DNA of 64,000 nucleotides from Thermopolyspora flexuosa (lineage in GTDB: Bacteria; Actinomycetota; Actinomycetes; Streptosporangiales; Streptosporangiaceae): NCBI RefSeq assembly GCF_006716785.1, contig NZ_VFPQ01000001.1, positions 4,588,001 through 4,652,000 of the forward strand, written 5' to 3'. The notes beneath the pieces were generated by a model. The model was given only the letters and a program-made list of their open reading frames with translations, made no database searches and was not told where the DNA came from. The translations under genes and the position numbers were made by a program. Positions within the stretch are counted from its first letter, which is position 1; each line of letters begins with the position of its first letter. Shown here one piece after another: positions 1 through 64,000 of this stretch.

Positions 1-344
1 CCCTGGGTGATGCCGAGCAGGTCGGGGCTGCCGAGCGGGTTGCGCACCAGCGTCTGGAACAGCGCCCCGGCGAGCGCCAGGGCCGCGCCGACGACCAGGG
101 CGCAGATCGCCCGCGGCAGCCGCAGCTCGACCACGATGAACCGCTCGGCCGGCGTGCCTCCGCCCAGCAGGGCCGTCACGACCTGCGACGGGGTCATCGG
201 GAACTCGCCCCCGCCGATCGCCACGACGGTGAGCGCGAGCGCGACCAGGGCGCTGCCGAGCCCGACGACGAGCGCACGCGGCCGGAAGACCACGGCGCGG
301 GCTCCCAACCATACGACGCTCATCGCGCCACCCGCCTTTCCCAT
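1..344 (-). CDS. FecCD-family iron-siderophore ABC permease (3'-truncated by window edge)
   Basis: Membrane permease subunit of a BtuC/FecCD importer. Only about 114 N-terminal residues are present; the rest lies beyond base 1. The visible part has a hydrophobic segment near residues 20-45, then a VELRLPRAI stretch, an ALAGALFQTLVRNPL stretch and PDLLGI, which are hallmarks of FecCD N-termini. I chose the ATG at 344 because GAGGA lies 7 nt upstream; an in-frame ATG at 323 is the alternative. It begins about 31 nt after the stop of the first permease, so the two are an operon and probably form the heterodimeric channel. Iron boxes upstream of that permease imply iron-dependent repression. Confidence 0.93.
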   Translation of the reverse strand, partial: MGKAGGAMSVVWLGARAVVFRPRALVVGLGSALVALALTVVAIGGGEFPMTPSQVVTALLGGGTPAERFIVVELRLPRAICALVVGAALALAGALFQTLVRNPLGSPDLLGITQ

Positions 345-375
345 CGGCTGTCCTCGAACTCGGCGTACCGGGGCG

Positions 376-1428
376 TCACACCCGGGCCATCCTGGCCCGC
401 CGTACCAGATAGAGGAAGAACGGCCCGCCCAGCACCGCGGTCACGATCCCCACCTGGAGCTCGCCCGGCCGGGCGAGCACGCGGCCGAGCACGTCCGCCA
501 CGAGCAGCAGCACCGGCGCGAGCAGCGCGCAGTACGGCAGCAGCCAGCGCATGTCCGGCCCGGTGAACGGCCGGACCAGGTGCGGCATCATCAGCCCCAC
601 GAACACGATCGGCCCGCAGGCCGCGGTGGCCGCGCCGCACAGCAGGGTCACCGCGAGGATCGCGGCGACCCGGATGCGCGCGGGCCGGGCGCCGAGCGCC
701 CGGGCGGAGTCCTCGCCGAGCGCGAGGGCGTTGAGCGGCGCCGCGAGCAGCAGCGCGACGACCACGCCCGCGGCGATGAACGGCAGCACCCGCAGCACCG
801 TGGTGTGGTGGGCGTCGGCGAGCGACCCGACCGTCCAGAACCGCATCTTCTCCAGCGAGCCGCTGTCGAGCAGCATCGCCGCGCTCACGTACGAGTAGAG
901 GGTGGCGTTGAGCGCGGCCCCGGCGAGCGCGAGCCGGGCCGGGGTGGCCGACCGCCCGCCGCCGACGGCGTACACGAGGGCGGAGACCACCGCCGCGCCG
1001 GCGAGGGCGAACCACACGTACCCGGAGAAGGCCGTCACGCCGAACAGCAGGGTGCCGGTCGCCACCGCGGCCGACGCGCCCGCGTTGATGCCGAGCAGCC
1101 CGGGGTCGGCGAGCGGGTTGCGGGTGAGCGCCTGCATCACCGCGCCCGCGAGCCCCAGCGCGACGCCGGCGAGCAGCCCGAGCAGGGTGCGCGGCAGCCG
1201 CATCTCGTGGACGATCGTGTACGTCTCGGCGCCCTCGTCGACGAGCCCCGCCCAGACCTCGGCGAGCGAGAGCGGCCTTGCCCCGACCCCGATGCTCAGC
1301 GCCAGCACGACGACGAGCACGGCCGCCGCGCCGAGCAGCCCGGCCGCGTGCAGCGCGGCCTTCCTCGCCCGCGCCGGCCGCCGCTCGGTCCGCGCGGTCG
1401 CCGCCGCGGCCGGCATGAAGGTGGACAC
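376..1428 (-). CDS. FecCD-family iron-siderophore ABC permease
   Basis: A 350-residue multi-spanning inner-membrane permease, normal length for the family, for Fe(III)-siderophore import. Visible family motifs are MRLPRTLLGLLAGVALGLAG, ALTRNPLADPGLLGI and the GPIVFVGLMMPHLVRP loop that contacts the ATPase. The GTG start at 1428 is supported by GGAGG five bases upstream; the ATG four codons later has no ribosome site. It is divergent from the substrate-binding lipoprotein gene across a region with two iron boxes, and it leads the permease operon. No ATP-binding subunit is visible in the window; it may lie beyond base 1 or be shared. Confidence 0.95.
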   Translation of the reverse strand: MSTFMPAAAATARTERRPARARKAALHAAGLLGAAAVLVVVLALSIGVGARPLSLAEVWAGLVDEGAETYTIVHEMRLPRTLLGLLAGVALGLAGAVMQALTRNPLADPGLLGINAGASAAVATGTLLFGVTAFSGYVWFALAGAAVVSALVYAVGGGRSATPARLALAGAALNATLYSYVSAAMLLDSGSLEKMRFWTVGSLADAHHTTVLRVLPFIAAGVVVALLLAAPLNALALGEDSARALGARPARIRVAAILAVTLLCGAATAACGPIVFVGLMMPHLVRPFTGPDMRWLLPYCALLAPVLLLVADVLGRVLARPGELQVGIVTAVLGGPFFLYLVRRARMARV

Positions 1429-1490
1429 GTGGGCCTCCGCAGGTGCTAACGGGGTTGTTGGGACAGGAACCCCCCAATGGTGATCCTCAA

Positions 1491-1509
1491 TAAGGTTAGG
1501 CTAGCCTAA
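1491..1509. promoter_or_regulatory. Iron box (IdeR/DmdR operator)
   Basis: The 19-mer taaggttaggctagcctaa matches the actinobacterial DtxR/IdeR consensus TTAGGTTAGGCTAACCTAA at 17 of 19 positions. It contains the perfect palindrome TTAGGCTAGCCTAA. It sits between the divergent permease operon and the binding-protein gene and can control both. Family knowledge says Fe(II)-loaded IdeR/DmdR represses here; the regulator gene is not in the window. Confidence 0.9.
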
Positions 1510-1523
1510 AGGCCGCCGTTTGA

Positions 1524-1542
1524 TTAGGTATGCCTTACCAGA
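1524..1542. promoter_or_regulatory. Second, weaker iron-box-like site
   Basis: The stretch beginning ttaggtatgccttacca matches about 13 of 17 positions of the iron-box consensus. It lies 33 bp from the first box and directly upstream of the binding-protein ribosome site (GAGAGGG, 1541-1547). It is plausibly a second IdeR/DmdR dimer site giving tighter repression of the rightward gene. This is inference from sequence similarity only. Confidence 0.5.
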
Positions 1543-1555
1543 GAGGGTCACTCCC

Positions 1556-2599
1556 ATGGCGCTTGCCCGACGACTGTCCCGGCGTAGCGTGCTGGCCGCG
1601 GGCGGTGTGGCCGCCCTCGGCCTGGTTCTGGCGGCCTGTGGCGCGGGCGACTCGACGACGAGCGGGTCGACGACCGCGTCGAACACGGGGAGCGCCTCGT
1701 CCGGGCCGTGGTCGTTCACCGACGACCGCAACGTGACGGTCAAGCTCGACGCCGCCCCCACGCGGCTGGTCGCCTTCACCGGCGCCGCGGGCGCGCTCGC
1801 CGACTACGGCCTCGGCGACAAGATCGTCGGCGTGTTCGGCGAGACCAAGCGCAAGGACGGCTCGCCGGAGCCGCAGGCCGGCGAGCTCGACGTGAACAAG
1901 GTGACGATCCTCGGCAACGTCTGGGGCGAGTTCGACATCGAGAAGTACGCGAGCCTCCGGCCGGACCTGCTCATCACCCACGAGTTCGAGCCCGGCTCGC
2001 TGTGGTACGTCCCGGACGAGAGCAAGGACAAGATCACCGCCCTGGCCCAGAGCGTGGCGATCAAGACCGGCAAGATCTCCCTGGTCAAGCCGATCGAGCG
2101 GTACGCCGAGCTCGCCAAGGCCCTCGGCGCGGACATGAACTCCCCGAAGGTCACCGAGGCCAAGGCCCGGTTCGACGCCGCGGTGGAGCGGCTGCGCAAG
2201 GCGGCGGCCGAGCACCCCGACATCCGGGTCCTCGCCGCGTCGGCGAGCGCGGACCTGTTCTACGTCTCCTCCCCCAAGACCACGAGCGACCTGATCTACT
2301 TCGCCGAGCTCGGGGTGAACATCGTCGAGCCGGAGAAGGTCGACGACGGCGGCTACTTCGAGAGCCTCAGCTGGGAGAACTCCGACAAGTACGCGGCCGA
2401 CGTGATCATGCTGGACAGCCGCACGATGGCGCTCCAGCCCGACGACCTCAAGGACAAGCCCGCCTGGACGAAGCTGCCCGCGGTGCAGGCCGGTCAGGTC
2501 ATCCCGTGGGACGCCGTGCCGCGGCACTCGTACGCGGGCGTGGCCCCGCTGCTCGAGGCCCTCGCCGAGGCGATCGAGAACGCCAAGAAGCTGAGCTAG
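1556..2599 (+). CDS. Iron-siderophore ABC transporter substrate-binding lipoprotein
   Basis: A 347-residue periplasmic-binding-protein-like lipoprotein. The N-terminus carries a twin-arginine stretch (SRRSVLAAGG) followed by a lipobox LAAC with Cys near residue 28, so Tat export and lipid anchoring are likely. The mature part has the two-lobed FepB/FhuD-type pattern: an RLVAFTGAAGALADYGLG segment near the N-lobe, an LRPDLLI motif in the middle, and a C-lobe ending near PAVQAGQVIPW. I chose the ATG at 1556 because GAGAGGG lies upstream and the signal peptide starts there. It is divergent from its permeases, under iron-box control, and ends 3 bp from the convergent Ddn-like gene. Confidence 0.94.
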   Translation: MALARRLSRRSVLAAGGVAALGLVLAACGAGDSTTSGSTTASNTGSASSGPWSFTDDRNVTVKLDAAPTRLVAFTGAAGALADYGLGDKIVGVFGETKRKDGSPEPQAGELDVNKVTILGNVWGEFDIEKYASLRPDLLITHEFEPGSLWYVPDESKDKITALAQSVAIKTGKISLVKPIERYAELAKALGADMNSPKVTEAKARFDAAVERLRKAAAEHPDIRVLAASASADLFYVSSPKTTSDLIYFAELGVNIVEPEKVDDGGYFESLSWENSDKYAADVIMLDSRTMALQPDDLKDKPAWTKLPAVQAGQVIPWDAVPRHSYAGVAPLLEALAEAIENAKKLS

Positions 2600-2602
2600 C
2601 CG

Positions 2603-3088
2603 TCATCCGTCGCCGTCGCCGGGCAGCACCCGGAACACCGGGTAGCGCCCGGCGATGCGCGCGAACTCGCTCAGCGGGGCCCGCCGCGTCACCGGGAAGT
2701 GCGGGCGGGCCCCGGGCGCGAGCTCGAGGTACCGCCGCAGGATGGGGGCGCGCTCCCCGACCGGGACCTCCACCAGCCGTACGGCACGGCGTCCCCGGCG
2801 GCGCAGCGCCGCGCGTCCCCCGGCGGCCCGCACGTTCCGCACCCAGTTCACGTCCTCGCCGAGCATCGACACCAGGTAGTGGCCGCCCTCGTGGTCGGCG
2901 AGCACCACGGGCGCCTCGATGACGCGGCCGGTACGGCGGCCGCGCACCTCCAGGATCGTCCAGCGCGGCGACGACAGCACCCCGCCGCCGAAGTACACGG
3001 CGGTGAGCCGGTTGAGGAACCGCGCGAGCCGGTTCGGCCGGTTGTTCCGGTACATCCACCGCTTGACGGACGCGGGCGACAACGCCAT
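2603..3088 (-). CDS. Deazaflavin (F420)-dependent nitroreductase family protein (Ddn-like)
   Basis: A 161-residue split beta-barrel protein of the Ddn/FDOR-B type that uses cofactor F420 for reductions. The central VRGRRTGRVIEAPVVLADH block and the VSMLGEDVNWVRNVRAAGG block are the usual F420/substrate-binding signature of this family. Mycobacterial relatives reduce quinones and nitroimidazoles; the substrate here is unknown. It is a single gene, convergent with the siderophore-binding gene (3 bp apart) and upstream of nothing obviously related. The start ATG at 3088 gives the normal family length, with a GGAG-type site just upstream. Confidence 0.88.
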   Translation of the reverse strand: MALSPASVKRWMYRNNRPNRLARFLNRLTAVYFGGGVLSSPRWTILEVRGRRTGRVIEAPVVLADHEGGHYLVSMLGEDVNWVRNVRAAGGRAALRRRGRRAVRLVEVPVGERAPILRRYLELAPGARPHFPVTRRAPLSEFARIAGRYPVFRVLPGDGDG

Positions 3089-3127
3089 CTCTCGCCTCCG
3101 TTTCCCCCAATTCGCCTGCGGGGGACG

Positions 3128-3991
3128 CTATCCGGACCCGCCCTCCGCGCTATTGAACAAATGGGACATCACCGGCAGGTCGGGGGCGGTGCGCCGGAGC
3201 GAGGCGGCGTACTCGCCCGGGGTGCACCGCGCGAACGCCCGGATCTCCCGGCACATGTGGGCCTGGTCCGCGTACCCCGCGGCGGCGGCGAGGCCGGCGG
3301 TGGGCGGCGCGCCGTCGGCGAGAAGGTCGGTCACCCGCTCGAACCGCAGCACGCGCGCGACCGTCTTCGGGCTCAGCCCCACCTGCTCGCGGAACCGCCG
3401 GGCCAGGTGCCGCCTGGTCCAGCCGAGCCGGTCGGCGAGCTCCCCGATCCGGACGTCCCCGCCGGAGGCGGCGAGCCACCGCAGCGCCCGCTCCACCCCG
3501 GGGTCGGGCGCGGGCCCGACGGCGAGCCGCCGTTCGAGGAACGCGGCGAGGATCTCGAAGCGCGCCCGCCAGGTCGGCGCCTCGGCGAGCCGTTCCGGCA
3601 GCAGCGCGCCGTCCCGGCCGAGCACCGCCGCCAGGTCCACGATCGTGTTGCCGAGCTCGTGCATGGGCAGCCCGAGGATCGCGTGGGCCCGCGCCGGGCT
3701 GAGCGACAGCTGCACGCCCCGCTGAATCCCGCGCACCCCGGTCACCGCCATGCGGTCGCGCACCCCGGCGACGAAGCAGGTCAGCGACCGGCCCGCGGCC
3801 CCGTCCGGGGCGTGCACCACCTCGACCGGATCGCCCAGCGCCACGATCACCGTCACCCGGCTGCAGGGGATCTCGCGCCGCCGTACCGTGAAGCCGATCC
3901 GGTCCTGGTAGCCCACGCAGCGGCCGAGCCGGTCGGCGAGCGCGCCCGGCGGCCGCACGCACACCGCCTGGTCGGCTCGGTACCCGCGCAT
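3128..3991 (-). CDS. AraC-family transcriptional regulator
   Basis: A 287-residue regulator. Residues about 185-280 form the two helix-turn-helix AraC domain (ELADRLGWTRRHLARRFREQ, LSPKTVARVLRFERV, AAGYADQAHMCREIRAF, CTPGEYAA). The N-terminal 170 residues are a divergent sensing or dimerisation domain. The ATG at 3991 follows GGGAGGGG; a longer open frame upstream is an artefact of overlap with the methylase gene. It is transcribed in the same direction as the methylase and the Ddn-like gene but separated by gaps. I cannot assign target or ligand. Confidence 0.9.
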   Translation of the reverse strand: MRGYRADQAVCVRPPGALADRLGRCVGYQDRIGFTVRRREIPCSRVTVIVALGDPVEVVHAPDGAAGRSLTCFVAGVRDRMAVTGVRGIQRGVQLSLSPARAHAILGLPMHELGNTIVDLAAVLGRDGALLPERLAEAPTWRARFEILAAFLERRLAVGPAPDPGVERALRWLAASGGDVRIGELADRLGWTRRHLARRFREQVGLSPKTVARVLRFERVTDLLADGAPPTAGLAAAAGYADQAHMCREIRAFARCTPGEYAASLRRTAPDLPVMSHLFNSAEGGSG

Positions 3992-4050
3992 GGCCCCTCC
4001 CGGTCGCTCCGCCTCGCCTTCCATGAGAGCACGGGCGAGCCGGCCGTGCG

Positions 4051-5118
4051 TCAGCGCGCGATGAACAGGTACTCGCAGACCTTGCGCCGCGCCGCGTTGG
4101 CGTGCGTGCCGAACGAGTAGCGGTGGTCGATCGTCCGCACCTCGACGTCGGACTTCACCTGGCGGAGCAGGGCCGCGATCGTCTCCGCGTCGGGCACCGC
4201 GTTCGACGAGTAGGACAGCACGATCGTCGAGTCGCGGAACTTCTCGAAGGTACGGCGCAGCGCGTCGGCGGCGGTGCGCGGATAGGAGAACGGCGTGTAC
4301 CGCTTCTCCAGCTTCTTCGTCCGCGTGCCCTCCATGATCTTCTGGCCGCGCCAGTACGTGGCGAGCCCTTCCAGGAAGTGGTAGCGCTTGATGTAGCAGT
4401 TGTCGTCGCGCGGCGGCGCGTACGGCGGGTCGAGGTAGACCAGGTCGTACGGCTCGGCGGCGAGGTCGAAGACGTCGCCGGTGAGCGACCGGCACCGGCG
4501 GCCGCTGTCGAACACGGCGGCGTTGTACTCGGCGGCCCGTTCCCGGAAGTGGTCGCGCAGCGACAGCCGCAGGTCGCGCCGCCCGTCGTCGTACCGGGCG
4601 CCGGTGACGGTGAACACCCCGCGCGGCTGCTTGCGGGCCGCGGCGAGCACGAGGGCGGAGATGGCGAGCGCGCGCTTGGCGCCGTGCAGCCGGTCGATGT
4701 GGGACCACGCCGAGTCGAGGAACTCCCGGTCGTGGTCGGTGAAGTAGAGCCCGTCGAAGGTGCGCCGGATGAAGTCGCGGTCGTCCGCGGGCGGCCCGCA
4801 GATCCGGTCGATCTCCTCCGGGGTGAGGGTCTCCGACTGGTTCGCCACGGTCGCCCGGGCGATCACGCCGGGGAAGCAGAGGAAGTCGTTGGCGGTGACC
4901 TGGTAGCCGAGCGCCTTGAGCGTGTAGGCGACCACGCCGCTGCCGGAGAAGGCGTCGAGCGCGGTCCGGCCGCCGATCTCGGCGAACACCGCGGCGAGGT
5001 GGGGCGCGAGCCGGTGCTTGGAGCCCATGTAGCGCAGCCGGGGGAACGCCGCCACCCGTGCCACCACGGGCAGCAGGTCCACGCCGTGCCCGGCCCCGTG
5101 CACCGCTCCGGCCGTCAC
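4051..5118 (-). CDS. D12-class N6-adenine DNA methyltransferase
   Basis: A protein of about 355 residues that transfers a methyl group from SAM to adenine in DNA. SAM-binding motif I is DAFSGSG with the preceding RYMGSKHRL, and catalytic motif IV is DPPYAPP. This is the alpha-class (Dam/M.EcoRV-like) order. It has an internal target-recognition region of about 120 residues. No restriction endonuclease lies beside it, so it is an orphan methylase or part of a decayed system. Several GTG codons could be the start; I chose 5118 because GAAGGGA precedes it, but a start nearer RYMGSK would also keep the whole fold. Confidence 0.88.
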   Translation of the reverse strand: MTAGAVHGAGHGVDLLPVVARVAAFPRLRYMGSKHRLAPHLAAVFAEIGGRTALDAFSGSGVVAYTLKALGYQVTANDFLCFPGVIARATVANQSETLTPEEIDRICGPPADDRDFIRRTFDGLYFTDHDREFLDSAWSHIDRLHGAKRALAISALVLAAARKQPRGVFTVTGARYDDGRRDLRLSLRDHFRERAAEYNAAVFDSGRRCRSLTGDVFDLAAEPYDLVYLDPPYAPPRDDNCYIKRYHFLEGLATYWRGQKIMEGTRTKKLEKRYTPFSYPRTAADALRRTFEKFRDSTIVLSYSSNAVPDAETIAALLRQVKSDVEVRTIDHRYSFGTHANAARRKVCEYLFIAR

Positions 5119-5293
5119 CCTCCTGTCCCTTCCCCCCAGGACCGCGGGCCCGGTCTCCGATCCTCGCACAGGCGTGTGCCGTCCGCGGAGAACTCGGCCT
5201 GTCCGGTACGGGACACCCGCGGCGGGCGCACGGGCCGGTGGCCGGGTGCGCCCGCCGGGCCGCCGCGCCGTGCCCGGGACCGGCGCGCGGGGC

Positions 5294-5605
5294 TCAGACG
5301 ACGGTGGTCACCGTGCCGACCAGGGTGGTCGCCCCCGCCTGGGCGAAGTTGGCGAGGTCGGCGACGGCCTTCTGGCCCTCCTCGCTCGCCAGCGCGGCCT
5401 GGGCGGCGGCCTCGTCGTCGAAGGTGAGGGTGGCGATCAGGTGGTACGGCGGCTTCTCGTCGCCGCGGGCGACCGGGCGGATGACGGTGTACCCGCGCAG
5501 GCCGGGGAGCTTGGCCGCGAGCGGGGCGTGCACGTTGTCGTAGTGGGCGTCGAACGCCGCCGGGTCCTCCGGGTGGTTGTAGAGAACGGTCATCTGGTAG
5601 GCCAC
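5294..5605 (-). CDS. EthD-domain protein
   Basis: A 103-residue ferredoxin-like (dimeric alpha/beta barrel) protein of the EthD family. The MTVLYNHPEDPAAFDAHY opening and the LPGLRGYTVIRPVARG block are characteristic. Family members occur in ether, polyketide or aromatic degradation and in oxidative reactions, but most are uncharacterised. The GTG at 5605 is chosen because GGAGG stands six bases before it and it gives the canonical length. It appears to be monocistronic, with about 160 bp to the MerR gene behind it. Confidence 0.85.
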   Translation of the reverse strand: MAYQMTVLYNHPEDPAAFDAHYDNVHAPLAAKLPGLRGYTVIRPVARGDEKPPYHLIATLTFDDEAAAQAALASEEGQKAVADLANFAQAGATTLVGTVTTVV

Positions 5606-5767
5606 TTCGATCCTCCGCATCGTGCCTGCGGCGAGTCCCGCGGATCGGGTCAGCCGCGACGATGCACTGACCATCCCACCCATTTCGGACAAACGAAAGA
5701 CCCTTTCGGAAGAGCGGAAACGGCGTTTCCGCCCCGCCGGGCCGGCGCGTCCTCGGCGGGGGTACGG

Positions 5768-6109
5768 CTACCGCGCCTTGGCGGCCCCTTCGCCGCGGCC
5801 TTCCAGGGTCGCGAGGCGGCTGCGCGCCTCCTCCAGCTCGGCGCGCAGCGTGCGCAGCTCCTCCTCCAGCTCGAGGATGCGCCGGATGGCGACGAGGGTC
5901 ATGCCCTCGGAGGCGAGTTCGGTGACGTACTGGACCAGGGTGATGTCACGGCGGGAGTAGCGGCGCTGCCCTCCCGCCGACCGCTGCGGGCAGACGACGC
6001 GGTGCTCGTCGAGCCGGCGCAGGAACGCCTGCTGGACGTTGAGCATGGAGGCGACCTGGCCCAGGGAATACAGCGGGGCGTGTTCGTCGTCGATCGGCAG
6101 CCGGGTCAT
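5768..6109 (-). CDS. MerR-family regulator, HspR-like
   Basis: A 113-residue regulator with an N-terminal winged helix (YSLGQVASMLNVQQAFLRRL, then QRRYSRRDITLVQYV) and a C-terminal coiled coil of about 30 residues (LELEEELRTLRAELEEARS). It lacks the metal-binding Cys of classical MerR and most resembles HspR-type heat-shock regulators. The start ATG at 6109 is preceded by GGAGGACCG. It is co-oriented with and downstream of an hsp20 gene, from which it is separated by a hairpin, so it may control that gene; this is inference. Confidence 0.82.
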   Translation of the reverse strand: MTRLPIDDEHAPLYSLGQVASMLNVQQAFLRRLDEHRVVCPQRSAGGQRRYSRRDITLVQYVTELASEGMTLVAIRRILELEEELRTLRAELEEARSRLATLEGRGEGAAKAR

Positions 6110-6291
6110 CGGTCCTCCCCTCTCCTCCCCGACGGGAATCCATTGTGCGGTGGCGCTCCCCCGGGCGCGGATGTCCCCCGGCCGTACGCCGGCACGCCCC
6201 GGTGACCCGGCTCGCCGCCGGGCGGCCCGCCGGTTCCGTGCCCGGGAACGGCGCCGGAATGTGCCGAACGCGATGTGCCCGAACGCAGGAA

Positions 6292-6313
6292 GGGCCGGTG
6301 CGCACACCGGCCC
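6292..6313 (-). terminator. Hairpin terminator downstream of hsp20
   Basis: A perfect stem GGGCCGGTG / CACCGGCCC with a 4-base loop starts about 20 bp beyond the hsp20 stop codon. There is no T-run, as is usual for high-GC actinobacterial terminators. Confidence 0.6.
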
Positions 6314-6335
6314 CGCCCCTGCCTTCCGTCCTGCG

Positions 6336-6785
6336 TCACGCGCCGATCGCCTTGGCGTCGCCCTTCCGGATCTCGATCTTCCGCGGCCGCGCCTTCTCCA
6401 CCACGGGGATCCGCACGGTCAGCACGCCGTTGGCGTACGCGGCCTCGATGTGCTCGGCGTCGAGGTGCTCGGGCAGGTAGACGCGGCGGGTGAACTCGCC
6501 CATCACGCGCTCGCGGACGAACGGACGCGCGTCGTCGGTGAACTCCTCGTCGCGGCGGGCGGTGACGCTGAGCACCCCGCGGTCGACGGTGACCTCGATC
6601 GAGTCGGGGTCGATGCCGGGCAGGTCGAAGCGGAGCAGGACGTCGTCGTCGCGCCGGACGCCGTCCATCGGCATGATCCTGGCCTCGTCCTGGATCCAGC
6701 CGAACGCCTGCCGGGTCAGCCGGTCGAACTGGCGCTCGAACTCCTGCACGAACGGGTCGATGGTCGTCAGCAGCATCTTCCTCAA
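6336..6785 (-). CDS. Hsp20/alpha-crystallin small heat-shock protein
   Basis: A 149-residue cytoplasmic holdase chaperone. The alpha-crystallin domain spans about residues 45-140: LRFDLPGIDPDSIEVTVDRG, then GVLTVRIPV near the end with the family's GVL and I-x-V features. The N-terminal arm is short and aromatic (FERQFDRLTRQAFGW). Its promoter is embedded in a 10-bp inverted repeat (6835-6873), so it is probably tightly repressed until stress. A second hsp20 with different sequence starts at 33,257. Confidence 0.95.
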   Translation of the reverse strand: MRKMLLTTIDPFVQEFERQFDRLTRQAFGWIQDEARIMPMDGVRRDDDVLLRFDLPGIDPDSIEVTVDRGVLSVTARRDEEFTDDARPFVRERVMGEFTRRVYLPEHLDAEHIEAAYANGVLTVRIPVVEKARPRKIEIRKGDAKAIGA

Positions 6786-6834
6786 CCCCCTTTGGAGCTT
6801 TTCCTACGTTCCACTTTGAGGAAACCTCTAACTT

Positions 6835-6873
6835 CACTTGCATGTTAGCTCTATGTCCATATGCATGCAAGTG
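6835..6873 (-). promoter_or_regulatory. Hsp20 promoter inside a perfect inverted repeat
   Basis: The arms CACTTGCATG (6835-6844) and CATGCAAGTG (6864-6873) are a perfect 10-bp inverted repeat. Reading the minus strand, TTGCAT (6870-6865) and TAACAT (6847-6842) form -35 and -10 hexamers with exactly 17 bp between them, so each operator arm overlaps one promoter element. A repressor dimer or looped tetramer would block the polymerase. The repeat is not the HAIR consensus (CTTGAGT-N7-ACTCAAG), so another regulator, perhaps the MerR protein at 5768, may bind. Confidence 0.75.
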
Positions 6874-7027
6874 TCTGCCGCGGGAGAAAATCCCGGGCTC
6901 CGTCCCTGCGTCCGCCCAGCTCGTACGGCCGGCATCGGGCGGCCACGCCGCATCGTCACGGCCATTCGGCCGGCGGCGGCCGAGACGGCCCGGGCGGGGC
7001 TTCGGCCCGGCGAGGCCGGTCGCACGG

Positions 7028-7056
7028 CGGCCCGCCGCGGTCGCCACGGCGGGCCG
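7028..7056 (-). terminator. GC hairpin downstream of the histidine kinase gene
   Basis: Perfect 10-bp arms CGGCCCGCCG and CGGCGGGCCG with a 9-base loop begin about 28 bp past the kinase stop codon. It probably ends transcription of that gene. Confidence 0.55.
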
Positions 7057-7083
7057 TACCGGAAGGTGTGTGGGATCGCGCGG

Positions 7084-8238
7084 TCAGCGGAGCGGGACCC
7101 GCCACTCCAGCCGGGTGCCGCCGCCCGGGCGATCGGCGATGGTGAAGGAGCCGCCGAGGAATTCGGCGCGCTCGCGCATGTTCGTCAGGCCGCTGCTGCG
7201 CGCCGGGCGGCCCAGGCCGCGGCCGTTGTCGGCCACCTCGAGCACGAGCGCGTCGCCGGTGGTGAGCGTCACCGACACGGCCGTGGCGTCGGCGTGCCGG
7301 GCGACGTTGGACAGCGCCTCGCGGAGCACCGCGAGCAGGTGCGCCGCGACCCGCTCCGGCACCGTGCTGTCGATCGGCCCGTCGAAGGTCACGGCCGGCG
7401 CGTAGCCGAGGTGGCCGGCCGCGTCCGCGGTGAGCCGGAGGATCCGCGCGCGCAGGCTGGCCGCCTCGCGGGGCGCGGTGTGCAGGTCGAAGATCGCGAT
7501 GCGCAGCTCGCGGATCGTGGCGTCGAGCTCGGCGACCACGTCCTGCAGCCGGGCCACCACCCGCGGATCCCGCACCATGCCCGCGGTCGCCTGCAGCGCG
7601 AGGCCCGCGGCGAACACCCGCTGCACCACCATGTCGTGCAGGTCGCGGGCGATGCGCTCACGGTCGGCCAGCACCTCGCGCTCGGCCCGGGCCGCGGCGA
7701 GCTCGGCCTCCATGCGCAGCCGCTCGGACAGGTCCCGGGCCACCGCGGAGAACCCGGTGAGCGCGCCGCCCGGGCCGCGCATCGCCGACACGGTGACGGC
7801 CACGTCCACCGGCGAGCCGTCCCGGCGGCGCAGCCGCCCGTCGAAGTGGCCCGCCCGGCCGCCGCGGCGCAGCCGTTCCAGCACCGCGCCGAAGCGGCCG
7901 CGCGCCTCCGCGGGCACGAGCACGTCCACCGGCCGGTTCACGATCTCCGCCGCGGCGTGGCCGAACAGCCGCTCCGCCCCCGGGTTCCAGGTCTGCACCA
8001 GGCCCTCCGGGGTGATCGCGAACATCGCGTCGTCGGAGGACTGCACGATCGCGGCAAGCCGGGCCTCGGACCGCCGGGCCTGCTCCAGTTCGGCGTAGAG
8101 GGCGGAAAGGCCCCGGTCGGTCTCCTCCAGCTCGGCCTGGAGCGTGGCGATCGTCCGGCGATCGCTCTCGAGCGCCGCCTCCCGCCGGGCGAGCGCCTCC
8201 AGCACCTCGGCGAGCCGGGGGTGATTCGCGCGCGTCAC
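7084..8238 (-). CDS. PAS-domain sensor histidine kinase (NarL/DevS type)
   Basis: A 384-residue soluble kinase. Residues about 10-60 are a coiled coil; residues 60-185 are a PAS domain (IVQSSDDAMFAITPEG, TWNPGAERLFGH). Next comes a HisKA_3 dimerisation domain with the phospho-acceptor in ERIARDLHDMVVQRVF, and a HATPase domain with the N-box LREALSNVARHA and DNGRG. There is no transmembrane segment, so the signal is intracellular or PAS-bound. No response regulator gene lies within 5 kb, so it is an orphan. The GTG start at 8238 follows a GGGAG-containing region. Confidence 0.92.
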   Translation of the reverse strand: MTRANHPRLAEVLEALARREAALESDRRTIATLQAELEETDRGLSALYAELEQARRSEARLAAIVQSSDDAMFAITPEGLVQTWNPGAERLFGHAAAEIVNRPVDVLVPAEARGRFGAVLERLRRGGRAGHFDGRLRRRDGSPVDVAVTVSAMRGPGGALTGFSAVARDLSERLRMEAELAAARAEREVLADRERIARDLHDMVVQRVFAAGLALQATAGMVRDPRVVARLQDVVAELDATIRELRIAIFDLHTAPREAASLRARILRLTADAAGHLGYAPAVTFDGPIDSTVPERVAAHLLAVLREALSNVARHADATAVSVTLTTGDALVLEVADNGRGLGRPARSSGLTNMRERAEFLGGSFTIADRPGGGTRLEWRVPLR

Positions 8239-8401
8239 CGATCACCGCTCCCCTGCCACTGCCGCATCGCCTTACCTGTGCCCGCGCGCCGTGCGCATAG
8301 GCGCGGTGGCGTCGTCCGTCTACCCACACCCGCGGCGACCTGACCGGGATCGCGGGGCATCGCGAAGGAACGGGCGGGCCCGGCCGGCGACGCGACGGCG
8401 T

Positions 8402-8440
8402 GCCGTACCGCCGCCCGCGCGCCGGAGTCGGCGGTACGGC
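8402..8440 (-). terminator. Hairpin with GCCGTACC stem after the acyltransferase gene
   Basis: Perfect 12-bp arms GCCGTACCGCCG (8402-8413) and CGGCGGTACGGC (8429-8440) with a 15-base loop start 14 bp past the stop codon of the E2-like gene. It is one of several intergenic hairpins in the window built on the same GCCGTACC/GGTACGGC core. Confidence 0.6.
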
Positions 8441-8453
8441 GGCGCCGCGGCGG

Positions 8454-9368
8454 TCAGCCGTCGGACAACCCGCGCTCCGGACCCCGGGCCGGGACCCGCG
8501 GGCCGGCCGGGACGCCGACCTGCCGCCCGGGCACGCGGCGGCCGCGGCCCTCGCGGCCGGGCTCGAGCGGCACCGGCTCGAACCGGGTCGGGTCGGCGCA
8601 GTACTCGCGGACCGCCTCGGCGAACCGCGCCGCGTGGTAGCCGTCGGTGTAGCGGTGGTCGAAGGTGGCGGTGAGGGTCATCATCGGGCGGGCGATCACC
8701 TCGCCGGCGACCACCACCGGCCGCTGCTCCACCGCGCCGATCAGCACGAGCACCGGCACCTTGTAGTAGGCGGCGAGCGGGGAGAACGCGCGGCGCACGC
8801 CCCACATGCCCACCGAGGTGACCATCGCGCCGCCGAACGCCTGGCGGGGCATGCCGAGCCAGGAGAGGTCGAGGTTGAGGTCCGAGGTGAGCCAGGCGCC
8901 GAGCCGCAGCACCATGCGCAGCGGCAGCAGCGGCAGCCGGGTCACCAGCGACTTGCCCCGGTCGAGCTCGGCGCCGTCGCCGTTGTGGATCGCCTCCCGC
9001 CGCGTCCGCACCTCCTCGGCGATCTCGAGCGCGGTCTTGCGGTCGGCGTCGCACACCTTCACGCCGGACAGCTCCTTGCCGTCCTTCACGTTGATGATGA
9101 AGAACACGTCGACGCTCTCCCGCTCGCGCACCCGGCCGCCGGGCGCCGGCCGTACCCGCAGCTCGGGCACGACCGTGAGCGCGCGCGCGACCGCCCGCCC
9201 GACCAGGTGGGTCATGGTCAGCCGCACCCCGGTCGCCTCCCGGACACGCTCGATGTAGGCGAGCAGTGCGGCCGCGTCGACGTCCATGTCGCCGTAGAAC
9301 TGCGGGTCGCTCGGCGCGGACCACGCCGCGGCGGCGAGCTTGCGCCAGCTCGGCAGCTGAGCGGTCAT
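8454..9368 (-). CDS. Stand-alone 2-oxoacid dehydrogenase acyltransferase (E2 catalytic-domain) protein
   Basis: A 304-residue protein of the chloramphenicol-acetyltransferase-like fold used by E2 components. The catalytic motif appears as FDHRYTDGYHAARF, equivalent to the E2 DHRxxDG signature, and there is an inner-core region MTHLVGRAVARAL. It lacks lipoyl and E1/E3-binding domains, so it cannot be a normal E2. It has an atypical basic Pro/Gly-rich tail of about 40 residues. No E1 or E3 gene is adjacent. Similar proteins are common in actinobacteria, but their acyl donor and acceptor are unknown to me. The ATG at 9368 follows GGGAGGTCGGG. Confidence 0.85.
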   Translation of the reverse strand: MTAQLPSWRKLAAAAWSAPSDPQFYGDMDVDAAALLAYIERVREATGVRLTMTHLVGRAVARALTVVPELRVRPAPGGRVRERESVDVFFIINVKDGKELSGVKVCDADRKTALEIAEEVRTRREAIHNGDGAELDRGKSLVTRLPLLPLRMVLRLGAWLTSDLNLDLSWLGMPRQAFGGAMVTSVGMWGVRRAFSPLAAYYKVPVLVLIGAVEQRPVVVAGEVIARPMMTLTATFDHRYTDGYHAARFAEAVREYCADPTRFEPVPLEPGREGRGRRVPGRQVGVPAGPRVPARGPERGLSDG

Positions 9369-9488
9369 CCCGACCTCCCGTTACCCGAAGTGTGTTCGGT
9401 GTCACTACCCGGTGGCATGCCCGGTAACGCGAGGCGTTCGGTGCACCGCAGGCCGGCGAGCAGGGGGACGACCAGGGAGACAACGCGG

Positions 9489-9520
9489 CGAGCCGGCCCT
9501 CGCGGACGAGAGCCGGCTCG
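9489..9520 (-). terminator. Hairpin terminator of uppP
   Basis: Arms CGAGCCGGC (9489-9497) and GCCGGCTCG (9512-9520) pair perfectly around a 14-base loop, 19 bp beyond the uppP stop codon. Confidence 0.6.
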
Positions 9521-9538
9521 GTGTGCCGATGGCGCCGG

Positions 9539-10366
9539 TCAGATGGCGGGGATGACGTCGAAGGAGACGAGGCCGATGATCACCAGGCCGAGGATGACGC
9601 GGTAGACCACGAACGGGGTGAACCGGTTGGTGCTGATGAACTTCAGGAACCAGGCGATCACCGCGTAGCCGACGACGAAGGAGACGATCGTGGCGAGGAT
9701 GGTCGGGCCCCACGCCGGGGTCTGGTCGCCGCCGATCTCCGCCAGCTCGAAGAAGCCGGACATGAGCACGGCCGGGATGGCGAGCAGGAACGAGTACCGG
9801 GCCGCCTCCTCACGCCGGTAGCCGAGCAGCAGGCCGGCGCTGATCGTGCCGCCGGAGCGGGACACGCCGGGGATGAGGGCGAGCGACTGGGCGAAGCCGT
9901 ACCCGAGCGCGTGCGGGAGGTTGAGGTCGGCGTTGAGGGTGCGCTGGTTGCGCGCGATCCGGTCGGCGACCGCGAGCAGCAGGCCGAACACGATCAGGCT
10001 GGTGCCGACGAGGCGCAGGTCGCGCAGCGCGGTCTCGATCGTCTCCTTGAAGGTGAGGCCGAGCACGCCGATCGGGATGCTGCCCGCGATCACGTACCAG
10101 CCCATGCGGGCCGCGGGCTCGGAGCGCAGCTTCGGCGTCCACAGCGACCGGGTCCAGGTCGAGATGATGTTCCAGATGTCCTTGCGGAAGTAGACGAGCA
10201 CGGCCGACTCGGTGCCGAGCTGGGTCACCGCGGTGAAGGCCGCGCCCGGGTCCTCCCAGCCGGCGAACGCCGACACCACGCGGATGTGCGCGCTGGACGA
10301 GATCGGCAGGAACTCCGTGAGCCCCTGCACCAGCCCCAGCAGCAAACCCTCGAACCAGCCGATCAC
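9539..10366 (-). CDS. uppP: Undecaprenyl-diphosphatase
   Basis: A 275-residue integral membrane enzyme (BacA/UppP) that removes a phosphate from undecaprenyl-PP to recycle the lipid carrier for peptidoglycan and other envelope polymers. The two active-site motifs are clear: QGLTEFLPISSSAH near residue 15 and IPGVSRSGGT near residue 170. About eight hydrophobic segments are present and length is normal. The GTG start at 10366 gives the canonical MIGWFEGLLLGLVQG opening. It is monocistronic and also gives intrinsic bacitracin tolerance in other bacteria. Confidence 0.97.
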   Translation of the reverse strand: MIGWFEGLLLGLVQGLTEFLPISSSAHIRVVSAFAGWEDPGAAFTAVTQLGTESAVLVYFRKDIWNIISTWTRSLWTPKLRSEPAARMGWYVIAGSIPIGVLGLTFKETIETALRDLRLVGTSLIVFGLLLAVADRIARNQRTLNADLNLPHALGYGFAQSLALIPGVSRSGGTISAGLLLGYRREEAARYSFLLAIPAVLMSGFFELAEIGGDQTPAWGPTILATIVSFVVGYAVIAWFLKFISTNRFTPFVVYRVILGLVIIGLVSFDVIPAI

Positions 10367-10889
10367 GCCTCGACACCTTCCGGAACGCAGGACCGCAAGG
10401 CCCGTCGGGGAAGACGTGAACGGCTTGCGGCCTTGACCTGGACACGGGTGGAGTACGGCACGCGGCGATCGCGCCGCGCGCCCGCCCCCGCAGGGGGCCG
10501 GTTTCGGCTCTCCCGCTCAGGCGAGGTTAGCGGAGTTTTCGACCGTCCGTCGCGCGCTCGCGCTCCCCCGCGGGAGGCCAGAACGATCAATACCAGGTCA
10601 TGGGCCGCGAACCGAAACCGCGGCCGGGCGGTCCCGGCGGGCGGGGAGCCGGACGGGCCGCCCGCCGGGACCCGCGAGACCGCGGCGCGGCCGTGCCACG
10701 CCGCCGCGGCGGCGCCGTGCCGTACCGGATCAGCGGCCCCGGGGCCCGGTACGGCACGGCCCGGCGGCCGTACCCCTGCCGTCCCTCGTCAACGGCAGCG
10801 GCGCTCCGGCCCGGCTCCCCCGCCGGGCGGCGGTCCGACGCCGGGCCGCGCGGCCCGCGCCACGCCCTCGGCGCACGCGTTCACCGCGG
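10367..10889. other. 523-bp intergenic region without a gene
   Basis: I see no convincing coding frame. The segment holds the uppP promoter side and, toward the left end of the scramblase-like gene, a strong hairpin (10717-10757). Codon and wobble bias is absent in all frames. Confidence 0.6.
10717..10757. terminator. Hairpin of the GCCGTACC family
   Basis: Perfect 11-bp arms GTGCCGTACCG (10717-10727) and CGGTACGGCAC (10747-10757) surround a GC-rich 19-base loop. It lies 130 bp beyond the stop of the leftward scramblase-like gene and could terminate it. Confidence 0.5.
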
Positions 10890-11459
10890 TCACTGGAGGG
10901 CGTCGAGGGCTACGGCCACGGCGATGACGAGCCGGCGGTCGAGGCGGTGGTCGTCGATGCGCACCCGGTAGCGGCCGTGCAGGCCCCGGCGGCGTTCCAC
11001 GCTGAAGCCGATGTGCGCGCCCACCGAGAAGTCGAAGTGGTACGGCAGCCGGCCGGAGAGGACCCCGGACCGGCGCAGCAGGGAGACGGCCACGTTGCGT
11101 TCCCGGCCGGTGAAGGTGGGCAGGCCGGGCTGCTGGAAGTGCCAGGTGGCGCGCAGCGCGGGACCGGCGCCCTTGCGGAAGTAGCCGATCGGCCGGTCGT
11201 TCTCGTCCACCACGTCGTAGCCGATCCCGGGCTCGTTCGCCTTCCGGGCCCTGAAGGCGGCGAGCACCCGGTCGCGTGACGCGTCGGTGTAGAGCGTGAC
11301 CTGTTCCCGGAACGTCAACGGCTTCTCCTCGGCGAAGGCGACGACCTCTCCTTCGGAGCCGTCGTGCTCCTCGACGTGCACCTCGTACCGGTTCACCGGC
11401 AGGGTGAGCTTCTGGCGAACGAGCAGCCGCCGCTGGCTCTGAAGGACGACCAATTCCAT
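10890..11459 (-). CDS. LURP-one/phospholipid-scramblase-like protein
   Basis: A protein of about 189 residues with a tubby-like beta-barrel pattern: an early LPVNRYEVHVEE strand, KPLTFREQVTLYTD, then YDVVDENDRPIGYFRKG, and a basic C-terminal segment ending in a hydrophobic VIAVAVALDAL helix. This matches actinobacterial proteins annotated as LURP-one-related or scramblase family; the biochemical role is unknown. The ATG at 11459 was chosen because GGAGAG precedes it; an ATG four codons earlier lacks a site. It is divergent from the HAD-like gene. Confidence 0.72.
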   Translation of the reverse strand: MELVVLQSQRRLLVRQKLTLPVNRYEVHVEEHDGSEGEVVAFAEEKPLTFREQVTLYTDASRDRVLAAFRARKANEPGIGYDVVDENDRPIGYFRKGAGPALRATWHFQQPGLPTFTGRERNVAVSLLRRSGVLSGRLPYHFDFSVGAHIGFSVERRRGLHGRYRVRIDDHRLDRRLVIAVAVALDALQ

Positions 11460-11779
11460 CAATCTCTCCATCGAGCGGGGGGTTATAGCTAATGACTGCC
11501 CGAATATGGCGAAAATGCCACGTGGTCGTCCATGGCGAAGATCAACAATCCGGTTCGCCCGCCACGGCGGGGGAGGCGCGGCGGCGCAGGGGGCCCAATA
11601 CGCCGATCCATGAAGATCGTTATACGGGGTCGAGGGCGTCGTGCGGAGGGCGGGTACCCGCAGGTCGTAACGTGTGTCGTATCGTGTCCCAGGAACGTCA
11701 CACGCCCCGATCAATGACGTCCCTGAGAACCCGCTGAATCCCGGGACGCGGGACCCGACCGTGAGTGAGCATATTTCAC
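11460..11779. other. Divergent intergenic region
   Basis: About 320 bp between the leftward scramblase-like gene and the rightward HAD-like gene, with lower GC than its flanks. It contains direct repeats CGTAACGTGT (11666-11675) and CGTATCGTGT (11678-11687), 12 bp apart, which could be a regulator site. No gene is apparent. Confidence 0.45.
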
Positions 11780-12307
11780 ATGGAAGAACGGCCCCTGCTG
11801 CTGCTCGACGTGGACGGCGTGCTCAACCCGCTCGGCAGACAGGTCCGCGGCTTCCGGCGTTACGAGGTGACCGTCGGCGGGACGGTCTACACCGTTTTTC
11901 TCCACCGGGATCACGGCGCGAAGCTGCTCCGGCTGGCGGAGGAGACGGGGGCCGCGCTGACCTGGGCGACCACGTGGGAGCACCTGGCGAACGAGTGGAT
12001 CGCCCCGCGCATCGGCCTGCCCTCCCTCCCGGTGGTGGAGCTCGCCGGGGCGGAGCCCGTGGCCGACGGCATGTCCGCGAAGACCCCGCACGTGGCCGGT
12101 TTCGTCAAAGGCCGGCCGTTCGTGTGGTTCGACGACGCATTGGGGCCGGAGGACGAGCGATATCTGGAGAACCACCCGGACGTCGGTGAGTTCCTGCTGA
12201 TTCAGGTCGACCACCGGCACGGGCTCACCGACGAACACCTCGACCGCGCCCGCGACTGGCTGTCCCGCTTCGGCCCGGAAAAAGACGACGCGATTCCCGG
12301 GCAATAA
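11780..12307 (+). CDS. HAD-like hydrolase family protein
   Basis: A protein of about 175 residues. LLLLDVDGVLNP near the N-terminus is the HAD motif I with the nucleophile and acid/base Asp pair, and FVWFDDAL near residue 117 resembles the C-terminal acidic motif. A cap domain is absent. This type is common in actinomycetes, with an unknown phosphorylated substrate. The ATG at 11780 was preferred over a GTG at 11765, but neither has a strong ribosome site. It is followed by a PspC-domain gene 54 bp later. Confidence 0.78.
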   Translation: MEERPLLLLDVDGVLNPLGRQVRGFRRYEVTVGGTVYTVFLHRDHGAKLLRLAEETGAALTWATTWEHLANEWIAPRIGLPSLPVVELAGAEPVADGMSAKTPHVAGFVKGRPFVWFDDALGPEDERYLENHPDVGEFLLIQVDHRHGLTDEHLDRARDWLSRFGPEKDDAIPGQ

Positions 12308-12361
12308 CGGGGGCAGTGGGGTCGGCGAAAGTGACCGCCGAGCCTACGGAGAGCGGGAAGC

Positions 12362-12583
12362 ATGTATCGGTCGCGCAAGCACAGGATCCTTGGCGGCGTA
12401 TGCGGGGGCATCGCCGAGAGTCTCGGCTGGTCCCCGACCGTGGTCCGGATTCTGTTCGTGATCTCGATGATCCTGATCCCCGGATCGCAGCTGATCGTTT
12501 ATCCGATCCTGTGGATCATCCTCCCCAAGCGCCCCGCGGAATGGTACGCCGAGGCGCCGGCGCACGGCGGATACCCCCGATAG
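12362..12583 (+). CDS. PspC-domain membrane protein
   Basis: A 73-residue protein consisting of one PspC domain. The N-terminal KHRILGGVCGGIAESLGW signature is followed by a hydrophobic VVRILFVISMILIPGSQLIVYPILWIIL stretch that forms one or two membrane helices. PspC proteins take part in envelope-stress signalling, but most actinobacterial short forms are uncharacterised. The ATG at 12362 follows GGAGAGCGGGAAGC. Confidence 0.88.
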   Translation: MYRSRKHRILGGVCGGIAESLGWSPTVVRILFVISMILIPGSQLIVYPILWIILPKRPAEWYAEAPAHGGYPR

Positions 12584-12784
12584 GAACGCACCGGGCGGCC
12601 GTGGGTGCGTATCGGCCGATGCACCGCGTACGGCCCGCCGCCGGCGGCCCGCCGGGCACATGTCGTGGCCGGTGGACACGGGTGCCGTGCCGTACCGCCC
12701 GCCCGGTCCCGTGGTGCGTGACCTCGTTTAGGCTTTCCTGACGGGAGTCGGCCCAGAAGGCCGGCGTCCGGAAGGAGCAGAACC

Positions 12785-13429
12785 ATGCGCGCACGCCCTC
12801 TCACCCTGATCCAGGACGATCTGGTGGAGTACGAGCAGGCCATGGAGCGCATGTCGAGCCTGGTCGAGGCCCGCCAGCGGGACGAGCGCCCGGACACGAT
12901 CTGGCTGCTCAGCCATCCGCCGGTGTACACCGTCGGCAAGCGCACCAGGCCCGAGCACCTGCCCGACCCCTCGCACGGCATCCCGGTGGTGCCGACCGGG
13001 CGGGGCGGCCAGCTCACCTACCACGGGCCGGGCCAGCTCGTCGGCTATCTCATCGTGAAGCTCCGCCAGGGCGAGGGCGTGGTCGACTACATCCGCGAGG
13101 TCGAGCTGCGCCTCGTCGCCGCGCTGGAGAAGCTGGGCCTGCCCGCCGAGCGCCGGGACACCCCGGAGGGGTCGGAGCTGCTCACCGGCGTGTGGACCAA
13201 GGAGACCGGCCGCAAGATCGTGTCGATCGGGATGCGCGCGAGCAAGGGCGTCACCAGCCACGGCTTCGCGCTGAACGTGGACGGCGACCTGTCGCCGTGG
13301 ACGTACGCCGTGCCGTGCGGCATGCCGGACGTGCAGATGACCTCGATCGCCAACGAGATGGGCGACGCGGCCCCGGACATGGCCGCGGTGCGCGAGGCGG
13401 TCGCCGACGCGTTCGAGGCCACGGCCTGA
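12785..13429 (+). CDS. lipB: Octanoyltransferase LipB
   Basis: A 214-residue lipoate-biosynthesis enzyme that moves octanoate from acyl carrier protein to lipoyl domains of 2-oxoacid dehydrogenases and GcvH. Conserved features are RGGQLTYHGPGQLVGY, the catalytic Lys in GRKIVSIGMR (about residue 143) and the catalytic Cys in VPCGMPDVQ (about residue 178). GGAAGGAG precedes the ATG. The lipA gene that usually follows is not here. Instead a strong bidirectional hairpin separates it from a convergent acetyltransferase gene. Confidence 0.97.
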   Translation: MRARPLTLIQDDLVEYEQAMERMSSLVEARQRDERPDTIWLLSHPPVYTVGKRTRPEHLPDPSHGIPVVPTGRGGQLTYHGPGQLVGYLIVKLRQGEGVVDYIREVELRLVAALEKLGLPAERRDTPEGSELLTGVWTKETGRKIVSIGMRASKGVTSHGFALNVDGDLSPWTYAVPCGMPDVQMTSIANEMGDAAPDMAAVREAVADAFEATA

Positions 13430-13500
13430 CCCACCCGGGCGGAAGGCGGCGGCGCCGCGGGCCGTACGGCCCGCCCGCCGCACAGTGAGCCGCACGGTGA

Positions 13501-13547
13501 ACGGGCCGATCGCGGCCCCGGAGGCGGGGCGCCGGCGATCGGCCCGT
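13501..13547. terminator. Bidirectional terminator between lipB and the GNAT gene
   Basis: Perfect 13-bp arms ACGGGCCGATCGC (13501-13513) and GCGATCGGCCCGT (13535-13547) surround a loop that itself can pair. It lies between convergent genes. A second short palindrome, GGGCCGTACGGCCC, lies just upstream at about 13459. Confidence 0.75.
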
Positions 13548-13569
13548 CGAGCGTGCTCGCGGCGTGGGG

Positions 13570-14103
13570 TCAGGCGAGGTGGTCCGCGGCCTCCTCCCGC
13601 AGCAGTCCGTACATCACCTTGTCGCGCCAGGTGCCGTTGAGGAAGACCGCCCCGCGCAGCACCCCCTCGCGCTTGAACCCGACGCGCTCCAGCACCTTCT
13701 GCTCGGCGATGTTCGCCACGTCGGACAGCGCCTCCAGGCGGTGCGCGGTGGTGAACCGGAACAGGTGGTCGACGAGCCAGCGGTGCGCCGCCGTACCGAG
13801 GCCCTTGCCGCGGTACTCCGGCAGCAGCGCCAGGCCGACCTGGTAGCACACGCCCCGTGGGCCGCCCCGGTGCTGCTCCCGCCAGCTCGCCACGCCGGCC
13901 ACCGTGCCGTCGGAGAGCACCACGGCGAGCGCGGTCGACTCCGGGCTGATGTAGCCGTCACGCTCCCACCGTTTCCGCCGGGCACGGGCGTCCATGAAGC
14001 CCGGCCACTCGAACGGTCCCAGCGCCTCCGGATCCGTGGACAGACGGTCGAGGAAGGGGAGATCGAACTCCTGGAAGGCACGGAACATCAGCCTGTCCTC
14101 CAC
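13570..14103 (-). CDS. GNAT-family N-acetyltransferase (RimJ/RimL-like)
   Basis: A protein of about 177 residues using acetyl-CoA. The CoA-binding loop is LLPEYRGKGLGTAAHRWLVDHLF (pattern R-G-x-G-x-G/A) around residues 95-115, followed by VANIAEQKVLERVGFKREGVL, which is typical of RimJ/RimL-type acetyltransferases. The GTG at 14103 is favoured because GGAGG stands six bases upstream; ATGs further upstream have poorer sites. The acceptor may be a protein N-terminus or a small molecule and cannot be told from sequence. Confidence 0.88.
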   Translation of the reverse strand: MEDRLMFRAFQEFDLPFLDRLSTDPEALGPFEWPGFMDARARRKRWERDGYISPESTALAVVLSDGTVAGVASWREQHRGGPRGVCYQVGLALLPEYRGKGLGTAAHRWLVDHLFRFTTAHRLEALSDVANIAEQKVLERVGFKREGVLRGAVFLNGTWRDKVMYGLLREEAADHLA

Positions 14104-14251
14104 GGGAAACCTCCACGCCGCCATTGGGAGTGATCTCATCCGAATGGTGTGATGTTAGGGGTCGGCGTGGCCGCATCCGGCCACTTCGCGGATGTATACG
14201 CGGCCGGAGGCCCGGAGGGACGCGGTTCGCGCCGCGCGGGTGCGCGGAAGG

Positions 14252-15145
14252 TTACCCGGCGACCGTGGCGGGCGGGAGTTCGTCGCGGGTGGGCAGCCCC
14301 TGCCAGTGGCTCGGGCTGGCGACCGTGTACGCGGCGAGGGCGACGCCGCGGCGCAGCCGGGCGGCCGGGTGCAGCTCCTCCAGCAGGGCGCTGAGGTATC
14401 CGGCGACGAACGAGGCGCCCGCGCCACCCGGGTCCACCACGGTGACCGGCGCCGCCGGGGCGTCGTACCGGATGCCGCCGACGGTCGCGCTCGCCCCCTT
14501 GCCGCCCCGGGTGACCACGATCTCGGGCACGGTGCTCAGCGCCGTGTCGATCAGCTCGAGCTCGTCGGCGTTCACGAACAGCACGTCGGCCGACTTGGCC
14601 AGCTCGGTGAGGGTCTCCTTCGCCTCCCGGTGGTCCGGCCACAGGTCCGGCCGGTGGGCGACGTCGACCGATACCGTCACCCCGGCGTCGGCGGCGAGCT
14701 TGATCGCGTGGTGCACGGCGCTCCACGCGGTGCCGCTCACCGCCGCGGTGATGCCGGTGACGTGCAGGACCCGCGCGGACCGCACCACGTCCACGGGCAC
14801 GTCCGCGGGTGACAGCCGCGACCCGGCCGACCGGGCGCGGTAGTGCACGGTGCGCCGTACCCGGCCCACCCGCCGCTGCCGCAGGATGAGCCCGGTCCCG
14901 GCGGACGTGTCCACCCGCGCGTGGGAGACGTCCACACCCTCGCCCCGCAGTACGGCGAGCACCCGTGCGCCGATCTCGTCGTCGCCGACCCGTCCCACCC
15001 AGGTCGCGCTGTGTCCGAGCCGCGCCATGCCGATCGCTGTGGTGAGTTCCGGCCCGGCGACGTCAAGCCGGGCGGTCAAGTCGTGGCGTAACCGATCGGC
15101 GGAGACGACGCCGAGCGCCTCGCCGAGCGTGACGACCTCTGTCAT
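14252..15145 (-). CDS. PfkB-family carbohydrate kinase homologue lacking the catalytic Asp
   Basis: A 297-residue ribokinase-fold protein resembling 2-keto-3-deoxygluconate kinases (VVTLGEALGVVSADRL opening; VLFVNADELELI; VVTRGGKGASATV). The ATP-site motif that should read D-T-x-G-A-G-D here reads DPGGAGASFVAG, so the catalytic base Asp (near residue 237) is Ala, encoded GCC rather than GAC. The N-terminal sugar motif is also unusual (AGPELTTAIGMARLG). It may be an inactive or regulatory paralogue, or the sequence may contain an error. It is a single gene, with an operator-like palindrome upstream at 15206. Confidence 0.85.
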   Translation of the reverse strand: MTEVVTLGEALGVVSADRLRHDLTARLDVAGPELTTAIGMARLGHSATWVGRVGDDEIGARVLAVLRGEGVDVSHARVDTSAGTGLILRQRRVGRVRRTVHYRARSAGSRLSPADVPVDVVRSARVLHVTGITAAVSGTAWSAVHHAIKLAADAGVTVSVDVAHRPDLWPDHREAKETLTELAKSADVLFVNADELELIDTALSTVPEIVVTRGGKGASATVGGIRYDAPAAPVTVVDPGGAGASFVAGYLSALLEELHPAARLRRGVALAAYTVASPSHWQGLPTRDELPPATVAG

Positions 15146-15205
15146 GACGTTCTTTCAGCCTCCGCCGGAGGCTCTGCCGCCTCCGCGCCGAAAGCATGAC
15201 AGAAA

Positions 15206-15220
15206 GTGACCGCTGGTCAC
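15206..15220. promoter_or_regulatory. Palindromic operator candidate upstream of the PfkB-like gene
   Basis: GTGACC-GCT-GGTCAC is a perfect inverted repeat with a 3-bp spacer, about 60 bp upstream of the start codon. A related half, GGTCACACC, follows at about 15250. It has the size of a GntR- or LacI-type site; the regulator is unknown. Confidence 0.45.
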
Positions 15221-15355
15221 AAACACGGTCGTCACGCAAGGTGTCCACAGGTCACACCCCTCCCGGCGGGGGTGTGAGCGTGCGGCGGGCGGCCCCGCGC
15301 ACGCGATAGCCCGGGCCGGTCCCGACTACGGGTGGCCCGGGCCGTGCCGGCGCGC

Positions 15356-15904
15356 TCAGGCGGCGAGGGCGTCGAGCGTGGCCTCGCAGAACGCCTTCAG
15401 GTCGTCCGGTCCGCGGCTGGTGATGAGCTTGCCGGGGCCGTTCTCGTCGACCACGACCTCCTCGTCCACCCAGGTCGCGCCCGCGTTGCGCAGGTCGGTC
15501 TGCACGCTCGGCCAGGACGTGACGGTACGGCCGCGCACCACGTCGGCCTCGATGAGCGTCCACGCGGCGTGGCAGATCGACGCGACCGGCTTGCCGGACT
15601 CGACGAACTCGCGCACGAACCGTACGGCCTCCGGCCGGGTGCGCAGGTGGTCGGGGTTGGCGACGCCGCCCGGCAGGACCAGGCCGTCGAAGTCCTGCAC
15701 GGACACCTCGCCGACGACGCCGTCGACCGGGAAGGTGTCCCCCTTGTCCAGGTGCCGGAACGCGGTGATCTGCCCGGGCTCGGTGGAGATCAGCCTGGGC
15801 GTGCCACCGGCGTCCCGCACCGCCCGCCACGGCTCGGTGAGCTCGACCTGCTCGGTGCCCTCGGGCGCGGCCAGGAACGCGATCGTCTTGCCGTTGAGGC
15901 TCAT
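15356..15904 (-). CDS. DJ-1/PfpI-family glutamine-amidotransferase-like protein
   Basis: A 182-residue single-domain protein. The nucleophile elbow is ASICHAAWTLIEAD (Cys near residue 110), preceded by DFDGLVLPGGVANPDHLR, the usual DJ-1/PfpI pattern. Family members act as deglycase/glyoxalase-like or general stress proteins. GGGGAG stands before the ATG at 15904. It is transcribed alone; the 660-bp region between it and the signalling operon carries promoters in both directions. Confidence 0.9.
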   Translation of the reverse strand: MSLNGKTIAFLAAPEGTEQVELTEPWRAVRDAGGTPRLISTEPGQITAFRHLDKGDTFPVDGVVGEVSVQDFDGLVLPGGVANPDHLRTRPEAVRFVREFVESGKPVASICHAAWTLIEADVVRGRTVTSWPSVQTDLRNAGATWVDEEVVVDENGPGKLITSRGPDDLKAFCEATLDALAA

Positions 15905-16566
15905 GTCTCCCCTTTCGCCGGACGCCCGCACGCGGTCGCGGGTCCCGGCCCGCGAGCCCTCGGGGAGCCTCGGGGTGCCCGCCGCCGCGGCCCGGACCCG
16001 GCGTGCCGGTCGTCCGTGCTCGATGTGGCTCGGTGTGCGGTTGCCGCCGTGCTTGGTGCGTGTCGCGGGACCACGAGCGGCCCGAGAGCCCGCCTGCCCG
16101 GGCTGGCGGGATCTATGCGGCAGCCGGGCGGCGCCTTCGGTACGGCACCGCGGCGGCGGCGACGGCACGCCGTACCGTCCGGTAATCGCGAATCCGTTGC
16201 GGTAAACGCGGATCCCGGAGGGATGTAAGACGCGAATCACGCGAACGTCTCGGAACACCACTGAATGCCCGCATGCGTCACGAAAACCGTGGCGCCGGGG
16301 GCCGCCGCAGGCCGCCCCGCAGGGCACGAAATCCGAGGTGGCCGCGGTCGATCGCCCGGGTTCGCCCGGATGATGATCATCAGGTTTCCGTCGCGTGGGA
16401 TCACCTTTTGGACACGATGCGGCGTGCCGCTCGCGTCGTTATGCCCTTTGCAAAGAATGGGAAAACAAGGACACTTCTTCTGCGGGTGGGGGGCTGGCTT
16501 TCGCCTGCGCAAACGGGGGAGGCACGGAAGGCGTTGACCGGCACTTCTGGTCACACCGGGCCGCCG
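15905..16566. other. Divergent intergenic region before the signalling operon
   Basis: About 660 bp without a convincing gene. It has a hairpin of the GGTACGGC/GCCGTACC type (16139-16176) and a locally AT-richer stretch at about 16380-16490 that probably holds the promoter of the rightward operon. An open frame continues upstream of the chosen start at 16567 as far as 16273, but its composition looks non-coding. Confidence 0.5.
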
Positions 16567-17760
16567 ATGAGCCTGGAGGGGGTCGAGCATGCGCTCAGGC
16601 GGCGGCGGGACGAGCGTGACCGGATCGCGGGTGATCTGCTCGACCTGGAGGCACACCACGGCCACCGGCTGCTCAGGGGCGCCGAGCTCGACGGGGAGAC
16701 GCACCGCCGGTGGGCCGAGGCCCGGGAACGCCTCGCCGCGCTGTGGGTGGTGTTCGACGCCTACCGGCGCGTCGTCGACGAGGCGGAACGGCTGCGCGCC
16801 GCGTCGCCGCGGCCCGGGCCGGAGACGCTCGCCGAGCTGACCGCGCTGCTCACCGGGCCCTCGGTGGTGCTCAAGCCCGAGGACGTGCCGGTGGAGCGGC
16901 GCTCGCTGGTGCGGATCACCGCCGAGCGCATCACCCTCGACGAGGCCGTCGCCCGCATGGACGCGGCCTACCGGGAGGTCGCCCGGACCGTGGCCGCGGC
17001 CGACGAGGCGTGGACCGCGCTGCTGCCGCGGCTCGACGAGGCCGAGGCGGCCCGGAACGCGGCCGAGCGGCTGCTCGCCGAGCTCGGCGGCGCCGACGGC
17101 GAGCTGGAACGGCTCGGCCGCGAGCTCGCCGCGCTGCGCGGCCGGGTACGCGGCGACCCGCTGTCCTTCGCCGCAGGCGGCCGGATCGACACCGGCCCGC
17201 TGGAGCGCCTCGCCGCCGCGCTCGCCGCCCGCCGGGACCACCTGGAGAAGGCCCTGCGCGTCCGGGACGGCTTCGCGGCACGGGCCGGCGAGCTGGCGGA
17301 CCGCGTCGCCGCGGTGCGCGCCGCGGAGCAGGAGGCCCGCGCGGCCCGCGACCGCGTCCTCGTCAGGATCACCGATCCGGTGCTGCCGCACCTGCCCGAC
17401 CAGGCCCCCGCGCTCGCCGGCCGGCTCGCCGGCCTCGCCGCGCTGCGCGACGGCGGCGACTGGATCGCGCTGGCCCGCGCCGCCGACGAGCTGGAGCGCG
17501 CCGCGGGCGACGCGCTGCGGCAGGCCCGGGAGGCGACCAAGGCCATCAACGAGCTGCTGGAACGGCGCGACGAGCTGCGCGGCCGGCTGGAGGCGTTCCG
17601 GGCGAAGGCGCTGCGCCAGGGCCTCGCCGAGCACCCCGAGCTGCTCCGGCTCTTCCGGCAGGCCCACGACCTGCTGTGGACGGCCCCCTGCGACCTTCGC
17701 CAGGCGACCCGCGCGGTCTCGGGCTACCAGCGGGCACTACGAGAGATCGGAGCGGACTGA
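16567..17760 (+). CDS. Large coiled-coil protein, first gene of the PknG-type operon
   Basis: A 397-residue soluble protein, almost entirely alpha-helical by composition and rich in Ala, Arg, Glu and Leu, with heptad-like repeats (for example RRRRDERDRIAGDLLDLE and ELLERRDELRGRLEAFRAK). No enzymatic motif, signal peptide or membrane segment is visible. I do not recognise a named family. Its stop codon overlaps the start of the PknG-like gene (TGATG), so the two are translationally coupled, and it may be a scaffold or phosphorylation substrate of that kinase. The ATG at 16567 (MSLEGVEHAL) is the first plausible start. Confidence 0.75.
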   Translation: MSLEGVEHALRRRRDERDRIAGDLLDLEAHHGHRLLRGAELDGETHRRWAEARERLAALWVVFDAYRRVVDEAERLRAASPRPGPETLAELTALLTGPSVVLKPEDVPVERRSLVRITAERITLDEAVARMDAAYREVARTVAAADEAWTALLPRLDEAEAARNAAERLLAELGGADGELERLGRELAALRGRVRGDPLSFAAGGRIDTGPLERLAAALAARRDHLEKALRVRDGFAARAGELADRVAAVRAAEQEARAARDRVLVRITDPVLPHLPDQAPALAGRLAGLAALRDGGDWIALARAADELERAAGDALRQAREATKAINELLERRDELRGRLEAFRAKALRQGLAEHPELLRLFRQAHDLLWTAPCDLRQATRAVSGYQRALREIGAD

Positions 17761-20207
17761 TGGACCAGTGCTCCTACCCCGGCTGCACCGGCACCGTGGT
17801 GGACGGCTACTGCGACACCTGCGGCATGGCGCCGCCCCGGCCGAGCCAGGCGTCCCAGCCGTCCGCGGGCGGCTCCCTCGGCGGCGCCCCCGCCCCGGCC
17901 GTTCAGTCCGCCCCGGCGGCCCCGGCCGCTCAATCCGCCCCGGCGGCTCCGGCCGCGCCCTTCCCGCCTCCGCCGCCGTCACCGCCCACCGGACCCGCGC
18001 CGTTCCCCTCGGTGCCGTCCACCCCGGCGGGGGCCGCGATGTTCCCGTCCGCCCCGTCCACGCCGGTCGGGTCGGCCCCGTTCCCCTCCGCGCCGTTCAC
18101 CGCGCCCGGCAGCCACCCCAGCGGCCGGGGGCGCGGCAGCTCGAGCACCCGGTCGCGGCGCGGCATGCTCGGCGCGGGCCTGGTCGAGGTGCCGCCGGTG
18201 CCGTACCGGGACCCCTCGCAGGTGGTGATGCGGAACCCGCAGGTGCCGGAGGAGAAGCGGTTCTGCAACAACCCGCAGTGCGGCAAGCCGGTCGGCCGCA
18301 CCCGGGGCGACCGGCCGGGCCGTACCGAGGGGTTCTGCCCGCACTGCGGCACCCGGTTCTCGTTCACCCCCAAGCTGCGCGAGGGCGAGCTGGTCGCCGG
18401 GCAGTACGAGGTGAAGGGCTGCCTGGCGCACGGCGGCCTCGGCTGGATCTACCTCGCCGCCGACCGCAACCTCGACGGCCGCTGGGTGGTGCTCAAGGGC
18501 CTGCTCGACACGATGGACGCCGAGGCGCTCGCCGCGGCCGAGGCCGAGCGCCGGTTCCTCATCGGCGTCGACCACCCGAACATCGTCAAGATCATCAACT
18601 TCGTGCAGCACCCCGACCCCGTGACGCGGTCGATGGTCGGCTACATCGTCATGGAGTACGTCGGCGGCGAGTCGCTGCAGGACATGCTGCGGCGGCGGCT
18701 GCGCGAGTCCGGCAACACCGAGGCGCTGCCGCTCACCCACGCCATCGCGTACGCGCTGGAGATCCTGCGGGCGTTCGCCTACCTGCACGACCGCGGCCTG
18801 CTCTACTGCGACCTCAAGCCCGCGAACGTCATCCAGGTCGAGGAGCAGCTCAAGCTGATCGACCTCGGCGCGGTCCGGCGCATCGACGACATGGACAGCG
18901 CGATCTACGGCACGATCGGCTACCAGGCGCCGGAGATCGCCACGGACGGGCCGTCGATCAGCTCCGACCTGTACACGGTCGGGCGCACGCTCGCCGTGCT
19001 GAGCTTCCCGTTCAGCCCGGCGACCCGGGACCAGGCCACGCCGCTGCCCCCGCCGGAGCAGGTGCCGGTGCTGCAGCGGTACGACTCGTTCCACCGGTTC
19101 CTGCTGCGCGCCACCCACCCGCGGCCGGAGCTGCGGTTCCAGGACGCCGCCGAGATGGCCGACCAGCTGCGCGGCGTGCTGCGCGAGGTGAAGGCCGACG
19201 AGGACGGCCGGCCGTACCCGGCGCTGTCCGGGCTGTTCGGCCCGGAGCGCACCGCGGCCGGGACCGCGCTCGCCCCGGAGGACTCCGGCAGCGTGTTCGC
19301 CACGCCCGCCCCGGGCGAGTTCGTGTCCGCGCTGCCGGTGCCGCTCGTCGACCCGGGCGACCCGGCGGCCTCGTTCCTCGCCGGGCTCACCGCGCGCAAC
19401 CCCGGCGAGCTGGCCGACGTGCTGCGGCAGGCGCCGGTGGTGTCGCCGGAGACCGACCTCGCGCTCGCCCGGGTGCTGATCGAGCAGGGCAACGGCGCGG
19501 AGGCGGACGCGCCGCTCACCCGGGTGGCGCAGGAGCGGCCCTGGGACTGGCGGCCCCACTGGTACCGCGGGGTGCTCGCGCTCGCCTCCGGCGACCCCGC
19601 GGAGGCGGTGCGGATCTTCGACGAGCTGTACGGCCGCATGCCCGGCGAGGAGGCGACCAAGCTCGCGCTGGCGTTCGCCCGCGAGCGGGCCGGGGACTTC
19701 GCCGGGGCGGCGCGGCTGTACGGGACGGTGTGGCGTACCGACACCTCGTACGTGAGCGCGGCGTTCGGGCTCGCCCGCACCCGGCTGGCGGGCGGCGACC
19801 CGGCCGGGGCCACCGGTGTCCTCGACCAGGTGCCGGTCGCCTCCACGCACCGGGTCGCGGCGCAGCTCGCCACGGTGGCGATCGCGGTGCGCGGCCAGGA
19901 CCCGGCCCGGCTCTCCGCGGACGCGCTGCTGCTCGCCGGGCACCGGCTGGAGCAGATCGGGCTCGATGCGATCCGGTTCAACCGGATGGCGGCCGAGGTG
20001 CTGCGGGCCGCGCTCGCCTGGCTCGGCAAGGGCGCGGCCACGTCGGTGAACGGCGCCACGCTGCTCGGCGCGCCGTTCACCGAGGTCGGCATCCGGCGCA
20101 GGCTGGAACAGACCTACCGGGCGCTGGCCCGGGCGTCACACGACCCGGACGAGCGGCACGAGCTGATCGACCGGGCGAACGCGGTACGGCCGAGGACGTG
20201 GATCTGA
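17760..20207 (+). CDS. pknG: PknG-like serine/threonine protein kinase
   Basis: An 815-residue soluble kinase with the PknG domain order. It has an N-terminal zinc-ribbon-like motif (CSYPGC, CDTCG), a Pro/Ala-rich linker, and a rubredoxin-like Cys cluster (CNNPQCGKP, CPHCGTRF, about residues 170-200). The kinase domain is at about 210-470, followed by a C-terminal TPR region to the end. The catalytic loop is YCDLKPANVI rather than HRD, and the DFG motif is DLG, both typical of PknG. Mycobacterial PknG phosphorylates the FHA protein GarA to control 2-oxoglutarate metabolism. Here an FHA protein, a PP2C phosphatase and GlnX/GlnH homologues follow in the same operon. The ATG overlaps the previous stop. 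Confidence 0.95.
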   Translation: MDQCSYPGCTGTVVDGYCDTCGMAPPRPSQASQPSAGGSLGGAPAPAVQSAPAAPAAQSAPAAPAAPFPPPPPSPPTGPAPFPSVPSTPAGAAMFPSAPSTPVGSAPFPSAPFTAPGSHPSGRGRGSSSTRSRRGMLGAGLVEVPPVPYRDPSQVVMRNPQVPEEKRFCNNPQCGKPVGRTRGDRPGRTEGFCPHCGTRFSFTPKLREGELVAGQYEVKGCLAHGGLGWIYLAADRNLDGRWVVLKGLLDTMDAEALAAAEAERRFLIGVDHPNIVKIINFVQHPDPVTRSMVGYIVMEYVGGESLQDMLRRRLRESGNTEALPLTHAIAYALEILRAFAYLHDRGLLYCDLKPANVIQVEEQLKLIDLGAVRRIDDMDSAIYGTIGYQAPEIATDGPSISSDLYTVGRTLAVLSFPFSPATRDQATPLPPPEQVPVLQRYDSFHRFLLRATHPRPELRFQDAAEMADQLRGVLREVKADEDGRPYPALSGLFGPERTAAGTALAPEDSGSVFATPAPGEFVSALPVPLVDPGDPAASFLAGLTARNPGELADVLRQAPVVSPETDLALARVLIEQGNGAEADAPLTRVAQERPWDWRPHWYRGVLALASGDPAEAVRIFDELYGRMPGEEATKLALAFARERAGDFAGAARLYGTVWRTDTSYVSAAFGLARTRLAGGDPAGATGVLDQVPVASTHRVAAQLATVAIAVRGQDPARLSADALLLAGHRLEQIGLDAIRFNRMAAEVLRAALAWLGKGAATSVNGATLLGAPFTEVGIRRRLEQTYRALARASHDPDERHELIDRANAVRPRTWI

Positions 20208-21214
20208 TGGCGGCGATCTGTCCGGTGTGCTCGCTGGAAGGGCTGCCCGGCGAGAGGTTCTGCGAGGAGTGCGGCACGCCCCTCGGCGCGACGCTGTGCG
20301 CCTCCTGCGGCGCGGGCGCGGTCGACGCCGACGGGTACTGCGGGCGGTGCGGCGTGCGGCAGCCCACCGGGCGGGACCACGCCGAGATCGAGCTGACCGC
20401 CGGGGCGGTCCGGGTGGCCGGGGTGAGCGACCGCGGCCTGCGGCACAGCCACAACGAGGACGCGATGGCCCTCACCGTCACCGCCGTGCCCGCCGGGCCG
20501 TACGCGGCGGTCCCGGCCGGTACGGGCGATCCGGTGGCGGGCCCGGCCGGGTGGCAGGGCGGCCGGGACGCGTTCCCTCCCCCCGCGGCGGGCGGTACGC
20601 CGGGCGGGGCCGGGCACGCGGTCGTCGGGGTGGTGTGCGACGGGGTGTCGACCTCGCCGCGGCCGGAGGAGGCGTCGCAGACCGCGGCCGACACCGCCGC
20701 GGCGGTGCTCGCCGAGCGGCTGGCGGCCGGGGCCGACGCGGTGGCGGCGACCTACCAGGCCGTGGCGGCGGCGGCCGGGGCGGTGGCCGGGCTCGCGGAC
20801 TCGCTGTTCGACGCCCCGGCCTGCACCCTGGTGTCGGCGGTGGTGGACCCCCGGCACGTGACGGTCGGCTGGGTGGGCGACAGCCGGGCCTACTGGCTGT
20901 CCGGGCCGGGCAGCGCGCTGCTCACCCAGGACGACGCCGGGCCGGGCCACGTGCTCACCGCGTGGCTCGGCGCGGACGCCGGCGAGGTCGTCCCGCACGT
21001 GCGCAGCTTCGCCCCCGAGGGTCCCGGGGTGGTGCTGGTCTGCTCGGACGGCCTGTGGAACTACTACCCCGACCCCCTGGCGCTCGCCCAGGCCGTGCCC
21101 GACGCCGCCGCCGACCCCCTGGCCGCGGCCCGGACCCTGGTCGAGCTGGCGCTCCAGGCGGGCGGGCGCGACAACATCACGGTGCTGGTGATCCCGTTCA
21201 CAGGAAGGCGGTGA
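20207..21214 (+). CDS. PP2C-family Ser/Thr phosphatase with N-terminal zinc ribbons
   Basis: A 335-residue phosphatase. Residues 1-60 hold Cys pairs of double zinc-ribbon type (CPVC, CEECG, CASCG, CGRCG). The PP2C core shows HSHNEDA (about 82), VCDGVS (about 144), VGDSRAYW (about 224), CSDGLW (about 279) and GRDNITVLV (about 320), which supply the metal-binding Asp residues. Its ATG overlaps the kinase stop (TGATG), so kinase and phosphatase are made together and probably oppose each other on the same substrates. It has no membrane segment. Confidence 0.94.
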   Translation: MAAICPVCSLEGLPGERFCEECGTPLGATLCASCGAGAVDADGYCGRCGVRQPTGRDHAEIELTAGAVRVAGVSDRGLRHSHNEDAMALTVTAVPAGPYAAVPAGTGDPVAGPAGWQGGRDAFPPPAAGGTPGGAGHAVVGVVCDGVSTSPRPEEASQTAADTAAAVLAERLAAGADAVAATYQAVAAAAGAVAGLADSLFDAPACTLVSAVVDPRHVTVGWVGDSRAYWLSGPGSALLTQDDAGPGHVLTAWLGADAGEVVPHVRSFAPEGPGVVLVCSDGLWNYYPDPLALAQAVPDAAADPLAAARTLVELALQAGGRDNITVLVIPFTGRR

Positions 21215-21304
21215 CATGAGCGGGCGACCCCACCCGCGGCGTCTCGGCCGGCCCGGCCCGGTACGGCCCGGCCGCCCGCTCGTGGCGACCGAGAAGGAGG
21301 CGGC

Positions 21305-22597
21305 ATGACCGAGCAGGCCCAGTTCACGATCCGCGTCGACCAGAACAAGTACCTCCCGGTGGGCGGCTCGGAGGTGCACGCGATCGTGACCGTGGAGGCG
21401 ACCGGCCCGCTGGAAACGGTCGCGCAGCACGCCCAGGCCGCCGAGGTGATCATCATCGACACCTCGACCTCGATGGCGACCGAGCGGATCGGCGAGGCCC
21501 GCAAGGCCGCGATGGCCGCGATCGACACGCTCCGCGACGGCGTGCACTTCGCGATCATCGCGGGCACGACCAAGGCCACGATGGTCTACCCGAGCCGCAA
21601 GGAGATGGCGACGATGAACGCCGAGACGCGGCAGGCCGCCAAGAACGCGGTGAGCGGGCTCATCGCGGACGGCGGCACCGCGATCGGTACCTGGCTCCGC
21701 CTCGCCGCCGACCTGTTCGACCCGTACCAGGGCGCGGTCCGGCACGCCATCCTGCTCACCGACGGGCACAACCAGCACGAGAGCGCCGCCCAGCTCGACG
21801 CCGCGCTCGCCTACTGCCAGGGCAAGTTCGTCTGCGACTGCCGCGGGGTCGGCACCGGGTGGGAGGTCGCCGAGCTGCGCAAGATCGCCTCCACGCTGCT
21901 CGGCACGGTGCAGGACATCCCGGACGCCAAGGACCTGGAGGCGGACTTCCGGGCGATGGCGCAGCAGGCGATGGGCAAGGCCGTCGCCGACGTGGCGCTG
22001 CGCATCTGGACCCCGCAGACCGCCAAGATCAGGTTCGTGAAGCAGGTCTCGCCGACGCTCGAGGACCTCACCGGCCGCCGCGTCGACTCCGGCCCGCAGT
22101 CCGGCGACTACCCCACCGGCGCGTGGGGCCGCGAGGTGCGCGAGTACCACGTGTGCATCGAGGTCACCCCGGGCGGCATCGGCCAGGAGATGCGGGCCGG
22201 CTGGGTGAAGCTGGTGCAGCCCGACACCGGCATGCAGCTCGCCGCGGGCAACATCCTCGCCACGTGGACCGACGACCCGGCGCAGTCCACCCGGATCAAC
22301 CCCCGGGTCGCCCACTACACCGGCCAGGCCGAGCTGGCGAGCCTCATCCAGGAGGGCCTGCAGGCGCACCGGGAGCACGACTTCGCCACCGCCACCGCGC
22401 GGCTCGGCCGGGCCCGGCGGCTCGCCGAGGAGTCCGGCAACGAGGCCACGGCGAAGCTGCTCGACCGGGTGCTCGACTACGACCGGGCCACCGGCACCGT
22501 ACGGCTCAAGCCGCACATCGACCGGGCGTCGGAGATCGCGCTCGACGTCGGGTCGGTCCGCACCGTCCGCACCCGCAGAGACCCCGACCAGGGTTGA
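21305..22597 (+). CDS. VWA-domain protein of the PknG-type operon
   Basis: A 430-residue cytoplasmic protein. A von Willebrand A domain at about residues 45-215 carries the MIDAS motif DTSTSM and ILLTDGHN, so it should bind a divalent metal and a partner. The C-terminal half is beta-rich, ending in a helical hairpin with TPR-like character (IQEGLQAHREHDFATATARL). GAGAAGGAGG stands before the ATG. The 90-bp gap after the phosphatase is the largest early gap in the operon. VWA/FHA/PP2C combinations are typical of phospho-dependent complex assembly; its exact role is unknown. Confidence 0.9.
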   Translation: MTEQAQFTIRVDQNKYLPVGGSEVHAIVTVEATGPLETVAQHAQAAEVIIIDTSTSMATERIGEARKAAMAAIDTLRDGVHFAIIAGTTKATMVYPSRKEMATMNAETRQAAKNAVSGLIADGGTAIGTWLRLAADLFDPYQGAVRHAILLTDGHNQHESAAQLDAALAYCQGKFVCDCRGVGTGWEVAELRKIASTLLGTVQDIPDAKDLEADFRAMAQQAMGKAVADVALRIWTPQTAKIRFVKQVSPTLEDLTGRRVDSGPQSGDYPTGAWGREVREYHVCIEVTPGGIGQEMRAGWVKLVQPDTGMQLAAGNILATWTDDPAQSTRINPRVAHYTGQAELASLIQEGLQAHREHDFATATARLGRARRLAEESGNEATAKLLDRVLDYDRATGTVRLKPHIDRASEIALDVGSVRTVRTRRDPDQG

Positions 22598-22610
22598 GTA
22601 AGGAGTTCGC

Positions 22611-23648
22611 ATGCCCATCTGCCCCTCGGGCCACGACTCGGGCTCGGCCGACTACTGCGACGTGTGCGGCCTCGCGATCACCGGCGGCCAGGCGCCCGCC
22701 ACCGTGGCGGGCCCGGCGCACTCGGCGGCCGTCGCCGGGGCGCCCCCGGCCGCCGCCGCGCCCTCGCCCGCGTCGGGGCCCGCCGTACCGCAGGGCGCGA
22801 GCGGCCAGGAGGTGTGCCCCGAGCCCGGCTGCGGCACGCCGCGCGCCGGCCGGTTCTGCGAGGTGTGCGGCTACGACTTCGCCACCGGCACGCCGGGCTT
22901 CGGCCCGGTCAACACCGACTTCGGGCCGCCCCCGACGAGCTCCCCGCCCGGCGGGTACGGCCCGCACACCGGCGGCTACCCACCCCCCGGCTACGGCCCG
23001 CCCCCGGGCGCGCCGTACCCGCCGTCCGGATACGGCCCGCCCCCGGGCCACGCCCCCTACCCCGGCGCCCCCACCCCTCCGGGACCCGGCACGGCCGCCC
23101 CAGCCCCCCACGGGTACGGCACGGCCGCCCACCCCGGCTACGGCCATCCGAGCGGGCAGCCGATCGGCCCCCACGGCGCCCCGCCCCCCGGCCCCGGCCC
23201 GGCCACCGGCATGCCGCCGGGCGCACCTCCGGGCGCGCCGTACACCGGCTGGCACGTCGTGGTCGCGGCCGACCGGCAGTACTTCGACTCGGTCATCGCC
23301 CAGGGCGGCCCGGACGCGGCGAAGATCGTCTTCCCGCCGTACTGCCCCGAACGGGTCATCCCGCTCGTCGGCGGCCAGGTGCGGATCGGGCGGCGCAGCC
23401 GGTCCCGCGGGCTCCACCCCGAGATCGACCTGAGCGGGCCGCCGGAGGACCCCGGCGTGTCCCACCTGCACGCGATCCTCGTGGCGCAGCCCGACGGCTC
23501 CTGGGCGCTGGTCGACCCCGGCTCGGCGAACGGAACAAAGATCAACGATGCACCCGACCCCATCGCCACGAACGTCCCGGTTCCGCTATCCGACGGCGAC
23601 CGCATCTACGTGGGCGCCTGGACCGTCATCGTGCTGCGCAAGGGGTGA
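22611..23648 (+). CDS. Zinc-ribbon/FHA-domain protein
   Basis: A 345-residue protein. Two Cys-rich ribbons (CPSGHDSGSADYCDVCG; CPEPGCGTPRAGRFCEVCG) occupy the first 90 residues. A Pro/Gly/Tyr-rich low-complexity linker follows (about 100-205), then a C-terminal FHA domain with GQVRIGRRSRSRG, the phosphothreonine-loop SHLHAIL and the GSANGTKIND turn. FHA domains bind phosphothreonine, so it is the likely reader or substrate of the operon's kinase, in the position GarA holds in mycobacteria. No membrane segment. The ATG follows AAGGAG. Confidence 0.93.
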   Translation: MPICPSGHDSGSADYCDVCGLAITGGQAPATVAGPAHSAAVAGAPPAAAAPSPASGPAVPQGASGQEVCPEPGCGTPRAGRFCEVCGYDFATGTPGFGPVNTDFGPPPTSSPPGGYGPHTGGYPPPGYGPPPGAPYPPSGYGPPPGHAPYPGAPTPPGPGTAAPAPHGYGTAAHPGYGHPSGQPIGPHGAPPPGPGPATGMPPGAPPGAPYTGWHVVVAADRQYFDSVIAQGGPDAAKIVFPPYCPERVIPLVGGQVRIGRRSRSRGLHPEIDLSGPPEDPGVSHLHAILVAQPDGSWALVDPGSANGTKINDAPDPIATNVPVPLSDGDRIYVGAWTVIVLRKG

Positions 23649-23678
23649 GCGGAGCGTGCCGACGGTGGAGGAGTCGCC

Positions 23679-25169
23679 ATGACGATGCCGCTTCCGAGCC
23701 CGGCGCAGACGGCGCAGCCGAACGCGCCCGCCGCGCCCGCGCCGCCCGCGGCCCCGCCCGCGCCCGCCACCTCGGCCACGCCGCCCGCCCGCGGCCTCCT
23801 GCCGCGGCTGCCCCGGCTGCCGCGCCGGCTGCGGCTGCGCACCGTGCCCGCCCGCATCCGCGCGTGGACGGCGCTGACGGTCGTCGCCGTGCTGGCACTG
23901 TTCGGCGTCACCTGGACGGCGATCGACGACGCCACCGAGGGCCTGCGCGTGATCGGGCGGACCGACGGGCCGCAGGTGGTGGCGACCGGCGACCTGTACT
24001 ACGCGCTCAGCAACATGGACACCCAGGTCGCCAACATCCTGCTCCTCGGCAGGAACCAGATCGGCGGCGGCCGGGAGGAGGCGCTCCGGCGCTACGAGGA
24101 GAGCCGCAACGAGGCCGGGCGGGCCCTGCTCCAGGCCGCCGACCTCGCCGACGACGCCGCCGAGCGGCGCACCGTGCGGGAGCTGCTCAACGGGCTGAGC
24201 GAGTACGAGCGGCTCGCCGCCGAGGCGATGCTGCTCAGCAACCGGGAGTACGTCCTCGGGGACGCGCCGGACTCGGCGGTCGTCCGCTACCGCGCGGCCA
24301 CCAAGCTCATGCGGCTCAGCCTGCTGCCCAAGGCGTACAACCTCACGCTGGAGAGCGGGTCGAACGTGCGCCGCACGTACGAGGAGCAGCACTCGGCGGT
24401 GCGCAACGGCCGCCTCGCCGTGGTCGTCCTCGGGGTGGTGACCCTCGGTCTCCTCGTCGGCCTGCAGGTCTACCTCGCCCACCGGTTCCGGCGCATCCTC
24501 AACCCGGCGCTGCTCGCCGCCACCGTGGCGCTCACCGTGCTCGTCGGCCTCGCCATGGGCCTGCTGGAACGGGCGGCCGAGGACATGCGCGTCGCCAAGG
24601 AGAAGGGATTCAACTCGATGCTCGCGCTGTCGCGGGCGCGGGCGATCAGCAACAGCATGCACGGCGACCAGAGCCGCTACCTGCTCGACCGCCAGGAGGC
24701 GGACACCTACGCGCAGGTGTACCTCGACAAGGCGCAGTCGGTGCTGTACACCCCCGCGGGCAACCTCAACACCTACTACCAGGGGCTGAGCAAGGCGGCC
24801 CGCGAGTACCCGGGCAAGGCGGACTTCCTCGGCTTCTTCGGCGCCGAGGCGAAGATCGCCGACGACAAGGACGTACGCGACGCCCTCGCCGAGACGATCA
24901 AGCGGTACGACGGCTTCCAGCAGCAGGACCGCCAGCTCCGCGCGTCCGGCCGGGTCGAGCACCTGATGAACGACGTGGCCGAGCGCTTCCGGGAGTACGA
25001 CGACGCGCTGGTCCAACTCACCAGGATCCACCGCCGCACCTTCGACGCGGCGATCGCGGACGGCTACGCCGCCGTCAACGGCTGGAACTACGCGCTCCCC
25101 GGCACGATCGCCGCCGTCGTGGCGCTGATCTTCGTCGGGGTACGGCCCCGCCTCGTGGAATACCGCTGA
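23679..25169 (+). CDS. glnX: GlnX-like membrane sensor protein
   Basis: A 496-residue membrane protein. A Pro/Ala-rich N-tail is followed by a first membrane helix at about 64-84 and an extracellular helical region of about 160 residues. Two closely spaced helices lie at about 245-295, then a second extracellular helical region and a final helix near 473-490. This is the layout of mycobacterial GlnX, which relays the signal of the amino-acid-binding protein GlnH to PknG. Context strongly supports this: GlnH-like lipoprotein follows 20 bp downstream and the PknG-like gene is upstream. The gene symbol is by context and architecture. Confidence 0.82.
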   Translation: MTMPLPSPAQTAQPNAPAAPAPPAAPPAPATSATPPARGLLPRLPRLPRRLRLRTVPARIRAWTALTVVAVLALFGVTWTAIDDATEGLRVIGRTDGPQVVATGDLYYALSNMDTQVANILLLGRNQIGGGREEALRRYEESRNEAGRALLQAADLADDAAERRTVRELLNGLSEYERLAAEAMLLSNREYVLGDAPDSAVVRYRAATKLMRLSLLPKAYNLTLESGSNVRRTYEEQHSAVRNGRLAVVVLGVVTLGLLVGLQVYLAHRFRRILNPALLAATVALTVLVGLAMGLLERAAEDMRVAKEKGFNSMLALSRARAISNSMHGDQSRYLLDRQEADTYAQVYLDKAQSVLYTPAGNLNTYYQGLSKAAREYPGKADFLGFFGAEAKIADDKDVRDALAETIKRYDGFQQQDRQLRASGRVEHLMNDVAERFREYDDALVQLTRIHRRTFDAAIADGYAAVNGWNYALPGTIAAVVALIFVGVRPRLVEYR

Positions 25170-25188
25170 CGACGAACGGGAGATTGCG

Positions 25189-26034
25189 ATGCGAGCAAGG
25201 ATCGCCCTCGCCGGGCTGGCCGTACTGGCCCTGACGGCGGCGGGGTGCGGTGCGGGCGGCGACGAGTCCTCGATCGTCGGCAAGGAGTCCCTGGTGATCG
25301 GGGTCAAGCCCGACCAGCCCGGCCTCGGGCTGAAGAAGCGCGACGGCGTCTACGAGGGCTTCGACGTGGACGTGGCCAAGGCGATCGTCGGCCACCTGAA
25401 GGGCGCCGGCCTTCTCCCGGAGGACGTCACCGTGCGGTTCATGGACGCCCCGTCGTCGGATCGGGAGAAGCTGCTCCAGTCCCGCAAGGTGGACTTCATC
25501 GTCGCCTCCTACTCGATCACGCCGGAGCGCAAGACCAAGGTCGCCTTCGCCGGGCCGTACTACGTCGCCCACCAGGACATCCTGGTGCGGCAGAACCAGA
25601 CCGGGATCCGGAACGTCCGCGACCTGGCCGGCCGGCGGCTGTGCGCGGTGGACGGCTCGAACTCCGACGACCGGGTGCAGAAGGAACGGGGAATCCCGAT
25701 CACACCCGTGCAGTCGGCCTCCTACAGCGAGTGCATCGAGAAGCTGAAGAACAACGAGGTCGACGCGGTCTCCACCGACGACCTCATCCTCGCCGGCTTC
25801 GCCGCCCAACCGGACAACCGGAACCTGCGGGTGGTCAACGCCCGCTTCACCGACGAGCGGTACGGCGTCGGCATCCACAAGACCGACATCGAGGGCTGCG
25901 AGGCCATCAACAAGGCGATCACCACGCTCTACCAGAACGGCACCATCCCCAAGCTCCTGAACAAGTGGTTCGGCGGCACCGGCCTCAACCTGCAGGACGC
26001 CACCAGCGTCCCCCAGTTCGAAGGCTGCGACTGA
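25189..26034 (+). CDS. glnH: GlnH-like amino-acid-binding lipoprotein
   Basis: A 281-residue family 3 solute-binding lipoprotein with signal peptide and lipobox AAGC (Cys near residue 20). The mature domain shows LVIGVKPDQPGLG, the EGFDVDVAKAIVG motif, VDFIVASYSITPERK and the C-terminal IPKLLNKWFG. In mycobacteria GlnH binds Asp, Glu or Asn outside the membrane. There are no transporter permease or ATPase genes nearby, which fits a sensory rather than an uptake role. It is the last gene of the seven-gene operon. Confidence 0.92.
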   Translation: MRARIALAGLAVLALTAAGCGAGGDESSIVGKESLVIGVKPDQPGLGLKKRDGVYEGFDVDVAKAIVGHLKGAGLLPEDVTVRFMDAPSSDREKLLQSRKVDFIVASYSITPERKTKVAFAGPYYVAHQDILVRQNQTGIRNVRDLAGRRLCAVDGSNSDDRVQKERGIPITPVQSASYSECIEKLKNNEVDAVSTDDLILAGFAAQPDNRNLRVVNARFTDERYGVGIHKTDIEGCEAINKAITTLYQNGTIPKLLNKWFGGTGLNLQDATSVPQFEGCD

Positions 26035-26277
26035 CCCCAGGCGGCTGGGCGACCTGACCAGCGGGTCGCGCAGCCGCCCGCCGTACCTCAAGCACTGTCC
26101 CTGGCCTCCCACTCGCCTGACCGGCCTGTTTTCCCGGTACGGCCCGCTCGCCGTGAGCGAAGAACGGTCTTCGCGATTCGCGAGCGGAACACCCGGTCGA
26201 GTGAGTATCGTGAACATGCCTTTACCCAGCGTTACCATCCGGTTGGGCTGCGTCACGGCAGCGAACGGGAGGCACCG

Positions 26278-27570
26278 GTGCGCTTCATCTCCGAGCACGT
26301 CGACCCGGCACGATCCCCCTGGCACCTGCTCGGCGCCGAACTCCGCCACCAGCGCGAGCAGGTCCACCGCCTCAGCCTGCGCGAGGTCGCCCGCCAGGTC
26401 TACTGCGACGACGGCGACCTGTCCAAATGGGAACGCGCCATCACCCGCCCCCACCCCGACAACATCCGGCGACTCGACGATTTCTACGGCGCCGGAGGCC
26501 GAATTATGGCCCTGCACGCACTTGCCGTAGAGCTGGAACGCCTGCGTACCCTGGTCAAAGAAGGCACGGCCGGAAAGGAGGCCGCCACGGAACGCCGCCA
26601 GGTATTACGGCTCGCCGCGGTAGGCGCCGGAATCGGCGCGCTCGGCATCCCTGGCGAAACCCTCCGCCAGGCGATCGCCGCCTCCTACGCGGGAGATTTC
26701 CGCACCATCGCCGCCTGGCATAGAGCCTGCGCCGATCACCTGTACGCGCTGCACACCCGCCCACCCGCACAGGTCGCCGCCGATCTCCTTATCGACCTTT
26801 TCATCGTGAAGCGGCAAAGAGAGGTCTCGTCACCGGCCGAGACGGTCGAGCTGGAGGGAGTGAGTGCTACCCTCGCCGGCCTGCAGGCGAACGTGCTGTC
26901 CCGTCTGGGCGACCACGGCGCCGCCCTGCGCTGGTGGCACACCGCACGCCAGGCCGCCGACGCCTCCGGTGACCGCGACCTGCAGGTTCTTGTCCGCGCC
27001 GAGGAAGCTGTCCACGGCGTGTACGGCCAACGCGACCCGCAATCCGTGCTCGACATCATCGACGAGGCCCAACGGCTACACGGCCCCGCCAAACCTTCCG
27101 TCGCCCTGCTGTCCACCCAGGCCAAAGCGCTGTCGGCGCTCGGAAAGCACGACCAGGCCCAGAAAACCCTCGAGTCCCTTCTCGACGCCGCCGACAAAGG
27201 CGTAACTCCCGACCCGCTCGGTTTCTGGTCACCCAGCAAGATCTATTTCGCCCAAAGCTGGGTCTATTCGGCCATGGGAGACGAAGCAAAAGCGGCCAAG
27301 ATCCGCGATCAGGTACTATCCCATACCCGCGGCTATCAATATCGCGCCAACGTTCACCTCCACGAGGCTCTGTCCATGGTGGTGAACGGCGGAACAACCG
27401 AAGGAGTACGCCGCGCAGCCGAAGTCATCGACTCGATCAAACCCGCCTACCGCACCCAACACATTCGCCACACTGCCCAAATGGTCCTGGACGCCGTCCC
27501 CCTGGAGCACCAGGACCGCCCGGGCGTCGCCGAACTCCGCGAGCTCCTTCACTACCAGCCCGCCACGTAG
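26278..27570 (+). CDS. XRE-family regulator with TPR domain (copy 1)
   Basis: A 430-residue protein. The N-terminal helix-turn-helix (about residues 15-75: LLGAELRHQREQVHRLSLREVARQVY, CDDGDLSKWERAI) is followed by a basic hydrophobic linker and a C-terminal region of TPR-like helices (about 130-425). This layout is widespread in streptomycetes and relatives, where such proteins act as developmental or quorum-type regulators; the ligand is unknown. The GTG start is supported by GGGAGG. A palindrome TCGCGA-T-TCGCGA (26171-26183) about 95 bp upstream may be an operator. Composition is less GC-rich than its neighbours. Confidence 0.88.
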   Translation: MRFISEHVDPARSPWHLLGAELRHQREQVHRLSLREVARQVYCDDGDLSKWERAITRPHPDNIRRLDDFYGAGGRIMALHALAVELERLRTLVKEGTAGKEAATERRQVLRLAAVGAGIGALGIPGETLRQAIAASYAGDFRTIAAWHRACADHLYALHTRPPAQVAADLLIDLFIVKRQREVSSPAETVELEGVSATLAGLQANVLSRLGDHGAALRWWHTARQAADASGDRDLQVLVRAEEAVHGVYGQRDPQSVLDIIDEAQRLHGPAKPSVALLSTQAKALSALGKHDQAQKTLESLLDAADKGVTPDPLGFWSPSKIYFAQSWVYSAMGDEAKAAKIRDQVLSHTRGYQYRANVHLHEALSMVVNGGTTEGVRRAAEVIDSIKPAYRTQHIRHTAQMVLDAVPLEHQDRPGVAELRELLHYQPAT

Positions 27571-27851
27571 TCCTAGCAGAAAGACCTGAGGAGCCACCGG
27601 CCGCTCATCACCATGAAAGGGCTTTCTCAAGGGAGAACCGCATGGGCTAGGCGGGGGCATGCTGCCGTACTCAAATCACGGCACCTTGCAGGAGACCGAC
27701 GGTTCTCAGCATCGTCTTTGCTCGCCGAGAGCGAAGAACGGTCTTAGCGATTCGCGAGCGGAACACCCGGTCGAGTGAGTATCGTGAACACGCCTTTACT
27801 CAGCGTTACCATCCGGTTGGGCTGCGTCACGGCAGCGAACGGGAGGCACCG

Positions 27852-29162
27852 GTGCGCTTCATCTCCGAGCACGTCGACCCGGCACGATCCCCCTGGCACC
27901 TGCTCGGCGCCGAACTCCGCCACCAGCGCGAGCAGGTCCACCGCCTCAGCCTGCGCGAGGTCGCCCGCCAGGTCTACTGCGACGACGGCGACCTGTCCAA
28001 ATGGGAACGCGCCATCACCCGCCCCCACCCCGACAACATCCGGCGACTCGACGATTTCTACGGCGCCGGAGGCCGAATTATGGCCCTGCACGCACTTGCC
28101 GTAGAGCTGGAACGCCTGCGTACCCTGGTCAAAGAAGGCACGGCCGGAAAGGAGGCCGCCACGGAACGCCGCCAGGTATTACGGCTCGCCGCGGTAGGCG
28201 CCGGAATCGGCGCACTCGGCATCCCTGGCGAAACCCTCCGCCAGGGCATCGCCATCTCCTACGCGAATGATTTTCGCACCATCGCCGAGTGGACGAACGC
28301 CTGTACTGATCATTTGTACGCGTTGCACAACCATCCACCCGCACAGGTCGCCGCCAACCTTCTTATCGATCTGTTCACCGTCAAGCGGCAGAAGGAGGCA
28401 TCCTCACCGGCCGAGACGGTCGAACTGGACGCGGTGACCGCCGCGCTCGCCGGCATGCAGGCCAACCTCCTCACCCGCCTGGGCGACCACGGCGCGGCAC
28501 TGCGCTGGTGGCACACGGCCCGCCAGGCCGCCGACGCGTCCGGCAACCTCGAGATCCGCGTCCTGGTCCGCGCCGAGCAAGCCCGCCACGGCGTGTACGG
28601 CCAGCGCGACCCGCAAACCGTGCTCAACATCATCGAGGACGCCCAACGGCTCCTAGGTCCTTCGCGGCCCTCCGTCGATCTGCTGACCACAAAGGCCAAG
28701 GCGTTGGCGGTGTTGGGCAGGCACGACGAGGCCCAGAAGACTTTGAACACCGTTCTCGACGTCGCGGACAAGGGCGTCACACCAGACCCTCTCGGCTTCT
28801 GGTCAGAGGCCAAGCTCTACTTCGCCCACAGCTGGGTCTACGCGCTGATGGGCGAAGAAGCGAAAGCGGATGAGGCTCGCGATCACGTGCGCACCCACGC
28901 CCGCGGCTACCAATACCGCACAAACGTCCAACTCCACGAGGCTCTCTCAACGGTCGTAAACGGTGGGACAGTCGAAGGAGTGCGCCGCGCGGCCGAAATC
29001 ATCGATGCCGTCAAACCCGCTTACCGCACACAACACATTCGCCACACCGGCCAAATGGTTTTGAACGCCGTACCGCTGACGCACCACGACCACCCGGCCG
29101 TCGCCGAACTCCGCGAGCTTCTTCATTACCAGCCCCCACGTAGTCCTAACAGAAAGACCTGA
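27852..29162 (+). CDS. XRE-family regulator with TPR domain (copy 2)
   Basis: A 436-residue paralogue of the gene at 26278. The DNA-binding half is essentially identical. The TPR half has diverged, so the two probably recognise the same operators but different signals. A one-base loss at the 3' end (CAGCCCCCACG against CAGCCCGCCACG in copy 1) shifts the frame and extends the C-terminus by a few residues (ending PPRSPNRKT). The upstream palindrome has one mutated arm (TAGCGA-T-TCGCGA, 27745-27757). It ends 143 bp before the CRISPR array. Confidence 0.88.
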   Translation: MRFISEHVDPARSPWHLLGAELRHQREQVHRLSLREVARQVYCDDGDLSKWERAITRPHPDNIRRLDDFYGAGGRIMALHALAVELERLRTLVKEGTAGKEAATERRQVLRLAAVGAGIGALGIPGETLRQGIAISYANDFRTIAEWTNACTDHLYALHNHPPAQVAANLLIDLFTVKRQKEASSPAETVELDAVTAALAGMQANLLTRLGDHGAALRWWHTARQAADASGNLEIRVLVRAEQARHGVYGQRDPQTVLNIIEDAQRLLGPSRPSVDLLTTKAKALAVLGRHDEAQKTLNTVLDVADKGVTPDPLGFWSEAKLYFAHSWVYALMGEEAKADEARDHVRTHARGYQYRTNVQLHEALSTVVNGGTVEGVRRAAEIIDAVKPAYRTQHIRHTGQMVLNAVPLTHHDHPAVAELRELLHYQPPRSPNRKT

Positions 29163-29304
29163 GGAGCCACCGGCCGCTCATCACCATGAGCGGGCTGTCT
29201 CAAGGATGACGAGAACCGCACATGGGCTAGGCGGGGTCTGCTGCCGTACTCAAACCACGGCACCTTGCAGGAGACTGACGGTTCTCAGCATCGTCTTTGT
29301 TGCT

Positions 29305-29603
29305 GGTCGAGCCCCTCTCAAGGGCGATGAGGACGTGGCGCAGCCTGCCCGGGTCGATGATCTCGCCGTGTTGCGCCCCCCTCTCAGGGGCAATGAGGAC
29401 TCGGGGCCTGCAAGGCCGGGGTCGGGGTGCCGGACATGTTGCGACCCCTCTCAGGGGTGATGAGGACCGTTTTCGCCCTCTGACCCATTCACGACCACCC
29501 ACAACTGTTGCGCCCCCTCTCAGGGGCGATGAGGACGCGAGGACACCTGGTGCCTGGACAAGGAGACCGCCGCGTTGCGACCCCTCTCAGGGGCGATGAG
29601 GAC
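29305..29603 (-). CRISPR. Small orphan CRISPR array (five repeats, four spacers)
   Basis: Repeats of 30 bp sit at 29305-29334 (degenerate), 29370-29400 (one extra C), 29438-29467, 29507-29536 and 29574-29603. Spacers are 35, 37, 39 and 37 bp. The repeat begins GTTGCG, has the palindromic core CCCCTCTCAGGGG and ends GATGAGGAC. Its reverse complement ends GGGGTCGCAAC, resembling a 3' repeat end that gives an 8-nt crRNA handle, so transcription is probably leftward. The degenerate leftmost repeat then marks the trailer end and the leader would lie right of 29603. No cas genes are in the window, so the subtype is unassigned. Confidence 0.92.
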
Positions 29604-29948
29604 CCGACGGTAAAGTCGCAGGTGGAGGGTCTGTTGATCAAGGCCGAGAAGGGCCGTTTTGCAGTGAACCTCCGGTAGTGCAGCAGCCCCGGGAGGTTCG
29701 CTGCAAGTTACGGTCAGTCAGAATCATGGGTGGCTAGAGGATGCTGCCCGGATGGGTTGGGCGACTCACCATCGTAGTGGCCAGGGTCATGCCGGAGGCC
29801 GAGGCCAGCCCAACCATCTGGACACCTTCGCGTGGTCCAGCACCGCGAAGCGGATAGACGGGTGGCAAGACCGCGCGGCCACCGGACCCTACCGAAAATT
29901 CGCGCCCACGGCCGGTACATCACCAGCCAGCCCGGCTGCCTGCTTGTG
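29604..29948. other. Putative CRISPR leader side and intergenic hairpin
   Basis: No gene is visible. If the array is transcribed leftward, the leader is here. A 13-bp inverted repeat with one mismatch (29661-29673, GCAGTGAACCTCC; 29692-29704, GGAGGTTCGCTGC) could be a terminator or a leader structure. The remaining sequence lacks coding bias. Confidence 0.45.
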
Positions 29949-32918
29949 CTAAGCCCGGCGGTCGTGCTCGCGGTCGAGGACGAGGCGGGCGAGCTGGACG
30001 CGGGAGTGGAGGCCGAGTTTGCGGAAGACCTGGCGTAGGTGGAAGGCGACCGTGTGGGCGCTGATGAAGAGGCGGTCGGCGATCTGGCGGTTGGTGTGGC
30101 CTTCGGCGACGAGCCGGGCGATGGCGCGTTCGGTGTCGGTGAGGCTGTCCCAGCCGGACACGGGGCGGTCGGCCTGGGACCAGTGGCGGCGGCGGACGCC
30201 GAGGCGGCGCAGCCTGCGGCGGACCCGGGCGGTGTCGCGGGTGGCTCCGGCCTCCTGGTAGGCGGCGAGGGCGCGGAGCAGGGCGGTGATGCCGCCGTTG
30301 CGGTCGCCGGAGGCGGCGAGGGCGGCGCCGAGGTCTTCGGCCGCCGAGGCGCGGGCCCAGCGGTCGGGGGCCTCGTCCTCGGCGCAGGCGAGGGCGGCCA
30401 GGTCTGACGCGAGGAGGCCGCGGGTGTGGGCGGCGGCGGACCGGGCGCAGGGGAAGTCCGGGTTGTCGCGGGCGAGGCGGTCGGCCGCGGCGGCCACGTG
30501 GGCGGCACGGGCGCGGTCGCCCGCGGCGAGCGCGAGCCGTACCAGCCAGGCAGCGGCGCCGGGCTCGCCGAACAGCGGCCAGCGGTTCTCGTCCAGGCTC
30601 GCGATGAGGTCCGTGACGAGGGTGAACGCGCGCTCCGGGCCTTCCCGGGCCTCGGTGAGGCGGGCGGCGAGCAGCCGGAGCCGGAGGGTGGCGTGCGTGG
30701 CCGGGTGCGGTACGTCGCCGGACGCGGGGAGGCAGGCGGCAGCGGCCCGCAGGTCGCCTTTGCGCAGCTCCGCGGCGCACCGTACGGCGAGGGCGGCCGG
30801 GGCGAAGAGGTGCGGGGGTGGTGGGAGGCCGTCGGACGGAAGCGGGGCTTCCGAGGCAGGGTGAGGTTCCGGAGCCGGGGCAAGCTCGTCGGTGCCGTTG
30901 CCATCACCGCCGGACCGCTCGGGTCCGTCCGGTACGGCCGGCGCGGTCTCGGGCGGCAGTGAAGAGAGCTGGGAGTGGCCGTTCGCAGTGGGCATGCCAT
31001 CGTGTCCTGTGACGCGGCTCGACACGGCGTCGCGAGGCACGGTGCTCGCCGGGGATCGGCGGGTGCGGCCGAGTACGGCGTCGGCGGCGGCCATGGCCTT
31101 ATCGAGGTGGCCCGTGGCGAGGGCGAGGCGGGCGTGCAGGGCGGCGACGGCGGGCCGCCACGGCGCGTCGGCGAGGGTGTCGATCGCGTGGGCGGTCTCG
31201 CGGAGGACGGCCCTCGCCTCGTCGTGGTGGCCGAGGTCGGTGAGCATCTCGGCGAGGACGAGGCCGGGGTGGAGGCCGCGGGTGGGGGCGGCGCTCGCGC
31301 GGCGGACCGCGGCCCGGGCGTGGGCGAGGGCGTCGGCGAGGCGGCCGCGGTTCCATTCGGTGATGGCGAGGGTGGTGAGGGCGGTCACCAGGACGGTGTG
31401 GTCGTGCCGGTCCTCGTCGGCGAGCACGGCCTCGGCGTGGTGGCGTGCCGCCCGGTCGCCGCCCCGGGCGACGGTCGCGTCGAGCAGGGCGCGCAGCGCG
31501 CGGTCGCGCACGTCGCCGGTGAGGCCGGCGGCGTCGGCGTCGCGGAGCGCGGCCTCGGCGTGGTGGAGGGCCGCCTCCGCCTGGCCGCGCAGATAGACAA
31601 CGTGCGAGTACGCCGCGGCGAGCCCGGCCCGGGCGGCGGGGGGCAGCGGCTCGGCGAGGGCGGTCTCGGCGAGGTGGGCGGCCTCGGCGAGCCGTCCGGC
31701 GGCGGTGGCGGCCTCGACGGCGGCGAGGGCGCGGTCGGGGCGGCGCGGGTCGGCGTGGGCCGTCAGTTCGAAGGCCCGTACGGCGAGCCCGGCCGCGGCG
31801 GCCGGGGAGGCGGGCAGGATGCGGGCCACGGCCGCGTCGAGGCAGGCGAGGGCGTGGTGGTCGCCGTGCCGTACGCCGAGGGCGAGGTGGCGGGCGGCCT
31901 CGGCGGGTGGGCCGCCGCCGGCGATGAGGTGTTCGCCGACCTGGCGGTGGAGGGCGTGGCGGACCGGGCCGGGCAGGGCGGCGAGGATGGCCCGCCGTAC
32001 CAGCTCGTGGCGGAAGCCGATGGCGTCGCCGTACGGCGCGAGCAGCCCGGCACCGAGCGCCTCCTCCAGGGCGGGCAGCAGCGCGGCGGGGGTCGTGCCG
32101 AGCAGACCGCCCACGTCCTCGGGGGTGAAGGGGCGGCCGAGCACGGCGGCCAGCTCGACCAGGTGGCGGGCGTCGCGGCCGAGCCGGGCGAGGCGTTCCC
32201 GCGCGAAGCGGCCGAGCCGTTCGGGCGGGCGGGCCGAGCGGGGGCGGGCGTCGCCGCCGGTGAGGTCGAGGGCGTTGTCGTCGCGCAGCCCGGCGAGCAG
32301 GTCGACGACGAGGCGCGGGTTGCCGCCCGCGCCCGCGACCAGGTCGAGCAGGGCCGGGCCGGGTGGCGCACCGGCGGCGTCCGCGGCCACCTGGGCGATC
32401 GCGTCGGGCGGCAGCGGGGCGAGCTCCAGGCGGCGGGCGCCGGCCCGTTCCAGCGCGGCGAACAGGCGGCCGGCCCCGCGGTCGTCCTGCGGCGAGCGGG
32501 CGAGCAGCCAGGCGACGCGGCGGTGCGCGAGGCGGCCGTGCAGGGTGCGGATCGCCATGAGCGTCCCGGGGTCGGCGAAGTGCAGGTCGTCGAGGGCGAC
32601 GAGCACCGGGCGGGCGGCGGCGCGCTCCTCCAGTACGGCGCGCAGCCGGTCGGCCAGCCCCGCCTCCGGCTCGTCCCCGGCCACGGGTACGCCGAGGGCG
32701 GCGACGAGCGGGGCGAGCGGCACGAGCTCGCCGAGTTCCTCGGCCGCCGCGCAAGTGACCGTGAAGCCGCGGGCGCGGGCGTGCCCGGCGGCCTCGGCGA
32801 GCAGGCGGCTCTTGCCCACGCCGGGCTCGCCGTCCACGAGCAGTGCCCCGGCCCGGCCGTCCTCGACCCGGCGCAGCAGGTCGAGGACGGCACGCCATTC
32901 ACGGTCGCGTCCGCGCAC
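29949..32918 (-). CDS. LAL-type LuxR-family transcriptional regulator (ATPase)
   Basis: A 989-residue STAND-type regulator. An AAA/ATPase module at the N-terminus has Walker A DGEPGVGKSRLLAE (about residue 30) and a Walker B-like VLVALDDLHFADP. A long helical repeat region follows, interrupted by a low-complexity Pro/Gly/Ser linker at about 620-705. A C-terminal LuxR helix-turn-helix ends the protein (LTDTERAIARLVAEGHTNRQ, HTVAFHLRQVFRKLGLHSR). It resembles MalT-like and pathway-specific activators. It stands alone, divergent from the hsp20-led operon. Confidence 0.93.
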   Translation of the reverse strand: MRGRDREWRAVLDLLRRVEDGRAGALLVDGEPGVGKSRLLAEAAGHARARGFTVTCAAAEELGELVPLAPLVAALGVPVAGDEPEAGLADRLRAVLEERAAARPVLVALDDLHFADPGTLMAIRTLHGRLAHRRVAWLLARSPQDDRGAGRLFAALERAGARRLELAPLPPDAIAQVAADAAGAPPGPALLDLVAGAGGNPRLVVDLLAGLRDDNALDLTGGDARPRSARPPERLGRFARERLARLGRDARHLVELAAVLGRPFTPEDVGGLLGTTPAALLPALEEALGAGLLAPYGDAIGFRHELVRRAILAALPGPVRHALHRQVGEHLIAGGGPPAEAARHLALGVRHGDHHALACLDAAVARILPASPAAAAGLAVRAFELTAHADPRRPDRALAAVEAATAAGRLAEAAHLAETALAEPLPPAARAGLAAAYSHVVYLRGQAEAALHHAEAALRDADAAGLTGDVRDRALRALLDATVARGGDRAARHHAEAVLADEDRHDHTVLVTALTTLAITEWNRGRLADALAHARAAVRRASAAPTRGLHPGLVLAEMLTDLGHHDEARAVLRETAHAIDTLADAPWRPAVAALHARLALATGHLDKAMAAADAVLGRTRRSPASTVPRDAVSSRVTGHDGMPTANGHSQLSSLPPETAPAVPDGPERSGGDGNGTDELAPAPEPHPASEAPLPSDGLPPPPHLFAPAALAVRCAAELRKGDLRAAAACLPASGDVPHPATHATLRLRLLAARLTEAREGPERAFTLVTDLIASLDENRWPLFGEPGAAAWLVRLALAAGDRARAAHVAAAADRLARDNPDFPCARSAAAHTRGLLASDLAALACAEDEAPDRWARASAAEDLGAALAASGDRNGGITALLRALAAYQEAGATRDTARVRRRLRRLGVRRRHWSQADRPVSGWDSLTDTERAIARLVAEGHTNRQIADRLFISAHTVAFHLRQVFRKLGLHSRVQLARLVLDREHDRRA

Positions 32919-33256
32919 CGGCCCTCCCCCTGGACGACAGGTGGTGCGGGGACCCGCCGGGTCAACGGCGGCCCCGGTTCCTCCCCACCCTGCCCAGGGC
33001 CGCCCACCCCTACCGTCCGCGCACCGTCAGGTCGGTTCGATCTCCGCCAACCCGCGGTCGGACCCCGGTAAAACCGGCCCGCCGTACCCCTCGGGCGTGG
33101 CGGCGCGGGGCGCCAAGAACCACCCGAGTTGAGGATGTGGCCCGCGGCGGGGCGGGCGAAGGTCGTAAGGGGCGTCGTTACGGGTGCACGCCCCGGCGGG
33201 ACGACCGGCCCGCGAGGCCGGCCGACCGCCCGGACACGTCTTTGGGGGGACACAGG
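32919..33256. other. Divergent promoter region of the LAL regulator and hsp20 operon
   Basis: About 340 bp without a gene. I see no HspR HAIR element. The only symmetric motif near the hsp20 start is CGTAA-N9-TTACG (33164-33182), a weak candidate operator about 75 bp before the hsp20 start codon. Confidence 0.4.
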
Positions 33257-33721
33257 ATGACCATGCTGACCCGCCGCCATGGCCGCGCGGACATCACACC
33301 GCTCTCGCCGTTCCGCGAGTTCCAGGACCTGTACGACCGGCTCGACCGGCTGATCAGCGCGACCATGGGCGAGATGGTGTTCCCGCGGGAGACGACGACC
33401 CCGTGGGTGCCGTTCGCCGACGTGTGCGAGACCGAGGACAGCTTCGTCGTCGAGGCCGATCTCCCCGGCGTGACCAGGGACCAGATCGACGTGCAGCTCA
33501 CCGACCGGGAGTTGATCATCACGGGCGAGGTCAAGGAGGAGGAGCGGGACGCCCGGATGCACCGCCGTACCCGCCGCACCGGGGAGTTCGAGTTCCGCAC
33601 GATGCTGCCCGGCGAGATCAACGCCGACCAGGTGGACGCGAAGCTGCGCGACGGCGTGCTCACGGTCACGATCCCCAAGGCCCAGGCCGCCAAGCCACGT
33701 CACATCCAGGTGTCCACCTGA
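33257..33721 (+). CDS. Hsp20/alpha-crystallin small heat-shock protein (second)
   Basis: A 154-residue holdase. The alpha-crystallin domain spans about 50-150: FVVEADLPGVTRDQIDVQL, RTGEFEFRTMLPGEINADQV, then GVLTVTIPKAQ. GGGGGGA stands upstream of the ATG at 33257; a longer open frame reaching further upstream lacks coding features. It is the first gene of a proteostasis cluster with dnaK, grpE, cbpA, cbpM and clpB. It is only moderately similar to the hsp20 at 6336. Confidence 0.94.
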   Translation: MTMLTRRHGRADITPLSPFREFQDLYDRLDRLISATMGEMVFPRETTTPWVPFADVCETEDSFVVEADLPGVTRDQIDVQLTDRELIITGEVKEEERDARMHRRTRRTGEFEFRTMLPGEINADQVDAKLRDGVLTVTIPKAQAAKPRHIQVST

Positions 33722-33802
33722 GGCCGTCCGGCCCGGTCAGCGGGCCGTCACCAGCGGTTGCGCCGGCTCCGCGCCGGGGCCGGCGCCGACAGAGGAGAAG
33801 CC

Positions 33803-34279
33803 ATGCCCGCGCCGTCGATCGACGCCATCCTGCAGAACTACCAGCCCGTCGAGACCTACCGCAGCTACGCGCAGGCGCAGCGGGCGGTGGACTACCTGTC
33901 CGACCACGGGTTCCCCGTCGCCGGGACCCTGATCATGGGGGTCGACCTGCGCACCGTCGAACGCGTCCTGGGACGCCTCACCTACCTGCGGGCGGCGGCG
34001 CGGGGCGCGGTCGGCGGGGCCTGGTTCGGCCTGCTGCTCGGCCTGTTCCTCGGGCTCTTCACCCGGGGGCCCCTCCCGCTGGTCGCCCTCGTGCTGTGGG
34101 GCCTGGTCTGGGGTGCGATCGCCGGGGCGATCTTCGGCCTGATCTCGCACGCGATGACCGGCGGCGAGCGCGACTTCGTGTCCACCAGCTCGCTCGCCGC
34201 CGAGCGGTACGAGGTGCTCGTGCAGAACGACCAGGTGGCGAGGGCCCACGAGCTGCTGACCGGGCTGCGCGGCGGCTGA
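33803..34279 (+). CDS. General-stress-protein 17M-like membrane protein
   Basis: A 158-residue protein. An N-terminal segment (about 15-45, TYRSYAQAQRAVDYLSDHGFPV) matches the general stress protein 17M-like domain. Two glycine-rich hydrophobic segments follow (about 70-90 and 97-117: GAWFGLLLGLFLGLF, LVLWGLVWGAIAGAIFGLI), probably a membrane hairpin. Function is unknown. Its location between hsp20 and dnaK links it to the same stress response. AGAGGAGA precedes the ATG. Confidence 0.85.
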   Translation: MPAPSIDAILQNYQPVETYRSYAQAQRAVDYLSDHGFPVAGTLIMGVDLRTVERVLGRLTYLRAAARGAVGGAWFGLLLGLFLGLFTRGPLPLVALVLWGLVWGAIAGAIFGLISHAMTGGERDFVSTSSLAAERYEVLVQNDQVARAHELLTGLRGG

Positions 34280-34443
34280 CCAGTCCGGATCACGGCCCGC
34301 GCGTGCCGTGATCACGCAGACCCCGGTCGCCCGCCGCCCCGTCTCCGGCACCGGGGCCGGTGCGGGCGGCCGGGCCGTACCGGACGGACACCAGGACACC
34401 GGCGAAGGGGCGGCCGCACCGCGAGGCAACGAGGGGGAGGACG

Positions 34444-36342
<1,899 letters not shown>

Positions 36343-36347
36343 CCGCA

Positions 36348-36366
36348 GGTACGGCGGTGCCGTACC
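36348..36366 (+). terminator. Hairpin 6 nt after dnaK (possible attenuator)
   Basis: GGTACGGC (36348-36355) and GCCGTACC (36359-36366) pair perfectly around a 3-base loop. It lies inside the operon between dnaK and grpE, so it may lower expression of the downstream genes or stabilise the dnaK 3' end. Confidence 0.55.
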
Positions 36367-36394
36367 GGCGCCGCCCCACAGCTTTGGACGGATC

Positions 36395-37123
36395 ATGGCT
36401 GGACACCACGGACCGGACCGCGACGCCGACCCGCGTGCCCGGGCGCAGGGCGCACCGCCGCCCGGCACGGGACCGCCCGAGGGCGCGCCGCCACAGGCCG
36501 GGCCGGAGCCGGGCGCCGCACCGCACGCCGCGCCCGAAGAGCGCGACCGCCCGGCTCCGCCCTCCCCACCGGAGCCCGAGGTCACGGAGGCGGAAATCCT
36601 TGAGGCCGAGCCCGAGGAGGCCGACGCGCCGCTCGCCCGGCCGGAACCGGCCGAGGAGTCCCCGCTCGTCGCGGAGCTCGACGCCAAGGTCGCCGCGCTC
36701 GAGGACCGCTGGCTGCGGGCCGTAGCCGACCTCGACAACCTGCGCAAACGCATGCTCCGGGACATGGAGCGGGTGCGCGCCGAGGAGCGCGCCCGGGTCG
36801 CCGCCGAGTTCCTGCCGGTGATCGACAACCTGGACCGGGCGCTGGAGCACGCCGACGCCGAGCCCGCGGCCGTGGCCGAGGGCGTGCGGGCGATCCGCGC
36901 CCAGGCGATCGACGTCATGGCCCGGCTCGGCTTCCCGCGGCAGGACGACGAGGGCGCGCCGTTCGACCCCACCCGCCACGAGGCCGTGGGCACGGTCGCC
37001 GACCCCGCGGCCAAGCCCGGCACGGTCGCCAAGGTGCTCCGCCCCGGCTACGGCGAGGACGGCCGCTTCCTGCGCCCGGCGATGGTGGTCGTGGCCACCG
37101 ATCCCGGGCAGGACGGGACGTGA
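36395..37123 (+). CDS. grpE: Nucleotide exchange factor GrpE
   Basis: A 242-residue cochaperone releasing ADP from DnaK. The first 85 residues are a disordered Pro/Glu-rich extension. A long helix follows (LVAELDAKVAALEDRWLRAVADLDNLRKRM), with the FLPVIDNLDRALEH motif and a C-terminal beta domain containing FDPTRHEAVGTV. It is longer than most GrpE proteins because of the N-terminal tail. The ATG at 36395 has only a weak ribosome site, which may mean reduced translation relative to dnaK. Confidence 0.95.
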   Translation: MAGHHGPDRDADPRARAQGAPPPGTGPPEGAPPQAGPEPGAAPHAAPEERDRPAPPSPPEPEVTEAEILEAEPEEADAPLARPEPAEESPLVAELDAKVAALEDRWLRAVADLDNLRKRMLRDMERVRAEERARVAAEFLPVIDNLDRALEHADAEPAAVAEGVRAIRAQAIDVMARLGFPRQDDEGAPFDPTRHEAVGTVADPAAKPGTVAKVLRPGYGEDGRFLRPAMVVVATDPGQDGT

Positions 37124-37138
37124 CGGCGGGGCGGGCCG

Positions 37139-38080
37139 ATGGCCGAGCGTGACTTCTACGAGATCCTCGGGGTGCCGCGGACCGCGACCCAGGAGGAGAT
37201 CCAGCGCGCCTACCGCAAGCTCGCCCGCAAGTACCACCCGGACGTCAACAAGGACCCCGGCGCGGCCGACCGGTTCAAGGAGATCTCCGAGGCGTACCAC
37301 GTGCTGTCCGACCCCAAGACGCGCAAGCGGTACGACGCGTTCGGGCCGAACTTCCGGCAGGTGCCGGAGGACATCGACCCGGAGATGTACGCCCGGGCGG
37401 GTGCCGGGGCCGGGCACGGCGGCGGGCCCGGGTGGCACCGGGCGGGCGGCCGCGGCCCGTTCGGGTTCGGCGGGTTCGGGGTCGACATCGACCTGGAGGA
37501 CCTGTTCGGCGACATCTTCGGCGGGCGTGCGCACGGCCCGATCCCCGGCCCCGACCAGGAGGCCGAGCTCGTGCTCACCGTCGAGGAGGCGTACCGGGGC
37601 GGGCGGCGCACGATCACCGTCAGTGGCCCGGCCGGCCCGCGCACGCTCACCGTGACGATCCCGGCCGGGGTGACGAACGGCCAGCGCATCCGCCTCTCCG
37701 GGCAGGGCGGTGCCGGGATCGACGGCGGCCCGCCCGGCGACCTCTACCTGATCGTCCGGCTCGCCGAGCACCCCCGCTACCGCGTGGACGGGCGCGACAT
37801 CCACGTGCGGCTGCCGGTGGCGCCGTGGGAGGCCGCGCTCGGCGCGACCGTCACGCTCGACACCCCCGCCGGCCCGGCGAGCGTGAAGGTGCCGCCCGGC
37901 ACCTCCAGCGGACGGCGGCTCCGGCTGCGCGGCCGCGGCCTGCCCAACCCGCGCGGCGAGCCCGGCGACCTCTACGCCGAGGTGCGGATCATGGTCCCCG
38001 CCGAGCCCACCGAGGCCGAGCGCCGCCTGTTCGAGCAGCTCGCGTCCGTGTCCTGCTTCGACCCGAGGAGGCCGCGATGA
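37139..38080 (+). CDS. cbpA: CbpA-type J-domain chaperone (DnaJ without zinc finger)
   Basis: A 313-residue J-protein. The J-domain covers residues 1-70 with the HPD motif at 33-35. A Gly/Phe-rich linker follows ([27 protein letters not shown]), then two beta-sandwich substrate-binding domains ([19 protein letters not shown]). The Cys-rich zinc domain of classical DnaJ is absent, which is the CbpA architecture. Its stop overlaps the start of the cbpM-like gene (ATGA). GCGGGGCGGGCCG precedes the ATG, a poor ribosome site. Confidence 0.94.
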
Positions 38081-38453
38081 GCTTCGGCATGGTCCGGATC
38101 ACCCGGACCGACCTGATGGACCCGGACGCGTTCGCGCGGGCCTGCGGGCTCCACCCCGAGCTGGTACGCCGCCTGGTGGTGCTCGGCCTGCTCGAGGCGT
38201 TCACCGACCGGTCCGGGCGGATGTGGCTGCCGCGGTCCCAGCTCGCGGTCGCCGCCCGCATCCAGCGGCTGCGCGCCGCGCTCCCGGTCAACTACGCCGC
38301 GCTCGGGCTCGTCATCGACCTGCTCGACCGCATCGCCGAACTCGAGGCCGCGCTGCGCCGCCGCCCCGCCGCCGGGCCGCCGGGCGCCGCGGCCGGCCGT
38401 ACCCGGCCCCAGCCCCTGGCGCGCAGGCCGGATGACACCTACCGCACCTGGGG

Positions 38454-38457
<4 letters not shown>
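38077..38457 (+). CDS. cbpM: CbpM-like chaperone modulator (MerR-type winged helix)
   Basis: A 126-residue protein with a MerR-like helix-turn-helix ([40 protein letters not shown]) and a helical tail with leucine heptads ([18 protein letters not shown]). CbpM proteins bind the J-domain of CbpA and block it from DnaK. The 4-bp ATGA overlap with the cbpA-type gene implies tight stoichiometry. HspR is the other MerR-like protein found next to dnaK, but this sequence lacks the HspR core pattern seen at 5768. The gene ends overlapping the clpB start (GTGA). Confidence 0.83.
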
Positions 38458-41078
<2,621 letters not shown>

Positions 41079-41085
41079 CCGCCGG

Positions 41086-42003
41086 TCACGGCAGGCCGGG
41101 CGCCCGGCGCGCCGGGTCGTCGGCGGCCGCGGCGAGCCAGGCGAGGTTCTCCTTGCCCTCGACCACGGAGGAGGTGAGCGTGCCCACCTCGGCGATGGTG
41201 ATCGCGATCTCGTCGCCGGGGCGCAGCGTGAACGGCAGGTCCGGCACGAGGCAGGTGCCGGTGGCGAGCACCACACCGTCGGGGAACACGTCGGCGCGGA
41301 ACAGGTACGCCACGAGGTCGTCGAGCCTGCGGTGGAGCTGGGCCGTGCTCGCCGTACCGGACCAGGCGACCTCGCCGTCGCGGCGGATGACGAGCTCGAT
41401 GGCGAGCGCGTACGGGTCGGCCACCTCCCAGGCCGGGCGGATCGCCGGGCCGACGCCGCAGCCGCCCAGGTACACCTTGGCCTGCGGCAGATAGAGCGGG
41501 TTCTCGCCCTCGATGGTGCGCGAGCTCATGTCGTTCACCACCGTGTAGCCGGCGATCTCGGCGTGCCGGTTGAGCACGAGGCCGAGCTCGGGTTCGGGCA
41601 CGTCGACCGCGGAGTCGGCACGGATCGCCACGGACTCGCCGTCGCCGGTCACCCGCCAGGCCGCGGACTTGAAGAACAGCTCGGGCCGCTCGGCGTCGTA
41701 GACGAGCTCGTAGACGTCGGCCGCCTTCTCGCTCTCCACCTTCCGGGCGTCCCGGGACCGCTCGTAGGTGACCCCGGCGGCCCACACCTCCATGCGGCCG
41801 TCGACCGGGGGCAGCAGCCGCGCCTTCGCGGTCTCGTGGCGGGGCCCGTCGGCGGCGGCGCACCGCTCGCGCACCTCGGCGAGCGGGAGCCGCAGCAGGT
41901 CGGCCACCCCCGTGAGGCCGGACAGCTCGGTGATCACTTCCCCGTCGTCGACGCCGAGCGCGCTGCGGCCGGTCGCCGGGCTGATAAATCGCACGACACG
42001 CAT
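41086..42003 (-). CDS. Fumarylacetoacetate hydrolase (FAH) family protein
   Basis: A 305-residue metal-dependent hydrolase or isomerase. The FAH fold shows VWAAGVTYERSRDAR, the metal ligands in ELFFKS and EPELGLVLN, GYTVVNDMSSRTIE and the C-terminal GTCLVPDLPFTLRPGDEI. Relatives act on acylpyruvates or on 2-keto-3-deoxy sugar acids; the substrate is not evident. AAGGAG with 5-bp spacing supports the ATG at 42003 rather than a GTG two codons earlier. It is convergent with clpB (8 bp apart), and its upstream region carries phased ATAAC repeats. Confidence 0.92.
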   Translation of the reverse strand: MRVVRFISPATGRSALGVDDGEVITELSGLTGVADLLRLPLAEVRERCAAADGPRHETAKARLLPPVDGRMEVWAAGVTYERSRDARKVESEKAADVYELVYDAERPELFFKSAAWRVTGDGESVAIRADSAVDVPEPELGLVLNRHAEIAGYTVVNDMSSRTIEGENPLYLPQAKVYLGGCGVGPAIRPAWEVADPYALAIELVIRRDGEVAWSGTASTAQLHRRLDDLVAYLFRADVFPDGVVLATGTCLVPDLPFTLRPGDEIAITIAEVGTLTSSVVEGKENLAWLAAAADDPARRAPGLP

Positions 42004-42045
42004 CTCCACTCCTTAGGTCGCGGCTCGCCTCCGTGGCGTCGTGAC

Positions 42046-42079
42046 ATAACGCGTCATAACGCTAGATAACACGCGTAAC
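42046..42079. promoter_or_regulatory. 10-bp-phased ATAAC repeats upstream of the FAH gene
   Basis: ATAAC occurs at 42046, 42056 and 42066 and GTAAC at 42075, each followed by a G/C-rich half, so the motif recurs once per helical turn on one face of the DNA. This is the pattern of a cooperative operator array. It lies 43-76 bp upstream of the FAH start codon. Confidence 0.55.
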
Positions 42080-42224
42080 GGCCATCCGAGTATGACGTCC
42101 GGTCAGGCGGGGGAGAATGCCCGAGCGACGGCCCGGCCCGGATCCGGGGGATCCGCCGGTCACCGTCGCCCGTGTCCGGTACGCCCTCGGCAGGGGGCGA
42201 AGGTGTGCTAGGGATGTCCGGGTG

Positions 42225-43283
42225 ATGCCGTTGACTCCGTTGCGATCACGCGGCGGCCCCGCGATGGGGCGGGCCGCCCGGGGCGTGCGCCGTCCGGTCG
42301 CGTCCGCCCTGCTCGCCGTGGCCATGCTCGCCGCCGCCGGATGCGCGGGCGGCGCCGCGCCGCAGGAGACACGGCAGGCCGGTCCGGGTACGGCGGGCGG
42401 CGGTGCGCCGCAGGGCGCCGCCGCGCCGGCCGGGGGCGCGCGGGCCGCGGCCGAGGCGGTGACCCGGCGGCCACGGATCCCCAAGGGCGTCACCCCCGGC
42501 TACATGGTGTTCGACACCAAGACCGGCAAGGTCACCGCGCAGTACCGGGCCCACGCCCGGTACCGGTCGGCCTCCGTGGTGAAGGTCCTCATCGCGCTCG
42601 ACTACCTGGAGTCCCGGCCGCGCGGGTCGGCGATCCCCAAGCGCGATCTGGCGCTGCTGCAGCCGATGCTGCGGTCGAGCCACGACGACGCGGCCTCGGC
42701 GCTGTGGCGGCGGGGCGGCCAGCGGGCGATCATCCAGCGCATGGCGCGGCGGCTGCGGCTCACCGACAGCGGGCCGCCGCCCGCCGACAAGCCCGGGTAC
42801 TGGGGCTACACCGCGATCAGCGCGGCCGACGTGGTGAAGATCTACCGCTACCTGCTGGAACGCGCCGACCCCGCGCACCGCGCGTTCATCCTCGGCAACC
42901 TGCGCAAGGCCACCAAGTGCGGGGCCGACGGGTTCTACCAGTACTTCGGCATCCCGGACGCGGCGCCGCGGCCGTGGGCGGTGAAGCAGGGCTGGTCCGG
43001 GTACGGCATGACGCCGCCGGTCCCCTGCGCCCGGACGCGGGCCTCGTCGCTGACGGCCACCCCCGCCGCGGCCACGACGGCCGCCGCGCGGCGGGCGGCC
43101 GCGGGGGCGCCCGGGGTCGACTTCACCCGGCCCGTGCTGCACACCACCGGCCTCGTCGGGCGAAATGAACGTTTCATCATGGCCGTGCTCACCTCCCAGC
43201 CCAGGGGCGCCACCTGGCAGAGCTCGGTGGCCCGGATCACCGCGCTGACCAAGGAGGTGTACCGGGCGGGCGTCCGCGAGTAG
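42225..43283 (+). CDS. Lipoprotein with serine beta-lactamase/PBP-like fold
   Basis: A protein of about 352 residues. A signal peptide ends in the lipobox AAAGC (Cys near residue 39), followed by a Gly/Ala/Pro linker to about residue 85. The extracellular domain has an SxxK pattern (YRSASVVKVLIALDYL), with later candidates for the second and third active-site motifs (SSHDDAASALW; VKQGWSGYG), as in class A beta-lactamase-like hydrolases. The third motif is K-Q-G rather than K-T/S-G, so activity against beta-lactams is doubtful. The start is uncertain: ATG 42225 or ATG 42264. Confidence 0.75.
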   Translation: MPLTPLRSRGGPAMGRAARGVRRPVASALLAVAMLAAAGCAGGAAPQETRQAGPGTAGGGAPQGAAAPAGGARAAAEAVTRRPRIPKGVTPGYMVFDTKTGKVTAQYRAHARYRSASVVKVLIALDYLESRPRGSAIPKRDLALLQPMLRSSHDDAASALWRRGGQRAIIQRMARRLRLTDSGPPPADKPGYWGYTAISAADVVKIYRYLLERADPAHRAFILGNLRKATKCGADGFYQYFGIPDAAPRPWAVKQGWSGYGMTPPVPCARTRASSLTATPAAATTAAARRAAAGAPGVDFTRPVLHTTGLVGRNERFIMAVLTSQPRGATWQSSVARITALTKEVYRAGVRE

Positions 43284-43454
43284 CCGCACCGCCCGGCCCG
43301 GCCGTACCGGGCGGGCGGCCGTACCGGCCGGATGCGGACAAAAGCCCACCTCCCAACCCTCGGGACGGCGCTGTAGCGTGTCGCCGAACCCACCCCGAAC
43401 ATCCCGAACCAGTGCGGTTCGGGCACACGTCAGGCGTTCACCGAGGGAGACGGT

Positions 43455-44576
43455 ATGGCGGTGAAGTGTCGCGCTGAGCACGTCGGCAGCCTGCTGCGTC
43501 CGCCCGCGCTGCTGGAGGCCCGCGCCGCGCACAAGCGGGGCGAGATCTCCGACGAGGAGCTGCGGGCCCGGGAGGACGAGGCCGCGCTCGCCGCGCTCGA
43601 GCTGCAGCGCTCGGTCGGCCTGCAGATCTTCACCGACGGCGAGGTACGGCGCGCCACCTGGATGGCCGGCCTGCTCGAGCAGCTCGGCGGCGTGGTGCCG
43701 GTCGAGGCGCCCAAGCACATCTGGCACCGGGACGACGGCGAGCCACCGGAGGACGAGACCGACTTCGAGATGGTGGCCGCCCGCGACAAGCTCTACCGGA
43801 AGAAGACGCTCACCCTCGCCGAGGCCGAGTTCCTGCTGCGCCACTCCCCCGGCCAGTTCAAGATCACGATGATGAGCGCGTCGATGGGCCCGATGCTCTG
43901 GCACAAGGACGTGAGCCCGCCCACCTACCCGACGCCGGCCGACATGATGCGGGACCTGGTGCCGCTGCAGATCAAGGAGATCGAGGAGCTCATCGAGCTC
44001 GGCGTCACCTGGATCCAGCTCGACTCGCTCGGCTACAACCGGGTCATCGACCGCCGGTTCGAGGCGGCGATCGGCGGCACGGACAGCGAGAAGGCGCGCC
44101 AGACCCACCTCGAGCGCACGGTCGCCGTCGACGCCGAGCTGGTCCGCGCCGCCAAGCGCAAGAACCCCGACGTGACGGTCGGCATGCACATCTGCCGGGG
44201 CAACAACCGCAGCGCCTGGATGTCCGAGGGCGGCTACGACCCGATCGCCGAGAAGCTGTTCACCCAGGTCGGGGTCGACCGGTTCCTGCTCGAGTACGAC
44301 TCCGAGCGCGCCGGTGGCTTCGAGCCGCTCCGCTTCGTGCCGAAGGGCACCACGGTCGTGCTCGGCCTCGTCTCGTCCAAGACCCCCGTGCTCGAGTCCC
44401 AGGACGACCTGCTGCGCCGGATCGAGGAGGCGTCGCGGTACGTCGACCCCGAGTACCTGGCGATCAGCCCGCAGTGCGGCTTCGCGTCCACCGCGCTCGG
44501 CAACCTGCTCACCGTCGACGACCAGCGCCGCAAGCTCGAGCTCGTGGTCTCCACGGCCGAGCGCGCCTGGGGCTGA
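43455..44576 (+). CDS. MetE C-terminal-domain family (cobalamin-independent methionine synthase-like) protein
   Basis: A 373-residue TIM-barrel protein related to the catalytic half of MetE. Zn ligands are visible as His and Cys in VGMHICRGNN and Cys in SPQCGFAS; the opening is AEHVGSLLRPPALLEA. It lacks the N-terminal MetE domain, so it resembles archaeal-type MetE or the YxjG group, which transfer methyl groups to thiols from alternative donors. Classical methionine synthase activity is not proven. The ATG at 43455 follows GAGGGAGACGGT. A broken copy of the chrA 5' end follows. Confidence 0.88.
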   Translation: MAVKCRAEHVGSLLRPPALLEARAAHKRGEISDEELRAREDEAALAALELQRSVGLQIFTDGEVRRATWMAGLLEQLGGVVPVEAPKHIWHRDDGEPPEDETDFEMVAARDKLYRKKTLTLAEAEFLLRHSPGQFKITMMSASMGPMLWHKDVSPPTYPTPADMMRDLVPLQIKEIEELIELGVTWIQLDSLGYNRVIDRRFEAAIGGTDSEKARQTHLERTVAVDAELVRAAKRKNPDVTVGMHICRGNNRSAWMSEGGYDPIAEKLFTQVGVDRFLLEYDSERAGGFEPLRFVPKGTTVVLGLVSSKTPVLESQDDLLRRIEEASRYVDPEYLAISPQCGFASTALGNLLTVDDQRRKLELVVSTAERAWG

Positions 44577-44600
44577 GCGCGCGCCTCGCCGTACGGGCCC

Positions 44601-44818
44601 GGAGGCCGTGTTTCTCCGGCGGCGCGGCCTTCGGGCCCTGTCGTGTGCGACGGCGCGGTGATCGCTGGGAAGGTGTCCTGCGGTGACGGGTGGCGTGTGC
44701 CAGGCGGGAGGACACGATGACCGATGCGCCGGACGGCGGCACGGCGGCCGGACCACGCTGACGGGCGCTCGCCGACGTGACGGCCGCCTTCCCCAAGCTC
44801 AGCCGGATCGGCTTCCCC
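44601..44818 (+). pseudogene. Duplicated, truncated copy of the chrA 5' region
   Basis: This stretch matches 44819-45035 with a 217-bp period, including the ribosome site GGGAGGACACG and the start codon. The copy encodes MTDAPDGGTAAGPR and then a TGA (44717-44761), and its continuation toward the membrane segment has drifted. It is a tandem duplication whose upstream copy is now non-functional, although it could still be a short upstream ORF affecting chrA. Confidence 0.75.
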
Positions 44819-44933
44819 GGAAGCCGTGTTCTGCGGCGGCGCCGCCTGCGGGCCCCTTTCCGCGCGACGATGCGTTGATCGCAGGGGAAGGTGTCCTGCG
44901 GGACGGGTGGCGTGTGCCAGGCGGGAGGACACG

Positions 44934-46562
44934 ATGACCGATGCGCCGGACGGCGGCACGGCGGCCGGGCCGCGGTGGCGGGTGCTCGCCGAGGTGGCGG
45001 CCGTCTTCCTCAAGCTGGGCCTGATCGGCTTCGGCGGTCCGGCCGCCCACATGGCGCTCATGCGCGACGAGCTGGTACGGCGCCGCGGCTGGGTGAGCGA
45101 CCAGCGCTTCCTCGACCTGATGGGCGCGGTCAACTTCATCCCCGGCCCGAACTCGACCGAGCTCGCCATCCATCTCGGCCACGACCGCGCCCGCTCGCGC
45201 GGCCTCATCGTGGCCGGGGTCTGCTTCATCCTCCCGGCCTTCGCGATCGTCACCGCCCTCGCCTGGGCGTACGTCCGCTACGGCACCACCCCAGCCGTGG
45301 CCGGCCTGCTCTACGCCGTCAAGCCCGTGGTCGTGGCCATCGTCGTCTGGGCGATCGCCGGCCTCCTGCGGACCGCTGTGAAAGACCGCATGACCGGCGT
45401 GGCCGCCGCGGCGGGCCTCGCCGCCTACCTGCTCGGCGTGAACGAGCTGGCCGTACTCGCCGCCGGCGGCCTCCTCGTCACCGCCGTCCGCACCCGCGCC
45501 TCCTGGCTCCCCGGCCGGCTCGGCCGCGGTTCCGGCACCGGCCTCGGAAGCGGGCGTGGCCGGTCGAGCCGGTCGGCCGATGCCGGCCCCGGCGAGGATG
45601 ACGGCGACCAGGACGCACCCTCGGGTGACCGCACACGCGGCGCGAGCGCCCGGACCACCGGCGGCGACAGGCGCGAGGCAGGCACAAGCCACCGTCACAC
45701 GGACGAGACCACCCGAGACTCCGGCCAAAAAGACTCCGGCACCGACGAGAACAGCCGCCATACGGACGGCCACGGCGGCAGTGCCACCGCGAACGACCGT
45801 GACCCGAGCGGGAGTGATCGGGACACCGGCGAGGGCCGGGAGGCCCGCCCGAGCCATCACGACACGAACGCGACCGGCGAAGACGGCCCCGACGGGAACG
45901 GCCGCCGTACGAACGGAAACGGCGGCGGCACCGACGCGAACGACCACGATCCGGACGGGAGCCCACCGGGCGCCACCGGCGGCCTCCCCGCGCTCCTGGC
46001 CCCGCTCGCCGCCCCGTACTTCCCCGACCCCACCGGCGGCCAGCTCGCCCAGCTCTTCCTGACCTTCTTGAAGATCGGCGCCGTCCTGTACGGCAGCGGC
46101 TACGTCCTTCTCGCCTTCCTCGAAGGCGACCTCGTCGAGCGCCTCGGGTGGATCACCAACACCCAGCTCCTCGACGCCGTCTCCATCGGCCAGGTCACCC
46201 CGGGCCCCGTCTTCACCACCGCCACCTTCATCGGCTACCTGGTCATGGGCCTCCCCGGCGCCGTCCTCGCCACCATCGCCATCTTCCTGCCGTCCTTCGT
46301 CTTCGTCGGCCTCCTCACCCGCATCATCGACGTCATCCGCAACCGCACCTGGTCCGCCGCCTTCCTCGACGGCGTCAACGCCACCGCCCTCGCCCTCATG
46401 ACCGGCGTCACCCTCCACCTGGCCCGCGACGCCTTGGTCGACCCCCTCACCGTCGCGCTCGCTGTCCTCGCCCTCCTCCTTCAATGGCGCACCCGCCTCA
46501 ACACCGCCTGGCTCATCGGCGCCGCCGCCGCCCTCGGCGCGGTCCGCGCCCTCATTCTCTGA
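44934..46562 (+). CDS. chrA: Chromate-transporter family protein (ChrA) with an extended linker
   Basis: A 542-residue CHR-family membrane protein. Each half has the family signature: FLKLGLIGFGGPAAHMALM with FIPGPNSTELA in the first (about 20-190), and FLKIGAVLYGSGYVLLAFLEG with QVTPGPVFTTATFIGYL in the second (about 370-540). CHR proteins export chromate by proton exchange in known cases; many homologues have no tested substrate. Residues about 195-350 are a hydrophilic Asp/Gly/Thr/His/Asn-rich linker of about 150 residues, making this far longer than the usual 400. The ATG at 44934 follows GGGAGGACACG. Confidence 0.9.
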   Translation: MTDAPDGGTAAGPRWRVLAEVAAVFLKLGLIGFGGPAAHMALMRDELVRRRGWVSDQRFLDLMGAVNFIPGPNSTELAIHLGHDRARSRGLIVAGVCFILPAFAIVTALAWAYVRYGTTPAVAGLLYAVKPVVVAIVVWAIAGLLRTAVKDRMTGVAAAAGLAAYLLGVNELAVLAAGGLLVTAVRTRASWLPGRLGRGSGTGLGSGRGRSSRSADAGPGEDDGDQDAPSGDRTRGASARTTGGDRREAGTSHRHTDETTRDSGQKDSGTDENSRHTDGHGGSATANDRDPSGSDRDTGEGREARPSHHDTNATGEDGPDGNGRRTNGNGGGTDANDHDPDGSPPGATGGLPALLAPLAAPYFPDPTGGQLAQLFLTFLKIGAVLYGSGYVLLAFLEGDLVERLGWITNTQLLDAVSIGQVTPGPVFTTATFIGYLVMGLPGAVLATIAIFLPSFVFVGLLTRIIDVIRNRTWSAAFLDGVNATALALMTGVTLHLARDALVDPLTVALAVLALLLQWRTRLNTAWLIGAAAALGAVRALIL

Positions 46563-46589
46563 CCCTTCCAGTACACGGCCAGGCTTTTC

Positions 46590-46608
46590 GTTCATCACAA
46601 TGATGAAC
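46590..46608. promoter_or_regulatory. Inverted repeat at the left edge of the low-GC island
   Basis: GTTCATCA-CAA-TGATGAAC has perfect 8-bp arms and a 3-bp loop, 28 bp after the chrA stop and 150 bp before the mCpol gene. It may be the chrA terminator or an operator of the defence operon. The GC content drops immediately after it. Confidence 0.5.
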
Positions 46609-46757
46609 AAACTCGCCGGCCCTGTCGGCCCACAGACTTACTCGTTAAAATCCGTTCGACCACCCTCGCCGCCTCCGCTCGTCGACTACTGCCACCTCAC
46701 GAGCCGAAACCCGATCCACCCGAGACTCTTCCACCTTTCATCGAGACAGAAGCGAGC

Positions 46758-47165
46758 GTGACGCAGATGAACGATGAACCCGACAACGAACCGTCTGGCC
46801 ACGACACCTTTGCGTACTTTGACGGTGATGACATCGGGCCGAGGTTGGAGCTACTGCTACTGGACAACAAGATAGAGGAGGCCCGCCAATACAGCTTGTC
46901 AATCAATCAAGCCCTGACCCAGGCCCGCACATTACTAGAGGACATCCACCCGGTAGAAGTCATTATTTTCGGCGGGGATGATCTATTCGTTTCCTGGCCG
47001 GACGACAAAGTCGCGCTATCAGATATCGAAAACGTGAAACGAGTATTTCTTGAGATGACCGGCAACACCATGAGCGTCGGATTGGGCCGGTCACCGAAGG
47101 AGGCCATGCACAACCTTCGCCGCGCGAAGTTACTCGGCAAAGACAAGATCGTTCAACCGTTGTGA
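46758..47165 (+). CDS. Minimal CRISPR polymerase (mCpol) nucleotide cyclase
   Basis: A 135-residue stand-alone palm domain related to the Cas10 polymerase/GGDEF fold. The first metal motif is FAYFDGDDIG (about residues 21-30) and the second is VIIFGGDDLFVSW (about 73-85), so both catalytic Asp sets are intact. A basic helical end (MHNLRRAKLLGKDKIV) completes the domain. No HD, Zn-finger or regulatory domain is attached. It likely makes a cyclic (oligo)nucleotide second messenger. The GTG at 46758 is a possible start, the ATG at 46767 an alternative. The stop is 1 nt before the ATG of the CARF-like effector, so they are coupled. Confidence 0.85.
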   Translation: MTQMNDEPDNEPSGHDTFAYFDGDDIGPRLELLLLDNKIEEARQYSLSINQALTQARTLLEDIHPVEVIIFGGDDLFVSWPDDKVALSDIENVKRVFLEMTGNTMSVGLGRSPKEAMHNLRRAKLLGKDKIVQPL

Positions 47166-47166
47166 G

Positions 47167-47508
47167 ATGTTCAACGCAGTAAAGCAGCACCCTGACGAGC
47201 TGTACATATTCGTCACCTCGGAGCGTCCGGATCCTTATGTCAATGTTCTCGCCCTTCTCTTACCCGACAGCCACATATCCGCGGTGCACCTTGTTGCGAT
47301 CAAGGAGCATGAGTATGCAGGCGAGCAGCTTGAAGGGCGATTAGGATCGATCACATCGCGAATCCATGATCGACTTGAGGATCTCTCCCGTCGATGCGCC
47401 CAAGAGAACCCCTACTGGTCCGCTCGATATACCGCAACGTTGAATAAACTGGACTCGATCGGTACCCGAAACGATGTGATCAATGGCCGGACCTCGACGA
47501 CAGGCTAA
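47167..47508 (+). CDS. CARF-like effector, N-terminal part (frame broken)
   Basis: A 113-residue product starting 1 nt after mCpol. It opens with a Rossmann-like strand-helix pattern (ELYIFVTSERPDPYVNVLALLLPDSH, then ISAVHLVAIKEHEYAGEQL), the first half of a CARF-type nucleotide-sensing domain. The frame stops at TAA 47506. Reading the other frames, a helical stretch WPDLDDRLREIVAKG follows from 47484 and then FFDVTTLKKHLLVE from 47536, so the gene looks like one CARF protein with two net -1 frame changes. Either the sequence has two missing bases, the gene is decaying, or two separate proteins are made. Confidence 0.7.
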   Translation: MFNAVKQHPDELYIFVTSERPDPYVNVLALLLPDSHISAVHLVAIKEHEYAGEQLEGRLGSITSRIHDRLEDLSRRCAQENPYWSARYTATLNKLDSIGTRNDVINGRTSTTG

Positions 47509-47920
47509 GAGAGATCGTTGCAAAGGGGTCGCTTTTTTCGATGTCACCACACTTAAAAAGCACCTACTCGTCGAGGTGGTGGCGATCCTCCTCTCCCGAG
47601 GATGCACTCGCGTTCATAGTTTCGACCTCATCAAAGCGCCTACGCATGACGAGCGGGATCTAATCCATAACCTCAAGCCGAGCGTTTTCGCCTACCGGAC
47701 GCTCAGCCAGAGCCGCCACATCGCGAATGCGCAAAAGCGAATGCTGGCCCGATCCCTCACCTTAAAAACACTACTGCTCATCACCGGACTGGTAGCCGCG
47801 CTCGTCCTCTTGGTCGAAATACTATTCGATGAGACATGGCTGGACCAGGCAATCCTCACCATAGGAACCATTACGACGATCGGCGGCTTCTTCTCCCTAT
47901 TACTTCGCGAGAACCACTGA
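47483..47920 (+). CDS. CARF-like/two-transmembrane effector, C-terminal part
   Basis: A 145-residue product overlapping the previous ORF in another frame. Its start region (GPRRQAKRDRCKG) reads poorly. From FFDVTTLKKHLLVEVVAILL it is a convincing second half of a CARF domain, with DVTTLKK at the position of the CARF nucleotide-contacting DxTGGxK-type segment, then CTRVHSFDLIK. It ends in two membrane helices (about 92-113 and 118-141: TLLLITGLVAALVLLVEIL; AILTIGTITTIGGFFSLLL). A two-helix membrane effector would kill or arrest the cell when the nucleotide signal changes. Confidence 0.7.
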   Translation: MAGPRRQAKRDRCKGVAFFDVTTLKKHLLVEVVAILLSRGCTRVHSFDLIKAPTHDERDLIHNLKPSVFAYRTLSQSRHIANAQKRMLARSLTLKTLLLITGLVAALVLLVEILFDETWLDQAILTIGTITTIGGFFSLLLRENH

Positions 47921-48026
47921 CGTCAGACGAGATCCTTTGCCGTCCGTGTTCCACCCTCGGAACCCTCTCCGCTCTCCCGAGAACGGCCATGATCCGTGTG
48001 ATGAGCGTCGCCCTCTGCTCATAAGG

Positions 48027-48048
48027 CCCCGCACCGCTACGTGCGGGG
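48027..48048. terminator. Hairpin terminator right of the mCpol operon
   Basis: CCCCGCAC (48027-48034) and GTGCGGGG (48041-48048) pair perfectly around CGCTAC. It lies 107 bp after the effector stop and marks the right boundary where GC returns to the genomic level. The 320 bp between the operon and the acyl-CoA dehydrogenase gene contain no gene. Confidence 0.6.
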
Positions 48049-48239
48049 CAGCTGCCTGAACGTGTCAACAGGCCGTCCTCCGGCCGCCTGCCCATCACGT
48101 TTCGCGCACACACCAGCGGGCGTCGAACAGCACCCGCCGCCCCGCGCCCTCGGCTCGGGCTCGTATGGCCGTAGCCGCGACACGCCACGCGTCACTGGCT
48201 CGCCTAGGCCGGGCCGTACGAGCCCGCGGCCGGGGGCGG

Positions 48240-50408
48240 TCAGACGAGCGGGTCGCGGGGGAGGCCGAGGATGCGTTCGGCGATCAGGTTGCGCTGGATC
48301 TCGGAGGTGCCCCAGGCGACGGACATGATGCGGCTGCGGAGGGTCTGCAGGGCCGCGGCGGCGCCGGGGCCGTCGGTGAAGGCGGCCTCGGCACCGGCGA
48401 GGTCGGCGAGGAGGGCGGCGGTCTCGTGGTTGTGTTCGGCGAGGATGAGCTTGGTGACGCTGCCCTGGGGGCCCGGCGGTGCGGCGGTGATGGCGCGGCG
48501 CAGGTTGAGGAGGGACAGGGCGTGGCGTTCGGCCAGGTGGCGGCCGATGCGGGCCGCCCCGCCGGGGATGCGCTCGCCGTAGCTGAGGAGCCGGTCGCGG
48601 GTGTAGGCGTCGGTGATCTCGAAGGGGTCGCCCGCGCCGACGGCGACGCGTTCGTCGGCGAGGGTCTCGCGGGCGATGGGCCAGCCGCGGCCGGGCTCGC
48701 CGACGACGTCGGCGTCGGGGACGAACACGTCGGTGAGGAAGACCTCGTTGAACTCGGCGTCGCCGGTGATCCGGCGGATCGGGCGCACCTCGACGCCGGG
48801 GGCCGCCAGGTCGATGATCATCAGGGTGATGCCGTCGTGTTTCGGCGCGTCCGGGTGGGTGCGGACGGTGGCGAGGGCGCGGCGGCTGCGGTGGGCACCG
48901 CTCGTCCACACCTTCTGGCCGTTGACCAGCCAGCCGCCCGCGGTGCGCACGGCCCGGGTGCGGACACCGGCCGCGTCGGAACCGGCCTCGGGCTCGCTGA
49001 ACATCTGGCACCAGGTCTCCTCGCCGAGCAGGGCGGGCCGCAGGTAGCGGTCGAGCTGGTCCCGGGTGCCGTGCCGGATCAGCGCCTGCATGATCCAGCC
49101 GGTGAGGCCGAGCCGCGGCCGGGTCACGCCAGCGGCGGCGAGCTCCTCGTCGATGACCCGCTGCAGGCCGGCGCTCGCCGCCAGGCCGTACGGCCGGGGC
49201 CACTGCGGCTGCAGGTACCCGGTCTCGGCGAGCCTGCGGCGCCGCTCGGCGGCGGGCAGGGCGGCGATCTCGCGGGCGGTGGCCCGTATCTCGGCGCGGG
49301 CCGCCTCGGCCTCGGGCGGGATGTCGGGTGCGGCTTCGCGGCACACGCCCTTGGCGCCGAGCCGTACCACGTCCTCGGCGGCGGCGTGCGCGGGGAAGAC
49401 GGCCGCGAGGGTGGCGGCCCGGCGCAGCAGCAGGTGGGCGTCGTGCTCCCAGGTGAGGCCGATCGCCCCGTGGACCTGGATGTTGAGCTGGGCGTTGCGG
49501 GCGAAGGCGGGTACGGCGAGCGCGAGGGCCACGGCGGCGGCGAGCTCGAACCGGTCCTGCGGGCCGGCGGCGGCGCGGGCCGCGTCCCACACCGCGGCGG
49601 CGGCCGACTCGGCGGCCACGTGCATGTCGGCGCAGTGGTGCTTGACCGCCTGGAAGGACCCGATGGCCCGGGCGAACTGGGTGCGGGTCTTGGCGTACCC
49701 GACGGCCATGTCGGTGCACTCGGCGGCGCCGCCCACGGCCTCGGCCGCGACCAGGGTGCGGGCGATCGCCTCGGCGCGGGGGCGGCCGCCGCGGATCAGG
49801 TCGTCCTCGGTGACGGGTACGGCGTGCAGGCGGACCCGGGCGGAACGGCGGGCGGGGTCGAGGTTCGGCGGGGTCTCCACGGTCACGCCGGGGCGGCCCC
49901 GGTCGAGGATCACCAGGTCGTCGCCGACGGCGAGGACGAGCAGCCGGGCCGGTCCGGCGCCCAGGACCACGCCGACGTCGCCGGTGACCACGCCGTGCCC
50001 GGCGTCCGGCTCCGCGGCGAGGGTGAGCGAGCCGGACAGGCCGAGCGCCGCAGGGGTCTCTCCGGCGGCCAGGCCGGGCAGGTGCGCGGCCCGCTGGGCC
50101 GCGGTGCCGCAGTCGGCGATCACCGCCGATGCGATCATCGTGGGCAGGAACGGGCCGGGCGCCACCGCCCTGCCGAGCTCCTCGGCGACCACGACGAGCT
50201 CGGGGAGGCCGTGACCGCCCCCGCCGTACTCCTCCGGCAGGTGCAGGCCGATCAGGCCGAGGTCGGCGAACTCGGCCCAGAACTCCGGCGGCCGTTCCTC
50301 GGCGGCCTCCAGGAGGGCGCGTGACGCGGCGCGCGCCTGCCTCGCGCGCAGAAACGAACGGATCATCGAGGCCAGTTCGCGGTGTTCTTCGCTGATGGCG
50401 ACGGCCAT
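48240..50408 (-). CDS. Fused two-domain acyl-CoA dehydrogenase
   Basis: A 722-residue protein made of two acyl-CoA dehydrogenase modules. The N-terminal module (about 1-365) has LPEEYGGGGHGLPELVVVAEELG and the FAD-domain ARAIGSFQAVKHHCADM. The C-terminal module (about 370-722) has CQMFSEPEAGSDAAGVRTRA, VNGQKVWTSGA and the terminal VAWGTSEIQRNLIAERILGLP. Actinobacterial steroid and branched-chain catabolism uses heteromeric pairs of such proteins; here both halves are joined. GGAGGAGCC precedes the ATG at 50408. It stands alone with no beta-oxidation neighbours, so the substrate is unknown. Confidence 0.92.
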   Translation of the reverse strand: MAVAISEEHRELASMIRSFLRARQARAASRALLEAAEERPPEFWAEFADLGLIGLHLPEEYGGGGHGLPELVVVAEELGRAVAPGPFLPTMIASAVIADCGTAAQRAAHLPGLAAGETPAALGLSGSLTLAAEPDAGHGVVTGDVGVVLGAGPARLLVLAVGDDLVILDRGRPGVTVETPPNLDPARRSARVRLHAVPVTEDDLIRGGRPRAEAIARTLVAAEAVGGAAECTDMAVGYAKTRTQFARAIGSFQAVKHHCADMHVAAESAAAAVWDAARAAAGPQDRFELAAAVALALAVPAFARNAQLNIQVHGAIGLTWEHDAHLLLRRAATLAAVFPAHAAAEDVVRLGAKGVCREAAPDIPPEAEAARAEIRATAREIAALPAAERRRRLAETGYLQPQWPRPYGLAASAGLQRVIDEELAAAGVTRPRLGLTGWIMQALIRHGTRDQLDRYLRPALLGEETWCQMFSEPEAGSDAAGVRTRAVRTAGGWLVNGQKVWTSGAHRSRRALATVRTHPDAPKHDGITLMIIDLAAPGVEVRPIRRITGDAEFNEVFLTDVFVPDADVVGEPGRGWPIARETLADERVAVGAGDPFEITDAYTRDRLLSYGERIPGGAARIGRHLAERHALSLLNLRRAITAAPPGPQGSVTKLILAEHNHETAALLADLAGAEAAFTDGPGAAAALQTLRSRIMSVAWGTSEIQRNLIAERILGLPRDPLV

Positions 50409-50825
50409 GGCTCCTCCGGATAGGTACACGCGCCTTCATTTGTGTACCGATCCCGCCCGCCGTGAATAGAGACTTATGGCCCTTGAAATAACACGCTGCG
50501 TAGCCATTGCGGGAAAAGCCGTGACCAATTACGTGGATCACGGCGATCCCTAATTCGCCGTCGCACGATACAGCCGGCGTCGGCGCCGGTCGGCCGCCTC
50601 GCCGTCGACCCGATGGTGCGGCGCCGAGCCGAACCGCCGTCCGGGACCCCGGCCCGGCTCCGCCCGGCTCAGGAAGGAACGGCGCAGCAGCCGCGATGCG
50701 GTGGCCGTACAAGCTCAAAGGTTCGACACCGCAGAACACGAATTGCCGCGACGGTCCCGGAGCCGAACCTCTTCACCGTAAGTTGAATTACAGCGGATTC
50801 CGGTATGCCCCAAAGTGGGGGAATC
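50409..50825. other. Divergent intergenic region
   Basis: About 417 bp between the leftward dehydrogenase and the rightward methyltransferase. It is less GC-rich around 50440-50560, which probably holds the promoters. No coding frame is convincing. Confidence 0.5.
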
Positions 50826-51341
50826 ATGAAAAAGACACGTGCGGCCATCGGAAGCGCCGCCTTCTTCATCGCCGCCCCCGGCACGGTGACCGTCCTGATC
50901 CCATGGCTGATCACTGACTGGGAGAGCCGCGACCTGCTGCCCGAAACGCTCTCCTGGGCGACGCCCGTGCTCCGGGCCGCCGGAATCGCGCTCATCCTGG
51001 CGGGCTCCGCCGTGGTGATCAACGCGTTCGTGCGGTTCGTGGTGAACGGCCTGGGCACGCCCGCGCCCGTCGCGCCACCCGAGCACCTGGTGGTGACCGG
51101 CCTCTACCGGCACGTGCGGAATCCCATGTACGTGGGCGTGCTGGCCGTGATCATCGGCGAGGCCCTGCTACTCGGCCGGTGGGAGCTGCTGGTGTACGCC
51201 GCCATCGCGTTCGCCTGCATGTACACCTTCGTCCGCGGCTACGAGGAGCCGCAGCTGCGCAGGCAGTTCGGGCAGGAGTACGAGACCTACCGCGCGGCCG
51301 TACCGGGATGGTGGCCGCGCCTGCGCCCCTGGCGACCGTGA
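50826..51341 (+). CDS. ICMT/PEMT-family membrane methyltransferase
   Basis: A 171-residue membrane protein. The conserved SAM-binding region is VVTGLYRHVRNPMYVGVLAVIIGEAL, then YEEPQLRRQFGQEYETYRAAVP, typical of isoprenylcysteine carboxyl methyltransferase-like and phospholipid methyltransferase proteins. About four hydrophobic segments are visible. The bacterial substrate is generally unknown. The ATG at 50826 follows GGGGGAATC. A decayed P450 gene follows. Confidence 0.88.
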   Translation: MKKTRAAIGSAAFFIAAPGTVTVLIPWLITDWESRDLLPETLSWATPVLRAAGIALILAGSAVVINAFVRFVVNGLGTPAPVAPPEHLVVTGLYRHVRNPMYVGVLAVIIGEALLLGRWELLVYAAIAFACMYTFVRGYEEPQLRRQFGQEYETYRAAVPGWWPRLRPWRP

Positions 51342-51499
51342 CGCCGACCGTATTCCGTGCTGTACAGGTCACACCGCCACCTCAGATGCCACCCTCCACC
51401 GGTCTCCCCATCGGCAATTGACTGGTCGGCGATTCGGCTCCGAACCCCTCCTCCTCCCCTCGCCTCCCAACCGGAACCCGGATCCGTGCCACCACGTTC

Positions 51500-51815
51500 T
51501 GGAGCTCGGCCGCTACGAAGAGTTGCCCGGCATGCGGACGTGCTTGCCGCCCTCCGGCCGCCGGCCGTGTTCCCCTCGTTCTCCTCGGCCGCCCGGCCGG
51601 CCCCGGGACGGGGCGCCGGCAGGAGAGCGGACGGGTAACCGGTGCGGTCACTGCTCTTACTCGACCCGCCGGAGCATCAGGTGCCGCGGCGGGTGGTGGC
51701 GCGGGGGTTCACGCCGCAGGCGGTGCCGTGGCTCGAGCCTGCGGTACGGGACTTCGCCACCGGTGATGACGCGGGCGCCGTGGCGGAACTCGTGTCGGGC
51801 CCGGCCGTACCGCGC
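51500..51815 (+). pseudogene. Cytochrome P450 fragment
   Basis: In one frame, VARHADVLAALRPPAVF and then, after an in-frame TAA at 51636, LLLLDPPEHQVPRRVVARGF and TPQAVPWLEPAVRDFA match the N-terminal third of actinobacterial P450s (helix B to C region). The remaining two-thirds, including the haem-binding Cys loop, is missing. It is therefore a remnant, truncated by or before the neighbouring leftward pseudogene. Confidence 0.7.
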
Positions 51816-51878
51816 TCGGCGACACAGACTCCGGTCCGCCCCCACCGGTCGCTTCACCCCGGAGGCCGCTCGCGCGGG

Positions 51879-52640
51879 TCAGGCGCCCACGCCGGACAGC
51901 CGCGGCCGGCGGGCCAGCCAGACCGCCAGGGCGAGCAGCGACGCGCGCACCCGGGCATCCACAGGCTGGTACCGGCCGGTACGGCACCGCGGGCCGGGCA
52001 GCCGGCCGAACAGCCAGACCTGCCGCTCCCGCCGTCGTGCTGAAGGCGGGCGACCGCCAGATCGCGACGACCACGCCCGCGCTCGTCGCCGGCAGGGCGC
52101 GTCCGAGCCGGCCGGCGACGACCGCGGCCAGCCCGGTCGCCGCGCCCACCGCCACGAGGACGCCCGAGGCCACCAGCGCGAGCACGAGGTCGATCCCGAG
52201 CACGCGCGCGAGCCCGGTGGCGAACGCCATGGCGGGCGAGACCGGCATCGCCGACAGCGGCTCCAGGCGCGGATCGGACCGGTGCGAGCACGCCGCCACC
52301 GCGCCGAGCAGCAGCACGACCGGCACCACCGCACTGAACAGCTGCACGACCGCCCCCACGGTCGGCGCGACGCGGGCGAGCAGCACCGCCACGGCGAGGC
52401 CCGCCGCGGTCAGCGGGCCGATGGACCAGGGCATGAGCCGCGCCTGCGCCACCACCCGGCCGCCGGCCGCCAGGACGCCCGGAACGAAGGACGGGGCACG
52501 GATCGCGCGCGGCCTGCGGCGATCTCCGGCAGCCCGCTCAGCAGCTCGTCGTAGGACGGCACCACGACCGGCCCGAGCAGTCGCTCGTCGGCCTCCCGGA
52601 CCCCGGCCGTCAGGGCGTCCTGCGCCTCATCGTTCACCAC
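51879..52640 (-). pseudogene. Membrane protein gene with frame breaks, coupled to the ECF sigma gene
   Basis: The gene opens with a GTG at 52640 that overlaps the sigma stop: MVNDEAQDALTAGVREADER and VVPSYDELLSGLPEIAAG in frame one. A second frame (52455 leftward) continues with four to five membrane helices (VVQLFSAVVPVVLLLGAVAA; IDLVLALVASGVLVAVGAA). A third frame supplies a natural end (RASLLALAVWLARRPRLSGVGA). Two frame changes near 52490 and 52020 are needed. By position it could be an anti-sigma factor, but no zinc-finger motif is visible. Confidence 0.6.
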
Positions 52641-53289
52641 TCCGCCCCCCTTCCCGTTTTGTCACCTTTGTCAGGGTCGCCGCCAGAAGCCGACGGGCCG
52701 TCCACATGCGGCTTTTGACCGTGCCGGGCGGGACACCGAGTATCGCAGCCACCTCGGGATACGGCAGGTCCTCCGCGAGCACGAGCCCGAGCACCTCACG
52801 CAGGTGCTCGGGCAGTTCGAGCACGGCGGCCACGAGCTCCCGGCGGCCGGCCCGGGCCAGCACCTGGTCCTCGACCGCGGGCTCCGCGGCGGGCAGATCC
52901 ACGGCGTCCTCCAGCTCCACGAGGACCGGCTCGGTTTGCCGCAGGCGGTTGTGCGCCTGCCGCCGGGCCACCCCGAGCAGGTAGGCCCGCACCGAAGCCT
53001 CGCCTCGGTAACCGCCCGCCGAGCGCCACACCGCCAGCCAGGACTCCTGGAGGATCTCCTCCGCCACCTCGAGGCGCGCGGTGAGCCGCCGGATCAGTCG
53101 CAGCATCCCGGCGGCATGGCGCTCGTAGAGCACACGAAACGCGCACTCCTCACCGGCCGCCACGCGGCGCATGAGTACGGCGTCCGAATACGCCTCAGCG
53201 GAAATTTTTGGCGCGGGTGAGCGCTGAGCACGCTCGTATACGACGTCGCCTGCCGTTTCGGTGGGGGAGAATCTGCCGCGTAGCGACAC
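52627..53289 (-). CDS. ECF-type RNA polymerase sigma factor
   Basis: A protein of about 220 residues with region 2 (VLMRRVAAGEECAFRVLYERH, EEILQESWLAVWRSAGGY) and region 4 (VLELPEHLREVLGLVLAEDL, YPEVAAILGVPPGTVKSRMWTARRLL). It is about 20-30 residues longer than a typical ECF factor if started at the GTG at 53289, which follows CGGAG; the true start may be nearer residue 30. It overlaps and probably is coupled to a downstream membrane protein gene (52640) that is frame-disrupted. If that is the anti-sigma factor, this sigma factor could be constitutively active. Confidence 0.9.
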   Translation of the reverse strand: MSLRGRFSPTETAGDVVYERAQRSPAPKISAEAYSDAVLMRRVAAGEECAFRVLYERHAAGMLRLIRRLTARLEVAEEILQESWLAVWRSAGGYRGEASVRAYLLGVARRQAHNRLRQTEPVLVELEDAVDLPAAEPAVEDQVLARAGRRELVAAVLELPEHLREVLGLVLAEDLPYPEVAAILGVPPGTVKSRMWTARRLLAATLTKVTKREGGRSGER

Positions 53290-54123
53290 CTGCGTGCTCC
53301 GACGTCGTCCCGGCCAAACGATCGCATCACCGTCGACGCTAGCGGTGGCCAATACACGACGCAATGAGTTGCCGCGCCGAGCCGCATGGATAATCGCCCG
53401 TCCGGAACCTGAAAACCCGATGACTTCGACGGCCGAAAATCGCCTCGGTCTCACCAGTGCCGTCCATCGAGCAAATAACCGCCGGCATCGGCCGAACACG
53501 GGTGGTCGCCATACACCCAGGGGCTCGGGCCCCGCGGAAAGGTACGTTCCGCCGCCGCTGACCATGAGGTAGCCCGGCGTCGCCTCGTGTGCAGGCCGGA
53601 AGACGAACCGATACGGGAACGCAGGAAAAAGCAGCTGAGATCAGGGAGTCGCTATTCCGGACGCGGCTATCACCCTCGCCCGGATGCCGAGCGGCGAGCA
53701 TATCCCGGTTGGTCTGCGGACTCCGCTGTCACTTCGCTACCGGCGCCGACCTGACGTGCAATTTTCATCGGCTTGCCGGACCCCGGCGACCCCCTCGCGC
53801 CGCCGTGCGCCTGCGGCACGCCTCTCGCAGTTCATGTACGGAGGTGCGGTGCCGTTGCCGCGATGGAGAGGTGCGTGACGGTAACGCCACGACCGATGAC
53901 GGCCGAGGCGACGGCCGCGGATTCGTGGGCGGACGACGCATGGGCGGCGTCGCGGCGACCGGACGGCGGATCGGGCTGCCGGCCGCGGTACGGCCGGCCG
54001 AGGCGCTCGCCGTACGGCGCTCGCAGGCCCGACGGCACGTGTGCCGATCACAGGGAGGAGCCGCAAGCGTGGGTGAACCGCTCGGCTCGCGGCCGCTACG
54101 TACGGCGGGAAGGAGTGATGTGA
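53290..54123. other. 834-bp divergent region without a confident gene
   Basis: Between the leftward sigma gene and the rightward ABC exporter. A short frame ending TGATGTGA directly before the exporter start (about 53899-54123, beginning MTAEATAADSWADDAWAASR) may be a small coupled ORF, but it resembles no family I know. Other frames lack coding bias. Promoters for both directions must lie here. Confidence 0.4.
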
Positions 54124-54966
54124 ATGAACGACCAAGACGCGACCGACCTGCCACGCAGCGGCCCGGACCTCGCGAGACCACCGGATTCCGTCACCGGCCC
54201 GGTCGATTCCCCGTCGATGGCCACCCTGATCTCCACGGAGCTGGTCAGGCTGCGATCCGGCTTCATCGGCTGGTACACGGTGCTGGCGCCGATCGTGATC
54301 GCGATTCCGCTCTATGCCGGATCGCTCCTTTCTCCGGAGGGTCGCTCCGGCCGGCTCTGGGACAGCTTCAGCAACGTGACGCTGGAGTTCTGGGGCGTGC
54401 TGATCCCGATGACCGCCGGTCTGATCGCGGCCCTGGCCATACGCGCCGACACCGAGCCCTGGCGCTTCCTGTTCTCGTACGCGATCCCGCGCTGGCGATA
54501 CTTCACCGCGAAGGTCGCCGCACTGGCCATCGTCCAGTTGGTGTCGGCGACCATCCTGGTCGTGATGCTCGCCGGGGGTGCGCTGCTCACCGGGCAGCTC
54601 GCCGACGCCGCCTCGATGATCCTGGGTTCCGCCTACCTCTCGTGGGCGGCGGGGCTGGCGGCGACCGCGATCGCCGTCCTCCTCAGCGCCGCCTGGGGCA
54701 TCGGCCCCGGCATCGCCTGGGGCGTGGCCGGGATGCTGGCCGGCGCGCTCATCGCCGACAAGTCGATCTGGTACGCGCTCCCGCCCGCATGGCCGATGCG
54801 CGTCATCCTCCCCCTCGCGGAGATCTATCCCAACGGGCTGCCGCTGGACCCGAACAGCCCGCTCCGCGACATGACGGTGATCCCGGTGGCCATCGCGCTC
54901 TCCGTCGCGGCGACGGTCGTGACGCTGGTGATCGGTGGCCGGTACATGGCGCGGAAGGAGATCTGA
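54124..54966 (+). CDS. ABC-2 type permease (lantibiotic-immunity type)
   Basis: A 280-residue membrane subunit with about six helices (WYTVLAPIVIAIPLYAGSLL; FWGVLIPMTAGLIAALAI; AALAIVQLVSATILVVMLAG; AGLAATAIAVLLSAAWGIG; PVAIALSVAATVVTLVIGG). The pattern matches MutG/SpaG-like permeases used to remove lantibiotics and related peptides. GGAAGGAG precedes the ATG. It forms an operon with the ATPase, which starts directly after its stop. No lantibiotic biosynthesis gene is present. Confidence 0.85.
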   Translation: MNDQDATDLPRSGPDLARPPDSVTGPVDSPSMATLISTELVRLRSGFIGWYTVLAPIVIAIPLYAGSLLSPEGRSGRLWDSFSNVTLEFWGVLIPMTAGLIAALAIRADTEPWRFLFSYAIPRWRYFTAKVAALAIVQLVSATILVVMLAGGALLTGQLADAASMILGSAYLSWAAGLAATAIAVLLSAAWGIGPGIAWGVAGMLAGALIADKSIWYALPPAWPMRVILPLAEIYPNGLPLDPNSPLRDMTVIPVAIALSVAATVVTLVIGGRYMARKEI

Positions 54967-55677
54967 GTGGCGGCGCTGGAGATCAGGGATCTGCACAAGC
55001 ACTACGACGGTTTCCGCGCGCTCGACGGCGCGAACCTCACCGTGCCGGAGGGTTCCCTCTACGGCCTGCTCGGTCCGAACGGCGCAGGCAAGACCACCCT
55101 GATGAAGTCGGTCGCCGGGCTGCGGCGCCCGAACTCGGGCCGGATCCACCTCTTCGGGCGGCCCCTCGAACGGCGGCTGCTGACCCAGGTCGGAGCGCTG
55201 CTCGAGTCGCCGGGCCTGTGGGCGCATCTCGACGCGGTCGCCCACCTGCGGATCCATGCCCGGCTGCGCGGGGTGCCGCAGCGCCGCATCGACGAGGTGC
55301 TGGAGCTGGTGAAGCTCACCGAGGTGAGGTCCCGCAAGGTCGCGAAGTACTCCCTCGGCATGCGGTGGCGGCTCGGCATCGCCATCGCGCTGCTCGGCCG
55401 ACCCCGGCTGGTCGTGCTCGACGAGCCGATGAACGGGCTCGATCCGGTCGGGATCAGGGATATGCGGGCCACGTTACGTTCGCTCGCCGAGACCGGCACC
55501 ACCGTCATGATCTCCAGTCACCAGCTGGCGGAGGTCTCGCAGGTCTGTGATCAGGTCGGTGTGCTGGTGGCCGGTCGGACCGCGTACGAGGGCCCGCTGC
55601 ACGGCCTCGCCGTGGACGGCGACCTCGAAGAGGGTTTCTTCCGCCTGCTCGAGCAGGCAGGGTCCGACGTGCGGTGA
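54967..55677 (+). CDS. ABC transporter ATP-binding protein
   Basis: A 236-residue ATPase. Walker A is GPNGAGKTT, the signature is YSLGMRWRLGIAIAL (LSGGQ variant typical of lantibiotic and drug exporters), Walker B is LVVLDEPMNGLDP, and the H-loop is ISSHQL. The GTG start lies immediately after the permease stop (TGAGTG), so the two are coupled. Together with the permease it should export or expel a peptide or lipid-targeting compound. It could be a target of the nearby ECF sigma factor, which is inference. Confidence 0.93.
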   Translation: MAALEIRDLHKHYDGFRALDGANLTVPEGSLYGLLGPNGAGKTTLMKSVAGLRRPNSGRIHLFGRPLERRLLTQVGALLESPGLWAHLDAVAHLRIHARLRGVPQRRIDEVLELVKLTEVRSRKVAKYSLGMRWRLGIAIALLGRPRLVVLDEPMNGLDPVGIRDMRATLRSLAETGTTVMISSHQLAEVSQVCDQVGVLVAGRTAYEGPLHGLAVDGDLEEGFFRLLEQAGSDVR

Positions 55678-56214
55678 TGGTGCGTGAGTGCCAAGCGACA
55701 TGGCATCCGACGCACAAGGATGCGTGATCGCCACCGCCGCCGGACGCGTGGCCATGACGGGCCCGGACTCCGCCGGTTCGCATGGCCGCGAAGTCGCACG
55801 TCATCGCACGCGTGACAACGGCCGGCCGTTGCCTTCTCCGAATTCCGGTGACCGGGAGTTCCGGCACTTTCCGTACCGGTCGATGGTGACAGGGCCACGA
55901 AAGGCCCTTGCGTGGTCGCCGTCGAGGATTGGGACTCGGCGGTCTCGTCCGCGGAGGCGCGACCTGTCGATCCGGTTCGCCGGTCGCCGTATCGCTTGGT
56001 GACTCACAGTCCGGTACGCCGACGGATGCATGCCTGGCCGCTCAGTGGCGGGCGGCCAGGCGTCGTTCTCGTTGCCGAAGGGTGATTCGACGCGACGATT
56101 CGTAGATCACGAACCCAGTAAGGTTCCTTCGGATATCACTGCCGGGACATACGGCGCCCACCGGTGGGATCAACGCCGCTGTTCCGTCGAGATCGGCCGT
56201 TCTCCGAGGATTCC
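55678..56214. other. 537-bp intergenic region
   Basis: No convincing gene. It is between two rightward genes, less GC-rich than its surroundings near 55780-56130, and holds the promoter of the large membrane protein gene. Confidence 0.5.
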
Positions 56215-58488
56215 GTGCGACGCTACCGTTTCGGCCGGATCGCGGCGGCGCTCGCCGTCGGATACGCGGCCGTGGTCGTGGCGGCCGGTGTCGTCGCGCT
56301 GGTCACCGGCGACCCCACGCTGCTGCGGCGGCTCGTCGTCGGCCCCTGGGCGGACCCGGCCGTCCCCGCCACCACCACCTGGGTGGAGTTCCTGCTGGTG
56401 GCGGGCGGGGCGCTGCAGGGCTGGGCCTACTGGCAGGTGCTGCGCGGCAGGCGGGCCGGGGAGCCGAGCGCCGGCGGCGGGGCGGCCGGACCGCTGCGGG
56501 CCGCCCTGTATCTGAGCGTCGCCTTCGCCCTGATCTTCCGCCTGCCGATCGCCCACGAGTGGTGGTGGCTCGCCCTGCCCGGCCACCTGGTCCAGCTCGC
56601 CGTGGTGTGGCTGTTCTTCGCGGTCCTCGCCGGCGTCCTCCCCCGGTGGCTGCGAATCCTCGCCCTCGCGGCGGGAACGGCGAAGGCCGCCCTCGACGTG
56701 GCCTCCTCGGTGGCCTCCGTCCTGGGGGCGGTCGAGCTGCCAGACCTCCTCGATCGGCTGCCGCCGGGCAACCTGCTCCACCTGGCCTGGCTGGTCCCGG
56801 TGCTCGCCGGTCAGGCCAGGGATCCCTGGTGGAGCCGGGGCACCGTGCGGGCCGGCGCGGTCGCGGCGTCGCTGGTGTTCCTGTCGCCCGCGTACGGCGT
56901 CGCGTGGGTCTCGTCCGGCGGCGAGATCAGTCCGATCGCCCTGTGGCTGTTGATCATTGACGTGCTGAGCGTCTTCGGGCTCGTGTGGGCGGCCCGCTCC
57001 GCGCACGAGCTGGCGGGCCCGCCCGGCCGGCCGTACCCGATGGCCGTCCCCGCGCGGGCGGCGCGGCGGCCCTGGCCGCTCGCCGCGCCGGCGGTGGTGC
57101 CGCCGCTGCTCCCCGCGGCCGTCAACCTCACCCAGGGCATGCCGGCCTGGATCGGCCCGCGCGGCGCGGTGACCGGCTTCTTCCGCGACTTCGTCGGCCC
57201 GCCGGTCTACCTGCTGTGGCAGGCCGTGGACCTGCTCGTCGGCGTCGGCGCCCCGGCGCTGCTGGTGCTGGCCGCGGTGGTGCGCAGGTCCGAGCGGCTG
57301 CTGCGCGGCACCGTCCTGGCCCTGCTCCTCGCCACCGCGGCCGGGTTCGTCACGGTGGTCACCACGGAGTCCGACCTGGGCCGGCAGCCGATCCACGAGC
57401 CCGCCGAGACGCTGCGTCTCTACCCGCACGGGTTGTTCCCCCCGAATCGGTACGGCGAGCCGCAGTCCGGGATCTCGCCGCTGTGGTACAGCGCCGCGCT
57501 AGCCGCATCCGCCTTCGCGCTGTACCTGCTGTACCTCAAGCCGCCCGCCGCCCGCCCGCGGCGCCGCGTGCCGGCGGGGGCGGCCGGGGCGCTCACCGCC
57601 CTGTGCCTCCTGCCCGCCGCCGACCACGTGCGCGGGCCCGTCACCACGGTGGAGGACTGCGCGCCCGAGCGTCAGGGCCCCGAGACGGGCCGCGACGGGC
57701 CGGCCGGCGCCCGCGGCTTCATCTGCACCGTACGCGCCTACGGGCTGCTCGGAGTGGCCGGCACCGCGCCGGACCCGGCGGTGCTCGCCTACGGGCGGCG
57801 CCTGTGCGACGTCTACACCCGCGGCGACCCGCGCGAGCTGGCCCGCATCCGGTCGGTGCACGGGGTGGACGTCCGCGAGCTGCGCGGGGTGCTCGCCGGG
57901 ATCTGCCCGGCCGCCGACGCGACGGTGCGAGCCGAACGCGCCGCACACGAGCGTGAGCTCGAGCGGCTCGAGGCGGAGGAGCGGCGTAAGTGCGCCGCCA
58001 TGCCACGCCACCGCCCCCGCATCAGGCCGGTCAGGGCGATCCGGCTCAGCGAGCCGCAGTGGTTCGAGGCGGGCCTGGACCTGTTCGAGGATGCCCCGGC
58101 GAACGCCGGTGACGACCGCTACCAGCAGGACGGCCTGGTCACCGGAGGGCCCGGCCACCTGCACCTGCACGTGAGCCCCGAGGCCCGCGTCTGCGTCACG
58201 CTGGAGACGTACGCGCGCCGCCCGCCCGTAGCGGTCAAGGGCTGGCACGAGGTGGTCGAGGTCGGCTATCACAGCCCGACCGGCCGGATGACCTTCGCGG
58301 ACGTGGTGAGCGGCACCAGACTGCCCGACATATCGCTCAACAGGCGCAAGGGGCACTACCGCATCCGCGTGCACTACGCGTGGCTGCGCCGGAAAGGCGA
58401 CCCGCGCGGCACGCAGCGCCTGCTGATCATGGCCTACCCGGGGCCGGGCGACAGGCTCGTCACCTATCGGCAGCGGTCCCGCAGCTGA
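56215..58488 (+). CDS. Large multi-spanning membrane protein of unknown function
   Basis: A protein of about 757 residues. The first 470 residues have about eleven hydrophobic segments (for example IAAALAVGYAAVVVAAGVVALV; HLVQLAVVWLFFAVLAGVL; VLALLLATAAGFVTVV). A C-terminal soluble part contains two Cys (EDCAPER, GFICTV and later ICPAAD) and a charged helical stretch, and ends in a beta-rich domain (about 650-757). I recognise no family; similar membrane proteins are found in actinomycetes. The GTG at 56215 follows CGAGGA; an earlier GTG at 56164 is possible. Confidence 0.78.
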   Translation: MRRYRFGRIAAALAVGYAAVVVAAGVVALVTGDPTLLRRLVVGPWADPAVPATTTWVEFLLVAGGALQGWAYWQVLRGRRAGEPSAGGGAAGPLRAALYLSVAFALIFRLPIAHEWWWLALPGHLVQLAVVWLFFAVLAGVLPRWLRILALAAGTAKAALDVASSVASVLGAVELPDLLDRLPPGNLLHLAWLVPVLAGQARDPWWSRGTVRAGAVAASLVFLSPAYGVAWVSSGGEISPIALWLLIIDVLSVFGLVWAARSAHELAGPPGRPYPMAVPARAARRPWPLAAPAVVPPLLPAAVNLTQGMPAWIGPRGAVTGFFRDFVGPPVYLLWQAVDLLVGVGAPALLVLAAVVRRSERLLRGTVLALLLATAAGFVTVVTTESDLGRQPIHEPAETLRLYPHGLFPPNRYGEPQSGISPLWYSAALAASAFALYLLYLKPPAARPRRRVPAGAAGALTALCLLPAADHVRGPVTTVEDCAPERQGPETGRDGPAGARGFICTVRAYGLLGVAGTAPDPAVLAYGRRLCDVYTRGDPRELARIRSVHGVDVRELRGVLAGICPAADATVRAERAAHERELERLEAEERRKCAAMPRHRPRIRPVRAIRLSEPQWFEAGLDLFEDAPANAGDDRYQQDGLVTGGPGHLHLHVSPEARVCVTLETYARRPPVAVKGWHEVVEVGYHSPTGRMTFADVVSGTRLPDISLNRRKGHYRIRVHYAWLRRKGDPRGTQRLLIMAYPGPGDRLVTYRQRSRS

Positions 58489-58559
58489 CCACGGTACGGC
58501 GATGGCCGGTGCGGGCCACACCGTTCCCGCCCGGCGGGCCCGATCGAGATCATTCGGGG

Positions 58560-59145
58560 GTGAAAGCCGCACACCGGGCCGGGCGGCCCCTCTCCCGCTG
58601 GTACTTCGCGCTGCTCATCGCGGCCGCCCTGATCAGCCTCTACGCGGCCGGCACGCCGCTGTGGTGGGGCGATTTCATCCCCTTCGTCCTCCCCATCTGG
58701 GGGATGCTGATCGGCTACTGGCTCGCCCGCCTGATCGCGGCGCTCAAGCTGACCGGACCGGCGGCGATACGGCGGCGCGCGGCCCGGTGGGCGGTGCCGC
58801 CGCTGGTGTTCCTCGCCCTGCTGACCGCGGTCGTGTGGGACGGCCCTCGGCTGGCGCGGTTCGCCCTCAAAAGTCGAGCCTGCGCGCACACGCGCAGACC
58901 GTCGCCGCGGGGACGCAGAGCGAGGGATGCCGCCGGCTCGGCCTCTACCGCAGCTGCTGGGCCGTCCCATCGAGGGCGGGGCCATCGTCGGGATCCGCGA
59001 CCTCGACGTGCCGGTGAACCTCGGCCTGGTGCGGTCCGAAGGCCGGGGTTTCGCCTGGCTGCCCGGTGACCGGCCACCGCCGGCCGGCAACGAGGACCAC
59101 GCCTACTTCCGGTTCACCTCGGACTGGTGGGCGTGGCACGGCTGA
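58560..59145 (+). pseudogene. Small membrane protein gene with two frame breaks
   Basis: Starting at GTG 58560, the first frame gives WYFALLIAAALISLYAAGTPL, FIPFVLPIWGMLIGYWLARL and a third helix to about 58872. A second frame continues ALRAHAQTVAAGTQSEGCRR. A third (about 58960-59145) gives GAIVGIRDLDVPVNLGLV, FAWLPGDRPPPAGNEDHAYF and TSDWWAWHG. The parts join into one plausible protein of about 195 residues only with two frame changes. It is either decaying or affected by sequence errors. Confidence 0.55.
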
Positions 59146-59242
59146 GACAGCCTGTGACCCGGCGGCGCGCCGATCGCACGGCGCGGCGGGCCTGGCCGCC
59201 CGTCGCCGGACGGCCAGGCGCCACGCGAAACGGCCGGGCGGA

Positions 59243-60109
59243 TCAGACCCCGGTCGGATGCCAGATGGTCTTGATCTCCAGGAACGCCTTGAGCCGCTCG
59301 ACGCCCGGATCGGCGGTCCAGTCCGGCGTCGACGGCCGCACGACCCGCTTGAGGTTCTCCGCCGCCTCGCGCTCGCACGCCAGCGCCAGGTCCGGGTCGG
59401 TGACGCCGGTGAGGTCGATGGCGTTGACGTCCATGTGCGCGGCGAGCGGCGGGGCCAGCTCGGCCTGCCGGCCGGTGAGGATGTTCACCACCCCGCCGGG
59501 CAGGTCGGAGGTGGCGAGCACCTCGGCGAGCGTGATCGCGGGCAGCGGGGCCTGCTCGGCGGCGACCACCACGCAGGTGTTCCCGGTGACGATCACCGGG
59601 GCGACCACCGAGACGAGGCCGAGCAGCGGGTCGGCCGCGGGCGCGATCACGGCCACCACGCCCGTGGGCTCGGGCGTGGAGAAGTTGAAGTACGGCCCGG
59701 CGACCGGGTTGGCCGAGCCGTACACGGCCGTGATCTTGTCGGACCAGCCCGCGTACCAGACCCAGCGGTCGACCGCCGCGTCCACGTGCGCGGACGCCGC
59801 GGCCTTGGACAGCCCGGCGGCCTGCACCTCGTCGATGAACTGGGCGCGCCGGCCCTCCATCATCTCGGCGATCCGGTAGAGGATCTGGCCGCGGTTGTAC
59901 GCGGTCGCGCCCGACCAGCCGGGGAACGCCTTGCGTGCCGCGACCACAGCGTCCCGGGCGTCCTTGCGTGAGGCCTTCGCGGCGTTGGCGAGGAAGTTCC
60001 CCTTGGCGTCGTTCACCGGATAGGACCTGCCCGATTCGGATCGAGGGAAGGCTCCCCCGATGAACAGTTTGTAGGTCTTGCGTACGGCGAGCCGCCTCGC
60101 CTCACTCAT
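59243..60109 (-). CDS. Truncated aldehyde-dehydrogenase-family protein without catalytic residues
   Basis: A 288-residue protein covering only the N-terminal (NAD-binding side) part of an ALDH: FIGGAFPRSESGRSYPV, PTGVVAVIAPAADPLLG, GNTCVVVAAEQAPLPAI, and then it ends near NLKRVV plus a short tail. The ELGGK segment and the nucleophilic Cys are absent, so it cannot oxidise aldehydes by itself. It is paired with a full-length ALDH and deoC in one operon, so it probably acts as a subunit or scaffold. The ATG at 60109 overlaps the stop of a tiny ORF in ATGAGTGA. Confidence 0.88.
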   Translation of the reverse strand: MSEARRLAVRKTYKLFIGGAFPRSESGRSYPVNDAKGNFLANAAKASRKDARDAVVAARKAFPGWSGATAYNRGQILYRIAEMMEGRRAQFIDEVQAAGLSKAAASAHVDAAVDRWVWYAGWSDKITAVYGSANPVAGPYFNFSTPEPTGVVAVIAPAADPLLGLVSVVAPVIVTGNTCVVVAAEQAPLPAITLAEVLATSDLPGGVVNILTGRQAELAPPLAAHMDVNAIDLTGVTDPDLALACEREAAENLKRVVRPSTPDWTADPGVERLKAFLEIKTIWHPTGV

Positions 60110-60221
60110 CGCCCCTCCACCTCTGCCTGCCTGCCTGTGCCTCGGCGAACCTGGCCGGGCGGGCCGCGGCGCGCACCCGCCGCGCGCCCGGCCCGGCGGA
60201 CGGCCGGACGGGCTCAGTCAT
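60102..60221 (-). CDS. Small ORF (39 residues) coupled to the truncated ALDH gene
   Basis: It begins MTEPVRPSAGPGARRVRAAA and ends QRWRGDE with its TGA inside the ATGAGTGA start of the next gene. GGAGGGGCG stands before its ATG. The peptide is basic and has no recognisable domain. The overlap geometry suggests a translational-coupling leader; whether the peptide itself matters is unknown. Confidence 0.4.
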   Translation of the reverse strand: MTEPVRPSAGPGARRVRAAARPARFAEAQAGRQRWRGDE

Positions 60222-60348
60222 CGCCCCTCCAGATCCGCTGCGACTCGGCGGAGGGCCGGGCGGGCTTGTACACCTGGCCGCAGCGGCACACGCCGCCGCG
60301 GTGGGCGTACCAGCCGCGCCGTACCGTGAACCGGCGGCTGCGGTGCAC
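60214..60348 (-). CDS. Small ORF (44 residues) with CxC motif after the full-length ALDH
   Basis: Reads VHRSRRFTVRRGWYAHRGGV, then CRCGQVYKPARPSAESQRIW and RGDD. Wobble positions are almost all G or C and the residue mix is protein-like. The stop overlaps the next small ORF in ATGACTGA. The GTG at 60348 is the only start codon in frame and lacks a clear ribosome site; coding bias continues upstream toward the ALDH stop. Function unknown. Confidence 0.4.
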   Translation of the reverse strand: MHRSRRFTVRRGWYAHRGGVCRCGQVYKPARPSAESQRIWRGDD

Positions 60349-60418
60349 GCGCGAGTAGCCGTTGCCCGCCCCGACGGCGGCACGCCGTACCCAGCGGCGT
60401 TTTCTGGTGTGGAAACAC

Positions 60419-61852
60419 TCAGGTGACGTCAAGGTAGGCCTCCAGTCCGTGGCGGCCGCCCTCGCGCCCGTAGCCCGACTCCTTGTAACCCCCGAACGGC
60501 GCGGTGGGGTCGAAGCGGTTGTAGGTGTTCGCCCACACCACCCCGGCGCGCAGCCGTTCGGCCATCCACAGGATGCGCGAGCCCTTCTCGGTCCAGATGC
60601 CCGCGGACAGGCCGTACGGGGTGTTGTTCGCCTTCGCCACCGCCTCCTCGGGGGTGCGGAAGGTGAGCACGGACAACACCGGGCCGAAGATCTCCTCGCG
60701 GGCGATGCGGTGGGACTGGGCCACGCCGGTGAAGATCGTCGGCGGGAACCAGTAGCCCTTCTCCGGCAGCGTGCAGGCCGGCGACCAGCGGGTCGCGCCC
60801 TCGGCCTCGCCGGAGGCGGCGAGCTCGGTGATCTTGGCGAGCTGCTGGGCCGAGTTGATCGCGCCGATGTCGGTGTTCTTGTCGAGCGGGTCGCCGATCC
60901 GGAGCGTGCCGACGCGGCGGCGGAGCGCCTCGAGGAACTCCTCCTCGATCGACTCCTGCACCAGCAGCCGGGAGCCCGCGCAGCACACATGGCCCTGGTT
61001 GAAGAAGATCCCGTTCACCACGCCCTCGACCGCCTGGTCGATCGGCGCGTCCTCGAACACGATGTTCGCGGCCTTGCCGCCGAGCTCGAGGGTGAGCCGC
61101 TTGCCGGTGCCCGCGACCTGGCGGGCGATCTGCCGCCCGACCTCGGTCGAGCCGGTGAACGCGACCTTGTCCACGCCGGGGTGGGCGACGAGCGCGGCCC
61201 CGGTGTCCCCGGCGCCGGTGACGATGTTCACCACGCCGGGCGGCAGCTCGGCCTGCCGGCAGATCTCCGCGAACAGCAGCGCGGTGAGCGGGGTGGTCTC
61301 CGCGGGCTTGAGCACCACGGTGTTGCCGCAGGCGAGCGCCGGGGCGACCTTCCACGCGAGCATGAGCAGCGGGAAGTTCCACGGGATCACCTGGGCGGCG
61401 ACGCCGAGCGGGCGCGGGTCCGGGCCGAGGCCCGCGTACGCGAGCTTGTCGGCCCAGCCCGCGTGGTAGAAGAAGTGCGCGGCCACCAGCGGCAGGTCGA
61501 CGTCCCGCGACTCGCGGATCGGCTTGCCGTTGTCGAGGGTCTCCAGTACGGCGAGCTCCCGCGCGCGCTCCTGGATGAGCCGGGCGATGCGGAACAGGTA
61601 CTTGGCCCGCTCGGAGCCGGGCATGCGCCCCCAGACCCGCTCGTACGCCTCGCGGGCCGCGCGCACGGCGCGGTCCACGTCGTCGTCCGCCGCGCAGGCC
61701 ACCTCGGCGAGCGGCTCCTCGGTGGCGGGGTTCACCGTGGTGAACGGCTGCCCCTTGCCCTCGGTGAACTCACCGTTGATGAACAGCCCGTAGGAGGGCC
61801 GGATGGCAACGACATCCCGGGACTCGGGTGCCGGTGCGTAGTCGAGTCGCAT
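60419..61852 (-). CDS. Aldehyde dehydrogenase
   Basis: A 477-residue NAD(P)-dependent enzyme with all active-site parts: IPWNFPLLMLAWK, FTGSTEVGRQIA, general base Glu in TLELGGKAAN (about 255), and the catalytic Cys in QGHVCCAGSRL (about 289). The C-terminal oligomerisation segment is FGGYKESGYGREGG. It follows deoC by 10 bp, so it probably oxidises an aldehyde made by that aldolase (acetaldehyde or a related product) to the acid. GAAGGAGG precedes the ATG. Confidence 0.95.
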   Translation of the reverse strand: MRLDYAPAPESRDVVAIRPSYGLFINGEFTEGKGQPFTTVNPATEEPLAEVACAADDDVDRAVRAAREAYERVWGRMPGSERAKYLFRIARLIQERARELAVLETLDNGKPIRESRDVDLPLVAAHFFYHAGWADKLAYAGLGPDPRPLGVAAQVIPWNFPLLMLAWKVAPALACGNTVVLKPAETTPLTALLFAEICRQAELPPGVVNIVTGAGDTGAALVAHPGVDKVAFTGSTEVGRQIARQVAGTGKRLTLELGGKAANIVFEDAPIDQAVEGVVNGIFFNQGHVCCAGSRLLVQESIEEEFLEALRRRVGTLRIGDPLDKNTDIGAINSAQQLAKITELAASGEAEGATRWSPACTLPEKGYWFPPTIFTGVAQSHRIAREEIFGPVLSVLTFRTPEEAVAKANNTPYGLSAGIWTEKGSRILWMAERLRAGVVWANTYNRFDPTAPFGGYKESGYGREGGRHGLEAYLDVT

Positions 61853-61862
61853 GGCCCCTCCT

Positions 61863-62810
61863 TCAGTCCAGGGTGAAGTAGTCGGCGCCGCCGTACCGGC
61901 CGGTGGCGAGCTTGCGGCGCTGCATGAGCAGGTCGTTGAGCAGGCTGGAGGCGCCCAGCCGGAAGTACTCGGGGGTGAGCCAGTCCTCACCCGCGGTCTC
62001 GTTGACGAGCACGAGGTACTTGATCGCGTCCTTGGCGGTGCGGATGCCGCCCGCCGCCTTCACCCCCACCCGGCGGCCGGTGCGCGCGAAGAAGTCGCGC
62101 ACCGCCTCGAGCATGACGAGCACGACCGGCGGCGTCGCGGCCGGGCTGATCTTGCCGGTGGAGGTCTTGATGAAGTCCGCGCCGGCGAGCATGGCGAGCC
62201 AGGAGGCGCGCCGCACGTTGTCGTAGGTGGCGAGCTCGCCGGTCTCCAGGATCACCTTGAGGTGGGCGGCGCCGCAGGCCGCCTTCACCGCGGCGATCTC
62301 CTCGTACACCTTCCGGTAGTCCCCGGCGAGGAACGCGCCGCGGTCGATCACCATGTCGATCTCGTCGGCCCCGGCGGCGACGGCGAGCGTGGTGTCGGCC
62401 ACCTTCACCTCGAGCGAGCTGCGCCCGCTGGGGAACGCGGTGGCCACCGCGGCGACCTTGACGGCGGTGCCGCGCAGCGCCGCGACGGCGTCCGCCACCA
62501 GGTCGGGGTAGACGCAGACGGCTGCCACGCTCGGCACCGTGGGGTCGTCCGGGTCGGGGTGGACCGCCTTGGCGCACATCGCCCGCACCTTGCCGGGCGT
62601 GTCCGCGCCCTCGAGGGTGGTGAGGTCCACCATCTGGATGGCCGCGTCGAGAGCCTGGGCCTTGGCCGTGGTCTTGATGGATCGGGTGCCGAGAATCGCC
62701 GCCCGCTGGTCCGCGCCGACTCGGTCAACGCCGGGCAGTCCGTGGAGGAAGGCCCGCAGTGTCGCGTTGGAGCCGGCGACCTCCGCGAGGGGAGTAGTCA
62801 CAGTTGACAC
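61863..62810 (-). CDS. deoC: Deoxyribose-phosphate aldolase
   Basis: A 315-residue TIM-barrel class I aldolase splitting 2-deoxyribose 5-phosphate to glyceraldehyde 3-phosphate and acetaldehyde. The Schiff-base Lys is in ADFIKTSTGK and the second active-site Lys in VGVKAAGGIRTAKDA; IDMVIDRGAFLAGDY is also diagnostic. It is longer than the E. coli type at the N-terminus. The GTG at 62810 is the likely start, with a second GTG three codons later. It leads an operon with two ALDH-family genes, so nucleoside deoxyribose catabolism is the likely function. Confidence 0.95.
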   Translation of the reverse strand: MSTVTTPLAEVAGSNATLRAFLHGLPGVDRVGADQRAAILGTRSIKTTAKAQALDAAIQMVDLTTLEGADTPGKVRAMCAKAVHPDPDDPTVPSVAAVCVYPDLVADAVAALRGTAVKVAAVATAFPSGRSSLEVKVADTTLAVAAGADEIDMVIDRGAFLAGDYRKVYEEIAAVKAACGAAHLKVILETGELATYDNVRRASWLAMLAGADFIKTSTGKISPAATPPVVLVMLEAVRDFFARTGRRVGVKAAGGIRTAKDAIKYLVLVNETAGEDWLTPEYFRLGASSLLNDLLMQRRKLATGRYGGADYFTLD

Positions 62811-62991
62811 TCAACCAGCATTGCCGACGTCGGCGAGTGATTCCAAACTGAGACCGGCCCACGCGGCACCCGGGTTTTCGGCGACTTTCGCCGAGGGGCG
62901 CCTTGACCGCCGTCGTGACCGGAGCCGGGCACGCCGTTCCGCGCCCTTGCCCGGTCCACCCGGGGTACGGCGAGCCGCCTTGTGCCCCGGT

Positions 62992-63032
62992 CTAAGGCAC
63001 CTTAGCCGCCCATCACCCCATACCTAGGTATG
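62992..63032. promoter_or_regulatory. Two palindromes upstream of the small protein gene
   Basis: CTAAGG-CA-CCTTAG (62992-63005) and the 14-bp perfect palindrome CATACCTAGGTATG (63019-63032) are 13 bp apart in the 344-bp divergent region between deoC and the small gene at 63155. The rest of the region holds nothing I can identify. They have the form of operator sites for a dimeric regulator. Confidence 0.55.
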
Positions 63033-63154
63033 CCCGGCCGCGAGCCGGCCCGCCGACGGGCCGATAGATAAGGCATGCACCCGATGTGGCGCACGGGGCC
63101 TTACCGAGAGCCTTGAAGTGTCAGCGAAAACCCCTTCTGCCAGGAGAAGTCCCC

Positions 63155-63322
63155 GTGCACTCTGAGATCCTCTACCAGATCGCGAAGAACCGGCTCGCCG
63201 ACCTCCGGGAAGACGCCGCCGACCGCCGCACCGTCCGGCAGGCGATGGCCACCCGCAGGAAGGAGCACAGCAACGGGCGGTGGAGCCTGCGCGGCCCGCT
63301 CGGCAAGCGGCAGCGGTCGTGA
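63155..63322 (+). CDS. Small basic protein of unknown function
   Basis: A 55-residue protein with a helical N-terminal half (SEILYQIAKNRLADLREDA, then DRRTVRQAMATRRKE) and a basic Arg/Lys-rich end. AGGAGAAG with proper spacing supports the GTG at 63155. I do not recognise the family. Short proteins of this look are common in actinomycetes. It lies 140 bp before an ATPase/LuxR-type regulator. Confidence 0.7.
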   Translation: MHSEILYQIAKNRLADLREDAADRRTVRQAMATRRKEHSNGRWSLRGPLGKRQRS

Positions 63323-63406
63323 GCGCCTTCCCGCCACCCGGCCGGCGTCTCCCTCCCGGCCGGGCCGTCCGCCCTCCGTGACCGGTACGGCGGGCGCGAT
63401 TTTGCG

Positions 63407-63455
63407 CCCGAAAAAGGGGCGAAACAGTTTGTACCCGAAAAAGGGTGCGAAACAG
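63407..63455 (+). repeat. Tandem CCCGAAAAAGGG direct repeats in front of the regulator gene
   Basis: CCCGAAAAAGGG followed by GCGAAACAG (63407-63427) recurs as CCCGAAAAAGGG then TGCGAAACAG (63434-63455). Each core is also an imperfect inverted repeat. The pair ends 8 bp before the ATG at 63463, so a bound protein would block initiation. Confidence 0.6.
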
Positions 63456-63462
63456 GCAGGCC

Positions 63463-64000
63463 ATGTGTGACAAGCTGGAGGGCATGCTTGGCCGGGCGGT
63501 GAGCCCCGTTTTCGTCGGGCGAGAGGAAGAGCTGACCACGCTGCTCGACGCGTTCGATCGGGCACGGCACGGCCAGGCGGCGGCCGTGCTCATCGGCGGC
63601 GAGGCCGGGGTCGGCAAGACCCGGCTCGTCGCCCGGTTCGCCGAGCTCGCCGCCGAGCGGCAGGCCCGGGTGCTCGTCGGCGGCTGCGTCGAGCTCTCCG
63701 CCGAGGGCCTCGCCTACGCCCCGTTCACCGCCGTGCTGCGCCAGCTCGTCCGGGAGACTGGTGCGGGCGAGATCACCGCGCTGCTGCCCGACGGCGCCGC
63801 CCGCGACCTCGCCCGGCTGCTGCCCGAGTTCGGCGAGCCGCCGAGCGACCGGGAGACCGACACCGGCCGGGCCCGGCTCTTCGAGCAGTTCCTCACCCTG
63901 CTGGAACGGCTCGCCGAGCAGCGCCCGGTGCTGCTCGTCATCGAGGACGTGCACTGGGCGGACCGTTCCAGCCGCGACCTGATCGCGTTCCTCAGCCGCA
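63463..64000 (+). CDS. LuxR/LAL-type ATPase regulator, N-terminal part (cut by window end)
   Basis: The first 179 residues of a STAND-type regulator. An FVGREEELTTLLDAF entry motif is followed by Walker A GGEAGVGKTRLV and a Walker B-like VLLVIEDVHWADRSS, the pattern of LAL regulators and AfsR/MalT-like ATPases. The start is ATG 63463 or 63484, the latter having GGAGG only 2 bp upstream. The C-terminal DNA-binding domain would lie beyond 64000. Confidence 0.88.
   Translation, partial: MCDKLEGMLGRAVSPVFVGREEELTTLLDAFDRARHGQAAAVLIGGEAGVGKTRLVARFAELAAERQARVLVGGCVELSAEGLAYAPFTAVLRQLVRETGAGEITALLPDGAARDLARLLPEFGEPPSDRETDTGRARLFEQFLTLLERLAEQRPVLLVIEDVHWADRSSRDLIAFLSR

Follow-up and report, generated by a model that had tools for sequence, protein, structure and literature searches.

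The closest described relative of the locus analysed here is the GlnH-GlnX-PknG-GarA/OdhI cascade of Mycobacterium and Corynebacterium (PMC6069109, PMC9769921, PMC8546545), and most work on PknG comes from organisms with a three-gene operon. Two further systems are relevant. In Sulfolobus, ArnB is bound by ArnA, which carries a zinc finger and an FHA domain. The C-terminal region of ArnB is phosphorylated by ArnC, a kinase with a TPR-like stretch, and dephosphorylated by PP2A, and the switch follows nutrient supply (PMC6509490, PMC12852372). The TerY-P triad (PMC11090510), in turn, combines a VWA protein, a PP2C phosphatase and a Ser/Thr kinase with a Zn ribbon, a set that it has in common with our locus.

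The locus lies in a 64,000-nucleotide stretch of the Thermopolyspora flexuosa genome (hereafter the window) and is a novel variant on the known PknG-GlnX-GlnH system. It shares with the mycobacterial and corynebacterial cascade the domain order of PknG, the GlnX family, an SBP lipoprotein, operon linkage and a GarA encoded elsewhere, but differs by four extra genes (CC, PP2C, VWA and Zn-FHA) and by a Zn ribbon at the N-terminus of PknG. Compared with TerY-P, the kinase type and the position of the ribbon are different, and the operon adds an SBP, GlnX, FHA and CC.

Layout and gene parts of the operon

We found seven co-directional open reading frames on the + strand between positions 16567 and 26034 of the window sequence:

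16567-17760, +, CC, a coiled-coil/helical rod protein, 397 aa (matches in 71 fetched loci)
17760-20207, +, PknG Ser/Thr kinase, 815 aa (Pfam domains, PDB match)
17769-17822, +, PknG N-terminal Zn ribbon, followed by an S/T/P-rich linker
18159-18377, +, PknG rubredoxin
18405-19016, +, PknG kinase domain
19218-20198, +, PknG TPR
20207-21214, +, PP2C phosphatase with N-terminal double Zn ribbon, 335 aa (PP2C_2 and DZR)
21305-22597, +, VWA protein with ArnB/Sec23-24-like fold, 430 aa (VWA_3 and VWA_3_C; orthologue of PDB 4FX5)
22553-22570, +, VWA tail S417-V-R-T420-V-R422, predicted phosphorylated FHA-docking motif (invariant residues)
22611-23648, +, FHA protein with two Zn ribbons, a long Pro/Gly-rich linker and a C-terminal FHA domain, 345 aa
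23679-25169, +, GlnX membrane relay, 496 aa (NF058618)
25137-25166, +, GlnX C-terminal tail GxxxRLxEYR, predicted PknG docking motif (column conservation)
25189-26034, +, GlnH-like lipoprotein, SBP family 3, 281 aa (SBP_bac_3)

Domain, family and PDB matches back the calls of PknG, GlnX, GlnH, phosphatase, VWA and FHA proteins made in the preliminary description, and its coiled-coil call holds as well. The same description spoke of an operon with TGATG overlaps; the seven genes do lie on the same strand, but such overlaps occur at only two of the six junctions (CC/PknG and PknG/PP2C), the remaining four intergenic gaps measuring, in order, 90, 13, 30 and 19 nt. A scan for promoters and terminators gave no signal above chance. 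The gap between PP2C and VWA also holds a 30-codon open reading frame (21216-21308) whose stop overlaps the VWA start, and which is probably there by chance.

PknG matches PknG_TPR with 311 bits, PknG_rubred with 101 bits and Pkinase with 98 bits, and it matches the PDB structure of PknG, 2pzi, with an E-value of 4e-169. The catalytic K, D, K, N and the D of DLG are invariant in an alignment of 97 orthologues, and together with the order rubredoxin-kinase-PknG_TPR they place the protein in the PknG-GlnX-GlnH system. Likewise, the metal-binding Asp residues of PP2C are kept in 79-81 of 81 aligned orthologues.

GlnX belongs to the pknG-linked NCBIfam GlnX family NF058618 (268 bits, cut-off 250), and scores far under the narrower equivalog of the kinase G-activating GlnX, NF041460 (50 bits against a cut-off of 780). 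Its C-terminal tail, GxxxRLxEYR, stands out for its conservation: over 81 rows G, R and E reach 99%, Y 94% and R 93%, compared with a median column identity of 42%. In C. glutamicum the C-terminal approximately 8 residues of GlnX were placed in the cytoplasm, and the mode of interaction between GlnX and PknG was called 'still elusive' in 2022 (PMC9769921). We propose the tail as a candidate docking site for PknG, and the invariant motif is thus a candidate answer to the question of how GlnX contacts the kinase.

The lipoprotein GlnH (SBP_bac_3, 102 bits) has a lipobox-like AAGC and keeps the equivalents of R147, S164, R169 and D250 of M. tuberculosis GlnH, with T162 changed to S, W232 to Y and K161 to A. 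Its score against an ancestral Gln/Arg binder exceeds that against the M. tuberculosis protein. From its binding residues, an acidic, Asp/Glu-like amino acid is a plausible ligand. CC, lastly, matched no Pfam or NCBIfam family above cut-off. Its AF2 model is almost entirely helical (mean pLDDT 96), residues G43, W60, W149 and D197-P198 are invariant, and a C-terminal PCDL motif is nearly so; a fold search against the PDB returned no match at E<0.001, the resemblance to EzrA being weak.

Conservation and direction of change

We compared the operon with 80 loci named from one scan of public genomes and 20 from further genomes. The long version is carried by most of the actinobacterial relatives sampled. 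As for the gene order, whose conservation the preliminary description had proposed as a check, that of the window is identical in 32 fetched loci, and in another 21 all seven genes are there but GlnX-GlnH precedes CC-PknG-PP2C-VWA-FHA, the latter arrangement being found in Micromonosporaceae, Actinocrinis and a genus taken to be Streptomyces. The seven-gene set is thus present in 53 fetched loci from several actinobacterial families, and the sharing of order by 32 loci and of the rearranged gene set by 21 makes the operon more than a chance assembly. This co-conservation also supports the earlier suggestion that the extra parts may form an integrated assembly. An Acidimicrobiales genome (L087) has the CC-PknG-PP2C-VWA-FHA half, and a locus from another class than that of the window (L132) has the same half with GlnX-GlnH adjoining on the opposite strand. 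Taken together with the two placements of GlnX-GlnH, these loci make the operon seem to be built from two movable halves, one for sensing and one for kinase and output.

Among 61 genomes of the order to which the window belongs, PknG is present in 42 and the VWA family in 34, always together with PknG (34 of 34 genomes; Fisher p 7e-10, with relatedness ignored), and the distance between VWA and the TPR segment of PknG is 27-1681 bp in all 37 matches compared from this order. Variants of the set also occur: second copies are PP2C-less in L157, L158 and L161, while L154, L155 and L157 hold VWA copies without FHA. In L162, L165, L166, L168 and L169, VWA is lost or eroded and FHA, PP2C and PknG are kept, FHA outlasting a loss of VWA in L165, L166 and L169. 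These VWA-eroded relatives are natural tests of the role of VWA.

We found a GlnX-GlnH-PknG triad in Actinokineospora, in two Kutzneria and in a group taken to be Mycobacteriaceae. The N-terminal Zn ribbon of PknG is present in 98 of 103 loci with the extra genes against 1 of 13 without them, a contrast that represents one or two lineages. L167 has a PknG-GlnX-GlnH remnant in which the zinc ribbon is retained, and this gene order together with the retained ribbon indicates loss from the long form. When a PknG tree is rooted on distant paralogues, the kinases of the triads fall within those of long operons, with deep support of 81-85. The AU test, on the other hand, rejected neither a triad-first arrangement (p 0.295) nor one that puts every triad into a single clade (p 0.359). 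The triad is probably a reduced form of the longer operon; since the opposite direction survives the AU test, we go no further than probable. What has been studied in mycobacteria and Corynebacterium may be a cut-down, three-gene version. Should the seven-gene form prove both the commoner and the older, then work on the antibiotic-producing actinobacteria has missed a PknG output additional to GarA.

The VWA-FHA pair and the ArnA-ArnB comparison

The VWA protein is a full-length orthologue, at 52% identity, of PDB 4FX5 (Catenulispora acidiphila caci_2163), a structure for which we know of no functional study. Next after 4FX5 in the fold search came ArnB as part of the ArnAB complex (E 3e-20, TM 0.57-0.65), and the ArnB paralogue vWA2 was also found (E 2e-16); the sequence profile matched ArnB too, weakly (E 2e-4). 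The predicted structure (pLDDT 88, with residues 420-430 at pLDDT<50) has the features of an ArnB-like VWA protein, namely a VWA domain inserted in a beta-sandwich, C-terminal helices and an intact MIDAS. The MIDAS residues are invariant in 77 of 77 aligned sequences. All 76 of 76 sequences agree at S417, T420 and R422 in the tail, whose DST(K/R)T core is preserved in distant paralogues. We predict this S-x-x-T-x-R tail, with T420 as the candidate residue, to be the phosphorylated target of an FHA domain.

Such a domain is encoded by the adjoining gene, as in an ArnA-ArnB module: the FHA domain of the operon protein scores 41 bits, its phosphothreonine-binding R, S, N and T are invariant in 71 aligned sequences, and Zn ribbons stand in the place of a zinc finger. 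Indeed, there is a counterpart in the operon for each part of ArnA-ArnB-ArnC-PP2A (Zn-FHA, VWA, kinase and phosphatase). The differences are that the phosphatase is PP2C rather than PP2A, that the FHA protein has two Zn ribbons while ArnA has one RanBP2-type finger, and that the candidate docking Thr sits in a short tail of the VWA protein, as opposed to the helix bundle in ArnB; moreover, the operon is bacterial, with a membrane sensor and without an archaellum, whereas the Arn module is archaeal. In predicted structure and in architecture, the proposed ArnAB-like output is a strong parallel. The authors of the ArnAB work had already pointed out the likeness of 4FX5 to vWA2, without a link to PknG, and they hold that most ArnB-like proteins do not take part in multi-phosphorylation processes (PMC12852372, PMC6509490). 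Our literature search found no paper tying PknG operons to ArnAB.

Proposed signalling scheme and its alternatives

We favour, with a probability of roughly 0.55, an extended PknG-GlnX-GlnH nutrient-sensing system that has a GarA branch and an ArnAB-like VWA-FHA branch. GlnH would bind an extracellular amino acid, perhaps an Asp/Glu-like one judging from its binding residues, and GlnX would relay the signal across the membrane, its GxxxRLxEYR tail presumably docking the TPR domain of PknG. The kinase would then have two outlets. One would be GarA, encoded elsewhere and, by comparison with mycobacteria and C. glutamicum, controlling the OdhA complex; in the other, once the S-x-x-T-x-R tail of VWA had been phosphorylated, the Zn-ribbon FHA protein would hold on to it, a step modelled on the way Sulfolobus ArnA holds phosphorylated ArnB. 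PP2C would reset the phosphorylation marks and CC may serve as a scaffold. The VWA-FHA pair thus offers a concrete, testable mechanism for a second output, taken from the solved archaeal complex. A more far-reaching version, which is possible but which we put forward tentatively, is that the operon contains a complete actinobacterial counterpart of ArnA-ArnB, wired to an amino-acid sensor via PknG and reset by PP2C, and that the mycobacterial three-gene operon would be a leftover after loss of the output module.

The proposal that the operon packs the whole circuit did not hold, since GarA is a separate gene: it lies at G000:C1:2714795-2715184 (L147), scores 187.5 bits to the OdhI model, whose cut-off is 200, and has a DTTS motif, and OdhA is likewise encoded elsewhere in the genome, as a fusion in a separate 1266-aa frame. 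The L147 protein also carries an N-terminal zinc ribbon, which we take to be missing from mycobacterial GarA, and in two relatives (L150, L151) ESTST replaces ETTS. The operon FHA protein might be thought to stand in for GarA locally, as a PknG target that directly controls 2-oxoglutarate metabolism; within the FHA domain it is 29% identical to the separate GarA, and FHA proteins are known as PknG targets (PMC8546545). Nevertheless, it scores about 20 bits to the OdhI model, lacks an ETTS-type acceptor motif and shares the genome with the separate GarA, and these three points rule out that it is GarA itself. As 60 of 61 genomes in the window's order moreover have GarA, whether PknG is present or absent, we regard a substitute role as very improbable. 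The presence of both GarA and the OdhA fusion can also be read in a different way, namely that the circuit is an ordinary PknG-GlnX-GlnH-GarA one, in which PP2C, VWA, FHA and CC, transcribed together with the rest as accessories, do no more than adjust the phosphorylation of GarA and make up no separate switch. In mycobacteria and C. glutamicum the triad functions by itself (PMC6069109, PMC9769921), and it stands alone in Actinokineospora and L167, as this reading would have it. We still find it rather unlikely, given that the active residues of VWA and FHA are fully conserved and linked to PknG in distant families, and that VWA persists in PP2C-less and FHA-less copies.

A quite improbable origin, in our judgement, is a stress or defence triad of the TerY-P type that recruited PknG and GlnX-GlnH to serve as its kinase and its sensor, respectively. 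The operon does hold the same three catalytic classes with Zn ribbons that define TerY-P (PMC11090510), the theme of PP2C, kinase and VWA recurs in actinobacterial GAP1-N2 systems (PMC7159879), and a trypsin-like protease is found in the paralogous operon described below. Against this, TerY-P combines a kinase bearing a C-terminal Zn ribbon with a TerY-type VWA and PP2C, a combination that is not found here: the ribbon of PknG is N-terminal and its C-terminus is PknG_TPR. The operon is also broadly conserved and has no nuclease among its genes. PADLOC gave generic kinase matches for PknG and none for the other six proteins, and we rejected a TerY-P or defence assignment.

The extended PknG-GlnX-GlnH scheme has a relative in three Streptomyces-like genomes, where we found a paralogous PknG-type operon (L130:6781-14297, and also L129 and L131). 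It encodes a trypsin-like protease fused to a CC-type C-terminus, a PknG-type kinase (Zn ribbon-rubredoxin-kinase-PknG_TPR), VWA with a Zn ribbon and a GlnX-like relay, as well as a sugar-type SBP_bac_1 lipoprotein in L130, the one of the three that was read for it; PP2C and FHA were not found in these operons. The relay ends in RPR(L/I)xEYR, and its kinship with GlnX rests mainly on position and this tail motif, because the match to the GlnX profile is weak (76% probability). In its gene content, the paralogous operon suggests a reusable chassis with exchangeable sensor and output.

Directly downstream of the operon in the window, two tandem similar genes have in common a 300-nt segment with 99% identity (26146-26445 and 27720-28019). 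By its sequence the pair is a recent tandem duplication, and it probably encodes helix-turn-helix regulators. Further on, at 29312-29610, five CCCCTCTCAGGGGCGATGAGGACC-like repeat copies follow one another with a spacing of 66-69 nt, resembling a short CRISPR array.

Follow-up and report, generated by a model that had tools for sequence, protein, structure and literature searches.

Described mCpol systems and the locus studied here

In the Panoptes system, a minimal CRISPR polymerase (mCpol) constitutively makes cyclic dinucleotides that keep a membrane effector switched off until phage sponges or nucleases free it (PMC12657218, PMC12657230). Predicted operons with a 2TM-CARF gene account for 40% of mCpol genes, and whether the nucleotide inhibits or activates these CARF-2TM partners was left open (Sullivan et al. 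2025, PMC12657218). Other partner types named in that study include those of two genomes described below (G224 and G226). Cam1 and Cap1, membrane effectors of type III CRISPR, are activated by cA4 (PMC10808066, PMC12642688). In the literature searched, we came across no report that a CARF-2TM member had been assayed.

We analysed a 64,000-nucleotide stretch of Thermopolyspora flexuosa DNA (the window) that contains an mCpol/CARF-2TM locus. Its gene order, mCpol followed by a CARF-plus-two-helix gene, is that of the mCpol/2TM-CARF operons of Sullivan et al. and of PADLOC PDLC01992 (CARF_m9--CARF_TM), and both profiles match. The locus is a real member of this published class and is new as an instance only. 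The initial annotation had implied that the pairing itself was novel; it is not, because such operons had already been described and, as predictions, make up the share of mCpol loci given above (PMC12657218). The relatives examined have the effector as one open reading frame (ORF); in the window its frame is broken twice.

The locus resembles Panoptes OptS/OptE (Klebsiella, Vibrio navarrensis, and E. coli ECOR31) in its small stand-alone mCpol, in the fold and metal aspartates of that protein, and in the adjacent two-helix membrane effector. However, the OptE sensor is a beta-barrel (S-2TMbeta) domain, whereas that of the window's effector is predicted to be CARF: the adjacent gene matches the CARF-TM profile, not the S-2TMbeta (Cap15-like) effector that marks Panoptes. 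A profile search of the window's genome, run without a positive control, gave no match to the Cap15-type domain PF18153. Cam1 and Cap1 likewise join a CARF or CARF-like sensor to membrane helices, but they are Cas10- and cA4-driven and ligand-activated. No Cas10 match apart from the mCpol itself was found in the window's genome; G058 is the one CARF-2TM genome, of those tested, that showed a separate Cas10-type match. The window's bacterial family also includes a CARF-HEPN-mCpol fusion (in G226) and an mCpol with 2TM-SAVED (in G224), but these have another effector or sensor than the window's pair. None of the eight mCpol genomes tested yielded a CBASS cyclase. Thus, the CBASS-guarding role of Panoptes is not obviously transferable, and what mCpol/CARF-2TM pairs guard may be different, or may be missed by these models.

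The cyclase is a stand-alone mCpol

The cyclase gene (46758..47165, forward strand) is intact, starts with GTG, and encodes 135 amino acids. In a profile search the protein matched the Pfam mCpol family PF18182 (E = 2.1e-23; score 83.3 bits, cut-off 26.4). The match to NCBIfam NF033576 also exceeded the cut-off of that model, and the match to the Cas10 palm model was weaker than that to Pfam mCpol. The profile search placed the palm domain on its own, with no second domain. Both metal motifs reported in the initial annotation, FDGDDIG and GGDDL, were found in this ORF. DGDDIG occupies residues 22-27 (46821..46838, forward strand), with D22, G23, D24, and G27 invariant in seven mCpols, and GGDDL occupies residues 72-76 (46971..46985, forward strand), with G73 and D74 invariant in seven. 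The spaced pair of motifs occurs once in the 64-kb window and in none of 60 Markov-simulated 64-kb sequences.

The mCpol was modelled with a pLDDT of 89.5, and GGDDL is located at the tip of a predicted hairpin (residues 67-72/75-81). The OptS structures 9pd0, 9mnr, and 9nwn were the top PDB matches of the model (TM by target, 0.86-0.89; rmsd, 1.3-1.7), ahead of GGDEF and Cas10 structures. Profile match and model together support the earlier assignment as an mCpol, and the predicted fold is of the OptS/Cas10-palm kind. A GGDEF or other housekeeping fold was ruled out, as the fit to OptS was better than that to every GGDEF structure. In a gap-free stretch of the sequence alignment, D22, S46, and N50 of the window mCpol pair with D6, S30, and N34 of OptS, residues reported to hold metal or contact the adenine base. 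These alignments hint at an adenine-containing product; position 50 is S, not N, in close relatives of the window mCpol.

mCpol and CARF-2TM genes occur together

A census of 343 genomes of the family found the effector model in 6 and the mCpol model above cut-off in 8. All six effector genomes were among the eight with mCpol, and the two genes were adjacent every time. The sample of effectors is small, some of the genomes are related to each other, and the broken form accounts for two of the six (the window's genome and G738). In this small effector sample, no orphan effector, lacking an mCpol, was found among the 343 genomes. The co-occurrence on which the initial annotation had staked its proposal is therefore strict in the family. 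Of the two remaining mCpols of the family, one has a SAVED-type partner whose N terminus contains hydrophobic segments (G224) and the other is part of a CARF-HEPN-mCpol fusion (G226); these other partner loci lie at L009 1471-2989 and L010 391-1902, respectively.

Beyond the family, the intact pair is present in Streptomyces sedi (L024) and on a mobilizable Nostoc plasmid, NZ_CP151107.1 (L026). Among 396 other genomes sampled from the phylum we found no full-length second effector, and one weak partial match lay inside a long SMC-like ORF. An intact, one-frame effector directly follows the mCpol gene in five actinobacterial relatives and on the one Nostoc plasmid; intact examples include Acrocarpospora macrocephala, Actinomadura flavalba, and Streptomyces sedi. 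Near the pair in Streptomyces sedi are a gene for an RHS-repeat protein with a TreTu toxin C terminus (L024 5154-9479) and a gene for a NERD-UvrD helicase similar to helicases of defence systems (L024 1912-4002).

The intact Acrocarpospora effector gave a model of moderate quality (pLDDT 75). Its top PDB matches were CARF proteins (the ring nuclease Sso2081, Cad1, and Can2), with modest scores, consistent with a CARF fold in this relative of the window effector. A sequence search of the PDB with the intact effector returned no meaningful match. The intact relatives support the earlier reading of the effector as a CARF-type sensor that carries two helices at its C terminus.

The effector frame is broken in two places

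The effector ATG begins 1 base past the mCpol stop. The N-terminal part of the effector (47167..47508, forward strand, frame 1, 113 aa) matches PADLOC PDLC01992 over positions 3-78 (5.8e-16), and the C-terminal part (47483..47920, forward strand, frame 2, a 145-aa ORF) matches it over positions 95-217 (2.8e-30). The first third and the second half of this profile are thereby matched in different frames. The 145-aa ORF includes an FDVTTLKK motif (about 47537-47560, forward strand) and is the only one of the two to contain the predicted membrane helices (about 47771-47827 and 47849-47905, forward strand; hydropathy peaks at residues 97 and 123).

When the Actinomadura flavalba effector was aligned to the window by tblastn, its residues 5-101, 110-124, and 124-253 matched as three successive pieces, each in a different frame. 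Three pieces in three frames mean that the effector frame is broken twice. The middle piece, WPDLDDRLREIVAKG (about 47484..47528, forward strand, third frame), aligned to residues 110-124 of the relative, WPDLDRKLTDLMSTG; it is in frame with neither effector ORF and so marks both breaks, at about 47481-47484 and about 47525-47545. Residues of the 113-aa part past about 47481 are out of frame. Both pieces are otherwise open, and for this reason the broken effector may have some residual function.

The initial annotation described, one base past the mCpol stop, the start of a single CARF-like sensor that closes with a pair of membrane helices. The position of the ATG is confirmed, and every part of the sensor and both helices can be recognised by profile and hydropathy. 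The parts are spread over three frames, however, and not in a single gene, and the frame is broken in two assemblies. The window effector has probably decayed in this lineage.

Control logic and state of the system

Our reading, which we judge slightly better than even, is that the locus is a horizontally acquired, Panoptes-like mCpol/CARF-2TM anti-phage operon, inhibitory when intact, with its effector broken and the system inactive in the window's lineage. In an intact pair, the stand-alone mCpol would most likely produce, at all times, a cyclic di- or oligonucleotide that contains adenine. The CARF-2TM effector would sit in the inner membrane, read this nucleotide, and be harmless while the nucleotide is bound. 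A phage protein that depletes the nucleotide would then cause the effector to assemble, damage the membrane, and stop infection. In the window's lineage, where two breaks close to each other interrupt the effector frame and the cyclase gene is whole, the cyclase would most likely be left without a receptor and the system inactive.

Comparative evidence leans weakly toward inhibition of the Panoptes kind for mCpol/CARF-2TM pairs. We prefer this sign because the mCpol comes without a sensing part, because every effector found has an adjacent cyclase, and because the sole damaged operon kept the cyclase and lost the effector, not the reverse; OptS provides the precedent (PMC12657218, PMC12657230). 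The window copy is a natural case of effector loss with the cyclase kept, an order that an inhibitory, toxin-antitoxin-like design would allow.

The same gene pair could follow a positive logic, in which infection triggers the mCpol to synthesise its nucleotide (possibly a cyclic oligoadenylate), and CARF binding opens a membrane pore, as with Cam1 and Cap1; the window copy would then be a broken member of such a system. We consider this possible, though on the unlikely side. The CARF proteins that best match the fold of the intact relative's effector include several solved with cA4, the ligand that activates the membrane effectors Cam1 and Cap1, and the published survey allows either sign for CARF-2TM (PMC12657218). 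Yet no part for sensing infection is recognisable in the mCpol, in contrast to Cas10 within an RNA-guided complex, and OptS, its closest solved relative, is constitutive and inhibitory. The lack of orphan effectors, within the small sample, also speaks for inhibition. More broadly, it is possible but unlikely that mCpol/CARF-2TM pairs have a sign opposite to that of Panoptes, with the nucleotide opening a membrane pore, or that the window's lineage uses a CARF effector split into two proteins next to its stand-alone mCpol; in both cases mCpol systems would have a form of control that has yet to be demonstrated for them. For the question of inhibitor or activator, the intact pairs of the actinobacterial relatives and of Nostoc are ready test cases.

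Taken by itself, a functional split effector is improbable. Here the 113-aa N-terminal part and the 145-aa C-terminal part with its helices would cooperate as two proteins, or the ribosome would shift frame twice. Such an arrangement is consistent with two open ORFs, the second with an ATG (47483) inside the first, and with their unchanged frames in a second assembly. It would, however, leave the piece between the ORFs, recognisable in the relative (WPDLD...), in the third frame and absent from both proteins, and the relatives have one continuous effector ORF. Inspection by eye showed neither a clear ribosome site ahead of 47483 nor a convincing slippery sequence where the frame first breaks.

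The second assembly is QGUZ01000253.1 (L025), a Streptosporangiaceae metagenome-assembled genome (MAG) contig from thermophilic composting, assembled with metaSPAdes (PMC8434746). Its positions 1-7352 are 99.81% identical to window positions 44902-52254, with 14 differences over 7.35 kb, and it is identical to the window across both frame breaks. Each break has the look of a change in a single base, one break adjoins a run of Ts, and both lie within about 60 bases, but sequencing or assembly errors in an effector that is intact in the living strain are very unlikely, and we rejected assembly error as the cause, because this separately assembled contig has both breaks unchanged despite its 14 other differences. 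The genome in which the contig is filed (G738) belongs to another species of the same genus and is 87-95% identical to the window in another test stretch. Given this difference in identity, the contig appears either to come from a strain of the window's species through mis-binning or to reflect a recent exchange.

Foreign composition and possible mobility

The block holding both genes (46758..47920, forward strand) is compositionally foreign, with a third-codon GC of 0.61-0.68 against about 0.9 or more in its main neighbours. The genes on either side of the block encode a chromate transporter and an acyl-CoA dehydrogenase. Across the actinobacterial loci examined, third-codon GC was about 0.53-0.65 for the effector and about 0.9 for the best neighbouring genes; which genes surround the pair varies between genomes. 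The mCpol/CARF-2TM pair was probably acquired horizontally. As for signs of integration, the window contains no tRNA, and no clear repeat flanks the pair. A 136-base direct repeat, 90% identical, lies at 44685-44820 and 44902-45037, in the region where the chromate transporter gene begins.

In phage and plasmid records, the window mCpol had no phage match and the pair was found on one plasmid, that of Nostoc; neither the window mCpol nor the effector matched PHROGs. On the Nostoc plasmid, genes for a VapC toxin and an integrase flank the intact pair (L026 4438-6969), and this setting on a mobilizable plasmid suggests that the pair is mobile.

The mCpol domain also occurs on IMG/VR contigs (L027 4944-7190, L028 4531-5736, L029 2481-3977, and L030 409-1425), and no relative of the window effector was found on these viral contigs. 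There the domain forms the N terminus of proteins of 338-748 aa (Pfam, 1.9e-11 to 2.7e-19). The genes stand beside apparent phage structural genes, with no adjoining CARF-2TM gene, and a phage-carried mCpol could serve in counter-defence or in something else.
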